From assembly GCA_017893485.1 (NCBI GenBank), contig CM030364.1:203976827-204040826 (forward strand): a stretch of DNA of 64,000 nucleotides. Direction: 5' to 3'. This stretch comes from Hemerocallis citrina. Its lineage: Eukaryota; Streptophyta; Magnoliopsida; Asparagales; Asphodelaceae. The notes under the pieces are model-generated. The model saw nothing but the letters and a program-made list of their open reading frames with translations, ran no database searches and was not told the origin of the DNA. The translations under genes were made by a program, and so were the position numbers. Positions 1 through 64,000 of the stretch are shown in pieces; the stretch's first letter is position 1, and the number at the start of each line of letters is the position of its first letter.

Positions 1-1484
1 TACAAGCATCGTCCAGGATAGCTATTCCAGTAGCCTAGTTATCTTTATTTCAACAATTTTATTTGTTTTTGGCAATTTTAGTCATATGTAGTAGTTTTAC
101 GATTTACACCATTTATTCTATGCATTAGGATATTTGGGAGATTTGTATTGAGATTTGTTTTGAGTCTGTATATAGGCCTCTAGATTAATGAAAACATTAT
201 GCTATTATTGATTAAAAAAAATTTATTGTGTGCTGAGTTGTTGCCCTTCATTCTCCTTTTGTATGTGCGAGACCATAAGAGAACATTAGGGTTTGTGAGA
301 AATTCTAAGAAAGTATTAGGGTTTGTGAGAAGCTCTAACTACACCCCAAATTCCCAATTTTATCCTAAACCCTAACCCTAATACCCCACCTCTCTCTAGC
401 CGCCACCAATCCCGCTTCTATTCTTCTTACCTTCTTCTTTGTTGAATCCGAACCGAACAACACCTCCCCTTCCCTCTCGTCGCCTGACCATCCCCTACAC
501 ATCTCCCCTAGTTTCCAGATGTCGCCGCCGTCCCCCGATCCCCCCTCTCCCTTCACCGACCAAACCCTTGCCACCTCTCCTTGCCCACCCTCGATGCCTC
601 CAGAACCCCGACGAACACCTCGCCCATCTCCTTGCTGCCTGTACCCCCATCGAAGCCTTTGCCACCCGCCAGGTCACAGCAACCGACCACCTCTTCTGTT
701 GCCGATGGCCCCGCCTTGCTGCACAATCATCGGAGCCACCCCCGTCAGCTGTTACTTCGATCCCGATTGCTCTTCAGCTCCAATCCAAGCTTTTGGCAAC
801 CTCCTCTCCATTGCTACACTGTCCACGAACCCGATATTTAATTTCCACTCTTCAATTATTTGTGATACTACTTTATCATCTCTAGAATATTATCTGAATT
901 ATATGTCATCCACAAATATTGAGTGTGTGTGCTTCTACTTTCTAATTAGAGTACAGATTATTATTGCATATCTTACATGCTAAGAACGATTAAGTATAAT
1001 TGTTGATTGTTAGGCAAGAATTTTTAATTGGGTTTGTTAACTTATTTCAATTCTTAAAAATCCGTCAAACCAATTATTAGTTTTAATTTCTAACTTGGTC
1101 GGCATTACATGTTGGTAAACTTAATCTTTTAATATTCTTGAAAATTCTCTACCTAGGGTTAAGTTTACATCACAAGGGCATGATAAATAATCTTTGGTTT
1201 GTCTTGTTTCACTCTATTAATTGAAGATATGTCCTTTTCTACATGGAAGCTTTCTCAAGCTCACAGCCTAATACAAATACTGTCTTGCTCATCTAGAGCT
1301 AATCTAATTTAAATAGGGTTTGAGAATGCTCCATAGAGCAAACGAACAATTTCATGGTCAGTCTGTAACAGGTAAAACCGCCAACCTCATCAGGCATGCA
1401 GCTTGTACTCATACAATTATGATGCTATGGGAACAGCCTTTCATTTTGTCCTTCTTCAAAGATTGTTTTCTCCTGTCTTTACAG
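1..1484. other. Non-coding upstream stretch, possible old LTR remnant
   Basis: I see no convincing exon here. Bases 1-235 are AT-rich and end in a motif (GTATATAGGCCTCTAGATTAATGAAAAC) broken here only as a description of an LTR R/U5-like tail. Bases 240-340 hold a short duplication of the phrase TTAGGGTTTGTGAGA. Bases 380-830 are pyrimidine-rich and C-rich and give proline-rich open frames on both strands, which looks like a GC-rich leader rather than protein; similar leaders occur in the LTRs at 27 kb and 31 kb. Bases 840-1480 are AT-rich, intron-like sequence. The stretch is probably an intron, or an insertion in an intron, of the gene that follows. Confidence 0.35.
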
Positions 1485-4400
1485 CGTGTAGGATTTGTTT
1501 TGGTTAGAGCCTATTTATTTGAATATTTATGCATCAACTTGGGCATGAAGGTTATTGGATTACATGGTGGTGCTTTGCTTGGGGTTGCATACCGGACATC
1601 TCGGAGGATTAGCCCTGGGGCTGCTGCTGGTATTTCAAGTATTCAATCAATGCCATTATCAGGCTTCGGTAATAGTGGGGTTATCTCATCATTTACTGGA
1701 ACTGATGAAAGGTCTTCAGCTGTTGAGGCAGCATCTCAAAACTTCCAGTTGTACAGGTGAGAGATGCTTGGTGATTTTAGAATTTGGTGATTTTAGAATT
1801 TACTTCTTGTTCCTTAACTAATTCTAAGGAGCTTATGATTATCTTTCTTTCTTTGTGTATTATTAAGTTCAACAAATTTGTAGTTTTGTCCTTTTTTTTT
1901 TCCTTTCCCTGTTTCTAAAAGAGGACTTCATAGTCTGTTCTATTTTGACTTTCATACTTTGCTTTGCAATCTTATTAGCATTATAATGTTGCAGTTGGGA
2001 AACTTTCCAACCTGTAAGCGGCCTTCTTTCACAGCCAGAGTGGACCGCATGGGATCAGACAGTTGAGTACTGTGCTTTCGCATACCATCAGTATATTGTA
2101 ATATCTTCCCTGCGCCCTCAGTATAGATATCTTGGGGATGTGGCAATCCCATTAGCTACTAGTGCTGTTTGGCATCGCAGGCAACTGTTTGTCGTCACAC
2201 CAACTACCATAGAGTAAGAGACAATTCCATTCTAATAAAAATACCATACTTTGAGTTGGTTATGTATTTTTTTCAAGTTAATTCATACATTACATGTGTG
2301 GACATGCATATTTTATATAGCAGCTTAGATGCAAGCTTTGAAAATTTTCAATAAAATTGAAAAAAAGTTTTCTTTTTCAGTAGACTTGTGATGTAGTGAG
2401 ATTGTGAGAATGCTTTCACTTTGAAAGAGGCACCCACTTTTATGGTAGTGGCAGAAAATAACTGGAAAGATTCTAAGGTATGAAAGCTGTGAGATACTGA
2501 GGCAAGTGGAGATGAGATGATGGTTACGGCTGGCTTTGACCTCTAGCCTGATGTCAATAATGGGATCGATTGTGATTGTAAAAATTTAAAAGGCCTTTTG
2601 TTTTGGTTAAATTCAATATTTAAGGTATGATATGATTTGCAGTTATGCTTGAACACCTTTAGTTAGCTCAAGCTTTGTGTGATTGTGAAAGCCAAAAGCA
2701 TGACCTTTGTAGCTTATACACAGAGGATCTTCTTCTTAAAACACTTCTTTAGTAGGACTCACATCAGAAATCCACTTAAATCATGTAACAATTATATGGT
2801 CAGACTGAAAATGCTGTGCAGAATAAATGTTCTCTTATTAGTATCTATACGAGCAACCTAATTGGGGGCCGTACTCCGCTGGATGATTTTATTTGCTACT
2901 TTGGTAAGAAATGGAGATTAGCCTTAAATCTTCCATTTAATATCATGTTAGGGTTAGCTTGAGTATCTGTTTGATCTTCCAACAGATATGATCTCTCTGA
3001 ATGGTAGTCCTGTTGCAAAATATATAAATAAATGCATATGGCTCAGTGCAATCTGTCTTCGCGGTAACTGGTTATGTTGGAAAAGATTATTATAGTTGTT
3101 GTATGGTGTTAGACAATTATGATATGCCTAATAAATCTACTATGCTTCATGAATATTCTTGGTTAAATTTTTGGATCTCTGGCTATAATAGGTAACAGAA
3201 TCAACTCAGTCCAGTTAACCTATACAGTATACATCTTATACCATGCGTGCAGATTTATAGATACTTAGTTTCTTACTGCTGCATCTAGTTGCTTAACCTT
3301 TGGTTCTCTTGCCAGATGTGTTTTTGTTGATGCTGGAGTTGCATCTATTGATCTTGAAACAAAAAGGAGAAAAGAAGAAATGAAAGCCAAAGAAGCTCAA
3401 AGCAGAGCGGTAGCTGAGCATGGGGAATTAGCACTTATTACTGTTGATACTCCACAAGTTTCAACAAATGAAAGGGTGCCACTCAGACCTCCAATGTTGC
3501 AGGTAGTTATTTCCTTTTCTTGTAGTTCTCGTTGTGGCCAAAGTTTTTACTAAGTAATACCAGTAGCAGTTGGTAAATCAGAACCATTATCAGGAATATT
3601 TAGAATCACGCTTAAATGACATCTGATAATCAATTTCTGTATTTATCCTCTAATTTTCTCTTACAAGGTGCATGATCTAGGTCTAGCCTTCCAAAAGGGC
3701 CACCTATGCTAGTTCAAGCTTCTGATTGTTTTGAACCATGGAACTAAACATGGTATTTTCAAAGGAAAATTGCTCTAAAACCCACTTGTATTTATACCTA
3801 CGTATCTTAAAGCTTGTGGATGTACCCAACTCTTTTTTTTCCTTTATGCGCACCATACCATGTGAGAATATATCAAACTTGGTATTCCTGATAATCCGAA
3901 AATTGACAGTATATATCCCCAACTTGATGGTATTTATCATATATCCCAAAACTGTTGATATGTATCCCAAAGTTGATGGCATATAATATAAACCGGAGGT
4001 GATGAATGATGATATTTATCCCCAAGCTCATGATATATATTTCCACGTTTTGATATAAATTAGTGTAGATTTCCAGTATATGTAGTAAAGTGCATATACT
4101 CAAGATTTAAACTGCATAGGTATCAAACAAGTGGGTATCAAAATAGGGGCATAAAAGCAATTTTCCCTACCTTCAGTTTATATCACTGAATTCCCTTATT
4201 TATCCTTTGTTTTTAGAACTACTTGTATATGTTCGTAAGTTAGATATATGTCATAGACCAATGAGGATGAACAATTGCATTGATTTAGGAGTACTATATA
4301 CATATTTTTCTTTTAGTTATTGTTATTCAAAGTGAGTTACTTTGTGTTAAGTTAGCAACTAACTGGAATTGTTTTACCAAACTAAAACTAACTGGAATTG

Positions 4401-7400
4401 TTTTACCATACATAGAGAATTTGTAATCTTCATTTTTCTCTGGTCTTTTAGAATGCTGATGTCTGGACTCATATTCTTATTTCAGGTAGTTCGGTTAGCC
4501 TCATTTCAACATGCTCCTTCTATACCACCATTTATAGCAATGCCAAGGCAGTCCAGAATAGATGGGGAGGATATAATTAGCCAAAGAGAGGCAGAAGATA
4601 GAAAAGTTAGTGAAGTTGCAGTTGCCGGTGGAGGGGTCTCCGTAGCAGTCACCCGTTTTCCTCATGAGCAAAAACGCCCTATTGGACCTCTCGTAGTTGT
4701 TGGTGTCAGAGATGGAGTCCTTTGGCTCATTGACAGGTACCTGGATCATTAGCACTGTTAGAACTTATGAATGCATCCAGTAGTCATTAAACTTTTTTGA
4801 CAAATTATAATCTGTCATGGAATGCTATTGTAGTCATACGCAGTAATGGTATATAGGTTACTAGTACAGATCTACACAGTTACTATGATCCCTTTTTTGT
4901 TTGGCTGGAACTTTGGATACTGTTCATAAAACATATCCGCTAATACAAAATGTTGTACCCTCCACCCCCCCCCCCCCCCCCCCCCCCCAAACACACCCAC
5001 CCACCCACCCACCCACAACCACATACACACACGGTGACACCAAATGATATTTATTACTCCAGGTTAAAGTCAACTAATACACACAGTGACACCGTATTAT
5101 ATTTATTAATAATCAAGATTTATTTATTGCTCTATATTCTTACAAATTTCTCAAGCTCTAATCACGCAATATTGACATATTTTGCATACGTGACACAAAG
5201 TTGATAAGTTAGTGATGACATTTCTTGAAATATTTAAAATGGAGGAATCTATATCTTATTTTATTTATTAAAATTCATCACAATTTTGGCTTGTTTCAAA
5301 ATTTGGCTGGAAGAAAGATGACTGCGGATTAATCAAAAAACACCTCAGTCTACGTAAGAAAATATAATGGCAAGGTGAAATATGTATCTCTAAAATCTTA
5401 AAATATATATATGCTAAATCCCATAAGTATATTGTAAAGGCAGTGTTCGCAGTTTATTACTCAACCTTATAGCTGGCTATTGTATGTCTAGAGACTTCAT
5501 TTTTCTCTCCTGGTTTTTCTCTTGACTCACCAATTATGGTTTATATGCTTTCAAGTTATTTTGACAAAGTGGTTGTTCAGTGTGGATGCAATTGCAACTC
5601 CATTGCATTCAAAATTCAGTGTAAATGAATGTTGCATATAAGAGCAAGAGGTTGTAAGTAGTTACATCTTTAACTTGCAAAGCTTCTAAATGTTGCAACT
5701 GGTTCAATTGCACGATTCTAGACTTCTAGTTGCAAAGTAACCAAACACCCTGAAAATGATACCATTTTAATTGTATTTTCGTCATTGAAGGGTGTCCCAT
5801 TTCCTGCTTTATCTTCAGTAATCTACTTTTGCTTTAAGTCATGAAGCAGGCATCACAGTACCTAAACACCATTGAGTACTTACCGCTTTTGTGCTCTGAT
5901 GCTGGAAGCCTGCTCTGATACTTGATATATACTGTAGGTATATGTGTGCACATGCTTTGGCTCTCAGCCATCCTGGTATCCGTTGCCGTTGTTTAGCTGC
6001 CTATGGAGATGCTGTTAGTGCAGTGAAATGGTAATGCTGACAGAATGATACTATTGACTCTGGCTTCTTCAGAGGATATCCAATATTAAACATTCTTTAT
6101 ATCTTCAGGGCTGGTAGGCTCGGCCGTGAGCACCATGATGATCTGGCTCAATTCATGCTTGGAATGGGATATGCAACTGAAGCTCTCCATTTACCAGGAA
6201 TATCTAAGAGGTTTGTTATTGTACAAATACTTTTCTGCAACTGGTATTTCTCAAATGCATGTAAGATGCAGTAGTATTCTTCTGAGCAAGTTCTTAATAT
6301 CTTTGTGCTTAATTATCTTTTAATAAGATTAGATTTAGAAGCAACTGTGGTGAAGAATAGAGAGGCGGAGAAGAGGGATAAGTGGCAACTCTGCTAATAA
6401 ACACATACTCAATAATTTCTTAAATCATGGTACAGTTTTATTAAATGATCGAAAGGCCTTCAAACAGACATTACAATATTGTACTTCTTCATAATTAGCT
6501 AATTGTTTTTAACTACGGAATAAGTTAAACAGGTTTGCAAATGAAATAATCTCCTCGAGTATTTGGGTATCTGCCTAATAGTTCATTCCCATTATGTAGG
6601 GAGAGAATTTTTCTAGATCTTTTGGTTCCCCATCAAAGTGGCTTCATATATTAACATTATAATTCTGTGTCTCAGGTTGGAGTTTGACATGGCCATGCAG
6701 AGCAATGACTTGAAAAGAGCTCTTCAGTGCTTGTTGACAATGAGCAATAGCAGGGATGTTGTGCAAGAAAATGCCAGCACAGATATAGCTGAGATACTAA
6801 GTTTGACAGCGGCCAAGAAGGAAAATCTCGTGGATGCTGTCCAAGGAATCATGAAGTTTGCAAAGGAGTTTATGGATCTTATTGACGCAGCCGATGCCAC
6901 TGGACAATCCGATATTGCCCGTGAAGCGCTGAAGAGATTAGCAGCTGCAGGTTCTGTGAAAGGTGCCCTGCATGGTCACGTATTAAAAGGGGTAGCACTA
7001 CGGCTTGCCAATCACGGGGAACTGACACGACTTTCAGTATGCACCATTATCCCCCCCCTCCCCCCTTCCAGCTTCTTTTTCTGAAAAGTTATACACAATC
7101 AGCAATGGATTCCTAAAACTTCTGAACGTTGTTTTAGTATTGAGGAGTTGTTGTACATCACCCAAATTTGGTTAACATGGTTTCTAATATGATGGTTAAC
7201 ATTTTGCAGGTACTGGTAAATAATTTGATTGCAGCTGGACATGGGCGTGAAGCAGCTTTTGCAGCTGCAATTTTAGGAGATAATGCGTTAATGGAGAAGG
7301 CATGGCAAGACACTGGGATGCTTGCGGAGGCTGTACTCCATGCTCATGTAATCATCTTTACCTATATCCCTCATATTTGATAATAGCATACCGCCACTTC

Positions 7401-8867
7401 GAAAGTAGATCTTCAATGTGTTTATTGATTGTGATTGCCAAGAGCTTGGAGGAAATAAGAAAGGAAAAAAAAAACAACTTAAATACTAGAAAGTGCATGA
7501 CATCATCTTATTTACAGTTCATCTTGACAGTGTACTGCATGCCAAATTTGGCATTAGGATATGAATATTATTTGAGTGCTCTACTGATGGCCCAAAATAT
7601 AGGGAAGGAATACAAAATATAGGGAAGGAATAAGCAGCTCCCTCATAATATAATTATAACATATTTCCCATATCAAAGTAGAGCAATATGCCTGCAACGT
7701 CCTTCGTTGAAGGAAGAAAAGAAAAAAAAACTAGAGCTGTGTTTATTGATTGTGATTGCCGAAGAGTTGGGGGGAAATAAGAAAGGATAACAAAAACTAA
7801 ATATTAGAAAGTGCATCACGTTGTCTTATTTACAGTGTCATCTGGACAGTGTTTTGCACTTCAAATTTGGAATTAGGATATAAATACTTTTTTTTTGGAA
7901 GAAGGCTGTCGCCACACATGCACACCACTCACACACTCGCTACACATGCACACCACACACACTCACAATAATCCCATAATGAAGGGATGATGCAAGCGGG
8001 GATTGAACCCCCCGACCTCTTGCTCTGTAGCTCAGTAGCTAAGAGGCTTACCACTAAACCAGAGTGGCACTTGCGATATAAATACGTATTTGAGTGCTCT
8101 CATGATGGTCCAATATTAGTGAAACAATATGCAGATCCCTTACGGAGTTTATATTGCTATAAAAAACATTATAATTACATTTCACTAGTGAAACAGTATG
8201 TCTTAGTTTTCACCTTTTTTTAGCATAAAGATGGAATGCCATACTTTTTTTTGTTAAAAGATTGCATGCCATACTTAAAAGAGCAAAGCACATGTTTGTA
8301 TATAGGGAGTGAAAAGATAACTTTAGTAATCTTAACATTTCTTGTTTCGCTTGCCTTATCAACTCTTTGAAATTTTCTTTTCAATGCTCTCATATTTTTG
8401 TTAATTTTAGTGCAACATTGTCTTTTCCTTTTCGATTTTAATATCAGCAGAGGATTTCAAGTGTTTTATATTGCAAAATTTTTGTTTTTTAAAATGCCAC
8501 GAGAAAACCACCTAATTACTTACGTCGTTTGTTTGTGCATTGTTTATATCACTACTCTACTAATCCAAGTTCAGTTACATTATTTTTAACACGAAATCAT
8601 ATCCATGATTATTCATAATATAGTTAACACCCGTTTAAAATAGCTAGTTCTTCGATTGTATACAGATGGGTATTTGGTTAGCTAAATTGTCAGAATAGTT
8701 TTCTTTTTCATGATGCAATGTATTGTTGTGCAACTTAAAAATTTTTGCTTTATTTTGTATTGAACTACCACAATTTTATAGGAATATCAGAAGACTACCG
8801 TGAACTTGATTGATTGTATATTGGTACACACCTTTCTGAGAATTAAATCCTTGAATTTGTATTTATA

Positions 8868-8915
<48 letters not shown>

Positions 8916-9764
8916 TCTTCCCTCTTCCTAACTGGGTAAATTTGCGGATATAGATATTTGCAAATTTCAAATTTCACAAAGAGAGTTTGTTCATAATAAA
9001 GTTCGTGATAGTTTTTACTGTTTATCAACCTGCTACCTCAAAATTTAATTGAATGCCATATGCAAATTACCATATGCATCCCTCTTCACAAGTAACTTGT
9101 TGAACAATTTTTGCATGTTTTGTTTTATTTTTATTTTTTGCAACTCAATTCTTGCATGCTTTGTCTACACATTCTCTGACGATGTATTTTCCTTTTCCAG
9201 GCTCATGGTCGGCCTACATTGAGGACCCTGGCCCAAGAATGGAACAAAATGCTACAGAAAGAGCTTGAACCCACTGCCTCTGTCAAAACCGATGCAGCTG
9301 CTGCATTCTTAGCCTCTCTCGAGGAGCCCAAACTCACCGCTTTATCTGAAGCCGGTAAAAAACCACCCATCGAAATCCTACCCCCCGGCATGGCATCCTT
9401 GACTGCTCCTGCCATTGTAATCAAGAAACCAGCAGCCATAGCAGCCATTTCCTCCACTCCTGCTGCTCCCGGCCCGGTGTTGGAAGCTGCCCCGCCTACC
9501 GCTGCTCCTGGTGAGGAGCAACCAGCCATTGTGACTTCTGAGCAACCAGGCGAGCAACCCAGCCCAACCACTACCCTGAACCCAGATACAGAGAGCAATT
9601 CAAACCCAGATCAATCGAGTAGTCCAAAACCGGATGTGGATAGCAGTCAGGATGCTGCTACTGCTGCTGCTGCTACTCCGCTTCCAGAGAGTAGTCCGAC
9701 TGCAAATGCTGTAGACTCTGAGTTGCCGCCCCCTAGTTTAGACACTACAGAGGCCGCTGCTTAA
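1485..9764 (+). CDS. TWD40-2: TPLATE-complex subunit TWD40-2 (TSET/TTRAY-type), 3' part of gene, nine exons
   Basis: The conceptual protein matches, from memory of the family, the C-terminal half of Arabidopsis TWD40-2 (At5g24710), a WD40/alpha-solenoid subunit of the TPLATE (TSET) complex that acts in clathrin-mediated endocytosis at the plasma membrane. Exons follow GT-AG rules with conserved phase: about 1485-1756 (start uncertain; family-like coding is clear from about 1546), 1995-2213, 3316-3502, 4486-4736, 5938-6030, 6109-6210, 6676-7036, 7210-7347 and 9201-9764 (stop at the end). Landmarks are LLGVAYRTSRRISPG in exon 1, LRPQYRYLGDVAI in exon 2, VGVRDGVLWLIDRYMCAHA across exons 4-5, FMLGMGYATEALHLPGISKR in exon 6, and KKPPIEILPPGM followed by a Pro/Ala/Ser-rich tail in exon 9. 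These give about 700 residues; the N-terminal WD40 propellers lie before the window. No break was seen, so the gene looks functional. TWD40-1 is a less likely alternative. Confidence 0.86.
3870..4085. repeat. Degenerate AT-rich short tandem motif in intron 3
   Basis: The intron between 3503 and 4485 contains several diverged copies of a phrase like TATCCCAAAGTTGATGGTAT, spaced about 25-40 bp apart. No coding or element ends were seen around it. It is probably an old minisatellite. Confidence 0.45.
4965..5032. repeat. Poly-C run and CACC microsatellite in intron 4
   Basis: Twenty-four C in a row (4965-4988) are followed by ACCC/CACC repeats and CA-rich sequence. The rest of this 1.2-kb intron (4737-5937) is AT-rich and shows no recognisable element. 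Confidence 0.9.
7418..8118 (+). repeat. Diverged tandem duplication (about 200-bp unit) in the last intron
   Basis: The block beginning GTGTTTATTGATTGTGATTG near 7418 and ending in TTTGAGTGCTCT plus GATGG near 7595 recurs from about 7738 to 8118. Shared phrases include AGAAAGTGCAT, CTTATTTACAGT and TTTGAGTGCTC. The second copy is longer because a SINE lies inside it (7888-8074). The two copies differ at many bases, so the duplication is older than the SINE insertion. Confidence 0.8.
7888..8074 (-). mobile_element. tRNA-derived SINE with 11-bp TSD
   Basis: Read on the minus strand, the element starts at 8074 with a tRNA-like head. It carries an A-box-like TGGTTTAGTGGTAAG and a B-box-like GGTTCAATCCC, the internal RNA polymerase III promoter of SINEs. 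A GT-rich body follows and the element ends in a run of A (poly-T on the + strand from 7888). The direct repeat GATATAAATAC flanks it at 7877-7887 and 8075-8085. The first copy of the surrounding tandem duplication serves as a diverged empty site. Length is about 187 bp. The exact SINE family cannot be named without a search. Confidence 0.85.
8869..8913. repeat. 45-base poly-C run in the last intron
   Basis: An uninterrupted run of 45 C lies within the long last intron (7348-9200). The remaining intron sequence is AT-rich and without another recognisable element. Runs of this length are unstable, so the exact number may reflect the assembly. Confidence 0.9.
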
Positions 9765-10364
9765 TCCTTTTCTTCTTCCTCTTGTTTAGTTTTGTGATAG
9801 CTGAGTTTGTTGATTCTGAAATCTTGTCGCAGTGTAAATGTTCATGTTGTACTTTATTGTTGATCAAGAGAAGGTGAGTTAACACCGTTGCCTGGTGTTA
9901 TGGCAGATATAGCAAGATTCCTGTCATTTTTTGTTTTGTTGGATGGTGTACATGAGATGTGCGATTAATTTTTTCATGATAATAGTTTTACCTTGTTTAA
10001 TGTATTTAAGTTAGTCCAAGGATCTCTCCCACACCCAAAGAAAGTTTGTTTTGTACTACCGCAACAATTGGTTTGAGGTATAAATGTGATCAAATGTCTG
10101 TACTGTACTATTATGGATGTACAGAACAGTGGTGTATTCAGATTGCTTGAATGTCCGATATGTGATTGTATTTAGAAGCAGATTCCAAATAATGATATGT
10201 AAGTTGACAAATATGGTTGTGATTGTTTGAATGTCTTATATTTGATTAAACCCTTGACCTGCATCTAGTACTTTTTAATTTACAAAATGAGACCTGGATA
10301 TATTGTTGGAGAACAAGTTTGAAAATAGAACCAAATCGAGACCGATCAAATTGGGTACGAATCT
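9765..10364 (+). other. 3' UTR and downstream flank of TWD40-2
   Basis: TC-rich and T-rich sequence follows the stop codon, as expected for a plant 3' UTR; no single polyadenylation signal can be chosen. A short imperfect duplication (TTGAATGTC followed by a TATTTGATT-like phrase) occurs near 10145 and 10225. No gene was seen. Confidence 0.5.
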
Positions 10365-10367
10365 TAA

Positions 10368-11908
10368 CGTCCTGTTTGGTTGGAGGGGAGGGGAGGGGAC
10401 GGGAGGGATTTTTTAAAATATTTCATGTTTGGTTCATTTTTTAGGAGGGGAGGGGAGGGGAATGGAGGGGAGCAAAATTGCTCCTGAGCCAATTTTGGCT
10501 CCTCTCCAATATTGGGGGGATTTAGAGAGGAGAGAAGGTAGGTCTAAATTTTTTTTAAAAGTGATAGGACAAAATTATCGTGGATAATATTGTGAAATAC
10601 AAAATTGCCCTTTTTAGATCTATAAATATTAATCTAAAACTAAACCCTAATATCAAATGCCATTACAAACACGCGCTTCTATCTCCCCCAAAAACGGACA
10701 CCCTCTTCGTTTCAACTAGGGTTCGAGTTTTTTTTTTAATCAGTAAGCATTCTCCTTCTCTGATTTTGTTATCATGATGGTTACCTGTAATCATGGAGTT
10801 TTCTTAATCATCGTAATTTTTCTCATCCAAAGTTTTCTTAATCGCGTAATTTTTCTTAATAACGTAATTCTACAGTTCGAAATGAGCGTTATCCTCAAAC
10901 TATCTTATTCATGAGTAACATCCTTGTAATCATGATTTTTAAAATTATATTATTCTGTTTGAAAATGAGTGATATCTTGTCAATCATGGAGTTTTCTTAA
11001 TCATCGCAATTTTTCTCATCCAAAGTTTTCTTAATCATGTAATCACGTAAGTTTTCTTAATCATGTCATTCTACAGTTCGAAATGAGTGTTATCCTCAAA
11101 CTATCTTATTCATGAGTAGCATCCCTATAATCATGATTTTAAAAATTATATTATACTGTTTGAACACGAGTGCTATCCTACCATTATCTTATTCATTCAT
11201 TCATGAGTGTTATAAGGTAATCATATAATTCATGAGTGCTATATGATTACAGGTTCCAGATTCATTCATTCATTCATGAGTGCTATAAGGAAAGATTACG
11301 AAATCTATTAAACTGTTTGGGACTATTACACTGTTTGTGATTATTAAACTGTAGGAAAGACTACTTAATCAGGTTGAAAAATTGTTTGTGATTATCAAGC
11401 TGTTTGTTTGACTAATTTTTTTTATATAATTATTAAACTATTTGTGACTCAAACAAAAACAGAAAAATTGAAATTTCCAACAATCAATATAATCACTGTT
11501 CGCTCATTTGCTACATACCCTATTGCTTTTACTTTTCCATCTATTGTATGTTTAGATTTAGTTATGTATCTTCAAATTTCATTTGGTTTTGAGATTTCTA
11601 GTGGACATAATGTTTCATTCTAATTTAATTTTGTAAATATTTTATTGTGTTAGATGGATCATCAAGATTGGAAAATAACAATCAATAGATGGTTTGATTT
11701 GCGCCGAAGAGCTGTAGCTCAGTTCATATGTGCTGTTGTTTAAAAGGGTATAAAAGTAATTTAATTATAAAATCTCTTTCCTCCCCTTGTGAACCAAACA
11801 ATAAGATAATTATTTTCCCTCCCCTCCCATTCCCTTCTCTTCTCGAACCAAACAGAAAATAAGATTAAAATCCCTCCCCCCCATCCCTCCTTTGAACCAA
11901 ACAGTGCC
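10368..11908. mobile_element. PIF/Harbinger-like DNA transposon, probably non-autonomous
   Basis: The left end CGTCCTGTTTGGTTGGAGGG and the inverted right end (GGCACTGTTTGGTTCAAAGG on the minus strand) form terminal inverted repeats. Both sides are flanked by TAA (10365-10367 and 11909-11911), the target duplication usual for PIF/Harbinger (Tourist-type) elements. The subterminal regions are rich in GGGAGGGG on the left and CCCTCCCC on the right. Inside is a direct repeat of about 193 bp (units from 10789 and 10982, each with ATCATGGAGTTTTCTTAATC). A short open phrase at about 11652 (Met-Asp-His-Gln-Asp-Trp...) could be the start of a lost transposase. No complete transposase is present. Confidence 0.75.
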
Positions 11909-11911
11909 TAA

Positions 11912-12628
11912 AGCTATTGAGGGTAAGACGGTAAAATTTAGCAGATATGGGCCCGTAAGAGAAAGTTGGGTCTCTTTTAGACCCAACAATTCAAAATAGG
12001 CTTATCATACTGGGTTGCCATAATAGTCCAACATGTAGGAGCTCAGGTTTATCCAAAGTTGTCATCTTAAATTCTCTATTTCTTGAAAATAACAACTTCT
12101 ATATCTTCGTGAAAAATATAGTCAATCAATGCAAAAGTAACCCTATCTCTTCGTGAAGAAAGGAATAACCATCTTATCGAAACTCCGGAAAGTAGAGATA
12201 AATCAAATATCATGAAATTGGCCCCTAGAAACTATAAATACCTTGTGACTTCTTCATAAACAAGGTAATCACAATTTTTACTCACAAAAGTCTTTATATA
12301 TTCTGAGTTTTCTGACTTGGGCGCTAGAGGGTTTGTTGTCGGAGCCAACCCCGGTGTTTTAGACTGTTTTGCAGGTCAATCAGACCGATCAAAAACCATT
12401 CAAATCAGATCCAATTGTCTACGACAGTCAGTTTCAAAGTCAAGACTAGTTTACGGCGATCAACGCTGACGAAACGAAAATGTCAGATCTTTTATTGTTT
12501 ACCATAAAAATAACTCACAATATCTTTTTGCTCCCACATAAAATAGCAGCAATAGATTGTGGCCGTATGTGGGAAACAAAAAAGAAATCCGACCAAACTT
12601 TGCTAGTAAAAAAATATTTTTTCCAGCC
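11912..12628 (+). mobile_element. Probable 5' LTR and leader of Tat-lineage gypsy element
   Basis: This stretch precedes the gag of the Tat element. It has a TATA-like CTATAAATACC near 12231. Near 12310-12375 it carries a U5-like phrase (TTTTCTGACTTGGGCGC, then GTCGGAGCCAACCCCGGTG and TTTTGCAGGTC) that resembles the 3' end of Tat LTRs. The exact LTR start and the primer-binding site were not found, and no matching 3' LTR was seen in the window. Confidence 0.45.
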
Positions 12629-14372
12629 ATGGCTACAAGGGAAAAGGAAAGGCGACAACTGTCAGGCGACAAGCCAAGCCTCTTCCTCCACGTCCCCCTC
12701 ATACGAAGGACCCCCTTCCTACTCCCTAGCATGATCAACATCCTCAATCGGATCAGTCACCCCAGCCGAACAGCCCCCTCAACAACCTACTCAGCTTCCA
12801 TCCAAAAAGGTTGCACCGAAGGGCTCCAGAAGAGGTCATCCCAAAAAGCACTGTGTGCGGCGTGTGAGAGTTGTCTACACATCGACTCCCTCTACGGTGT
12901 CCTATATTGCACCCCAGGTACAACGAGACCTTCGTCAAATCACACTCACATAGTAGCAGGGGTCTGACCTCCGAAACTGCATGAATGAACGACGAGTCCA
13001 AGACGAGGTCCCCCGCCCAGACCGCCAGGAAAGTAAGAGGAGCCCCTCTCCTTGAAGAGAAAGGTCCAAACCTAGGGGTGAAGAAACCTCCCTCTCTTAG
13101 GAGACAAAGGACTCCTCCCCCTCGCGGGAGAAGAAGCTTAACTCTAATAAGCCGATCAGTCTCTAGGAGAAACAAGGAAGAAGAAGCACCCATCATACGG
13201 ACAAAATTCCAAAACTTCAAGACCAGGCCGTCCCTGGTAGAATCCAACGAACTAGCATTCACTGCTCTATTTCTTCATGAAAGGAGGAGTCCCGCGGGTC
13301 TACTGGATTCAGGGAGCAAGGCAACGCCATCTTTCAGCGCCTCTAAGAGATTGAGGTCCATATAGCATTGATGAAGCAAGAAGAGGGACAACATGATAGA
13401 ACATATCGCCCCATTCAACCTCCCCTTCTCCAGGACAATTCTTAAGGCTTGTCTCGGCAAACTTCACGATCCCAACTTTTGAGTTATATAATGGAAAGAT
13501 CGACCTAGTAGAACACCTGAGAGTTTCAAAACCCTCATTATGATCCGTCAGGCCTTCGACTCTCTTCTCTATAAGAAGTTTCCAGCAACTCTAAAGGGAT
13601 CGGCACGGGAGTGGTTCTCTCGTTTCTTTCCGGGGTCCATCTTCTCCTTTGATCAACTTGAGGAGCTATTCTTCACACACTTCGTAACCAGCTATAAGAT
13701 AGAGAAAACAAGCACCTCCTTACTTAACTTGAAACAAAGGGACGGGAAATCTCTCAAGAGTTATATTTGGTATTTCACAACTGAGTCTCGATCCATTCCC
13801 TCACTCGACTCAGCCATAGCTACGGCTGCTTTCAGGTACAATGTAACCCACATACACCTCAAAGCTTCTCATGTCAAGAGACCTCCTAAGGACTTCTCAA
13901 ACATCCTACGAAGGGTTGAGAAGTACAACATAGTAGAAGATGCTATTCATTCACAAGAATAGAAGAGGTCCTCATCCTGGAACAAATGCAAGAATACCAA
14001 CAAAGAGGATCCAAGATGTCCCAGAAGGATGCCTCGGGTCAGTGTCGCCCTCCTCCAGCATCTCATTTCAAGAAGTTTACTTCCCTCAATGTTAGCATCT
14101 CGGCAGTCCTCATGAAAGTAGAGAATAATTGGCTTCTCCGTCCTCTTAAGATGAGCTCCTCATGCAGGAAAAGGGACAAGAACAAATGGTGCAAATTTCA
14201 CAAGGACCATGGACATCTCACTAATGATTGTCGAGCCTTCAAGGAGGAGCTCGGTGCTCTGATACAACGTGGCTACCTCTCCAATACCCAAAGGAACGAC
14301 ATCGAATATCCTCCAGTCCCAGGAGCTAACAAATGCCCAGAAAAGCCTTCCGAGTCCCATGACTGGGGGTGA
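12629..14372 (+). pseudogene. Degenerate gag of Tat-lineage Ty3/gypsy retrotransposon
   Basis: A Met at 12629 opens a frame beginning MATREKERRQ. The capsid-like retrotransposon gag domain is read at 13540-13962, with LYKKFPATLKGSAREWFSRF and LNLKQRDGKSLKSYI, typical of the Tat clade. A zinc-knuckle-like CKFHKDHGHLTNDC follows at about 14190-14235. The coding parts lie in different frames separated by stops, so the gene is dead. It is followed directly by degenerate pol. Confidence 0.8.
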
Positions 14373-14479
14373 ATGGCCGTCTTCGACTCCATCCACGGAG
14401 AACCTATGAGTGGAGAGTCTAACTCCTCCAGGAAAGCCTTTCTTCGAGAAGTGAACTCAGTACACTACATCCCCCCTCC

Positions 14480-15400
14480 CAAGAGCTATGGGATTCTAAT
14501 AACATTCTCCGACAAGGATCTCGAAGGTGTTCGAACACCTTATTGTGACGCGCTTGTAATCATCATCTACATGGAAAACCATGATAGATTTTTCTTTTAT
14601 TGTTTGGTCAAATTCATACTATTCTGACCTGTAGGTATTTGAACCACAACTCAAATATCGTGGATAACATTTTTAGGTTTCTTATTCTTAATATGAAAAG
14701 TCCCCCATGGATTCGAAAGAAGTAAATGAAGAACAGGAAGAAAACTAAATAAAGTATTTCTAGCGGATGAGCTTCTCCCAATTATGTATGGTAATAGACT
14801 CAATCGCCCGAGAATCCTTATTTTTGTTGCGTCCTAGTAGATAATGGCAACTAGGTGGACATCCTTTTTCTGCTGGATGTCTTCGAGGGTCTCAAGCTCT
14901 CACGAGACTTCTCAAACCCGTCGGGTACACTATCCATCGATTCTCATGAGTCGCAGTTCAGATTAATGGAATAGCCATCCTTGATGTGACTGTGGGGAAA
15001 GCTCCAGCCACTCATACAGAAGCACTTGATTTCAAGATTTTCAACGTGAAGGTCACTTATAACCCCATTTTCGGTAGCCCGAGGCTAGCAACCTTTCACG
15101 CAGTTGCCTCAGCCTTCCACATGAAGATGAAGTTTCCCATATCAGCATGGGTAGGATAAGTTAAGGGGAGCCAAGAAGTTGCTCATTCGTGTTACACCAC
15201 TACAACGGGGTGCTTGGTCCTCCCCCTTGATTCCATGGAAATCCCTTTCTCTGAAGAAGATCAAACCCAATATTTTCGGGTAAGCAAGGCTCTCCCCCAC
15301 CAAGTCAAAAAGCAACTCGTTGCTTGCATTTTTGAGAAATGTTCGCTTGGACAACGTCTAACATGCCAAGCATCTCCGAAGATCTAACCATGCACCATTT
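14480..15400 (+). pseudogene. Degenerate protease region of the Tat element
   Basis: At about 14827-14880 the frame reads VLVDNGN, stop, VDILF, which resembles the aspartic protease active-site motif of Tat elements (VDxGSSADILF) with a nonsense change. Surrounding frames are short and interrupted. The position between gag and reverse transcriptase agrees with this reading. Confidence 0.6.
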
Positions 15401-16074
15401 GAGTGTGAACCTGAATTTCAAGTCCGTCCAGCATAAGCACCGTAAGTTTACCTTCACAGATAGTAAACTACAAAGGAGGAAATTAAGAAGCTCCTAGCTG
15501 CCCACTTCATTCAAGAAGTTAGCTACCCCGAGTGGCTAGCGAATGTGGTGTTGGTAAAGAAAGTCAATGACAAATGGAGAAACTGCATAGACTTCACAAA
15601 CCTCAACATGGCGTGTCAAAAGACTCATTTCCTTTACCTAGCATAGATGCCTTGATCGGCGCCACCTCCGATCATGAGCTCTTAAGTTTCATGGACGCCT
15701 TCTCGGGATACAACTAGATTCGAATGTTTTTGCTAGACATTTCGAACATGTCCTTCATCACTGACCAAGGACTCTATTGCTACCGGGTCATTCCCTTCGG
15801 GTTGAAGCACGCTGGAGCCACATACCAACGGTTGGTGAACCAAATCTTCAAGGATCAAATTGGCAGAAACAGGGAAGTCTATGTGGATGACATGCTCGTC
15901 AAGAGACTCATGAAAGAAGACCATGTGCCCGATCTCCAAGAAGCATCTGATGTACTACGTAGGCATAACATGAGACCGAATCCCTCGAAATGTGCCTTCG
16001 GGGTCTCATCGGGAAAGTTCTTAGGATTCATGGTTAGCCAGAGAGGAATCGAAGCCAACCCTGAAAAATTCTGA
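15400..16074 (+). pseudogene. Degenerate reverse transcriptase of the Tat element
   Basis: The best-preserved part is 15724-16074. It reads FITDQGLYCYRVIPFGLKHA, then GATYQRLVNQIF and the catalytic VYVDDMLVK, and ends in SGKFLGFMVSQRGIEANPEK. This is the RT palm/thumb signature of the Tat lineage. Upstream (15400-15720) the fingers are still recognisable but broken by several stops and frameshifts. The enzyme would copy element RNA into DNA in cytoplasmic particles; here it cannot be made. Confidence 0.85.
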
Positions 16075-16689
16075 GCCACTTGACATGTCTCCCGCGTCTA
16101 TCATCAAAAAAGTTCAGAAGCTCACAAGACACCATGCCGCTATTGGACACTTCCTCTCCAAATCTGGGGAGAAGTGCCTTCCATTATTCAAATCTCTGTA
16201 AGGAATAAAATTTTTTTAGTGGGAAGAAGAACAACAGGCAGCTTTTAAGCGTCTCAAGGCACAACTCGTCAATCTCCCACTCCTGAGCAAGCCCAAGCCG
16301 GGAGAGGTTTTCTACCTCAATCCCTTAGTGCCGTCTTGGTAAAAGAAGAAGATAGAGTTCAGAAGACGATCAATTATGTAAGCAAGGTACTTCATGATGT
16401 CGTGCTACAATACTCTAAAATGGAGAAGATGACTTAGGCCCTGGTTACGGCCGCCCGAAAGCTCCGCCCCTATTTCCAAGCACACTGCATCTGGGTCCTT
16501 ACCGATCAACTACTTAAACAAGTAGACCATGAGACGGAAAGCTCTGGGTAAATCATGAAGTGGTGTATTGAGTTAAGTCAACATGATATCACCTATCGGC
16601 TAAGGATGTATCATTTAAAGCATTATCCCTGATCCCCTCGAGGACCCTCCCCCCCTCCCCCCCCCCCCCCCCCCCACACACACTTTGGA

Positions 16690-17060
16690 ACATTTATATT
16701 GATGGGTCCTCCTACCTCGAAGGGAGCGGGGCCGAAGTCATTTTGGCTCGATCTCGAAGAGTTCACTCATCAGTACTCGTTACGCCTCAACTTTTCAGCC
16801 TCCAACAACGATGCTGAATATAAAAAACTCATTGCCAGACTTCTCTTAGCATGAAAAGCAGGGGCACGAAGAGTGAGGGTGTTTAGCGACTCCCAACTAG
16901 TAGTGAATTAAATCCAAGGTGACTATGAAGCCAGAGATAACCGCATGGTCAAATATTTGGCCTATGTGAAGAAGCTTCTATCCACATTCAAAGAAGCCAA
17001 AGTCACTTGCATCTCACACGAGGAAAAAAAGGGCAGGCATATGCCTTATCTAAGTTAGCA
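16690..17060 (+). pseudogene. Degenerate RNase H of the Tat element
   Basis: The frame reads YIDGSSYLEGSGAEVILA near 16700 and later VRVFSDSQLVVN, stop, IQGDYEARDNRMVKYLAYVK near 16880-16970. This is the extra RNase H-type domain seen in Tat elements. A poly-C/CA run (about 16650-16685) lies just before it. In-frame stops show decay. Confidence 0.75.
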
Positions 17061-18300
17061 TCCTCATCATTCGATGAACTTGACCACACTGTGCTCATTG
17101 ATGTCCTGCTCAAGCCAAGCATCAAAGAGGAAGCACTGGAGCTCATGTTCGTCACCCCCCAAACACCCAGAGATTATTGGATAAAACCCTTGATTGACTT
17201 CCTCGACAAGGGAGTCCTCCCAGCGGATCCTAGAGAAGCAAGAAAGACCCGGTTGAGGGTTGCGAGATATACACTTGTCGAAGTGATCCTCTACCAGCAT
17301 TCCGACACCTAGGTTGAAGGCTGGCCATACTTGCGATGCCTCTCCCCTGAAGAGGCAGATTATGCTCAGGGAGGTACATGAAGGAATATGTGGCAGCCAC
17401 CTAGATTCAAGGTCCCTCGAATGAAAAGTTCTTAACCATAGATAATATTGGCCCACTATCCTTAGCGACGCCCATACATATGTCCACCTATGCATCCCTT
17501 GCTAGAAGTATTGCTCCATTAAGTAGGTGTCCCATGCCAACCACAGGTCCATGTCAAGCCCCATCCCCTTCGCTATATGGGGAATGGACTTACTTGGACC
17601 GCTTCTTCCCGCTACTGGACATCAGAACTTCATAGTGATAGTCCTCGACTACTTCACAAAGTGGATCGAGGCGGAACCACTAGCTTCCATCATAGATAAA
17701 AAATTTTAGCAATTTTTCTGGAAGAACATAGTCTGCCGGTTCTGGATCCCCCGAACGCTAGTCACCATAATGGAACACAATTCACCTGCACCGATCTATG
17801 GGTGGAATGATGCGTCTCCTCTATCTCTCACCCCTAAACCAATGGTCAAGCAGATAATGCTAATCGAAAAATTCTGTACGGCTTCAAGAAGAGACTTGAT
17901 GAAGCTCCTAAGGGAACGTGGATCGAAGAGCCCCCAAGTGTGCTCTGGTTCTGTAAAACCACAAAAAGATACCAACATGAGAATCTCCATTCAATCTTAC
18001 CTTCGGCACGGAAGCGCTCATCCGTTTGAAGTTAGATTACCTTTCCCTTTTTGTCTTTCCTTCAATGAAGACCAGAACTCAAATGACTTATGGGGCAATC
18101 TTGATCTCATTGAAGAAACACGAGAGAAGTCTGCCCAGCGAAGACATATCTATTAGTAGAGGGTGGAGAAGTTCTACAACAAGAGGGTTCGCTTGGCCAG
18201 CCTCAAAGAGAGGGACCACATCCTTTGAAAGCTCGAAATACCCGACCCATGCAAGAAGGAAAAGCTTGCTCGAAACTGGGTAGGACCATACAAGGTCTCA
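17061..18300 (+). pseudogene. Degenerate integrase of the Tat element
   Basis: Recognisable pieces are DYWIKPLIDFLDKGVLP (about 17175), a pre-integrase linker, and the core phrase IWGMDLLGPLLPATG with YFTKWIEAEPLA (17527-17709), which contains the first catalytic Asp. The later catalytic region and C-terminus (17770-18290) are scattered over several frames. A GT-repeat followed by a run of 13 G lies at about 18341-18374. The enzyme would insert the element DNA into the chromosome; this copy is inactive. Confidence 0.78.
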
Positions 18301-18660
18301 CAATTGGTCTGCCTAGGAGCTTACCAACTTGAATACGTCTCTGTGTGTGTGCGTGTGTGTGTGGGGGGGGGGGGGATATACTAAGGATTTGGAATGCAAA
18401 TCACCTGTACAATGAGATCGCGTAACGCCCTCCTTTAGAAGCAGGTTTTGAATTTGTAATAAGACAGACAATTATAAAGACCAAAACATGTAATAAAGGC
18501 TAGCGATCAAAGCAAATTTTAAAGTTTATTTTTCAAATAAAAACTTGGTATTTTATTCTGCAAAAATCTTGTACAACTCTTTGGATGCAAACGATGAGTC
18601 AAACGCTCAGCTCTCTCCCAAGAAACACCAAAGACTCACTACGCTTCCCAAATAACAAGT

Positions 18661-19400
18661 TTGGAGTCCAAACTCATGGCTCGGAGTTGCTTTAGCAACT
18701 TGCAACCAAGCAAGATCAGGGCTCAACTCGCCAATCGATCTGCTCCCAAAACTCGTTTGCAAGCCGTTTGGAGTCCATACATGTGGCTCAAAGTTGCTTT
18801 AGCACTTGAAATCAAGCAAGTTCAGAGCTCAACTTTTCATTCGACCTACTCCTAAAACACTAAATGGACAAGTTTGGAGTCACTCGTGGCTCGGAGTTGT
18901 ACTAGCAACTACAACCAATCAAGCTTGAGACTCAACCCGCCACTTGATCTGCTCCAAAAACTCGTTGGCAACCCATCCAGAGTCCATACCCATGGCTCGG
19001 AGTTTCTCAAGCAATTGGCAACCAAGCAAGCTCGGGGCTCAACTCCCCACTCGATCTTCTCCTAAAACACTAGATGGACAAGTTCGAAGTACATACCCAT
19101 GGCTTGGAGTTGTTGTAGCAACTTGCAACCAAGCAAGTTCAGAGCTCAACTTGTCATTCGACTTACACCTAAAACACTAAATGGACAATTTTGAGTCCAT
19201 ACCTGTGGTTTGGAGTTGCTCTAGCAACTTGCAAAAAAGAAAAATAGCCGAACTCGCCATTCAGTCCACTTCAGAAACTTTTTAACTCTTTAAAAACAAC
19301 TTGTTCAGAGTCCATACTCATGGCACGCAATTGCTCTAGCAATGTGTAAACAATCAAGTTAAAAGCTCAACTTGCCATTCGAAATAAACTCTCACAAGTC
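18661..19400 (+). repeat. About seven tandem copies of a 105-bp unit in the Tat 3' region
   Basis: Units begin near 18661, 18768, 18874, 18977, 19083, 19189 and 19306. Each has a phrase like GAGTCCATACCCATGGCTCG, then GAGTTGCTCTAGCAACTTGC, AACCAAGCAAG, and CTCAACTCGCCATTCGA. Tandem spacers between pol and the 3' LTR are common in Tat elements. Open frames across this array come from the repeat and are not genes. Confidence 0.85.
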
Positions 19401-20303
19401 GTTGGATACCTTAAAATTGCAAGTGTGGATTCCAGCCCCTTCAAAGTGCTACTTTCTTAACTTGCCACAACAAGAACACAAGGGTACGTTCCTAAGTCTA
19501 TTACTGACAAGATTGAGAAGGAAGATGACATAGCACAATTCCTCTTCGAGGAGGGATTAACAGCGCAACCTTCATCACCTTTGGCGACCCGACTAAAATA
19601 ATGCGGTGTCATGATTTGTGTTGCAAGGAGAATGGGTAAAGTAAAAGACAGACGAATGGCTTGCAATTGGCTTTTTTGAAATTTTTTTTTTTTTTGTGGA
19701 AGATCTATCTCGTGTCTGTTATTGGAAAGTCCCATTATCTTTTTCTTGTGGGAAGGGCTTATTAGCGCCTAGCTTAAACAGGAGAGCCTGAGCCATCCTG
19801 CATCTCTTCCTCGGTAAGTGGACCCTGGAAGCTGGGGCCGGTCCAACTCTCTACTACAATTGCCCCATCTACTCTAAGACAATGAGCTACAACTCAAAGG
19901 GGAGAGACCATACTAGAATACTTAGAAGATTTTCTATGTCACATCAACATCTCATTACAAGTCCAACAAGTTGCACCGAATGAAAAGATTAAAAAGTTTA
20001 CAAGTCTCCCTCAGAGTCATTTCTACTCCCTCGAGGTAAGGGGATATGCCGCTTGAGGGACACTCATAGCTTATAGATCCCTCATACCACGGAAGAACCG
20101 TCTTGATTTCTTAAATGATCCGACAGAAGTACTAGACCGGCTGATTGAGTCTGAGCCGCGCGACCACGTGTCGCCTCCTCAATTGAAGCAACACTTGATG
20201 AACTTGCCACCCCACTTTGGGCATCGCCTAGATTCCTCGAGGACCCTTGTAGACGTAAGGCCAGTTCATGGAATGACCTCCATTGAGATATCTCATCGCG
20301 ACA
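19401..20303. other. Non-coding spacer of the Tat element
   Basis: No domain, element end or RNA gene was recognised between the tandem repeats and the antisense ORF. It is most likely untranslated Tat sequence. Confidence 0.5.
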
Positions 20304-22993
20304 TCAAGAGGTGCTCCTGGTCCCGGTCCCCTCAAGTAGTCTCTTCAGTCGATGGATCTCCACCTTTTGCTTAACAAGCCTCTCATTGAGTTGGGCCTCC
20401 TTGACCCTAATCTTCCAACGAATTGTACAAGTTCGAACCAAACAGTCTGGAAGAGCTTCGCTTGGATGTTCGAGGACAATCTCCTTCAGTTGAGTGACCT
20501 CCAAGCTCTTCTCAAGAACCACATTCCTTAACTAATCTCTCTTGGTTGTAGCCGAATGTAAGTAATGGCGAATGGATTAATCTCTGAGTCCTCTTCGACT
20601 TTCGCCCGCACGAGAGGGACACCTCCACCGTGCAAACCTACCTCCACTCCAAGAGGTGGTGTCTCACTCAATCCGTCACTAAGACACTTATCCCTAATGT
20701 TCCTCTTGGTCAACACCTTCTTCAGATGTGCAAGCTTTACTTTTGTTCAGTATAGTTTCTCTCGCAAATGAGTAAGCCCAAGCTCCGCCACTCGCACCCT
20801 TATATGAAGGCTGTATATAACGATCTGCCAAAAAATAGAGTAGGTAGTTACAACAACACATGCAACGATCACTACAAGAATAAGAAAACTCAACCGTACC
20901 AAACCAATCCACTACAAGGAAATTCTACCAAAAAGAGAACAGTATCATGCACCAAAAGGAATTTTTCATCCAAAGCAAAGGGAAGATACATCAAGCAGTG
21001 GTCAGTCCGCAATTAGGCATGGATAAAAAAACAAAAAAAAGCACTAGAGGATGAAGAGGAGTCAGGGATCCATTCGGTCGATGGAACCACATGAGAGGGA
21101 GTCTCCTCTTTTGCTTCAGCTCCTCCTGCAACTCCCAAACTCTCCACACCAACGGTAGTAGGCTTCGCGACCATCTCGTCTCCTTCCTCTTCCTCAACAT
21201 CCGCACCCCAAACAATCGATACCCATCATTGTCAAAATCAGGGACTCACTCTCTGACATCCAGAATGGATCTAGCATAAGCCTTCTCTATGTTGACAACA
21301 ATGAACTCCTCGGCATCGGACTTTGAATGCGCCACTGCATCCTCTCTCTCTCGTTTGCCGCCAAATCCTTCTTCTTATTCAAGCCTCCGCCAGCTGGACA
21401 ATCTGAGCAGCATGAACTTTCTTCCAAAGTTGTGTGTATCCAACGCCTCCACATTTTCCCGGCCGGCTGCAGCCTTCCACTCCTTCTCCTCCTCCGGCAC
21501 TTGTTTCAACAAGTGACTAAAGTGGCAAGTGATCTGCGAAAAAAAAGGACCTTAACACTTATAAAAGGCTGTGAGGATGAAAAAAACTATGGAAAACAAC
21601 ACGATACATACAAACATAACCGCTCAGAAGATCTCCAAAGCAGAATCCTTGACATACCCCACAGCCAATGCTCTCCTATCCTACAGGGTCGGGAGGTGTT
21701 GAATCGCCTGCATACAACTCACCAAATCTCCGAGAAAGGCATCGTGTCTCCTGACCTTCCAGTCTGGGACGAAGGTTTTCTAGACATCATTGGCAAGAAC
21801 AGACTCGGCCTCCGTAGTAAGAGGATGGGGTTCAATCGCAAGTGCCATAGCCACAGAGAAACCCCCCATCGCAGGGGTAGTCGAAGAAGCGGGAGGATAT
21901 CCTATGGCTACTCTTGGGGTAGTATCCGCAGAGCTCTTGGCAGTCTTGGCTGGCACAGGTCCAACCATTTTCCTCTTCTTATCTTCAAGGGTCTTGCCGC
22001 TCAGCTCCGAATGCTTCTTCACAATAGCATCAAAGTCCATACCGGCTGCCTCTACAAAGGAAAGCATAAAACATTAAAACACAAAAAATAATAAACTTAA
22101 GTGTCCAAATTAAGAAATAACTAAAAGCAAGAGCGTATTAGGGTCAATTGGGCTTAGACCCCCCTTGAAGATGACCTCCCTCCACTTCAAGGCTGGGCGC
22201 CCCCAAGAGAGCATCATGCATGCTCTCCACCTCGGGACTCAACCTGGGATCCGCCTTCACCCTCTTCGGAACGTTCTCCCGCCAAGTAGTAGGGATAATC
22301 CATGGATCAGAACTACACATAATGAAGAATTTATCCTTCCAAAACTTGATCGACTCGAGATTATCAATCAACTTCATACCTGGTCAAGGAGTGAGATAGT
22401 ACCTGAACTCCACTTTTTTCTTCTGGTGGAGCTTGTACATCGCCCTCCACACACTCAACCTCAGCTCAAATCCGACCGCCTAACACTGCAACATGAAGCC
22501 GTTCACATGTCTCCACATATTTGGCATGTACTGGACGAGGCTCAAAGTTTACCACTTTAAAACCTCTCTAACAAATGGATCTGGGGAGAGATGGAGTCCA
22601 GCATGAAAAGCATCAAATGTGAAGAAACACAACTTACGAGAGACCAGTGAGTAGGTTTGAACACTAGGGACAGACAACATCAGATCAAACTCATTCAGAA
22701 GCATATAAGATAATACCAAGATCGTCCTCTGTAAGGTACATAGAGATACTTTTCGCCACAGAGATCTCGCGGTAATTGGGCTCCTTGTATCGAATACCAT
22801 ACTTTATAACATCTGTTACATCTGAAGGGTACTGGCAAACATAGGAGAGATCTGAAAATGGAGAGAAGTATCTCCCAAACTTGCTAGGCCTCCTATCTTC
22901 CTCTAAAATGGTCTCTGATACGAACGAAGATGACCCATCCAACCCCTTCCTTTTATCTTCTCTAGTAGAGCGAGGAGCAGACAGTTGCTCCAC
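20304..22993 (-). pseudogene. Degenerate antisense ORF (aORF) of the Tat element, putative gypsy-type transposon domain
   Basis: On the minus strand, opposite to gag-pol, several frames together resemble the 'putative gypsy type transposon' family (Pfam PF04195-like) that Tat elements encode between pol and the 3' LTR. From the N-terminus: an acidic/basic leader (22993-22691), FHAGLHLSPDPFVREVLKW (about 22549-22610), a region with FWKDKFFIMCSS and WREN (22144-22377), a KKRKM basic patch (21780-22067), and a C-terminal coiled-coil-like stretch with VEIHRLKRLLEG (20304-20522). Stops and frameshifts separate the pieces. The function of such aORFs is unknown. Confidence 0.7.
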
Positions 22994-23003
22994 ACCATGT
23001 GTA

Positions 23004-23335
23004 ACTCCTTGATTTATCTATATGTATTTTATTATGTAAATCTTGTATTTCATTTATCAGACCATTTTTCTCTTCTATTTTGGACTCTTTATCATGCGCC
23101 GTAACTATTTGATTCTTGTTAAAACCCAAATATTTTCTGAAGAATTCTAAATTTTTGTGATTATTCAATTTGAGTTTAAATTCAAACTCGAATTCTGATT
23201 AATCCTAACCATAACTCCCTAAACCTAATTATATCTCCTAACTCACAGCCACCTCCCCAACCTCTTTTTACAGCATTAAGCCACTTCCATTTATTTCTCC
23301 CCTCATCACCCCCTATTGCCTATATATTTATCACC

Positions 23336-23416
<81 letters not shown>
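23004..23416 (+). other. LTR-like or promoter-like stretch with TATA box and AT/AG microsatellite
   Basis: It starts TGTAACTCC, like the LTR families further on, and has a TATA-like CCTATATATTTATC near 23317-23332. A run of AT repeats (23341-23367) and about 24 AG repeats (23369-23416) follow. No matching end with TSD was found, so it may be a truncated LTR. It abuts the end of the Tat aORF, which has no 3' LTR. Confidence 0.4.
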
Positions 23417-23419
<3 letters not shown>

Positions 23420-23521
23420 TCTTTCGTTGCAAACGGGTCTGTGTGCACTGGCCCGTGCGAACGGAGATCTGGGCCGTTGGATCTTTGATCCAGTGGCCCA
23501 CATATTTTTTTCTAAAATTCA

Positions 23522-23607
23522 GCCTTAACCCATTCTTGAAAACGACGGGTTAAGGCAAATTTAAAAAAAAATGCCTTAACCCGTCGTTTCCAAGAACGGG
23601 TTAAGGC
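23522..23607. repeat. Inverted pair of hairpins upstream of the PMD gene
   Basis: Two palindromic units lie 16 bases apart. Hairpin 1 (23522-23556) has arms GCCTTAACCC and GGGTTAAGGC. Hairpin 2 (23573-23607) is nearly its reverse complement. The same arrangement with the core TTAACCCGT...ACGGGTTAA recurs many times at 60.7-63.4 kb, which ties the two flanks of the PMD unit together. Confidence 0.85.
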
Positions 23608-23999
23608 ACTCTTAAATTTTTTAGATCTGTATACAGATCATCTTCTTCAACCGAACTCTCCCCACTCTCTACCTCGTTTCTTCACCGAACCCAAACCCAA
23701 GAAAATCCTAACCCTAATCAAAACACAAACCTATCCTCCTCCTCCGTTTGCTCCTCCTCATCCGTCCGCTCCTCATCCTCTTCTATTCTCATAGAATCTC
23801 TCTCTCTCCTAATATCTACTCCAAACATTGAAATCCAACTCTCTCATCCCATCTTCGAAAGCAAATCAAAACCTTAGTTCGGCCACAACACCTTCATTGG
23901 CTAAATTCGGATGTATTTTGTAAGGTATTGACTAATTCTTTACCTTAGTAGTTTTATTTGTGTTGATTTTTCAATTTTTCTATACTAAATTATTTAGAA

Positions 24000-24235
24000 A
24001 GTGGCCAAAAAATTCTTCGCCTTAGTAATTTGTAGATGTAGAATTGGGAAGACTTTTAATATATTCAAGTGTCCAAAATTTTTCTTTGCCTTGGTAATTT
24101 GTAGAACTCGAATTGGGAAAACTTTTAATATATTGAAGTACCCAAAAAAGTCTACATTTAGGAATAATATATTCAAGTGCCCAAAGACTTAAAAAATTTG
24201 TAGATGTAGAATTCTTTGCCTTAGTAATTTAGTTT
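24000..24235. repeat. Short tandem repeat (about 77-bp unit) in the PMD upstream region
   Basis: The phrase TTTGCCTTAGTAATTTGTAG plus a GAATTGGGAA(A/G)AC and TTTTAATATATT stretch repeats two to three times. The repeat lies in what looks like an intron or leader of the PMD gene; the preceding stretch (23640-23930) is a pyrimidine-rich 5'-UTR-like segment with a donor-like GTAAGG near 23920. Confidence 0.65.
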
Positions 24236-24332
24236 TGTTTGTGTTGTTTTTTCACGTTCGATATATACGAAATTAGTTAGAAAGCTTTTAGTGCGGTTAT
24301 GCTTGAAATCCCTGCAAACAACCTTCAAAAAA

Positions 24333-24570
24333 TACGAAACTTTGCGAGTACGTTGGTCTCACGTAGCACAAGCCACCCTAATTTGTAGAAGTGAGTTTTG
24401 ACTTACGGTTCGAGAGATACGGCCGCGTATCGCTTTTAGTTGAAAAAAAAAACCAAATAAAGCGGTACACCGCCGTATCTCATAAATCGTGACTCGAAAC
24501 TCGCTTCTACAAGTTGGGGTAGCTTGTGTTACATGAATTCGACCAAGTTACAAAGTTTTATAAATTAGTT
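24333..24570. repeat. Long imperfect foldback (about 100-bp arms)
   Basis: The left arm (about 24333-24447) contains GCACAAGCCACCCTAATTTG and GAGATACGGCCGCGTATCGC. Its reverse complement, with roughly a quarter of positions changed, forms the right arm (about 24465-24570), which contains GCGGTACACCGCCGTATCTC. The loop is A-rich and about 18 bases long. A transcript would fold into one long stem just before the PMD coding region. It could be a small foldback element or a small-RNA precursor; no TSD was identified. Confidence 0.75.
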
Positions 24571-27389
24571 TTATAAATTAGTGGATTGAAGGAGATCCAC
24601 TCCGGGAAGCATGCGGTTCTTCCTATGGACCCCCGTATCACTCCATACTTAGTTGAAGCCGGTTTCTACATAGCTCGATTTATGGGGGATGTGAAACTTG
24701 ACCGACCTCTACTTACAGCTCTGGTCAAACGATGGAGGCCGGAGACCCACACATTCCACCTACCGGTGGGTGAGATGACCGTCACTCTCCAAGATGTAGC
24801 ACTCATTACTGGGCTACCAATAGATGGGGTCGCCGTGACGGGGAACATGGACTTTGACCGAGTAGGAGTTGTTTGTGATCTGCTCGGTATCGATGTTGAG
24901 GAGTCATTGATCCAAAAAAGAGAGGACGTTGAAAAAGAAATCCTCAGAGATACTCCCGAAGAATATGATCCAGATCTATTAGATCAAGCCATAGAAGATG
25001 CGAAAGATAAAGCAGAAGTTGGATTTTGGAATGAAATCTTCAATGGTAAATCACTTCTACTTAGTTGGTTGAAATTCCAATTCGACGGATATTTGACGGA
25101 GAATTCGGACGAGGAATCCATACATTACTATGCTCATGCGTACATATTCAATATGATCGGGGGAGTGATCTTCCCAAACTCATATGGTGCGAGCATGCCG
25201 CTCATGTATTTACGGTTGTTAGAAAATTTTGGTTTTGCCGGCCGTTTCAGTTGGGGAGTGTGGCATTGGCGCTACTATATAGGAATATATGCGCATGTAC
25301 ATTAGATGCTGTACAAATGGGTGGCCCGATGGTTCTATTGAAAATCTGGAGTTAGGAACGCATCCACATCGGACGTCTCCGTATTATTGAACCAACACCG
25401 GATTGGTTGGCCGACCCAACGGTTCCAGAGTTGTTACCTCCTTTAGGGGTATATTAGGCGGGGTGGCATGCGTGGGTCGATAACCCATGCCAATCTCTTA
25501 CCTATTATAGAGATGAGTTGGATAACTTGCCTGACGAGTTCGTCAATTGGGTACCATACTCGACCACCAGGTTGGAAAGGGTTCCACCCGTTTGTTTGGC
25601 TCGTGCCCTTTGGTTGATGGCTGCACCACTTGTGAATTTTTCTGTTGTTGAGTTTCAGTATCTGAATAGAGTGATGCGGTAATTCGGATATCGGCAGAAG
25701 ATTCCCGAAGTCCGGTGTTATGATAAAATATTGCACGAGGTGAGAGGAACGGGTCGAGTGCCCAACTTCGATTGGGCTGATTTCCACCGGGTCCATGTGG
25801 CCAACTGGAACACCATGCGGTATCAGATGACACCGAATATGGTGTTCTTTGCTATACCATTCGATGGCTCTTTCCAACATGTATACATGATGTGGTACAG
25901 GCGCAATACACGGTTGTATGTTTCTCCACAAGCCGCTGTACCAGCCGATGTGCAGATTCCGATTCCCCCAACCGAGGAAGAACCACCACCGGCATATTCC
26001 ACTTCCCAGCCGATGTGTCAACCAAAGACGCCGACGTATCAGAACTTGGTTATTAAAATTTTAAGCAATTTCATACATTTAGTATGCATGTATTGTTATT
26101 TGACGATGGGATGATAAATTTAGTGTACATGTTTAAATTGATATTTTCAACCTAATGTAGATTGAAAACACGTGAGAAAACATTCGGATAGCTACTCGCG
26201 TCTTGAAGAGTAAGGTACCCAAGAGCGTTAAGGAATTAATGCAGGAGATGCTAAAGCCGTGCCGCCGTAGTCTTGAAGAGGTGGGTGAAGGTCCGCAATT
26301 TGATGCATATTTAAAAGCCAACGTGGCAGGTCCTCGGCGAAAGTGTAACCCCTGTTTCCCCAAAAATGTATTTTTGTGTATTTTCTGTATTTAAAATTTT
26401 TGCAAATTATTTTTTTTGGTTTTCAAATTTTTTTTGTCAAAATGTATTGTTGGATCTTCTATTAAAATCCGTTTTCGATCAATAATTTTATTTGTAACTA
26501 TTTCTATGATTTTTATATTGAAATACAATTCTTATTATTATTACTCTTATTATTATTACTGTTATTTTAATACTGTTATTATTATTATTTTTATTGTTAT
26601 TATTTTTATTATTATTAGTAGTATTTATAAACCCTATTTTTCCCTAATGGATTTTAAGTACCCAAAAAAAACCCAATAACCCATTTAAACCCTTAAAACC
26701 CAGTTATTAACCCACTACCCATTTTCATATACCCATTTATTTCCCCAAACCCTGTTACTAACCCCAACAGCCCATTATCCAATAAACCCAATTACCCACC
26801 CGAAACCGGTTACCCATTTTAAAACCCAACTCCCTTTCAGCCGTCACCTAACCCTAACTTTGCTATTACGCTGTATATCCCCATATATATTGTCTGTTCA
26901 CCTTCTCCTTAACTGCACCAGCCGCTTCGTCTTCTAAACCCATCCTCTCCATCCCGTCCCTTCTCCGTTCTCTCCTCGCTTCCGCAGTCGCAGCACCCCG
27001 GTGATCCTTCTCCTCGCCAGCCGCGCCCGCATCAGCAGCCATCTCCAGAACCCCGACGCGCCCCCTGTCCAGAACCCCGACGCGCCCCCTGTCCGACCAC
27101 CTCGCAACACAGCAGAAGACAGCAGCGATGACAGCCAGTCTCCTCCCAAGCCCTCCTCGTGACTGCAGGCCGCTAGCAACTCAGGCCAAGTCCCCCTGTG
27201 GTGCTGCCCTGTCCCGCCTCCGATGCACAACAGCAGCAGCCTGTATCATCCCTGCCGTGCTTTCCTCTCGGCAACGTAGCCACCCCCCTGTGGCTGCCGC
27301 CCGCCGTCGTATCCACGCCGTGCCGCCCCTTGGTGGTTGCTGTGTGGGTGGTTGTTGTTTGTATTGGGTTTGATCATGTTGGTTGTGGG

Positions 27390-27830
27390 CCGTCCGTTTG
27401 CTTGTGATCTTGATCCTGATTTGATTGATTCCTAGCCGTCCGTTGATCCGATCTCGATCATCTTGAAGTTCTTGATCATCTTTGTTGTGGGCCGTCGGAT
27501 CTTCATGATCTCTCATCTTGATCTTCTTGATCATGTGGGTTTTGATGGTTTGAATATTGGTCGTCCGTTCTTGATCATCATGATCATCGTCATGGAGTTC
27601 TTTTATCACTTTGATTGGTGGCCGTTAGATCGTCGATCTGATCCGATCATCATTATCATCATCAAGATACTGATCACATCTCGATCTTGATCTTGATCTT
27701 GGATCAGAGTCGTCCGATCTGATCCGATCACCTTGATCTCTTGATCTTTTGATCTCAGTCGTCTGATCATGTTTGTGATATGTTGTTCCTTGTATTCGTG
27801 ATTGGTTCGTGATTCGATCATTGTGGTCGT
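27390..27830. repeat. GATC-rich, self-complementary tract within the outer solo LTR
   Basis: Phrases such as TTGATCATC, GATCTTGATC and TCCGATCTGATCCGATCA recur every 10-30 bases on both strands, interleaved with GGCCGTC(C/G)G(T/A). The strand-symmetric composition could form many small stems. The equivalent part of the nested sister LTR does not show it so strongly. Confidence 0.7.
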
Positions 27831-29830
27831 GCTCGGGAATCCGTTTTCATTATTCTTGGTGTTTGTTCACGTCGTCTTTCAGGCAAGTAACTTGTACTCA
27901 ACTTATTTTGTATGATACAAGTCATAAATACCACTTGTAGTGTAGTTGGGTTCCAGAGACAACTCTTGTGTGTGTTATTTTTGATGGGTTTTGTCTCTAT
28001 AGTGTTACTTAACCATAGTTGACTCACAAATTTGACATGAAACAACTTAGGTTTTGCCTGTTCTTGATTTGATCATATATGTGAGACTCGTTGTGAGAAT
28101 TTGGGTATTTGTGGAGAACCATGTGATAGACTTGTTTTAGATATATTAATTACCCAATTTCATAATGTTTGGACACTTGGTAGACTCAATTTCATGTTTG
28201 GTTGTGTGTGGATCAAGTTTTGTTGGATCTATGTTGATTTTGGTTTTTCTAAAGAAATTCTGTATGTTGCCAATAATCTGTCTTGATTAGTAATTTAAAC
28301 CATATTAAGGTCAGAATATTAATTTCAGTATAAAACATAAGTTCGTCTTCATTCAATCCCTCTGACCTTACTCGATTTCGTTTTCGTATGTGTGAGATAT
28401 GACTGTTTTACTACAGAGGTATATTCCATTTTCAGATTTCACTTCTTGGTGATTTTGATGACTAAACTATTTTGATACTTGCGCTATACATATTATTTTG
28501 ATGTAAAACTTTGATCAGTTTTTCTATATCTATTTAGGGATTATCCAGAATTTTGGTAGATTTTATTGATGAACTAGGTTTGCCCGTTGACACGTGCCTA
28601 CGACACGTCTTCGGAACGGTGTACCTTATTTGATCATATAAAATAGTTTTGAAAGTCCAGCAAATTAATTGAAGTAGAAAACATAAAGCAAAAAACATAT
28701 TATATGATTTTTTTTGATTTTTTTTTGAATTATTTTTTAAGTTTTTAAATTTTAATTTTTTTTAGTTTTCGGATTTTTAAAATTTTTATTTTCTTAATTT
28801 TTTTAATAGAAGAGGGATGGAGAGAGAGAGAAAATATATATATATATAGGAGTTGTTTTGGGTGGGGGATTTGAATTTGAGTTTTGGGGGGAACTTTTGG
28901 AGGGAAAATATGTTTTGTAAGATTAGATCTGGGTGTTTGATTTTTTGGGGGATTGAAGGAGAGCCACTTGATAGCTTTCTTTGTGTTTTATTATATAGAT
29001 TTTATATGCCGTTTCATGCTTGTTTATAAAAACTGTACTTGCTGTATTTTACTCGCTGTTATTTAAAGAATCGTATTTTCGCCCTGACTCATTTCACTGT
29101 ATGAAAAATATTTGTGAAATATAAAAGTTAGATTATTTTGTCTATTTTAATCTTCCTTTGGCGGATTTGGATTTCGTTTCACGGTTTGTGAGATATTACA
29201 GTTTTCGTACAACTGTGTTGGGAATTCCAGATTTGCCAAACTATCGTTTCTTGATGTTTTCTGATTTTTGATGACTGAACTATTCTTACTGGAATATTAT
29301 GAAACTTTATATTTTGATTCTAGACATATAGGGGAATACCACAGATTTTTTTTGGATTTATTTGAGGAGTTTTAATGCTATTTTTCTGACTGAGAATTTA
29401 TTTTATTGATTTCTGACTGAACGTGTTTTTCTGAATTCAAATCGGTTTTGAGTTATGATTTTGTGAAATACGATATGACTTATTTATACTCGCTGAATTC
29501 GGTTAGGAGTCTATTTTCTAAACGTTTCGATAGATTTAGATTTGCATGTCTGTAATACTGGAAATCACTGTTTTACTGCAGTGTGGTCTTGCTGTCTTGA
29601 ACTAGAGATTAGTTTATTTTATTCTTTTATGAGATATCTTGCACTCGTATATATTTATCTTGCAACTTGAACTTGTTACATGATCATGCCATGTTATTAT
29701 TGATATGATTTGCAAACATACATGCTTGTTTGACCCTAATAATAAAATAACCAAGCCGGGGTTTCAGGGAAAGATCTAATAATGGATAATTCAGAAACGT
29801 GTACTCGGAAGGGGGCCCGTGTTTTCCATA

Positions 29831-29940
29831 TTTGGAATTTGGTATATGATTTGGATTATTTGGAATTTGGTATATAATTTGGATTATTTGGAATTTGGTA
29901 TATGATTTGGTTAATTTAGGATTTGGTATATGATTTGGAT
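29831..29940 (+). repeat. Minisatellite, about 27-bp unit, four copies, in the outer LTR
   Basis: The phrase TTTGGAATTTGGTATATGAT followed by TTGGATTA repeats about four times. It lies just after the conserved phrase AACCAAGCCGGGG. The sister LTR has a different minisatellite at the same relative place (32642-32730). Confidence 0.85.
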
Positions 29941-30245
29941 TACCTGTCCCTGAGTACACTGCCCTTTGTGGTCCACTATGAAATCTAAAGCAAAACTGTT
30001 TGTTGTAGCAACCATGTGTTATAATATGGGCGCATGAAGTGCTACCTAGATAGTAATAACTACAAGACTTGATACGTGATACCTGAACATGATATATGCT
30101 TGCTTGATACTTAACTACATGATACATGAGACTTGATACATGATACTTGATTATATGATTACGTGATACTTGATGCTTGATGCTTGTTACATGATACTTA
30201 TTTACTTGACACTTGTTGCATGCTACTTGTACTTGTTTGCCTTAC

Positions 30246-33200
30246 TGTAACCCCTGTTTTCATTAATACGTAATTTTCAAGTATTTTTCTGTATTTTAAA
30301 TCATTAATATTTTGTAAGTATTTTCCCTAATTGATTTTATTGTTTAAATTATTTTATGGAACTCAATATACAAATTATTTAATTATTTTATTTCAAGCCC
30401 AATTGTTTAACTATTTCATGAACCCAATTTTGTATTTATTAATATGAAACCCATACATGGGGTGGCTGTTCGCCTTTTGAATCGACAGTAACAGTAGTAG
30501 GGGCTTCATAGCGACTTTCATTCTAAAGGAAACCGAAGAACCTATTTGATTTTATTAAATCAATCTGAGCCCAATTGATTAGCCCAATGCACTAATTACT
30601 TCATTTAAATATTTGAGCCCATTATTTTGAAGCCCAATCCAACCAATATTATTATATTATTTTATTTTTAAGCCCAAGAACTAAGCCCAAACCCAATATC
30701 CATATTTGTACAGATTTGCCCTACACAACCACCCGTATACAATATTTTCTCCACACCCACTTTCTGTCCCGTACCCCAACTCCCCACATCTCCTTAATAC
30801 CCGTACTGCACACTACCCCATGCTCCTCGTAACTACCCCTCACTTCTCACCCCTACTATCTTACTCCTTATTATACTATTATATAAAATTCTCCCCCCCG
30901 TTTCCGTCTCTTCTTCCTCCTCTGTTTTCTCAAAACCAAACGAACCAGAACCCAAACTCTCCCTACTTCCACTTCGTCATCTCCACTTCATCTCCACCCC
31001 GCATCACCTTCCGCCGAAGCGTCGCCCCATCTCCGTCAGTCCCCGCACTCGCCGTGGGTCACCGCAATCACAGAGCGCCTCAACCGTCGAGCTCCCCTCG
31101 ACGCCGTTGCCGAACGTTTCAACCTCGAGACACCACGAGTTCCACCTCCGCCATTGACGAACTCGAAGATCCAAGTCTCTGCTTCCTGTCCCCGCCACCG
31201 CACACCCCTGTCGCCCTACCTCCGTCGAGCGCCTCCGCCTGCTCGAACCGCCCTCGTCTCCCCCTCATCGCCTGCATCCCCTTCGCCCACAGTCGACTGC
31301 GACTCATCGCTCCAGTGCCGTTCTCCTCTCAAACCGCCGCTCGCCTTGTCTTCTTCCTCCGAACACCATCAAAGCTCCCCGCTTGAAGCTCAGTCACTGC
31401 CGTCCCTCTTCGTCCAGTCGCCAGTCACTTCCCGCTTGCCGTCCTCCACCGCCAGTGCTCCCCGCTAGCACCATTGCTCTCCGTCGTCTTCCCCGTTCGT
31501 CCACCCAGTCTCGACAACCAGCGCTGCCGCTCAGCACCTTCCGTCGTCGCCTGAGTCCTCCGCCCAGCCAGAACGACGCCAAACAGCCGCTGCTGCTTCA
31601 CACCACTTCGCCTCGACCTCCTTCAGTCGCGAACCCCCCCACTGCCGAAGTCGGAGCGCCCTCTCCGCTGGACGACCCATCTCCCTGTCGCGCCACTCTC
31701 CCGGCGTCACCGTTCTTTTCCATCGCGCGCCCATTCTCCCGCGCGCTCTCCGCTCTCTCTCTCTTTTCTCTCTCTCTCTCTCTGTTTGGAAAGGTGAAGA
31801 AGAAGAACAGGGTGTTTTTGGATATATTTGAAGTGGTTGTGTGCTGTATTGGGGATTATTGAGTTACTGTTGGATATTGTGGTGTGTTGGGTGTTGTGTT
31901 GGAATCTAATTGTAGGAGTTGTTGTTGGAGAGTTGCTGTCTTGAGATTGTTGAAGGGAGTTGTTGGCTATTTGGAGTTTGTCTCGTGAAGTTGCTGTTTG
32001 GAGTGTTGCTGCCTTGGAGTTGTTGAAGTTTGCTATTATTGGAGTTGCTGATTTGGCGTGGCTGCCAATTATCTCGCACTTGTTCTGCTGTCCGGGATAC
32101 TGATCCTGTTATTCTATCTTTAAATTTAACGTCGTCAACTACCAGGCAAGTGTCTCTTGTACAATTTTATTTGTTCTAGTACAAGCCCTTGTAAAAATAC
32201 AGCAAGTATATTATTTTTGACTCCAATTCGTATTCATAAGTCGAATTGATAACTGTTTCCATTCATAATTCGTATCCCGTATTCGTACAAGATCACGAAT
32301 ACTTTGTTGCCATGTCCGTTGCATGAACACGATACACATATATACTATAAATATACATGATGTTGTGCATGAATTGTTTGTTCCTAGGTTGCATGTTGTT
32401 ATAATAAATTTTATTCTTGATTAAGTGTTATGCATGTCATTAGTTGCATCACATGTTCTATAAGCCCTGAAATATGTTTCCTGCATTGTATAAGTCTTGA
32501 TACTTGATCTTGTCATGTTACTCTTGTCATGTTACCCGTCGTTGTTCTTGCATGTAGTTTTTGTTCATGTTTGATTAAAATAAAAAGATAACAAGCCGGG
32601 GTATAAAGGGAAAAGATTTAGTAGTGGGTAATATAGAAGAGCGTAAATTTGCAAGTTGCCCGACGCAAATTTGCAAGTTGCCCGACGCAAATTTGCAAGT
32701 TGCAAATTGACAAATTGTAAATTTGCAAACTTTATGTTCTATGTTTCACGCTACGTTACACTATGTCCACATCGCACGTATCTTGATACAAGATATACTT
32801 GACTTGACTCGACTGGATATGTTTCCCGAGTACGTGACCTATAGAATCTACCACTAATCTAAACGTTCACTTGCTTGCGGATAACAACCATGTGGTATGG
32901 GACGCATGAAGTGCTACCTAGCTAGGTTAATAAAAGACATGACATGACACGTACACTTGTATGATCCATTTACATGTTACATGGTTATGATGACTTGTTT
33001 ACTTGTCTACATGTTACTCGTTTATATTGACACGTTTACTTGCTTACTCATTTACATGTTACATGTTCCTATGGATTATTTACTTGTTTATATGCATGCT
33101 ATTGTTTCATGATATCTTGTTCTTGATTCTGTCATATGTTGTATTTGCTCTATTATATGATTCTTGATTCTCTGTTCTTTCCTGCTTTTGTTTCATTCTA

Positions 33201-33619
33201 TTTTTGTCCCGTTGCTTATACCACTTGCGGCCCGTGACTTGCATTTACGGGTACCTCTTGTTTCTTTCCTTGTAATAATATACTTGCAGGCCCAGATGGG
33301 GAACTACCTGAAGGTGTTGCTGAACAGAGATTCTAGTCTTGTTTAATTTCATGTTATTTTAATTCATATTTTATTCATGTAATCTTGTTGTATTCCGGGC
33401 GTGTTTGACCCGTAACTATGTTTCTTTCCAATTGTTGGTTATGTTCATGTAATATGTCATGTACTTTGTTATCCTGTTGTGATTTTATATGCTTTCGTGG
33501 TTGAAATTGTTATCTTGTTGTTGAGTTAAATTTACAGCTTATGAATGATGTATCTGCATCATTCGCTGGGCCTCAGTTACGTGCCTGTGTTCCTGTATTC
33601 TGGGAAGCAGGGCATGACA
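30246..33619 (+). mobile_element. Solo LTR (inner) of the same family nested in the outer LTR, TSD CTTAC
   Basis: It begins TGTAACCCCTGTTTTC and ends GGGAAGCAGGGCATGACA, matching both ends of the host LTR. The direct repeat CTTAC flanks it at 30241-30245 and 33620-33624. Length is 3,374 bp. It has a GC-rich, pyrimidine-rich leader-like segment (about 30960-31780) ending in a TC-microsatellite. Open frames in that segment are low-complexity and not supported as genes. Confidence 0.88.
32642..32730 (+). repeat. Minisatellite, about 22-bp unit, in the inner LTR
   Basis: The phrase GACGCAAATTTGCAAGTTGC repeats about three times and decays into AAATTTGCAAA-like sequence. The core GCAAATTTGC is palindromic. 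It follows the phrase AACAAGCCGGGG, as the other minisatellite does in the outer LTR. Confidence 0.85.
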
Positions 33620-34547
33620 CTTACCATGCTAGTTGTTTATTTTGATATCATGCTTATTCCATGTTATTAGTTAGTTTTCCCCATGTACTTGTATCCTGCA
33701 TTACAAACGGTCCGTAACTTGCAATTGACGGGTACTTATTTTCTCTTTTCATCTTTCCTGTAATTGTTAAATTGCAGATTTTGGAGAACAGACTCCAGAC
33801 GGTATTGGTGACATGAAGTATTAGTGCTGGATCTTGTTATCATTATTTCTTGTTTCTTGCTTGAACAATATTCTATTCTTGTATTTGGATTTATTTTTGT
33901 ATTTGGGCAATGTGACCCAGGATTTTATTGACTTATTCAGATCATGACTATTTGAGATTAATATATTTGGTTTCAAGTTTTCTTATTGGTATTCTTGGTT
34001 CATATGTGCATGTTGGTTGATACTTTTGCTTCCGACTCTGGTTATTTCGTGAGATGTTGTAAAGATTGTCAAACAGCTTATGGATGATGAAAATCTTTCG
34101 TTGGGCTTTTGTCGCGTATCCTTATTTCGTATTCTTTTTGGGAAGCGGGACGTGACAGAAAGAGTGCGACACGACCGGAAATTCACATTGCCGAGCCACA
34201 ACAAGTTCGACAACAGCAACCACCTGAAGAAGATGCGGAGGAGCAGTGATCGGATGACCCTCAATCCCCCGAGACACAAGGTAGACGATGAAATCCTCAA
34301 GGAAAGAGGAACTTGCCTGATCAATTTACACCCAGTGGTCGCAAACCACATGGTCGTAAAAGGTAGTATGTAACAAGTGGTTCGTTATTAGTATTTTAAT
34401 GTTTGGTTGATGATTTTATTCCTCAAATAACTAATGCAAAGTTTGTTACTATGTTGATAAATATTGTAGATAAATATCTGGCATCCATGGAAGGCAACCA
34501 TGAAGATAAATGTATTGATCCATCTAGACTACTTTAGCTTCATTGTT

Positions 34548-35827
34548 TTCTTTTTGATAACATGGATAGAATCGCGAGATTCCAGCTCAATAATTATATA
34601 AAAAGATAGTGAAATAACCAAGAAGTACAATTTTACCGAAAGTAAAACTATAATCCAACAACAAAATAGCCCAAATAGAAAAAGCAATTGCGTTAATTGC
34701 CAAGGGGGCTGAACAAAACAACAAAAATAGGAAAACAATCTGAGGCAGCATTAGGGACGCTGAGAAGCTGGGGCGAAGACATGCTCACCACCGAGAGACC
34801 AAGACTGGGTCCAAAATGCACTATCGCGGCACATCTGACACACCACACTGGAGCTCCCCAGCCTAAAGCAAGACACAGTGAATGCACCAGGACCACAGAG
34901 CAACAACCAAGCCAGCCAGCGAGACGCACAGGCCACCGCGATAGCGATGCCTGAAAAAAGAACAAACAGCAAATCCAGGCAGGACAAGAAATAACCAGCT
35001 ACAAAACCAAAGGACGGGAAAAAAGTAGCCCAGAGTAATAGCTCAAGAGTGCTTGCAAATAGCAAAAAGCTACGATGCCGCAAAAGCTAAACAGAAGAAC
35101 AGAAAAGCAGCCACTCGACCACCTAAAGGATGGATAAACTAAAGTGGCATCCACAGCGAGCAAAGCAATAAGGTGACCAAACGATAGGGCTAAACTCCAA
35201 TAAAAAACAAAGAAAGGGAGCAACGCAGCTCCAAAAAATAACGAGAAATGCAAAAAATAATGAAACACTAGAAGATAAGCAAACATCGAAACTCATCGAG
35301 GGCTTACTAGCACAGTTGAGGTCGCCCAACTATTAACCTGCACATAAGTACAAACCAAGCAAGAGTTGAAGCTAGCACAGGCCCAGGCAAGAAAAACATC
35401 CACCGCACCACCAGAACAAAAACAGTACAGAAAGACAGAATAAAGACGGAACAGAATTCACTGGTAATGCCAGGATGAAAAGCAAGATAGTGGCCACAAA
35501 ATACAACCAAAAGATAGCCATACTCCACCGAACCATACACAACCATCACTGAGAACAATTAACGAACATGATTCATCACTCAAAATAACTAACAAACAAA
35601 AGAGCCATAAAACCAAAGCCAAATCGTTAGAGAGGCTAGAAACCATCTCAAACAGGAAGATCAAGAGCAGCACGAGCCAAAAAGCCTCCTGAGATGACGG
35701 AGGGCAGTGCTACGACCACTTCATCGCTGCACAGAAAACGAGAAAGGGAAATAAATAAGAAATAAAGAAAACTAAATTGGGTTTATGTTAGTAGAACGAT
35801 AAAAGATTGTCGCCTCATGTAGGCGAC
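34548..35827 (-). other. 3' UTR of the LINE
   Basis: About 1.3 kb of AC-rich (on the + strand) sequence lies between the end of ORF2 and the A-rich tail. Its open frames give hydrophobic Phe/Leu/Val-rich phrases without homology and are read as non-coding. Confidence 0.65.
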
Positions 35828-36819
35828 CTAGATGTAATGCTTCCACTTTATCATGCGGTAAAATGGAAGGCCAAAATTGGTGAAGAATAAGAATTCATCG
35901 ATAATGGTATCGATGAAAGAAAAGGAGTGTGCAAAAATACATCTGTTCCGTTCCGACCAAATCACCCAAATGATATCCATCAAAGAAAGAAACCAGGAAT
36001 TACGAAACTCTTTCTTGAGAGCTTGAGACATCCAGCACGAGGATAAATCATTGGGGATAGCGGAGGCTTGCCAAGCGAGAATATTAATGTTCCACAATGG
36101 TTGAGTAAAGTTGCAATGGAGCAAAAGGTGGTTGGCGTCTTCATGAGCGGAAGAGCACAATGCGCATAATTGACCTAAGGCCAGGTTCATATTATTTAGA
36201 TCCTCAATGGTGAGGAGTTTGTTATTGAGAGCAAGCCAGTTAAGGATCTTGACTTTTAATCCATAAAGGCTTAGCAAGCGGGAAATAAATACCACCAAAA
36301 TTAAGAAAGATGCAGAACGATTTAACCGTGTAATTACCAGAACTGGTCCATCGCCATTTGAAATCTTCTGAGGGTTGCCAGAGATAAAGGTTAAGGTTGA
36401 CGAAAAGCTCTTGAAGCTCAATCTCAAGCGTCAAAGGTAGAACGCAACTAAATTGAATAGACCAGAACTTTTGCTCAGTGATGATAGTAATATAATCTGC
36501 ACTGTGGCCGAGGGATTGGTAGTCAGTTGGTATAGCGAAGGGAAGGCCAAAGCAAGCCTAATCTTACCGAACCATAAGTCGACCTAGAACTTGGTCTTAG
36601 AATCATCAGCGCACACATGAGAAATACCACATTGGAAGGGACCAACTGCTTTCCAGATCCCCTTCAAAAAAGGAGAGGACTTGCGAGAAAGGGTGGTAGG
36701 AAATTCCTAAATCTTACGATGGGAGAAACATTTCAAGGAGATAAGGCGAGCCTAGGGTAAATGATCATATTTTAGAATTCTCCATAACCATTTGCCCAGG
36801 AGAGCTAAATTTTGGTGCC
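35828..36819 (-). pseudogene. LINE ORF2, C-terminal part (zinc-binding reverse transcriptase domain)
   Basis: The frame reads ALNNKLLTIEDLNNMNLALG, then CALCSSAHEDANHLLLHC, a zf-RVT-type Cys/His pattern common at the end of plant L1 ORF2. WVIWSERNRCIF follows, another typical phrase. The part is separated from the RT part by the solo LTR at 36825-39937. A frame change occurs near 36420. Confidence 0.85.
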
Positions 36820-36824
36820 TTAGG

Positions 36825-39800
36825 TGTAATGCCCTGAATTTTTCATTCATGAAAATTAGTTATTTATTTCATTATTTTGCACGTAGTGTGCACGTGCCAT
36901 TTTATGAAATTTTATAATGAATGATGAGTATATGTCTATGTATATATGCTTGCTAAATTATTTCTTTTTAAAAGGTCCTTATTTCAAATAAACTTAAGCC
37001 CAAAATCTAAATTATTTATTTTGTAAAAGTTAATGTTTTGGCCCATTAATTTAAGCCCAAGAATTAATTCTCTTTTTAAACTTGTAAAGTAAAACTCTTT
37101 TAAAAGATTATTTTGTAAAAATGTATATGTACAAGTTTGTTTATATGGAGAATAGAATAGCACGTGCATGCAACATAGTGTGCATTGCACACTATTCCTT
37201 CCATGGCCGGTTTTAATCTTTTGGAGGGAATTGGAAATTTTCAAATAAAGATCATGCATGGGTGGTTACTTAGTTGTGGGTAGTTAATGCAACTCCTACT
37301 TTCATCTTAGCCCTCCATCTCATAACCATCTACTAGATCCCAGCCTTCCATTTTACCCAAAGTTTGTGTATAAATAACCTCCCCCCCCCCCCCCCCCCCC
37401 CAATTAATTGTAATCTACACAAAAAAAATCTATTTGGAAGAGAAAGATATATTTGCAAGAGAGTTGTGAATGTGATTATTCTTTGGAGGCCGGCACTACT
37501 TCAGAAGATTCTCGGTGGCAAGGAGCAAGGAGGAAGAGTCACATTATCACTAGAAGGCTTTTTCGGGATTTCGTTTATTTCGTCAACAAGGTGGGTGTTT
37601 CTCAGGACTTCTAATATAGTGATCATGCTAGGACAATTTTGATTGTTATCATGCTTGTGGAATGTGGATTGATATGGTGATCATTATACTAAAATGCGTT
37701 GTGCTATACTTAGTATGAAAAATGTGAATGAATGAACATAATTAATGAAATTTAAAAGATCGGAACTGACCTGTACAGTCGACCGATCATGTGAATAAGT
37801 CGATTGGTACGAGGTGGATGTTTCCCATGACTTCTAAATTAGAATTCATGTTAAGATCGAGGATTTAATTGTGTATGTATGTGTAAACTGAAGTGATAGA
37901 ATGATTGTTAAATTGATATCTTCCATGCTGTACATAGTGTAAAAATTATGAACTTATGAAAAAGGACTAATAATAATTAGAGAACTCGAAATGACCTGTA
38001 CAGTCGACCGGTCGTATGAACAGTCGACTGGTATATTGAAAGAAAATATATACAGTTCGGATTTTCATGAAACGACATATTTTTATGTGAATTATTAACT
38101 TGATGTTCTAGCATGTTAAATTGGGATTAGTATTCATCTCCGTGAGTAAATGATGAGTAAAAGAAAAAATATATGTTTAGCATTTCCTTTTGAGAAAATA
38201 AAACACTAGTTATGTGGAATTTACATTTAATCGAAAACTATGTTGTGATGTTAATAAACATATAAGAAGGTCGTGTTTATGTTGGCATGAGCACATTGTA
38301 GTGTGACAAAAAATGATGTGAGAACAGATTAAAGAGAGAATTCCTTAGATTGAAAGTTTAATCTGCTCAGTCGACCGAATGTATGTAACAGTCGACTGTA
38401 CTGGACTTGAAAGGTTACATAATTGAACTCTGCTGAACAGCCGACTGGGTTGATCGACAGTCGACTGCACTGTAAATGATATTTGAATTTTTGAACGCTG
38501 CGGAATAGCCGACTGGCCATGTGCAGCAGTCGACTCTTCCGAGCAGTTTACTGAAGGACTTTGTTTGACTGAACAAGTCGACTGGATGAGCTCTAAGTCG
38601 ACTGTCCAAAGCACTTTTTGACATCTCAGAAATTCTATGAATTGTTTTATAATAGAGATTATGAATCTTATGTTGAATATTGGTTGTGACAGTAAACCCT
38701 ATTTGTCTTTGTATGAATTAATATGAAGTGAATTATTTATTTGAATTTGTGAAAGTTATATAATTGTGGAACTATGAACATGAAAAAGAAAATCTATGGT
38801 GATTATGAAAAATGAACTCATGAGCTGGAAATGCTCAGTTTTTTTTTAGTAATTGTGAATTGGAATTGAAATGAAAGAGTAGCTAAGTCTCCCCCGGCAA
38901 TTGGAAAGAGATTGAAATGAATTACCGAAATGAAAGACCAAGGTTGGTCATTTTGAATGAATGATTAAGTCCGGTTTAGTGGAGAGGCTAACTCTAAGGC
39001 TTTGATTTTGTTTATGATTCTAATAAAACTAAGGACTAGTACATAGTGGAGACGTGATGCAAGTAAGAGAAAAATACTGAGTATGAGGGCCATTGGATTG
39101 GCGGCGAGAGTGTATCCCAGGATGTCCCATGATGAGTAATGATAGGGCGTGGATACTGCTCCAGAGTACCGTCCCGGTGGCGACGCTCGTGGGGTGTTTG
39201 AAGACTACGGGTGGTGTCATGTCTATGGTAGGAGCTGAATTACCATAGGATGCCTGCATGATGAGTCATGTGTCAGTGCATTGGGATTCCCTCCAGGGCG
39301 CCTAGACATGAGTTCGTAGGTCAGAAAACATCTAGGATACTTACCAGTAGTAGATTAAGTCACGACGAGGGATTGAACCCTACAAGATGAAGAACGATTA
39401 AGGACTTGCCCTCGGACCTATGTAGTATGGGATGCATAGACTCTGAACAAGTGCGCATTAGTGTCATATAATATAACCATTGCATTAAGGATTAAGATCA
39501 CAACCACAACACAACATCTTTAAGATTTCCCCTTTATGTTGACATGTGAACAAGTTTGTGATTTGTTAAGAAATGAGAATCATTATACTGTTTCTGGCAT
39601 AGAGAGGATGGCCATGTATAATTATCGTCGGTTGAATAAACTGACGTACCCACAGTTTTATATGCAGGATAATTGGCTTGATAAAGGTTAAAGGAGAGCC
39701 AATGCTCAAAGATTATGTATTGTTGCATCTTTTGTATAAAGTTGTAATTGCTTCTGCTGTCATTATTTGTAAATTATTGATGTATATGTTTTGGCTGTAA

Positions 39801-39937
39801 AATATAAAGTGTAAAATCTCATGTAACTCCGATGTATAGTGAAAAGTTTTCAATTCCTTGTAAAATTGTACCGAATGAGATGAAAAGATCTTGTAGAACT
39901 CTCGAATTCAGTTGTATTTGGGATTCAGGACGTTACA
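36825..39937 (+). mobile_element. Solo LTR (chromovirus-like) in LINE ORF2, TSD TTAGG; carries paired GTCGAC dyads
   Basis: It starts TGTAATGCCCTGAATTTTTC and ends GATTCAGGACGTTACA, flanked by TTAGG (36820-36824 and 39938-39942). Length is 3,113 bp. A TATA-like TGTATAAATAACC lies near 37367, followed by a 22-base poly-C run. No gag or pol is present. Its sister, in opposite orientation, is at 57007-60254. The central part (37778-38602) carries six paired GTCGAC motifs that the sister lacks. Confidence 0.88.
37778..38602. repeat. Six paired GTCGAC dyads in the solo LTR
   Basis: Core starts pair as 37778/37799, 38003/38023, 38370/38391, 38440/38460, 38508/38529 and 38577/38597, so spacings are 20 or 21. 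Most half-sites fit (C/A)AGTCGAC(T/C)G; decayed ones are GTCGAT or GCCGAC. Spacers between the half-sites are unrelated in sequence. Confidence 0.9.
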
Positions 39938-39942
39938 TTAGG

Positions 39943-41834
39943 TCAAGAACCCCAAGGCCTCTCGCCGCTTTGGAGGTACAAATCAACTTCCAGTTGCAGA
40001 GATGAGAGCCATCTCTATAAGTATCAGCACCAGACCTGAAGAAGTTCCTTCTGATTTGGTCAATCCTCTTAATAACCCAAGATGATACGTAAAAAATGAC
40101 ATCATATAAAGATGAATAAAAGAAAGGATAGAGTTGGCCAGAATAAGCCTGCCTCCGCGCGAGAGGTGCTTTCCAGACCAAACATTAAGTCTAGATTCCA
40201 CTTTTTCAATCATCGGCATCCAATCTGATTTATGAAGTTTCCCCCATCTCAAGGGAATACCGAGATACTGGATAGGAAAGGAGGCAGGAACACAGTTGAA
40301 GAAATGCGCAATTTCAACTTGACGGTTGGGAGGCCCTCCAAGCCAAAGAACCGATGATTTTTGAAAGTTGATAGATAAACCAGAGGCATTTTCAAATATA
40401 TACAGAAGTAACTTGAGGTTCCTTAAGGTGTACCCAGTGGGTATGGCAAAGATAATAGTGTCATCGGCATATTGAAGGTTTAGCTCGCCACAGTAACATT
40501 GGGAACCCCCAAGACCATCGATAACCCCAACCTCCCAGGCATTACAGAGCAACTTACTGCAGACATCGGCCATAAGAGAGAATAGGAGGAAGAAAATAGG
40601 ATCACCCTGTCGAAGGCCACACTTACACTTAAATTTGTGACCTTCCGAACTATTGATAATAATGGACGAGGTTCCAGCGAACAGACTGGATTTAATCCAA
40701 GCGATCCATTTAGGACCGAAACCATGGTGAAGAAGGATTTCGAAATGGAAATCCCAACTAACAATCATAAGCTTTGTGGAAATCTAATTTTAAAAGAATA
40801 CCCTCTGAATTGGACCTATGGCATTCGGTAATGATTTCTTGAGCCAACACCATGCTATCTAGAATAAAGCGGTCTTTGATAAACCCGTTTGAGCGGGGTC
40901 GATCAAGGGGGAAATATTCGCGCTGAGACGGGTCGGAAGAACTTTCATAATGATTTTGAAAGTCATATTAAAAAGGCTAATCGGTCGAAAGTTAGAGACC
41001 GAGTTGGCTCCCAAGATTTTGGGGATGAGAATGATATGAGCATAATTGATCCTGTCAAAGGAGAAAGATCCTTGGTGAAGGTCAGAGAACATTTTGAGAA
41101 GATCTTCTTTGAGATAGTCCCAAAACCTTTGGAAGAAAAAAGCTGGAAATCCATCCGGCCCTGGGGCGGAATCACTCTTCAACGGAAACACCGCGGACTT
41201 AATCTCCTCTAAAGAAAAAGGATCTTCCAGGCTAGACAAGTCATGAGACCGCTGCCCGTACAATTGGGACCAGTCCAAATGAATGGAACGATGTTTATAA
41301 GATCCCAGAAGCTCTTTGAAGAAACGAAGGAAAGATGCATGGATATCAGAGTCAGAAGTTAATTCATTACCATTATCGAGGATAGAAGAAATACGATTAT
41401 ATCATTGACGATGAGAAGCAATGTTGTGGAAGAAAGAGGTGTTGCCATCACCATCCTTAAGCCAACGAAATTTAGCCCTCTGGGCCCATTTAATATAGTC
41501 GTTATGAAGGAGGGAAGCATATTCTCTCTTACATGATGCACGTTCTGATCGTAGGGATTCCAAAATAGGTCCAAGCTCCTCAAGTTTATCAATGGACTCA
41601 ATGGAAGAGAGAAAAACATTTTAAAGGAAATTTGCACTGGCAAATCTCTCTTTACGCCAAATCTTACAACCGAATTTAATAGCGTGAAGCTTAAGAAGGA
41701 TGCGACCCAGACCGGAAGAGCCCGAGATAGCATAGAGGCACTCCATAATGAGATTGACGAAAATTTGATCCTGTAACCAGAATTTTTCAAAACGAAATTT
41801 GAACTTTCTAGTGAAATTATAGTTAGAGAACAAT
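39943..41834 (-). pseudogene. LINE ORF2, reverse transcriptase part
   Basis: Minus-strand frames give SDSAPGPDGFPAFFFQRFWD and NFRPISLFNMTFKIIMKVLP (40859-41278). Then GLRQGDPIFFLLFSLMADV and the catalytic YADDTIIF follow (39983-40768), the order expected for the palm of an L1 reverse transcriptase. A frameshift separates the two blocks near 40800-40860. The upstream linker to the endonuclease (41359-41834) is cut by the Athila insertion. Confidence 0.88.
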
Positions 41835-41839
41835 GATAT

Positions 41840-43518
41840 TGTTGTGCTATCTAGATGATCTAAACTAATAGAATAACTAGACACAAATTAAAACCTCGCA
41901 AGTGTACGAATCGTTTATAGAAGCGTAGCAATAGCAAGGGTCGATCCCACAGAGATTGTAGAAATTAACTTACTAATCAATAAAAAGAGTGAGAATGATA
42001 AAGAGTTGTTCCAAAAGTCCAAAAGAAATGAAAAGATTAAAACTAAATTAAGAAATGCTGGATCACAATTATCTAGTGAGTAGTTGGGTTAAGATCTCCA
42101 CCAATAGTCAATAATGCCAAGTCACCTTCTGACTTCTTCTTATTACTCATGTTTGTTCTCTTCAAGGGCATGGTATCTACTCCTTAAAGTAATGTTTCCC
42201 TAAGCTAAGAATTAGGCATGGTATCTACTCTAATTCGTTTCTTTCATTAAGAATTTAGCATGGTATCTACTAAGTTGCTCTTAAAGAAAACATAAGCACA
42301 GTGGAAACGAACGAACAGTCAAGGTCCTAGAAATTGGTATCAGATCTAGATCCCTCAAGTTGATTAAACCAAGAACCCCTAAGGACTCCTTTGTTACTAG
42401 TTATGAGCACGAGATATGGGTCGTCTCAATATGCTCATATAACAGCTTCAGATCTACACTACACAACTTGATAATCTTTAGTTCTGTATGTCAGTCGACT
42501 GGCTGTCACTTCAGTCGACTGCTCCTAGAACATCTCAACAAGTTTGTTTTATGTAAATTGTTCTTCGTTTAATCAGGTTTAATCAATAAGTAAAAGAGTA
42601 ACATTCAGAAGAACTTAGCATTACATAACTACGGCTTCAATCTACCCAACTATGAAATTAGTTCCACATAATAAAACTTTTATTGATCAACAAGTTAGAA
42701 TACATGATTAACATAAAAGAATTAGAAAGAGAAGGAATAAACTGATGTAGTTCGGCTAGATGAGTCGGCTGGCTGTCACACAGTCGACCGGCCGTTCTTC
42801 TTCTTAGTACTTGATCTCCTTTCTCCTTCTTCTATGCTGATAAGTATTGTTCTCGGTTGATATGTTGATGATTCTGGAACTCTTGTGATCCGGTTGATGG
42901 TGTGTGCGGAAAAGCGTGAAAGATGACGAGAGATAGATCCAGAGCGAGAGAGAGAGAGACAGAGAGAGAGAGAGAGTAATGCTTCTTGGTATTTATAGAT
43001 CAAGGCTAGAGAATTAGGGGTTGCACTTTTCTTTTTATAGAAAAGTCCTTTTCTTTTATTTATTTCCTCCCTCGTTGCTCTGCGTATTATTTCTTTCTCT
43101 TTTCTTCTATTCTTCCTTTTCTGTTCTGATTTGGATTAGCGAATCTTCAAATATCTTATCTTTTAACTCTGCCGCCTACCAGTCGACTTGTCTTCGAACC
43201 AGTCGACTGTGTCGAGACTTCTGAAGATTTCATAATTGATCATACAAGTCGACTGTGCTTTGGAATAAGTCGACTGCAACGAGCGGCTGTGGAAAATCAA
43301 CTTCTCTGTCCAGTCGACTGCTGTGGGGAACCAGTCGACCGATGATCTGCAGTTTTCTGTGTATCATCCTTAAAATCCTGAATCTGCTTCGTTTCTCCGT
43401 TTTAGGCTGTTCCCTATGGAAAAGAGAAAATAAGAGTTAAATACCACATATAGAGCTTTTAAATGTCTAATTGCATTAAGATTATTGCTCCTAAATGTGG
43501 ATAATATTGTGTTCATCA
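41840..43518 (-). repeat. 3' LTR of the Athila element
   Basis: On the minus strand it starts TGATGAACACAATATTATCC and ends GCACAACA. It contains five paired GTCGAC dyads (42494-43339) and an AG-microsatellite near 42945-42976 that is longer than in the other LTR. Confidence 0.92.
42494..43339. repeat. Five paired GTCGAC dyads in the Athila 3' LTR
   Basis: Core starts pair as 42494/42514, 42764/42783 (first core GTCGGC), 43182/43202, 43248/43269 and 43313/43334, giving spacings of 20, 19, 20, 21 and 21. Confidence 0.9.
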
Positions 43519-43533
43519 AATACCCCCAAACTT
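43519..43533 (-). promoter_or_regulatory. Polypurine tract of the Athila element
   Basis: The minus strand reads AAGTTTGGGGGTATT directly before the 3' LTR, the expected primer site for plus-strand DNA synthesis. Confidence 0.8.
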
Positions 43534-44503
43534 AGATTTTGCTTATCCTCAAGCAAAAAGTGAACTTATGAGCAAGGGGAAAATAATAGTACTCTCAACC
43601 AAGAATTTTTTTATTATGTGAGCATCAGCATATTAAACTATAAACAATTTCAGATAAAGTAAAATTAAACATACCCACTTTCTCTAGTGCAATTGTTTAG
43701 TCATAATCCCCAAACCTAATCATATTTGTCATGCAATTAATTTTAATTATAGTATGTAACAACTCCATCTGTGATTATCCCTTTTCTCCACTACAAACCG
43801 AGTAGCAAACTCGAGTTTTTTTTTTTTTTGTTTTTTCTCTAAGTCTCTTCTCTAAAGTTGTCACTTGCCTTTTTACGCGAATGCAAAACATTTGTGATGA
43901 ATCCACCCGGTTACTCAGCAAGTCACAAACTTCAAAGTGCTTTGCATACTCATATTTCAAGTTGCCGTTTGATGTAAAGGTAAACATTGATGATGAATAC
44001 CCCTAGTTACTAAGCACCCAAAACATTGGAGTATATTGACTGTATTCAAATATATATATATATATATTTTATCACTCTATTTACTTAAACTCAATTTAGG
44101 ACTAGATCTAAAGGGAATAATCATCAGAAAAAGTATCACATTTGTTTATTATGTATAATCGCATGACTCATATAATTTTGTAAGGCATTATGAAACTCAA
44201 CAATCCTAAAGTAAATAAGTATCCTTACTATTACTTTATAAGAAATTGTTTATCCTAAAAAAAATTTCAAAAGACTCCAAATATAACTAACTAATACCCC
44301 CAAACTTAGATGGAACATTGTCCTCAATGTTCGCGCAAAGCATAAAATATAGGCATGTGTTACCATCTAGTAAGAAGGAGAGACTAAAAATAAAAAGATG
44401 AATAACGAAAAGAAAATGAAAGGAAAGTGTAAATACTCCCCTGAAAATTGGGTTGCCTCCCAATAAGCGCTGTGTTTTCTGTCTTCAGCTAGACTTGATG
44501 AGG

Positions 44504-45748
44504 TCATGCCATGTATTGAATGGTTTGAAGATTCACATCTTCCTCTTGCGGTTCTATGCTCATCTCTATGTATGGCTTCGCTCTATGCCCGTTCACCTTA
44601 AATGTTTGATTCTTCTCTTTGCTATGAACCTCCAATGCACTATGTGGAAAGACTCTTGTGACAATGTATGGCCCATACCATCTTGACATGAGCTTGCCTG
44701 GAAAAAGTCTTAATTTTGAGTTGTATATCAGTACCTTCTGTCCTTCATAAAACTCCTTCCTTGCTAGCTGTTTGTCATGGTACAACTTGGTCCTTTCCTT
44801 GTACAATTTTGCATTTTCATATGCGTCATGCCTCAACTCTTCAAGCTCATTTAGTTGCAATCTTCTTTTGTCACCTGCTTGTTTCATATCAAAATTGAAC
44901 CTTTTAATGGCCCAATAAGCTTTGTGTTCCAACTCCACTGGTAGATGACAGGCTTTTCCAAAAACCAAACGGTATGGTGACATGCCGATGGATGTTTTGT
45001 AAGCTATTCGGTAGGCCCATAATGCATCATTCAAGCGCAGCGACCAATCCTTCCTCCTTGTGTTGACTGTCTTTTCCAAAATGCTCTTGATTTCTCTGTT
45101 GCTAATCTCCACCTGTCCACTAGTTTGAGGGTGGTATGGGGTGCCCACTCTATGTGTGATACCATATTTCTTCATCAAAGAAGCAAATGGAAAGTTATTG
45201 AAGTGGCTCCCTCCATCACTAATTATTGCCCGTGGTGTATCAAACCTAGTGAAAATGTTCTCCTGCAAAAACTTGACAACAACTTTGTGATCATTAGTTT
45301 TTGAGGGGACAGCCTCGACCCATTTAGACACATAATCCACACCCACAAGAATATATAAATAACCAAATGAGTTAGGAAAGGGACCCATGAAGTCGATTCC
45401 CCAAACGTCAAAAAGCTCGATTACTTGGATGTTTTGCAGTGGCATCTGATTTCTAGAAGAGATGTTGCCTGTCCTTTGGCATTTGTCACAAGTGCTGCAA
45501 AAAGAAAAAGCATCTTTAAATACTTTAGGCCAATAAAATCTAGATTGTAATACCTTGAGTGCTGTTCTTTTTGGTCCAAAATGTCCTCCACATGCATATT
45601 GGTGGCAATGTTGTAGAATACTTATTTGCTCTTCTTCTGCCACACATCTTCTTATAATTTGATCAGGGCAAAATTTGAACAAATAAGGATCATCCCAATA
45701 ATAGTGCTTGCACATAGCCACCAGTCTCTTTCTTTCTTGACTTGTCAT
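44504..45748 (-). CDS. Athila integrase domain of pol, open over 414 codons
   Basis: The frame contains an HHCC zinc-binding N-terminus ([12 protein letters not shown] and CSTCDKCQ) at about residues 45-95. The catalytic core has Asp in [10 protein letters not shown], Asp in IISDGGSHF, and Glu in [12 protein letters not shown] basic C-terminal domain with SRWYGPYIV follows. It inserts element cDNA into the chromosome. It is in the same frame as RT-RNase H upstream; only one stop, near 45827, separates them. The Met at 45748 is internal to the ancestral polyprotein, so independent translation is doubtful. Confidence 0.85.
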
Positions 45749-45825
45749 ACCTGGAGGGAAAACATGAGCAGTGGGATAATTTACAATATCTGCAAACCAT
45801 GGAAAATATGAGTAGTGAGATACCA

Positions 45826-45851
45826 GTCAACTGGTCCTGTTACCAGTCGAC
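45826..45851. repeat. Paired GTCGAC dyad at the RT/integrase junction, one core mutated
   Basis: The cores start at 45826 (GTCAAC, mutated) and 45846 (GTCGAC), 20 apart. On the minus strand the mutated core changes CGA to TGA in the pol frame and creates the stop that ends the RT-RNase H frame. Confidence 0.88.
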
Positions 45852-47155
45852 TGTCCCGGTGATATGTTTATTTCAAACAGGTGTTCATCCGGGAAATTTT
45901 CATTAAGTGGGAGAATTCTTTCTTCCTCATGCAGTAGTCTGGACATGTGATCTGCCACAACATTGTCACTTCCTTTCTTGTCTCTAATATCAAGATCGAA
46001 TTCTTGAAGCAACAACACCCATCTGATCAACCTAGCCTTAGCATCCTTTTTGGCAAACAAATATCTCAAAGCAGCATGGTCAGTGAAAACAATAACTTTA
46101 GAACCAATTAAATATGATCTAAACTTCTCTACAGCAAAAATAACAGCTAACATTTCTTTTTCAGTAGTGGAATAATTTAGCTGTGCATCGTTTAAAGTTC
46201 GAGAAGCATAGTAAATAACATGGGGTGTCTTATTGATTCTGTGACCTAAAACAGCCCCTAAAGCATAATCACTTGCATCACACATGAGCTCGAAAGGATG
46301 GCTCCAATCTGGTGCCATGACAATAGGTGCAGAAATGAGAAGATTTTTCAATGTAATAAAAGCATTTGTGCATTCTTCTGTCCATGCAAACTCAACATCC
46401 TTAGTCAACAAGTCACAAAGGGGTTTGGAGATTTTTGAGAAATCTTTTATAAATCTTCTATAGAACCCTGCATGTCCAAGAAAACTCCTAACACCCTTGA
46501 CTGTAGTGGGAGGGGGTAGTTTTGATATTATATCAATTTTCGCTTTGTCTACCTCTATACCTCTTTTTGACACCACATGTCCTAAGACAATACCTTGTTG
46601 TACCATAAAATGGCACTTTTCCCAATTCAGCACTAAATTGCATTCTTCACATCTTTTAAGCACAAGCTGCAAATGGTTAAGGCATTCATCAAAACAAGAT
46701 CCAAAAACGCTAAAATCATCCATAAATACCTCGATGAACCTTTCCACCATGTCTGAAAATATACTCATCATGCACCTCTGAAATGTAGCTGGTGCATTGC
46801 ACAATCCAAAGGGCATCCTCCTGTATGCAAAAGTACCAAAAGGACATGTAAAAGTGATTTTTTCTTGATCTTCTGGAGCAATAGCAATTTGATTATAGCC
46901 ACTATAACCATCTAAAAAGCAATAATGACTATATCCTGCTAATCTTTCTAACATTTGATCAATAAAAGGAAGAGGGAAGTGATCTTTCCTAGTTTCGTTA
47001 TTCAGCTTCCTGTAGTCTATGCATACCCTCCATCCTGTAGTCACTCTAGTAGGGATAAGCTTATTTTCTTCATTCTTCACCACTGTGACTCCACTTTTCT
47101 TAGGCACTACATGTATAGGACTTGCTATCTGAGATTGGGTAAATGATTCCAACAT
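45827..47155 (-). CDS. Athila reverse transcriptase and RNase H domains of pol
   Basis: The 442-codon frame carries [31 protein letters not shown], and the palm motif [11 protein letters not shown] with the catalytic Asp pair. RNase H phrases [11 protein letters not shown] and [14 protein letters not shown] follow. These match the Athila clade of Ty3/gypsy. The start at 47155 is not the natural one; homology enters from another frame upstream (47110-47810) through a frameshift, and the end at 45827 is a nonsense codon. Confidence 0.88.
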
Positions 47156-48532
47156 CTAGTAGCTTCAAAATCTCTGCTCTTACCACTTCCTTCATGTTTG
47201 GATTAAGCCTTCTCTGTGCTTCCCTGCTTGGTTTTGCATTGTCTTCAAGAAGTATTCTATGCATGCATTTGGATGGACTTATTCCCTTGATATCTGCAAT
47301 GGTCCATTCTATTGCACCTTTGTGTTCTCGTAGTACCCTCAGCAACTTATCTTCTTCCTGTGCACTCAGGTTCGCAGCAATTATCACAGGTAGCGTTTGG
47401 TTCTCGCCCAAGTATGCATGCTTCAAATGGTCGGGCAGCTGCTTAAGCTCTTCGTCTGGAAGTCTCGGTGCAGTCGACTGGTTCTGTCCACCAGTCGACT
47501 TGTCTGCAGAAACAAAAATGTCACCCGTCACCAATTTTTCAAATACAGGTGCAAAGTTACCTGAGTATGACTTTGGAGTTTCAAGGTGATGTACTGTCTC
47601 TGCAATCCCCCAGTTATCGTATTCCTGTTCAACATTAGATAAAGTCAGAGATTGTGTAATTGTGGCTTGTAGTAGTTCGATGCTATGTACCTGAAATGTT
47701 TGATCAACAATCTCCTGAACCACATCAACATTATAGCATTCATGATCATCATGTGGTAATTTAAGCGTATCAAACATTTTAAACTCAACTTTTTCTCCAT
47801 TTATCTTCATACTTATAGTACCCTTTTTAACACAAATTTTTATATCAGCTGACTCATAAAGGGCCTACCTAGGATAATCGGTAGGGACGATGGCATTGAA
47901 GATTCTTCCATATCTAACACAACAAAATCAGCAGGCAAAATAAAATCGTTTACCTGAACTAGGACATCTTCCAAAATACCTCTAGGTCTTTTGATGCTGC
48001 GATCTGCCAACTGCAAAGTGATGGATGTTGGTTTAAGTTCCCCCAATCATAGCTTTTCATAAACAGAGTAAAGAAGAAGATTGATGCTTGCCCCCAAGTC
48101 TAGCAGTGCCTTTTCAAAGAAGTGCTCACCAACCCTGCAAGGAATGGTAAAACTACCTGGGTCCTTCAATTTAGGAGGTAGTTTTCTTAATAATACAACG
48201 CTCACTTCCTCTGTCAAAGCCACATCCTCCTTAACCTGAAATGTTCTTTTGTGAGTACAACAGTCCTTCAAAAATTTGGCATAAAAAGGAATTTGTTTAA
48301 TAGCATCAAGTAAGGGGATATTAATTTCTACCTTTCTGAGAGTTTCAAAGATGTCAAATAAATGTTGTTCTTTCTTTTGCTTGACTAACCTTTGAGGGAA
48401 TAGTGGCACAACTGTTCTTTCTTTTTCACTTACCTTGTTGGAACTCAAAACTTTTGATGGTTGTGTTTCTGCTTCTTCTGTGTGTGTTCCAACTTTGTTG
48501 TCAATTATTTTACCATTTCTTAATGTTGTCAC
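47110..48532 (-). pseudogene. Athila protease and pre-RT linker, broken
   Basis: The first part (48532-48047) begins with a TLRNGKIIDNK phrase after gag and holds the protease-like ALLDLGASINLL. A TGA near 48047 interrupts it; the same frame then gives [10 protein letters not shown] before a frameshift near 47850. The next part (47810-47110) holds MKINGEKVEFKMFDTL and a linker to RT. The paired GTCGAC dyad at 47473/47494 lies in this linker. A second frameshift near 47110 leads into RT. Confidence 0.82.
47473..47499. repeat. Paired GTCGAC dyad in the protease-RT linker
   Basis: Core starts are 47473 and 47494, 21 apart (seven codons). The pair is read in frame on the minus strand as two Ser-Thr steps within DKSTGGQNQSTAP. 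Confidence 0.9.
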
Positions 48533-48541
48533 TGCCTTGAG

Positions 48542-49942
48542 CTATTCTTGGCCTCCAGGGTTTGGTATAGTTTGTGATGGGAGTTCACCTGCCTTTCGTT
48601 CGCTTAATTCTTTCGCAATTTGACCAATTTGCATTTCCAACTTCTGAATTGCTTGCCCTTGTTGGTTGCTTGTTTGATGTTGTTGTTGGAGCAATTGAAG
48701 AACGGTGGATTCAAAATCCAACTTCTTCTGTTCTTGAACTGGCCTATCAAACCCACCTCCCATTTGGAAGTTCCGTGCATGTCCTTGTGTGAATTGAGTC
48801 TCTTGATTATTCTGATTATTGCTCCAGGAGAAGTTTGGATGGTTCCTCCACCCTGGGTTGTATGTGTTCGAGAAGGGATTGTTCTTTTGTGGAAACACTC
48901 CTCGACCTACATAGTTTGCATGCTCCTGATCTGTGAAAGAAGACATGGGACATGTATCAGTGGTATGATCTACATGAGAACAAATTGCACAAATTTCGTT
49001 TGTTTGATTTTTAACTCTACCCATCATCGACATTGCATTAACAAGCATATCAATTTTCTTATTCATGTTTACCATTTCTAATTGAATGTTATTGCTATTA
49101 GAAATTTCGTAAACTCCCTGTTTTTTGGAAGGGCCCCTCCTTGTTGAGAATTATTGTGAATTCTCGCTGAGTTCTTCAAATAGTTCAATGGCCTCTTCAC
49201 CGCTTTTCCTCATTAAGATCCCGTTGCAAGCTGAATCCACAATTGCCTTGTTAGTATCATTTAAACCTTCATAAAATGCTTGTACCTGATCATCTTTAGG
49301 CATGTTGTGTGTAGGGCACTTGAGAAGCTTGTTCTTGAAATCCTTCCATGCTTCGAAGAATAAATCTCCATCTTTTTGTTGGAAGAGTTGAATCTCCCTT
49401 TTCAGCTGTTTGGTCTTTTGGGCTGGAAAGAATTCTTTCAAGAATTTTGTCGCCAATTGCTCCCATGAGTTTATTGATCCTGGTTTCAAAGAATTATACC
49501 ATAGTTTAGCGTTAAGTTTTAAGGAAAAAGGAAACAAGATTAACCTGATTTGTTCAGGGGTAAGCCCTTGGACGCTTTGTGTCCTGCAAAGATCGAAAAA
49601 GTCTTGCAGATGGAGATGAGGCTCTTCATCTGGTTTGCCACTAAAGTGGGGAACCATGCTAAGTAATTGAGGAGATAGATGCATGTTTCCTGTGACATTA
49701 GGCTGATACACAATGCAGGAAGGTTGCTCGATATTCTTAGGCGTGAACTTGTCCTGCATTGGCACTCGATTTGGCATTTCCTCACCCATTGCTGTATGTG
49801 AACTGGGTCTCTGAGCAGTCGACTGGTTTGTAGAGACAGTCGACTGGTTTGCTGCAACCAGCTTACCTAGTCTGTGCAAAGTGCGTTCTGTTTTTGCGTC
49901 AATAGGTAGTAGTTCTGGACGAAGTGATCTCCTTCCGTGCAT
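48542..49942 (-). pseudogene. Athila gag with capsid domain and CCHC knuckle, one internal stop
   Basis: The frame starts MHGRRSLRPELL at 49942. It includes a capsid-like retrotransposon gag domain with LNAKLWYNSLKPGSINSWEQ and FKNKLLKCPTHNMPKDDQV, then a TAA at about 49151. The same frame continues to the zinc knuckle CAICSHVDHTTDTC (about 48955-48995) and a Gln-rich stretch. A TAG at about 48542 separates it from protease, again in the same frame. A GTCGAC dyad lies near the N-terminus (49818/49839). Confidence 0.88.
49818..49844. repeat. Paired GTCGAC dyad in the gag N-terminal linker
   Basis: Core starts are 49818 and 49839, 21 apart, read in frame on the minus strand as NQSTVSTNQSTAQR, a seven-residue repeat. 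It lies in the low-complexity region before the capsid domain. Confidence 0.9.
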
Positions 49943-50046
49943 CCACCAAAATCCTATAACCTAAAAGAAAAATACTTATTAATAAAATTAAAAGAAAAAA
50001 AAAAATAAAAACTTTCTACTGATCTGTAAGTTAAAATACTAGACAA

Positions 50047-50064
50047 TCCCCGGCAGCGGCGCCA
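50047..50064 (-). promoter_or_regulatory. Primer-binding site of the Athila element (tRNA-Asp type)
   Basis: The minus strand reads TGGCGCCGCTGCCGGGGA six bases after the 5' LTR, the usual Athila primer site complementary to the 3' end of tRNA-Asp, with one likely mismatch. Confidence 0.85.
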
Positions 50065-50070
50065 AAAACT

Positions 50071-51740
50071 TGTTGTGCTATCTAGATGATCTAAACTAAT
50101 AGAATAACTAGACACAAATTAAAACCTCGCAAGTGTACGAATCGTTTATAGAAGCGTAGCAATAGCAAGGGTCGATCCCACAGAGATTGTAGAAATTAAC
50201 TTACTAATCAATAAAAAGAGTGAGAATGATAAAGAGTTGTTCCAAAAGTCCAAAAGAAATGAAAAGATTAAAACTAAATTAAGAAATGCTGGATCACAAT
50301 TATCTAGTGAGTAGTTGGGTTAAGATATCCACCAATAGTCAATAATGCCAAGTCACCTTCTGACTTCTTCTTATTACTCATGTTTGTTCTCTTCAAGGGC
50401 ATGGTATCTACTCCTTAAAGTAATGTTTCCCTAAGCCAAGAATTAGGCATGGTATCTACTCTAATTCGTTTCTTTCATTAAGAATTTAGCATGGTATCTA
50501 CTAAGTTGCTCTTAAAGAAAACATAAGCACAGTGGAAACGAACGAACAGTCAAGGTCCTAGAAATTGGTATCAGATCTAGATCCCTCAAGTTGATTAAAC
50601 CAAGAACCCCTAAGGACTCCTTTGTTACTAGTTATGAGCACGAGATACGGGTCGTCTCAATATGCTCATATAACAGCTTCAGATCTACACTACACAACTT
50701 GATAATCTTTAGTTCTGTATGTCAGTCGACTGGCTATCACTTCAGTCGACTGCTCCTAGAACATCTCAACAAGTTTGTTTTATGTAAATTGTTATTCGTT
50801 TAATCAGGTTTAATCAATAAGTAAAAGAGTAACATTCAGAAGAACTTAGCATTACATAACTACGGCTTCAATCTACCCAACTATGAAATTAGTTCCATAT
50901 AATAAAACTTTTATTGATCAACAAGTTCGAATACATGATTAACATAAAAGAATTAGAAAGAGAAGGAATAAACTGATGTAGTTCGGCTAGATGAGTCGGC
51001 TGGCTGTCACACAGTCGACCGGCCGTTCTTCTTCTTAGTACTTGATCTCCTTTCTCCTTCTTCTATGCTGATAAGTATTGTTCTCGGTTGATATGTTGAT
51101 GATTCTGGAACTCTTGTGATCCGGTTGATGGTGTGTGCGGAAAAGCGTGAAAGATGACGAGAGATAGATCCAGAGCGAGAGAGAGAGAGAGTAATGCTTC
51201 TTGGTATTTATAGATCACGGCTAGAGAATTAGGGTTTGCACTTTTCTTTTTATAGAAAAGTCCTTTTCTTTTATTTATTTCCTCCCTCGTTGCTCTGCGT
51301 ATTATTTCTTTCTCTTTTCTTCTATTCTTCCTTTTCTGTTCTGATTTGGATTAGATTTGGACGAATCTTCAAATATCTTATCTTTTAACTCTGCCGCCTA
51401 CCAGTCGACTTGTCTTCAAACCAGTCGACTGTGTCGAGACTTCTGAAGATTTCATAATTGATCATACAAGTCGACTGTGCTTTGGAATAAGTCGACTGCA
51501 ACGAGCGGCTGTGGAAAATTAACTTCTCTGTCCAGTCGACTGCTGTGGGGAACCAGTCGACCGATGATCTGCAGTTTTCTGTGTATCATCCTTAAAATCC
51601 TGAATCTGCTTCGTTTCTCCGTTTTAGGCTGTTCCCTATGGAAAAGAGAAAATAAGAGTTAAATACCACATATAGAGCTTTTAAATGTCTAATTGCATTA
51701 AGATTATTGCTCCTAAATGTGGATAATATTGTGTTCATAA
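50071..51740 (-). repeat. 5' LTR of the Athila element, with five paired GTCGAC dyads
   Basis: It is nearly identical to 41840-43518. The dyads start at 50725/50745 and end with 51535/51556. Differences include an inserted phrase near 51355 (ATTTGGA-like), a shorter AG-microsatellite, and a changed base in the terminal TCATCA, here TCATAA. Confidence 0.92.
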
Positions 51741-53120
51741 GATATTAGCATGTGGTCCGAAGACGGGTTGGGCATGGCTGAAGCAAAGGAGTTGTGGAAA
51801 TAGTTAATCCAATCAATGGAAACGAGAAAGCGATTGAGCTTAGCGATAGTCGGCGACAACCGCATGTTAGACCAAGTGAATGATCTACCATTGATTGGTA
51901 TTTCAGTCAATTGAAGGGAACGGATGCAGTCATTAAAATGGGAGGAAGCTAAAGAGTTGGAAGTGATCCCTTATCTTTCACAGGAGAATCTGGTGACGTT
52001 AAAGTCACCACAAAAGACACAGAACCCTTGAATGGAGTTTTGGAAAGAATAAATTCGTTCCAAAACTCGTCTCGACGATCTACGGTAGACAGATCGTAAA
52101 CAGAGACCACAGTGAGTTGTCAATTAAATTCAAACCAGTGGAGACGAACCATGAGAAAGAAAGAAAATCTACAAATCGAGATGAGGGAGAAGCGGTCATC
52201 TTTAAAGCCAAATAGGATCCCTCCTCTTGATCCGATGGCATCAAGAGAAATCCAATTGGAAATTAAAGATCCCCCAATCGAAGGATGGAAGGGGACGGGG
52301 ATCCAAGTTTAGATTCTTGAATGGAGATCAAATCACAATGGGAGGAAGAAATCAGTTGGAATATAGCTTGTTGCTTGGCCGCACTCCTCAGACCCCTATC
52401 GTTCCAAGAGATACTAATCATGATAACCCTTACTCTCAAAAGCTCTAGAAATTTCGCAACTTCGAATAGAATCAAAGTCAACAAAGTTGTCCGAGTTTGC
52501 CGGAAACCCCATCGCCTTAGAAAGGCGAAGCATCTCAAGATTTGATAAGGTACCGAACTGTACCTGATAGATGGAACCTAATTGGTCCATCCCAGAAGAT
52601 GAGGGAGTGGGGAAGAGCAATCAGCCTTGCAGAACTGAGTCGCCAGGGGAACATGTACATCCCTCGAATCTCCCAAGGTTCTTTTATCCCAAATACGAGC
52701 ACTAGAGCAAATGACTGGGATGGGTTTTTTCTTCGAAGAAGCAATTAGCTGTCTCCTAGGGAGGCTAGCAAGAGAAGATTGCATCGAACCCTCAGAGAGA
52801 ATTTCTGAGGAGGTGGGGATTAAGTTCATTCGATCAATTAAACCGGGAGAAGTGAACGAGGATGGAGGAGAAAATGGATCAGGGTGAGTAGACGGGAATT
52901 GAGAGAGGGAGATCTCTCCACACCGACGGGGAGGGCTGACACCCACCGGGTTCGGTGTCGGAGCCCAAAGACGGGAATTAAAGTGAATATAAGTAGTGAG
53001 ACAATACGCAAGAGAGTAACTTGCCGAAAATGAAGAGAAAACACCAAATTGGAAAAAGTAACCACAATTGAAATAGCAACCATGAGACGAGGGGAATTAA
53101 AAAACCACTGAATTAAAAGA
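51741..53120 (-). pseudogene. LINE ORF2, endonuclease part
   Basis: Near 52430 the minus strand reads ISWNDRGLRSAAKQQAIFQL and CDLISIQESKL, the start of an AP-type endonuclease. At 51746-51910 it reads INGRSFTWSNMRLSPTIAKL and a SSDHMLIS end typical of plant L1 endonuclease. Between them the frame is shifted. The enzyme would nick target DNA to prime reverse transcription. The Athila insertion follows directly; the LINE frame continues in phase on its other side. Confidence 0.85.
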
Positions 53121-53228
53121 AAAAATTACCTGTGGTTGTAGATTGGCCTGGTCCAGATCAGCAACTTCATCTCCCAAAAGGTCGTCCTGATCGAACCAAG
53201 CATCAACTTTCGGAGAGGAGGAGGGGAA

Positions 53229-54633
53229 TGTTGATTCTTGATTTTGATGATCACAACACAGTGCAACATGTGTCTATGTTATACAGCTAACATTGCAGGT
53301 TGTACATACAAAAGACTATTTCAGCTGAACAAATGAACAAGCTCAAAGGATACATTTAAAGACTTCACTCAGACAAGATTCAAGATTTCACTCAAGACAA
53401 GACTCAAGACTCAAGACCTTTAGCTCAATTGTGTCAAAATTGTAGTGTCTTGTAAAAACATTGTATCTTACTTTTTGTTGAGTCTTAGTCTGATGTAAAG
53501 CCTTGTCACACACACACACACACTCAATTTCATAATGTGTGTTTCTTAAAACCCCCCCCCAAAAGAGTCAAAACAGTTTGAAGTAATTTAACTTTTGAGT
53601 ACCAGTCGACTTAAGCTTTTGCCAGTCGACTGATAGTACAAAACTGTTTAAATTTATTCAAACTCTGATCAGTCGACTCATATGGCAACCCAGTCGACTG
53701 TTCGAGAGCTTTTGACCGTTTTCTGTTTTCAAAATCAAATTTTTTCAAAATCAAAAGCTTAGATCCATTGGTTGACAGTTGGAGTAACTGTCTCCCAACG
53801 TCCAGAAGATCAAACTCTATAAGTAGAGTTCAGATCTCACTGAAAATATCAACAGAATATATTCTTTGAAATTCGAGCATTCCTTGAGAAAAATTCTAAG
53901 TGATATTTTTGAGAAAAGAAGGCTTTCAAGTTCAAACTCTCTGGTTCTCTACACTCAGTCCAGTATAGCAACGATTTCGCTCTGGACTGGGTATAGAAGT
54001 CAACCTTGTTTTTAGCCACGTGCAACAACACAAAACACCAACAAGGCTATAGGTTGACTGTAAAATTTTTCTTGTTCTTTTGCTCTCGGTTGGAGAGTGT
54101 TTTTGACTCTAGGTTGTAGAGTTGGTTTGTTTCACTCTTGGTAGTAGAGTGGGTCTGCTTTCTCTGGTTGAGAGAAAGGACTACGGGTTAGACAAGGTTG
54201 TTGTCTTAACGCCGTAGGGTATTCTTGTAATCTTTTTCAAGAATAGTGGAAATCTCAAGTGGGTTGCTTGGGGACTGGATGTAGGTCGGGAGGACCGAAC
54301 CAGGATATATCTTGTGTACTCTGTGATTGGTTGTCTTGATTTTGCATTTACTCTTGTTTACTTAAGTTCTGCAAAAAGTGTCTGGACAGTCGACTCCTTG
54401 CACTAGCAGTCGACTGGTCAGTGTCGTATAAGTTGTATTTTCATTGTGTCTTCAGTCGCCTATCTTAATCTATAAGTCGACTACACAGAGTTACTATTTT
54501 TGCTTTATTTTGGTCACATCAGTCGACTGGTTCATAACCAAGTCGACTGCACCGAAGAAAATTTTCACAGTTTTTTTATTAACACTATTCACCCCCCCTC
54601 TAGTGTTTGTTGTCTCACCTACAGGATCCAACA
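53229..54633 (+). mobile_element. SIRE-like copia solo LTR in the LINE, TSD GGGAA; carries paired GTCGAC dyads
   Basis: It starts TGTTGATTCTTGATTTTGAT and ends GGATCCAACA, flanked by GGGAA (53224-53228 and 54634-54638). The phrase ACTATTCACCCCCCCTCTAG before the end is typical of SIRE/Maximus copia LTRs. Length is 1,405 bp and no internal genes are present. A CA-microsatellite lies near 53503-53523. Confidence 0.85.
53605..54547. repeat. Five paired GTCGAC dyads in the SIRE-like solo LTR
   Basis: Core starts pair as 53605/53625, 53672/53693, 54389/54409, 54455/54476 (first core GTCGCC) and 54522/54542. Spacings are 20, 21, 20, 21 and 20. Confidence 0.9.
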
Positions 54634-54638
54634 GGGAA

Positions 54639-56259
54639 CACTTTAAGTGTAGCTGGATTGGATTTGGAGGTAGAAGGAGCGTAGTGCATCGCACTCTTAT
54701 ACTTGTCCCAATTAGAGGAAAAATGCGAATTCACCTCCCAAACAGTCCACTTTTCATCAGACTCAACTAAAGTGGGCACCGAGGGAACGAGGGATGGTGT
54801 AACAGCAGCAGCGAGATTCAGAACTGAGTGAGGCCCTGACGGAGGTGGCAGTGGTAGTTTTGGAGGGATCTCGATAGAGCCAGAAGGAATGGGGATAGTG
54901 TGCTTCATAGCGGCTAAGTCTGGGTTAATCTAGACAAGGTTATGGGCTTTAGACGACGAGATTTTGGGCTTAGAAGGAGAGATAAAGCCTTCGCGATGGG
55001 TAGGGAAGTTTTTTTAATTAGGAGCTTTGTGCGACGCCCTCCACTTGGAAGTAGGAACATTCGACTGAGAAGAAGTTCCGACAGCAAACGTACTGGGAAA
55101 AGAGGAAGGAGCCTCAGTGGACTTAGGAGCTTCAAGTGCCAAACGAGCAGTATTCGATCTATTCTTCGCATTATTTTGATAAATGACAAAAATAGCGAAG
55201 GTAGTTAACTTATCTCTTAACGAGTAAGCATCAGCCTTGTCATCCCCCAGAGGGAAAAAGAACTTAGCATCAACCTGAAGGCAACCGGAAGCCAACATGG
55301 AAGAGGAAGAAATGCGATGCAGCTCTGCCACACATTTGGTCATGTCAGCGACAAGACGGTGAGAATCACAGAAGGGCGGAAGACCAAGTAGAGTAACTTG
55401 TACGGGGGATTGGACCAAGGAAGGAGGAGGCTGACCCTGGTGCCCCCATTTTCGAATAGAAATCCTAATAGCACCGATGGAAAGGGAGTTGATTGTAATA
55501 AGATCTTCCAGAGTTTGAATGGAGGGGCAGTTAATGACTACTTCTCCGTTAGAACAAGTGTTAATAACCCACCCCCAATCTTGGACATTACATGAGTTGC
55601 ACAGAAAGGAATCAATGGTATTCTTAGACATTGAACCTCCGGTGAAGGCAACCGCACCATAGCACTCAAACATTTTCATTCTATCCGAGAGCTCCACAGA
55701 GGGAATGAAAATAAAGGTGAATTGGGGCTTGCGCACCTGAAGAGGAGGATGAGAGAGCACTTGGGGGAGGGCTTCACCACAGCAAATAAATGCTGCGAAA
55801 CTGGAGGCGTAGGGAGGAGAGGAGAAGCAGAAGTCAATTTCACCTTCTTGGGCTTGTGAGCTTGAAAGTCCGCAAGCTTGGATTGAAGAGAGGGGAAGTC
55901 AAGTGCTGCCAATACCTGATCGGAAATGGGAACACCCAAAGAAAGACCCAAGATTTGCTGAAGAGAGAAATAGCGATTACGGGAGTGGCCTGCTTTAAGG
56001 CAAAACAGAAAGCCTTAACGTGCCCAGGTTGGAGACAACGGAAACAAACTGGGGCGAGGGAAGGAGAAGAAGGAGAAGAGCTTATCGAATGAGAATGAGA
56101 GAGGGAGGAGAAAGGGCGGTAAAAGGACGGAGACGCTCGTCCCAGAACCTTCTGTGAAATGGGCAGACCAATAAGAGGGTTCGAAGGAACCGGAGAAAAC
56201 GTCGTTGTAATATTTTTTGTTTTGTTTTTTTTAACAATCTCAACCCAAGAAGAGCCCAT
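54639..56259 (-). pseudogene. LINE ORF1 (nucleic-acid-binding protein with CCHC knuckle)
   Basis: The frame from 56259 starts MGSSWVEIVKKNKTKN and holds a zinc knuckle CFRCLQPGHVKAFC, a Ser-rich linker before it, and then changes frame near 55840. The block 55014-55760 carries WGWVINTCSNGEVVINCPSI and a Lys/Ser-rich end. The last block (54639-54908) is Pro/Ser-rich and is cut by the SIRE-like LTR; it continues at about 53223-53120 with an acidic phrase. ORF1 coats LINE RNA. Frameshifts make this copy inactive. Confidence 0.8.
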
Positions 56260-57006
56260 ATCGGCTCGAGCCTAAAACCAATAAAAAGAGGACAGAAAGG
56301 GAAAAAATTAGACAAACAATTACTGTAGCAATTAGAACATCCGATCGAAGAGGGCAAAAACAGCTCCAAAAACTGGAGAAAAATAATAATAAATCAAGCT
56401 TTATGATCTTAATCAAAAAGGAAAGAAATGCTAAAATCACTTTAAAGGGATCAAAAGATCCAAACAACCAACTCACAAATGACCAAACCAGGAGATCAGT
56501 AACCATTAAATCGCTGCTAGGTCACCGAGAGAGCGAAAAAACTAGCACGAAGGATGATGGAAATAAGAGGTGAACGAGAAGGAGATCAACGAAGGATCTC
56601 AGAAGAAAAAACCATAGAGAGAAACCAGAAAATGGGAGCGGAAAGGTAAGTAGAATAAAAAAACCACATACAATAACTCACGATGATTGGCATGCAAACC
56701 TTCACTGCAAAGCACCGGGATTGACGAAAACTGCTGGGGGTTCCGCAGCTGAAACTCGGCTAGGCCGTAGCTCAAGCCCTCAGGGACGGAGAGAAGGAAA
56801 GGGAACCTCCACAGAAGCTCCAAGAACAACCCGCACAGCCAGAGGCAACATAATTTAAGGGATGTAAACCGAAGTGAGCAAAGGGGGAGGCGCTGGACTC
56901 CGCATGAGAAGGGCCACCGAAGCAGAACAAGACGACGCGAGGACGCTGTAAGCCAGGCTACCGGAGGTAAAAAGGCGCGGAAACCGAAGGGGCCCAGGGG
57001 GGAGAT
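56260..57006 (-). other. 5' UTR of the LINE (3' part)
   Basis: GC-richer non-coding sequence upstream of ORF1. It continues beyond the solo LTR at 60255-60348, which ends at the 5' TSD. No ORF here has recognisable homology. Confidence 0.65.
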
Positions 57007-60000
57007 TGTAACGCCCCAAATCTCAAATACACTGAATTCGAGATGTTCTACAGGATCTTTTCGCTTCCTTTAGTACAATTTTAGAAGGAAATTTAAACTT
57101 TTCACTTTACATCAGAGTTTACATGAATACATTACAATTTACACTGCACAGCGGAAGTAAACTTTACAACAATGAAACAAATATACAATAACATTGAGTA
57201 ATCTTTAAGCATTTGTTCCTCTTTAATCTTTATCAAGCCATTTACCTACATATAAGACTGTGGGTACGTCAGTTTATTCAACCGACGATCATTATACACG
57301 GCCATCCTCTCTATGCCGGAAATAGTATAACTTATTTTCCATATTTAGCAAACACAAACTTGTCACATATCAAACTAAAGGGACTACCCTATTGATGTCG
57401 TGTTGTGATTGTGCACTTAGTCCTTAATGCAATTATTTATGCTATATGACACTAATGCACACTTGTTCGGATTCTATGCATCCCATACTACATAAGTCCG
57501 AGGGCAAGCCCTTAATCGTTCTTCATCTTTGTAGGGTTCAATCCCTCGCCATGACTTAATCTACTACTGTAATTACGGTAGGTATCTTAGATGTTCTATG
57601 ATCTATGAGCCCATGTCCAGGCAGCCTGGAGGGGAATCCCACGCACTGACACGACGCATCGAGCAGGCAACCTATGGACAATTCAGCCTCTGCCATGGAA
57701 CAATGGCACCACCCATAGCCACTCAAACATCCCACAAGCGTCGCCACCAGGACGATAATTCTGGAGTAGTGCCCACGCCATGTCTTGACGCATCAAGCAG
57801 GCAGCCTGTGGATCACTGTCACACCGCTAATCCGATGGCCCTCATACTCGTGTTTTTCTCCTACTTTCATCACGTCTCCACTATGTACTAATCCTTAGTT
57901 TTTATCAAAATCATGAACAAAAATCAAATCTCTAGAGTTAGCCTCTCCACTAAACCGGACTTATTCATTCATTCAAACATGACCAACCTTGGTCTTTCAT
58001 TTCAAATTCTCATTTCATTTATTTCCAAATGCCGGGGGAGACTTAGCTACTCTTTTTGTTTCAATTTTTAATTCACAATTTCCAATTTGAGCATTCCCAA
58101 CTCATAAATTTCCATATTGAGTCATCATACTCAAAAGTAATTCTCTTTTCAAATCATGATTTCTAATTCGTTCAAATAGTCCATAACTATACATGAAATT
58201 CATATGCTTTATCAATTACTACTTTCACCTTGAAATTCACATCGCTAACGAACATTCACGTTTCACATTTTTCACACTATTCTCATTTGAGAATAATTTG
58301 CATCACATCACACAATATAATTTCTTCTTGCCACATTAATTCTCTAATCCTTCATTTCAAATTCTTTTTGCAAGATATAATTTTCACAAAGTATACATAT
58401 AGAACCATAGTTCTATTTATGCATTTTATTCTCAAATCATAGTTTATTTCATGCAAATAATTCCCAAATTATTTTTATAAAGTCCCATATATTTTTAGGA
58501 GAATAGTCATATTTTTTCCATAATTTTTGGACAATTAAAAACTCCAAAAAAATTGGTTTTTCAATCTTGCCGAGGGCAAGATTCGAACCCAGCACCCCAG
58601 AGACACAGCCAAAAGCACAGACCACTAGGCCAGTGTGCTAAGCGGTATAAAGGAGCGCTGAGAGTATTAAATACTCTCGGCCTCTGATTTCTATATACTA
58701 AAATAATTTGTGAAACAAAAGTGCGCCACAGGGATTCGAATAGGCCTTCACAGGGAACCCAACGCACGCTCTGACCACTTGAGCTACGTGCTCAGGTTGT
58801 CAGAGTACAACTTAAATTCTTTTTGAACCAATTTCCACTGTTGTTAAAACGTCTCGATGTTCAACTAGTCCTCATTTCATTTTGCTTTCATGAAAATTAC
58901 TGTAAAATTCCAGATTAATTATTTCTTGTCTAATTTACATATCAGTATGAAAAAACAATTTTTTTCAACAATTAAAACATATTTTCATACAATTGATTCG
59001 AATTCTACATGATAATCACCACCTTCTTTATTTCGACATCTATTAACAACTAATACCATTAATCCTTTTATTAGCAACTAAGGATTAATTCTCTGTTTTT
59101 AACCCTTTATCATGCATACAAATCTATAATTTATTTCAATATCACACAAAGATCCATTTATTCACATGAAGTAGCATTGCCAATCTACTAACTTGTGTAT
59201 ATAATTTGTGATGTAGAATAATGAGACTTTCTTTAACAATCCATGGTTATAATTAATCCATACAAACTTAGATTTTTACTAATCAAATCACATACAATTT
59301 GCACACCCACATTCCAATCAATTCATAGGTCAATGTTCAATTAAAAGTGTACTCTTATTAATATTTTTCATGCCTCATTCATTCAATTTAATCTAGCATG
59401 CATCGCTAATTAGAATATAGAAAATTTACCCACCTTGTATGGAGAGAAAATTCACTAGCAATCCCTAGACAAATGTCCTTGCGACGAATTGCTCCTCCTT
59501 GAACACGTGCACCCAAGCCTCCAAGCACACCTCACCGAATGCTCCCTCTTCTTGATGCCGGCCTCCCCTTGATGTTGCAAGCACAAGATCCCACACACTC
59601 TCAATCTTTTAACTCACAAAATACTAATAGATAATATAATTTAGATTATAGATTTGGGAGAGAATAATTTTACACAAGAATAACTAGCCAGGGGGGAGGG
59701 GGTATTTATACTAAAAATCAAAGAGAATGGAGGGCTAGGATCAATTGGTTGGTTGTAAGATGGAGGGTCAAGATGAAAGTAGGAGTTGCAATAACTACCC
59801 ACAACCAAGTAACCACCACACCATGATCACCATTATAAATTTTGGTTTCCCTCCAAAAGATCACAACCGGCCATGGGAAGTGCATTTTGCACGTGTACGT
59901 GTAGTGCACGTGCATGCAACTAGGCCCAAAAAATTGTGCATTAAATTTTTGTATATAAACATAAAATAGTCTTTAAATTGTATTCTACATGACAAGTTGT

Positions 60001-60254
60001 ATAAAAATAGTCCATGGGCTTTAGTTTATGGGCCAAAATAATTATTATAAAAATAATAAATTAAATTAACTTTGGGCTTTTAAAGAAAAGGCTTTTTTTT
60101 GTCTAATTGAAAGAAGGCTTTATAGAAAAATAATTAAAGGCACATATTTAAATATCTATACTCATCATGATGAAAATATTTACAAAAATATTGCACGTGT
60201 ACACTACGTGCAAAATAAATAATTTTTCATTAAATGAAAAATCAGGGCATTACA
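57007..60254 (-). mobile_element. Solo LTR (chromovirus-like), sister of 36825-39937, TSD GAGAT
   Basis: On the minus strand it starts TGTAATGCCCTGATTTTTCA and ends GGGGCGTTACA, flanked by GAGAT (57002-57006 and 60255-60259). Length is 3,248 bp. Shared stretches with the other copy include GCACGTAGTGT near the start and GCTAAGTCTCCCCCGGCA in the second half. It lacks GTCGAC dyads and has two tRNA-like sequences (58561-58800) in the middle. Confidence 0.87.
58561..58800 (-). other. Two tRNA-like sequences in the middle of the solo LTR
   Basis: On the minus strand the first (about 58800-58721) has TAGCTCAAGTGGTCAGAGC, an A-box/D-arm match, and TATTCGAATCCC, an imperfect B-box. The second (about 58645-58565) has TGGCCTAGTGGTC and a good B-box GGGTTCGAATC. 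Neither folds into an obvious full cloverleaf with a matched acceptor stem, so they are read as tRNA-derived remnants (for example SINE heads) rather than working tRNA genes. Confidence 0.65.
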
Positions 60255-60365
60255 GAGATAAAACGGAACGAGGGAGATGGGTGTGAAGGGAATCGCAAGC
60301 CGAACGCTATGATGGAAGGGAGAAGGCGAATCAGAGGGACAGGCGACCACTTTAGCTTCATTGTT

Positions 60366-60640
60366 GAGATGAATATTTGGTACTGAATGTCTTGTAATTG
60401 CTACTTGAAATAATTCCACAAATGTTGTTCAATAAATTATTGAGATGAATATTTGGTAATGAATGTCATATTATCTGTCGTATCATATATATTATTGTGA
60501 TCTAAGTTTTTATTTATGTGAATGAATTGGTGACATATGTAATTGATGTGGATTTCTGTGAATGAACGTGACATCACTTTTCTGAATTGTTGTCAATGAA
60601 CTCATTTTGTTAAGTTGTATTTTCATCCACAAACAGCAAA
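60366..60640. other. AT-rich flank, likely 3' region of the PMD unit
   Basis: This is the sequence that followed the LINE target site. The phrase TGAGATGAATATTTGGTA plus TGAATGTC occurs twice, at about 60366 and 60439. No gene was seen. Confidence 0.5.
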
Positions 60641-60661
60641 TAGAACTGGAGAAATAACCCT

Positions 60662-61283
60662 ACTTAACCCGTCATTCCAAATAACGGGTTAAGTAGGAAG
60701 AAATTGGCAGTACTTCATCTTGTAAAGAGTCCACTTCGGCCAAAACACTGTCAAAATCCCTCTACTTAACCCATTATTGACGATGACGGGTTAAGTGATC
60801 TTAACCCACTTAACCCGTCACCAGCAATAACTGGTTAAGTAGTACGATATCGGCAGAAGTTCATCATCTACAGACCTAATATTCATCCACTTCGGCCAAA
60901 ACACTGTCAAAATCTTTCTACTTAACCTGTTATTGACGATGACGGGTTAAGTGATCTTAACTCGTCATCCCCAATAACGGGTTAAGTAGTACGATATTGG
61001 CAGAACTTCATCACCTACAGACCAAATATTCATCCACTTAGGCCAAAACACTGTCAAAATCTCTATACTTAACCCGTTATTGACGATGACGAGTTAAGTG
61101 ATCTTAACCCGTCATCCCCAAATAACGGGTTAAGTAGTATGATATCGGTAGAACTTCATCATCTACAGATCAAATATTCATCCACTTAGGCCAAAACACT
61201 GTAAAAATGTTCATACTTAACCCGTTATTGACGCTGACGGGTTAAGATCACATAACCCGTTATCGTCAATAACAGGTTAAGTT
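60662..61283. repeat. Tandem array (about 148-bp unit) of inverted hairpin pairs
   Basis: Units start near 60731, 60887, 61034 and 61182 with CCACTTAGGCCAAAACACTG. Each holds hairpin 1 (TTAACCCGTTATTGACGATG then ACGGGTTAA) and hairpin 2 (its near reverse complement). A single hairpin precedes the array at 60663. The same palindrome pair occurs upstream of the PMD gene at 23522-23607. Confidence 0.9.
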
Positions 61284-61479
61284 AACAAATATTGGCAGAA
61301 GTTTTTTTTGAAAGATAAAATTTTCTACCACAAAGAGAAATAAATTATTATAAAATCTATTGTAATAATTTTGATATTAATATTAGAATTGTGATGAAAT
61401 TATATAGTTGGATACTTTGACCCTACTGTAACCCTACTGTAAACCTCTAACCCTAGCCGTAACCTTCTTTTTTCTGAGA

Positions 61480-62235
61480 GATTATATAATTGTTTAGATA
61501 GTTGATTATATAATTTTTTCTGAAGAGATTGTTTTTTTCCAAAAAATGGAGAAGTTTTATGTCAAAAAATATATATATGTAATTGTTTGTAAATCTAATA
61601 AAAATATTTAGAAAATACATTATCAAAGTAAATAATATAGTTGAAAAATGTAAACAGTTTATAAAAAATTACTCTAACCCTACGAAATACTCTAACCCTA
61701 CTGTTACCCTACTATAACCCTCTAACCCTAGCCATAACCGTTTGACACTCTAACTCTAAACCGAATTCGATGAATATAAGGAATTATGTTAAATATTTAT
61801 TTATTTACTTTAAAAGATCATATGGTGTTTCCAATTTGTTTAGATAGTTGATTATATAAATTTTTCTGAAGAGAATGTTTTTTTCCAAAAAACGAAGAAG
61901 TTTTATGTTAAATATATATATATGAAATTGTTTGTAAATCTAATAAAAATATTCAGAAAATACATTATCAAACTAAATAATATAGTTGAAAAATGTAAAC
62001 AGTTTATAAAAAATTACTCTAACCCTACTGTAACCCAACTATAACCCTCTAACACTAGCCGTAACCGTCTGACACTCTAACTCTTAAACCGAATTCAATG
62101 AATATAAAGAATTATGTTAAATATTTATTTATTTACTTTAAAAGATCATATGGTGTTTCCAATTTGTTTAGATAGGTGATTATATAAGTTTTCCTCAAGA
62201 GATTGTTTTTTTCCAAAAAATGGAGAAGTTTTATG

Positions 62236-62277
<42 letters not shown>

Positions 62278-62500
62278 TGATTTAAATCTAATAAAAATAT
62301 TCAGAAAAAACATTATCAAACTAAATAATATAGTTGAAAAATGTAAACATTAAAAGTTCATGAAAAATACTCTAACCCTACGAAAACATCGACCTTACCC
62401 TCTAACACTCTAAATCTTAAAAAATACTTTAACCCTTGCCGTAACCCTCATAACTTCTAACCCTAGCCATAACCCTCTAACACTTTAATTTTTAAATCGA
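61480..62500. repeat. Tandem array (about 347-bp unit), three copies, with degenerate AACCCTA motifs
   Basis: The phrase AATCTAATAAAAATATT(C/T)AG recurs at about 61594, 61939 and 62287, with GTTGAAAAATGTAAACA and runs of CTCTAACCCTA after it. AT microsatellites, one about 33 bp long (62240-62272), precede the later copies. Further AT-rich sequence with weaker copies continues to about 62900. No gene was seen. Confidence 0.85.
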
Positions 62501-62925
62501 ATTCAATATTTTTGAGAATATATGTTAATTCGTTTTTATTTTTTTCAAAACGAACATTAGATTTGGGGAAATTTATATAAATAATAAGAAATTAAAAATA
62601 AATTTAGGGAAAAACCATTTAAAAAAAATTAGTCAATTTTAGAAGTATAAACATTGAAGTTGATAAAAAACTAGAGCCCCAAGTTGAGGCCTATCTCTAA
62701 ACCTACTTTAACCCTCTAACACTTTAACCCTAGCCCTCTAACTCTAAACAAATTAGTCAATGTTTACGAAGAATGATATTACATCTTTATTTTTGATTTA
62801 TAAATTATATTTGGAGTTCTCTATTTGTTTGGATAGTTTATTATCTAGTATATTTTTAAATTAAGAGATTTTTCTTTAAATCTCTTGCTTTTTTTTTTGG
62901 TGAAAAATTATTCACCCTTTACCCG

Positions 62926-63372
62926 TTATTGGAGATAACGGGTTAAGTGAGCTTAACCCGTCATCACCAATAACGGGTTAAGGTGGAGTATATTGGCCGA
63001 ACTTTATCTTCAAAATGCGAAGTTTGTACAACAAAATGCAAATACACTGACAATACTATTCAATGTAACTCGTTATTTGCGATGATGGGTTAGGCTCACA
63101 TAACTCATCATCGTCAATAACAGGTTAAGTAGGTCGATATTGTCAGAACTTTATCTTCAAAATTTGAAGCTTGTACCACAAAGAACAAATACACTGCAAA
63201 TATCTTCCAACCTAACCCGTTTTTGACGATGACGGGTTAAGCTAACTTAACCCGTTATCTCCAATAACGGGTTAAGTTGTAAGATATTTGCAGTACTTTC
63301 TCTTCAAAATGTAAGTTTGTACGAATTTTCAGTCTACCTAACCCGTTATTGCCGATAACGGGTTAGGTTCAA
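62926..63372. repeat. Second array of TTAACCCGT hairpin pairs
   Basis: About seven palindromes such as TAACCCGTTATTGCCGATAA(CGGGTTA) lie in pairs about 145 bp apart, separated by phrases like CTTTATCTTCAAAAT and GTTTGTAC. Some copies have lost symmetry. The unit resembles 60662-61283 but with a different spacer. Confidence 0.88.
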
Positions 63373-63610
63373 AGAAATTTACAAATAAAAATAAACCCGG
63401 AGCAGATATATAGTTCACAAATACACAAAGTGCACACATACATAAACATACACAAACCAATTACAACATCAACATTCACAACAATATAAACTAGTTCACA
63501 AATACACAAAGTGCACACATACACAAATTGTACTCTACTTAAATACACCAAAAATCAACTTATAAATTCAAACACATTGAATTGAGCATATATATACAAT
63601 CAGAAGTGTA

Positions 63611-64000
63611 TTAAATTTTCGATGATTGACGCCTTCCATCGGCACGCTCAACTTTCATTCCGGACCTACAAAAAAAAGAAGGAATTGTAGAAATTAATAA
63701 TTCTCTTCTCATCAATTGAAAAAAATAAGGAATTGTAGAAAGAAGGTCCACAAAGTTAAATATGACATACATTTCGGCTTGAGTGTGCGTCTTTCCAAGC
63801 TCTACAAGTGAATTTGTAATGTCCGTGAATCTTGTAATCTTTTCAGACACATTCTCGTTCTCCTTCATGTGGAACATCTCAAACCTGTGAACAAGAACAT
63901 ATATTTTAGATTCTTTTACTTTATTTGTTCCTTCATGAGTTACCTCGAATGTGTGCCAAGTTTGATGTGCGGTTATTGTATTGGATACACGGTTGAACTC
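63611..64000 (-). pseudogene. Copia-type gag (UBN2-like) fragment, cut by window edge
   Basis: The minus-strand frame is open from the window edge and reads EFNRVSNTITAHQTWHTFEV, then VTHEGTNKVKESKIYVLVHR and ITRFTDITNSLVELGK, matching the UBN2/gag polypeptide of copia-type elements. After QAEM the usual continuation is lost. A consensus-like donor (GTATGT at 63770) and acceptor (TTTGTAG ending at 63666) frame a 105-bp T-rich stretch that could be an intron; the frame is open with or without it and ends in a basic tail at 63611. It is either a degenerate element or an adopted gag. Confidence 0.6.

Follow-up and report, generated by a model that had tools for sequence, protein, structure and literature searches.

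Palindromes paired at about 20-bp spacing recur in unrelated LTR retrotransposons of Hemerocallis and may constitute a shared DNA-binding site

Short palindromes centred on GTCGAC are arranged in pairs of nearly constant spacing within several families of LTR retrotransposons of Hemerocallis citrina. In the 64,000-nucleotide stretch of DNA that was analysed (hereafter the window), 10-mers within 2 mismatches of CAGTCGACTG formed 24 pairs with a core spacing of 19-21 bp, exactly the number counted by hand in the original prediction, namely 6 in a solo LTR, 5 in each LTR of an Athila element, 3 in the Athila coding region and 5 in the LTR of a Sirevirus-like copia element. On balance we favour the reading that each pair is a candidate DNA site for a dimeric protein, common to unrelated LTR retrotransposons, through which the elements would be activated or protected. 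The elements and pairs are listed below by window position, the solo LTR entries being taken from the 10-mer list and the pair count.

37776..37806, no strand: pair, solo LTR (group A), spacing 21
38001..38030, no strand: pair, solo LTR (group A), spacing 20
38368..38398, no strand: pair, solo LTR (group A), spacing 21
38438..38467, no strand: pair, solo LTR (group A), spacing 20
38506..38536, no strand: pair, solo LTR (group A), spacing 21
38575..38604, no strand: pair, solo LTR (group A), spacing 20
41839..43522, minus strand: Athila LTR, low-coordinate copy, the 3' LTR in element sense, 97.9% identical to the other LTR
42492..42521, no strand: pair, Athila LTR downstream of TATA, spacing 20
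42762..42790, no strand: pair, Athila LTR downstream of TATA, spacing 19
42991..43039, minus strand: two TATA-like boxes of the Athila LTR, starting at 43039 and 42997
43180..43209, no strand: pair, Athila U3, upstream of TATA, spacing 20
43246..43276, no strand: pair, Athila U3, spacing 21
43311..43341, no strand: pair, Athila U3, spacing 21
45824..45853, no strand: pair, Athila linker between RNase H and integrase, spacing 20; 54 window bases absent in L007
47471..47501, no strand: pair, Athila linker before reverse transcriptase, spacing 21; 33 bases absent in L007, alignment less certain
49816..49846, no strand: pair, Athila gag N-terminal linker, spacing 21; 39 window bases absent in L007
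50070..51744, minus strand: Athila LTR, high-coordinate copy, the 5' LTR in element sense
50723..50752, no strand: pair, Athila LTR (high-coordinate), spacing 20
50993..51021, no strand: pair, Athila LTR (high-coordinate), spacing 19
51402..51431, no strand: pair, Athila U3 (high-coordinate LTR), spacing 20
51468..51498, no strand: pair, Athila U3 (high-coordinate LTR), spacing 21
51533..51563, no strand: pair, Athila U3 (high-coordinate LTR), spacing 21
53603..53632, no strand: pair, Sirevirus-like copia LTR, spacing 20
53670..53700, no strand: pair, Sirevirus-like copia LTR, spacing 21
54387..54416, no strand: pair, Sirevirus-like copia LTR, spacing 20
54453..54483, no strand: pair, Sirevirus-like copia LTR, 2 mismatches per core, spacing 21
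54520..54549, no strand: pair, Sirevirus-like copia LTR, spacing 20

Chance was ruled out as the source of these pairs. The comparison with shuffled sequence, proposed together with the original prediction, placed the window far above expectation, since 200 dinucleotide shuffles gave a mean of 0.015 pairs and a maximum of 1, against 24 in the window. A partner with at most 2 mismatches was present at 19-22 bp for 41 of the 43 GTCGAC sites; the two partnerless sites, at 31292 and 36578, both lie outside the solo LTR, Athila and copia elements, in agreement with the earlier statement that no core within these elements is unpaired. Other spacings were represented by 1 pair at 1-18 bp and 2 pairs at 23-40 bp. 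Rfam at gathering scores gave no match between 36000 and 56000 of the window.

The same arrangement was abundant throughout the genome. The genome scan suggested earlier, for which gaps of 0-7 and 8-12 bp were compared, detected 71,792 exact CAGTCGACTG pairs with a gap of 8-12 bp in the 3.78-Gb host genome, against 953 with a gap of 0-7 bp (a 2-bp gap in nearly all places listed), while the control pairs read backward gave 0. In a sample of 20 stretches of 10 kb each, 37 pairs at 19-22 bp were found, all within 5 of the 20 stretches. Among control palindromes in this 200-kb sample, GTCAGCTGAC, GACTCGAGTC and TCAGCGCTGA formed 0 pairs at 19-22 bp, against 37 for the motif; ACGTCGACGT and CATGCGCATG formed 1 each, and CAGTGCACTG, CAGACGTCTG, CTGTCGACAG and GAGTCGACTC, which are two letters off the motif and can catch the motif's own sites within 2 mismatches, formed 5, 6, 10 and 19, respectively. 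The pairs had originally been reported from three retroelements, a restriction that is now lifted, as the pair-bearing sequences fall into seven groups without clear mutual similarity. Four of the seven are LTR retrotransposons by their domains, namely Athila, a chromovirus and two copia lineages. For the window, ORFs of at least 70 aa in 43.0-56.5 kb were listed and the gag-pol ORFs were scanned with Pfam, identifying a Ty3/gypsy gag-pol (Athila) with pairs in its LTRs. The chromodomain pol of the chromovirus is flanked by two pairs with identical spacers, and a TRIM-like LTR carries a single pair. The viral contigs searched yielded 0 matches, and the plasmid collection searched with the Athila LTR yielded none.

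The geometry of the pair was tightly kept. All 128 pairs in the DNA examined were spaced at 18-22 though 15-27 was allowed, and after clustering the spacing was 20 or 21 in 44 of the 53 distinct pairs (53 were used for spacing and outer flanks, 51 for the consensus, CAGTCGACTG, and for flank pairing). Between homologous pairs (281 comparisons, alignments at most 92% identical) the cores were 89% identical against 68% for the spacers, the six bases outside the cores 69%, the rest of the surrounding ±40 bp 74-75% and the sequence further out 81.5%. The original description of spacers constrained in length and unrelated in sequence thus holds, with tight 20/21 spacing, conserved cores and free spacers. 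The trinucleotide CnG at +3/+5 marked 50 of the 106 flanks facing outward but just 1 of the 106 facing inward (Fisher p 3e-17), and because this extra CnG is almost confined to the outward sides, the unit is the pair and not the single palindrome. Judged from cores, spacers and outward CnG together, the pair reads as one dyad of about 40 bp. Flank pairing at offset 0 gave 87 matches over six bases, fewer than the 103.6 of shuffled flanks. In the test for duplication of a 20-bp unit, spacer and right flank shared 124 matches where shuffling gave a mean of 114 (at least that many in 284 of 2000 shuffles), and spacer and left flank 133 where it gave 117 (79 of 2000), a weak signal. The directional-site information was 45.5; the highest value among 20 shuffles, which had fewer restarts, was 45.4.

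Pairs are also located inside coding sequence, where protein linkers carry them in three groups; the linker between integrase and reverse transcriptase (RT) holds pairs in two copia lineages. A related Athila copy, L007, is without all three coding pairs, the missing stretches of 39, 33 and 54 bases each being a multiple of three and leaving gaps in frame. This pair-free copy is recent too (LTR identity 98.7% over 78 bp), indicating that the pairs are dispensable for movement. The pair-rich copy L008 is very young (LTRs 100% identical over 1,051 bp) and has extra cores in the linker before RT, and L004 likewise has local extra copies. Within one L008 pair, QST is read from one frame and SRL from another, which argues that DNA rather than peptide is kept. 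Among homologous proteins from elsewhere, in which the motif test covered the linker in 7 of 53 gag proteins and in 63 of 120 and 38 of 120 copia proteins, the paired QST peptide was absent from both the 173 and the 120 examined; SRL-x4-SR was found in 1 of 173 (Vitis protein P0079), VD-x5-VD in 1 of 173, and all peptide patterns in 0 of 120 of the second set. A simple promoter model leaves the coding sites unexplained.

In Athila, the Sirevirus-like copia, L029 and L032, pairs precede a TATA-like box by 54-345 bp, and the Athila and copia LTRs have further pairs downstream of TATA. The sole TATA-like box found in group A sits upstream of the pairs on the plus strand, and for the pairs of groups D and F no upstream TATA-like box was recognised nearby; promoter placing therefore holds in 4 of 7 groups. 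The CpG observed/expected ratio was 0.77-1.19 in pair clusters against 0.32-0.63 in the interiors measured, and in the four groups compared the cluster exceeded the interior, which was taken from the same copy or from a sister copy (Athila, 1.13 against 0.32, with 0.65 in the rest of the LTR). For the chromovirus the difference was nearly gone once the cores were removed (0.71 against 0.62).

Known systems resemble the pairs in part. Dyad-symmetric or repeated activator boxes are present in the U3 of Tnt1 and Tto1, which are single-family elements, and EBNA1 and LANA of animal viruses bind paired dimer sites about 21 bp apart; both resemble the Hemerocallis pairs in layout. The fixed spacing of about 21 bp between palindromes with free spacer sequence, as expected of a paired dimer site, is found here. 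The closest published motif, which qualifies the earlier remark that no description was known, is the repeated palindrome (RM) of Sireviruses, located in LTRs upstream of the TATA box (PMC2829016, Bousios 2010). Like the Hemerocallis sites, RMs are short palindromes in many copies per element within CpG-rich stretches; they cluster in the LTR upstream of a conserved TATA box, a position seen here for pairs of 4 of the 7 groups. The Vitis motif CGGTCGACCG has the same GTCGAC centre, and some RM copies are at the start of the ENV gene (PMC2829016). Among 49 sequences, pairs within one mismatch of CGGTCGACCG were two in L015 and one CAGTCGACCG pair in L011. Dyad-symmetric palindromes in at least 8 copies per element, by which RMs are recognised, are present here (10 cores in each Athila LTR and 10 in the copia LTR), as is a CpG-rich cluster. 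The CGG-CCG signature is absent from the consensus, which ends in CAG-CTG; and whereas RMs were described as Sirevirus-specific and absent from classic elements (PMC2829016), the Hemerocallis site extends to Athila and a chromovirus, to another copia lineage and to a TRIM-like element. Fixed 20/21-bp pairing is not mentioned for RMs in the portions of PMC2829016 drawn on here, and the Hemerocallis pairs also occur in gag-pol linkers. Relative to the Sirevirus palindromic boxes, what is new is the pairing, the sharing across superfamilies and the sites inside genes. In maize Sireviruses the palindrome CACCGGACNNNGTCCGGTG (Bousios 2016, as cited in PMC5311732 and PMC10760457) is likewise clustered in a variable LTR region, and is reported in Helitrons too (2023 paper); in contrast to the present site it has another sequence and is treated in these sources as secondary structure and small-RNA target, not as paired sites. 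The VANC motifs of Arabidopsis VANDALs also pile up over the element, by tandem gain and loss, and AT9TSD1, unrelated to VANDAL, shares the VANC6 motif, VANC binding removing silencing; unlike the present pairs, the VANC motifs given in the papers cited are neither palindromic nor paired and are mainly non-coding, and VANDALs are DNA transposons that encode their own binder (PMC5735166, PMC10398659). Literature matches listed for CAGTCGACTG or AGTCGACT included none on retrotransposons by title or start of abstract, and none was found combining GTCGAC with palindrome, retrotransposon, LTR and spacing.

Each pair could instead act in RNA, as a 10-bp stem with a 10-nt loop, either giving double-stranded RNA diced to small RNAs or serving as a packaging or dimerisation signal. 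The Athila U3 cluster folds with a z of -5.33 (0 of 200 shuffles as good), but strong folding is expected of palindromes by construction. Of 53 core deviations, 8 were compensated in the partner, whereas shuffled partners averaged 2.7 and reached 8 in 55 of 2000 cases (another count gave 6 of 50 compensated), a weak signal that hairpin and dyad-symmetric protein site predict alike; the other 45 deviations were uncompensated, and no covariation was detected between left and right flanks. Spacing of 20/21, and the run of four in-phase cores at 6947-7011 of L005 (steps 21, 21, 22), fit a DNA-helix rule and not a loop rule. Since the Gag proteins of gypsy and copia are unrelated, a common packaging signal is unlikely. 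Although the palindrome clusters of maize Sirevirus LTRs are small-RNA hotspots (PMC5311732, PMC10760457), we regard a role in RNA as unlikely.

Somewhat less probable still is a neutral micro-insertion, a tiny sequence useless to the elements that spreads repeatedly, for instance by templated repair. The present and absent states at the three Athila coding sites, the local extra copies in L004 and L008, and the lack of the paired QST peptide in homologous proteins agree with it, and the gaps of L007 lend some credit to the short spreading sequence of the original prediction. Spacers and flanks, however, are unrelated from site to site, so that the pairs are not copies of one mobile unit, and the cores are conserved while spacers drift and two reading frames are kept. 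Exchange of one minisatellite among LTRs, with the pairs as its remnants, appears improbable: the pairs within LTRs often follow one another at about 63-80 bp, which would suit diverged tandem units, and in L027 cores with similar flanks come back every 78-80 bp, yet with cores masked the groups had no mutual match except one of 30 bp between L005 and L026 (E 0.003), the TRIM-like LTR has one pair only, and the distance between pairs varies while that within pairs is constant. Least probable of all is a host silencing or insulator target merely located in transposons and unused by them; its presence across several families and the dense CG and CHG positions of its consensus would suit such a target, but transposons should lose it, and the very young L008 is rich in pairs.

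The best-supported of the originally proposed readings is a protein with two half-sites two helical turns apart; spacing, conserved cores and outward CnG speak for it, the binding itself being putative. Each pair would form one two-fold symmetric composite site of about 40 bp, with a layout of roughly CnGnn-CAGTCGACTG-N10/11-CAGTCGACTG-nnCnG, to be read by a pair of dimers, or by a single tetramer, contacting one face of the helix two turns apart. Several unrelated families would have taken it up as a common operator, which forms clusters upstream of the TATA box in the LTR, with pairs added downstream in some families and in coding stretches tolerant of insertions. From the sequence we infer that a single protein serves all families and most likely aids the elements, either activating LTR transcription or keeping silencing marks off, as VANC does for VANDALs. 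More tentatively, one host- or transposon-encoded regulator might be a common master, for which families of both superfamilies and a non-autonomous one would independently have evolved or captured an operator, some of them adding operators in gag-pol linkers and so covering the whole element body.

Transposon families are usually viewed as having their own regulatory sequences. If the master-regulator reading is true, competing transposons would share a genome-wide network of activation or anti-silencing, and one trans-acting protein would govern much of the transposon load of a 3.8-Gb genome. With one probe and one protein to work from, the shared site would give access to the ways in which plant retrotransposons evade or exploit host control. 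It would also be a case of convergent evolution that nature has replicated several times.

In the window, 41 of the 43 GTCGAC sites have a partner at 19-22 bp. The two partnerless sites both lie outside the named elements, namely the solo LTR at 36.8 kb, the Athila element with two LTRs and the Sirevirus-like copia LTR, in agreement with the original prediction that these elements hold no unpaired core. When 10-mers with up to two mismatches from the palindrome CAGTCGACTG were taken as cores, exactly 24 pairs were counted, identical in number and places to those predicted, while dinucleotide shuffles of the window gave a mean of 0.015 pairs, bearing out the view that chance does not easily explain them.

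The peak of core-to-core distances, proposed as a check on the prediction, was found in sampled stretches of the host plant genome (3.775 Gb). Exact CAGTCGACTG pairs were counted in two classes of gap between the cores: gaps of 8-12 bp gave 71,792 pairs (backward-read control, 0), and gaps of 0-7 bp gave 953 in sum, nearly all with a 2-bp gap among the places listed. Since the site is palindromic, forward and reverse counts of exact pairs represent the same places. In an unbiased sample of twenty 10-kb stretches at round positions of the genome, 5 of which contained pairs, the start-to-start distances up to 150 bp showed a single sharp peak (18 bp, 1; 19 bp, 4; 20 bp, 18; 21 bp, 11; 22 bp, 4), together with a broad second peak at 46 and 64-72 bp arising from pair-to-pair spacing. 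With spacings of 15-27 bp permitted, all 128 pairs in 49 sequences (the window and 48 fetched loci) fell within 18-22 bp (18 bp, 1; 19 bp, 11; 20 bp, 63; 21 bp, 43; 22 bp, 10). This count allowed up to three mismatches over both cores and required a 24-bp flank, stricter criteria under which the window contributes 23 of its 24 pairs and the sampled stretches contribute 33. Loci L001-L004, L025-L033 and L036-L045 were picked for exact pairs whose cores are separated by 8-12 bp, which favours this spacing among the pairs chosen from them; no such bias applies to the window or the twenty stretches. At C1:4148474 of the host genome and at further places, CAGTCGACTG cores stand 12 bp apart (2-bp gap), often in twos about 4.9 kb apart, and these may represent LTRs of a single element in which the spacing differs.

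After masking of the cores, the pair-bearing loci fell into seven groups (basis, the window and 48 fetched loci of one genome, about half picked for pairs), extending the prediction of three unrelated retroelements beyond those of the window. The sole match between groups was 30 bp of L005 against L026 (E 0.003).

Groups of pair-bearing loci (where a lineage name goes further than the Pfam domains, it is given by likeness)
Group A: solo LTR at 36.8 kb, also L001 and L011; LTR status as in the original prediction
Group B: Athila (name likewise as predicted), L003, L004, L008, L012, L025 and others; Retrotrans_gag, RT, RNase H and integrase domains
Group C: copia, long LTR then TTGGTATCAGAGCC, L002, L005, L021 and L031; Sirevirus-like by likeness, not by tree
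Group D: L026, L033, L039 and L040, with L027 and L028 joined through short matches; beside L033, a chromodomain pol flanked by two places 7.7 kb apart that share a spacer
Group E: second copia lineage, L029, L044 and L045; LTR spacers recur 19.7 kb away
Group F: L030, unplaced
Group G: short non-coding element, L032 and L036; two LTR-like repeats 510 bp apart, TRIM-like by likeness

The fetched locus L015, without CAGTCGACTG pairs, contains at 253-345 two pairs that approximate CGGTCGACCG, the motif published for the Vitis Sirevirus, with 21-bp spacing (253/274 and 315/336) and one mismatch in one core of each; here the core has a second wording, and spacing and architecture are unchanged. 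Within the window, the LTR-like copies at 57006-60255 (minus strand) and 36825-39937 match at their ends, and the pair-holding middle of the latter has no match in the former, as if a regulatory module had been exchanged.

Homologous pairs were compared in 281 cases from alignments at most 92% identical, giving identities of 89% for cores (somewhat favoured, because the queries were chosen for having cores), 68% for spacers, 69% for the six outside bases and 81.5% further out. Both cores were kept in 349 of 360 alignments across pairs; the pair was gapped out in 5, all involving L007, an Athila copy, and a single core remained in 6, each of them at a place in L004 that is locally duplicated. 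On the outward side, the consensus beyond the cores has C at +3 (63/106) and G at +5 (66/106), with a weaker C at +4. CnG is present in 50 of 106 outward flanks and 1 of 106 inward flanks; independent palindromes could not tell the outward side, indicating that the pair behaves as one site. No covariation was detected between left and right flanks. Core changes were compensated in 8 of 53 cases (shuffled mean, 2.7), and the U3 cluster, the Athila LTR pairs upstream of the TATA-like boxes, folds well as RNA. A hairpin and a dyad-symmetric protein site would both place the two compensated positions as mirror images, and thus compensation does not decide between these readings. The CpG ratio was higher in pair clusters than in interiors in all four groups compared. 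Removing the cores left a large difference for Athila (1.04 versus 0.32) and a small one for the chromovirus (0.71 versus 0.62).

Coding pairs sit in linkers: in Athila at the gag N-terminus, before RT and between RNase H and integrase; in copia group C in the gag-protease and integrase-RT linkers; and in copia group E twice in the integrase-RT linker. Depending on the frame, the same DNA encodes QST or SRL (in one case both, within a single pair of L008), indicating that the peptide is not the thing kept. The paired QST peptide was absent from homologous proteins from elsewhere (0/173 and 0/120), the linker being covered in part of them (by motif test, 7/53 gag and 63/120 and 38/120 copia proteins). 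In L007 (82% identity over 6 kb) no pair at all was found, and at the three Athila coding sites 39, 33 and 54 window bases are missing, all multiples of three, the alignment of the middle site being less certain. Another locus, L043, has matches to L007 on either side of the RNase H-integrase site, separated by just 54 bases. L007 is also recent, and activity therefore does not require the pairs. Runs of four cores in 18-22 bp steps, in-phase arrays longer than the usual pair, occur in copia coding linkers at L005:6947-7020 and 8588-8657. At window 45824-45853 a core in the coding region has lost its CG (CAGTTGACTG in element sense), resulting in a TGA stop in the linker of this Athila copy.

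With respect to TATA-like boxes, three Athila LTR pairs are located about 140-345 bp upstream of two such boxes and two pairs downstream. Upstream pairs were also located in copia L005 (two, 114-214 bp; three more lie downstream near the LTR end), L029 (three, 54-199 bp) and L032 (one, about 80-105 bp). In group A a TATA-like box is upstream of the pairs when the plus strand is read, at least 400 bp off; in groups D and F no TATA-like box was recognised upstream of the pairs.

These sequence features fit a putative protein-binding operator common to several LTR families, in which two dimer sites would lie on one helix face, near promoters and, in some families, spread through the element body. 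As precedents, the available text on Sirevirus repeated motifs (PMC2829016) describes palindromes and their placing, and that on VANC target motifs (PMC5735166) describes sequence-specific anti-silencing with accumulating motifs. Three features seen here go further than these two texts: the rule of pairing, the occurrence of the site in different superfamilies and its presence in coding linkers. Given that the sites are retained in young elements and that additional ones occur in linkers, we favour a role in which the candidate operator would activate or anti-silence the elements.
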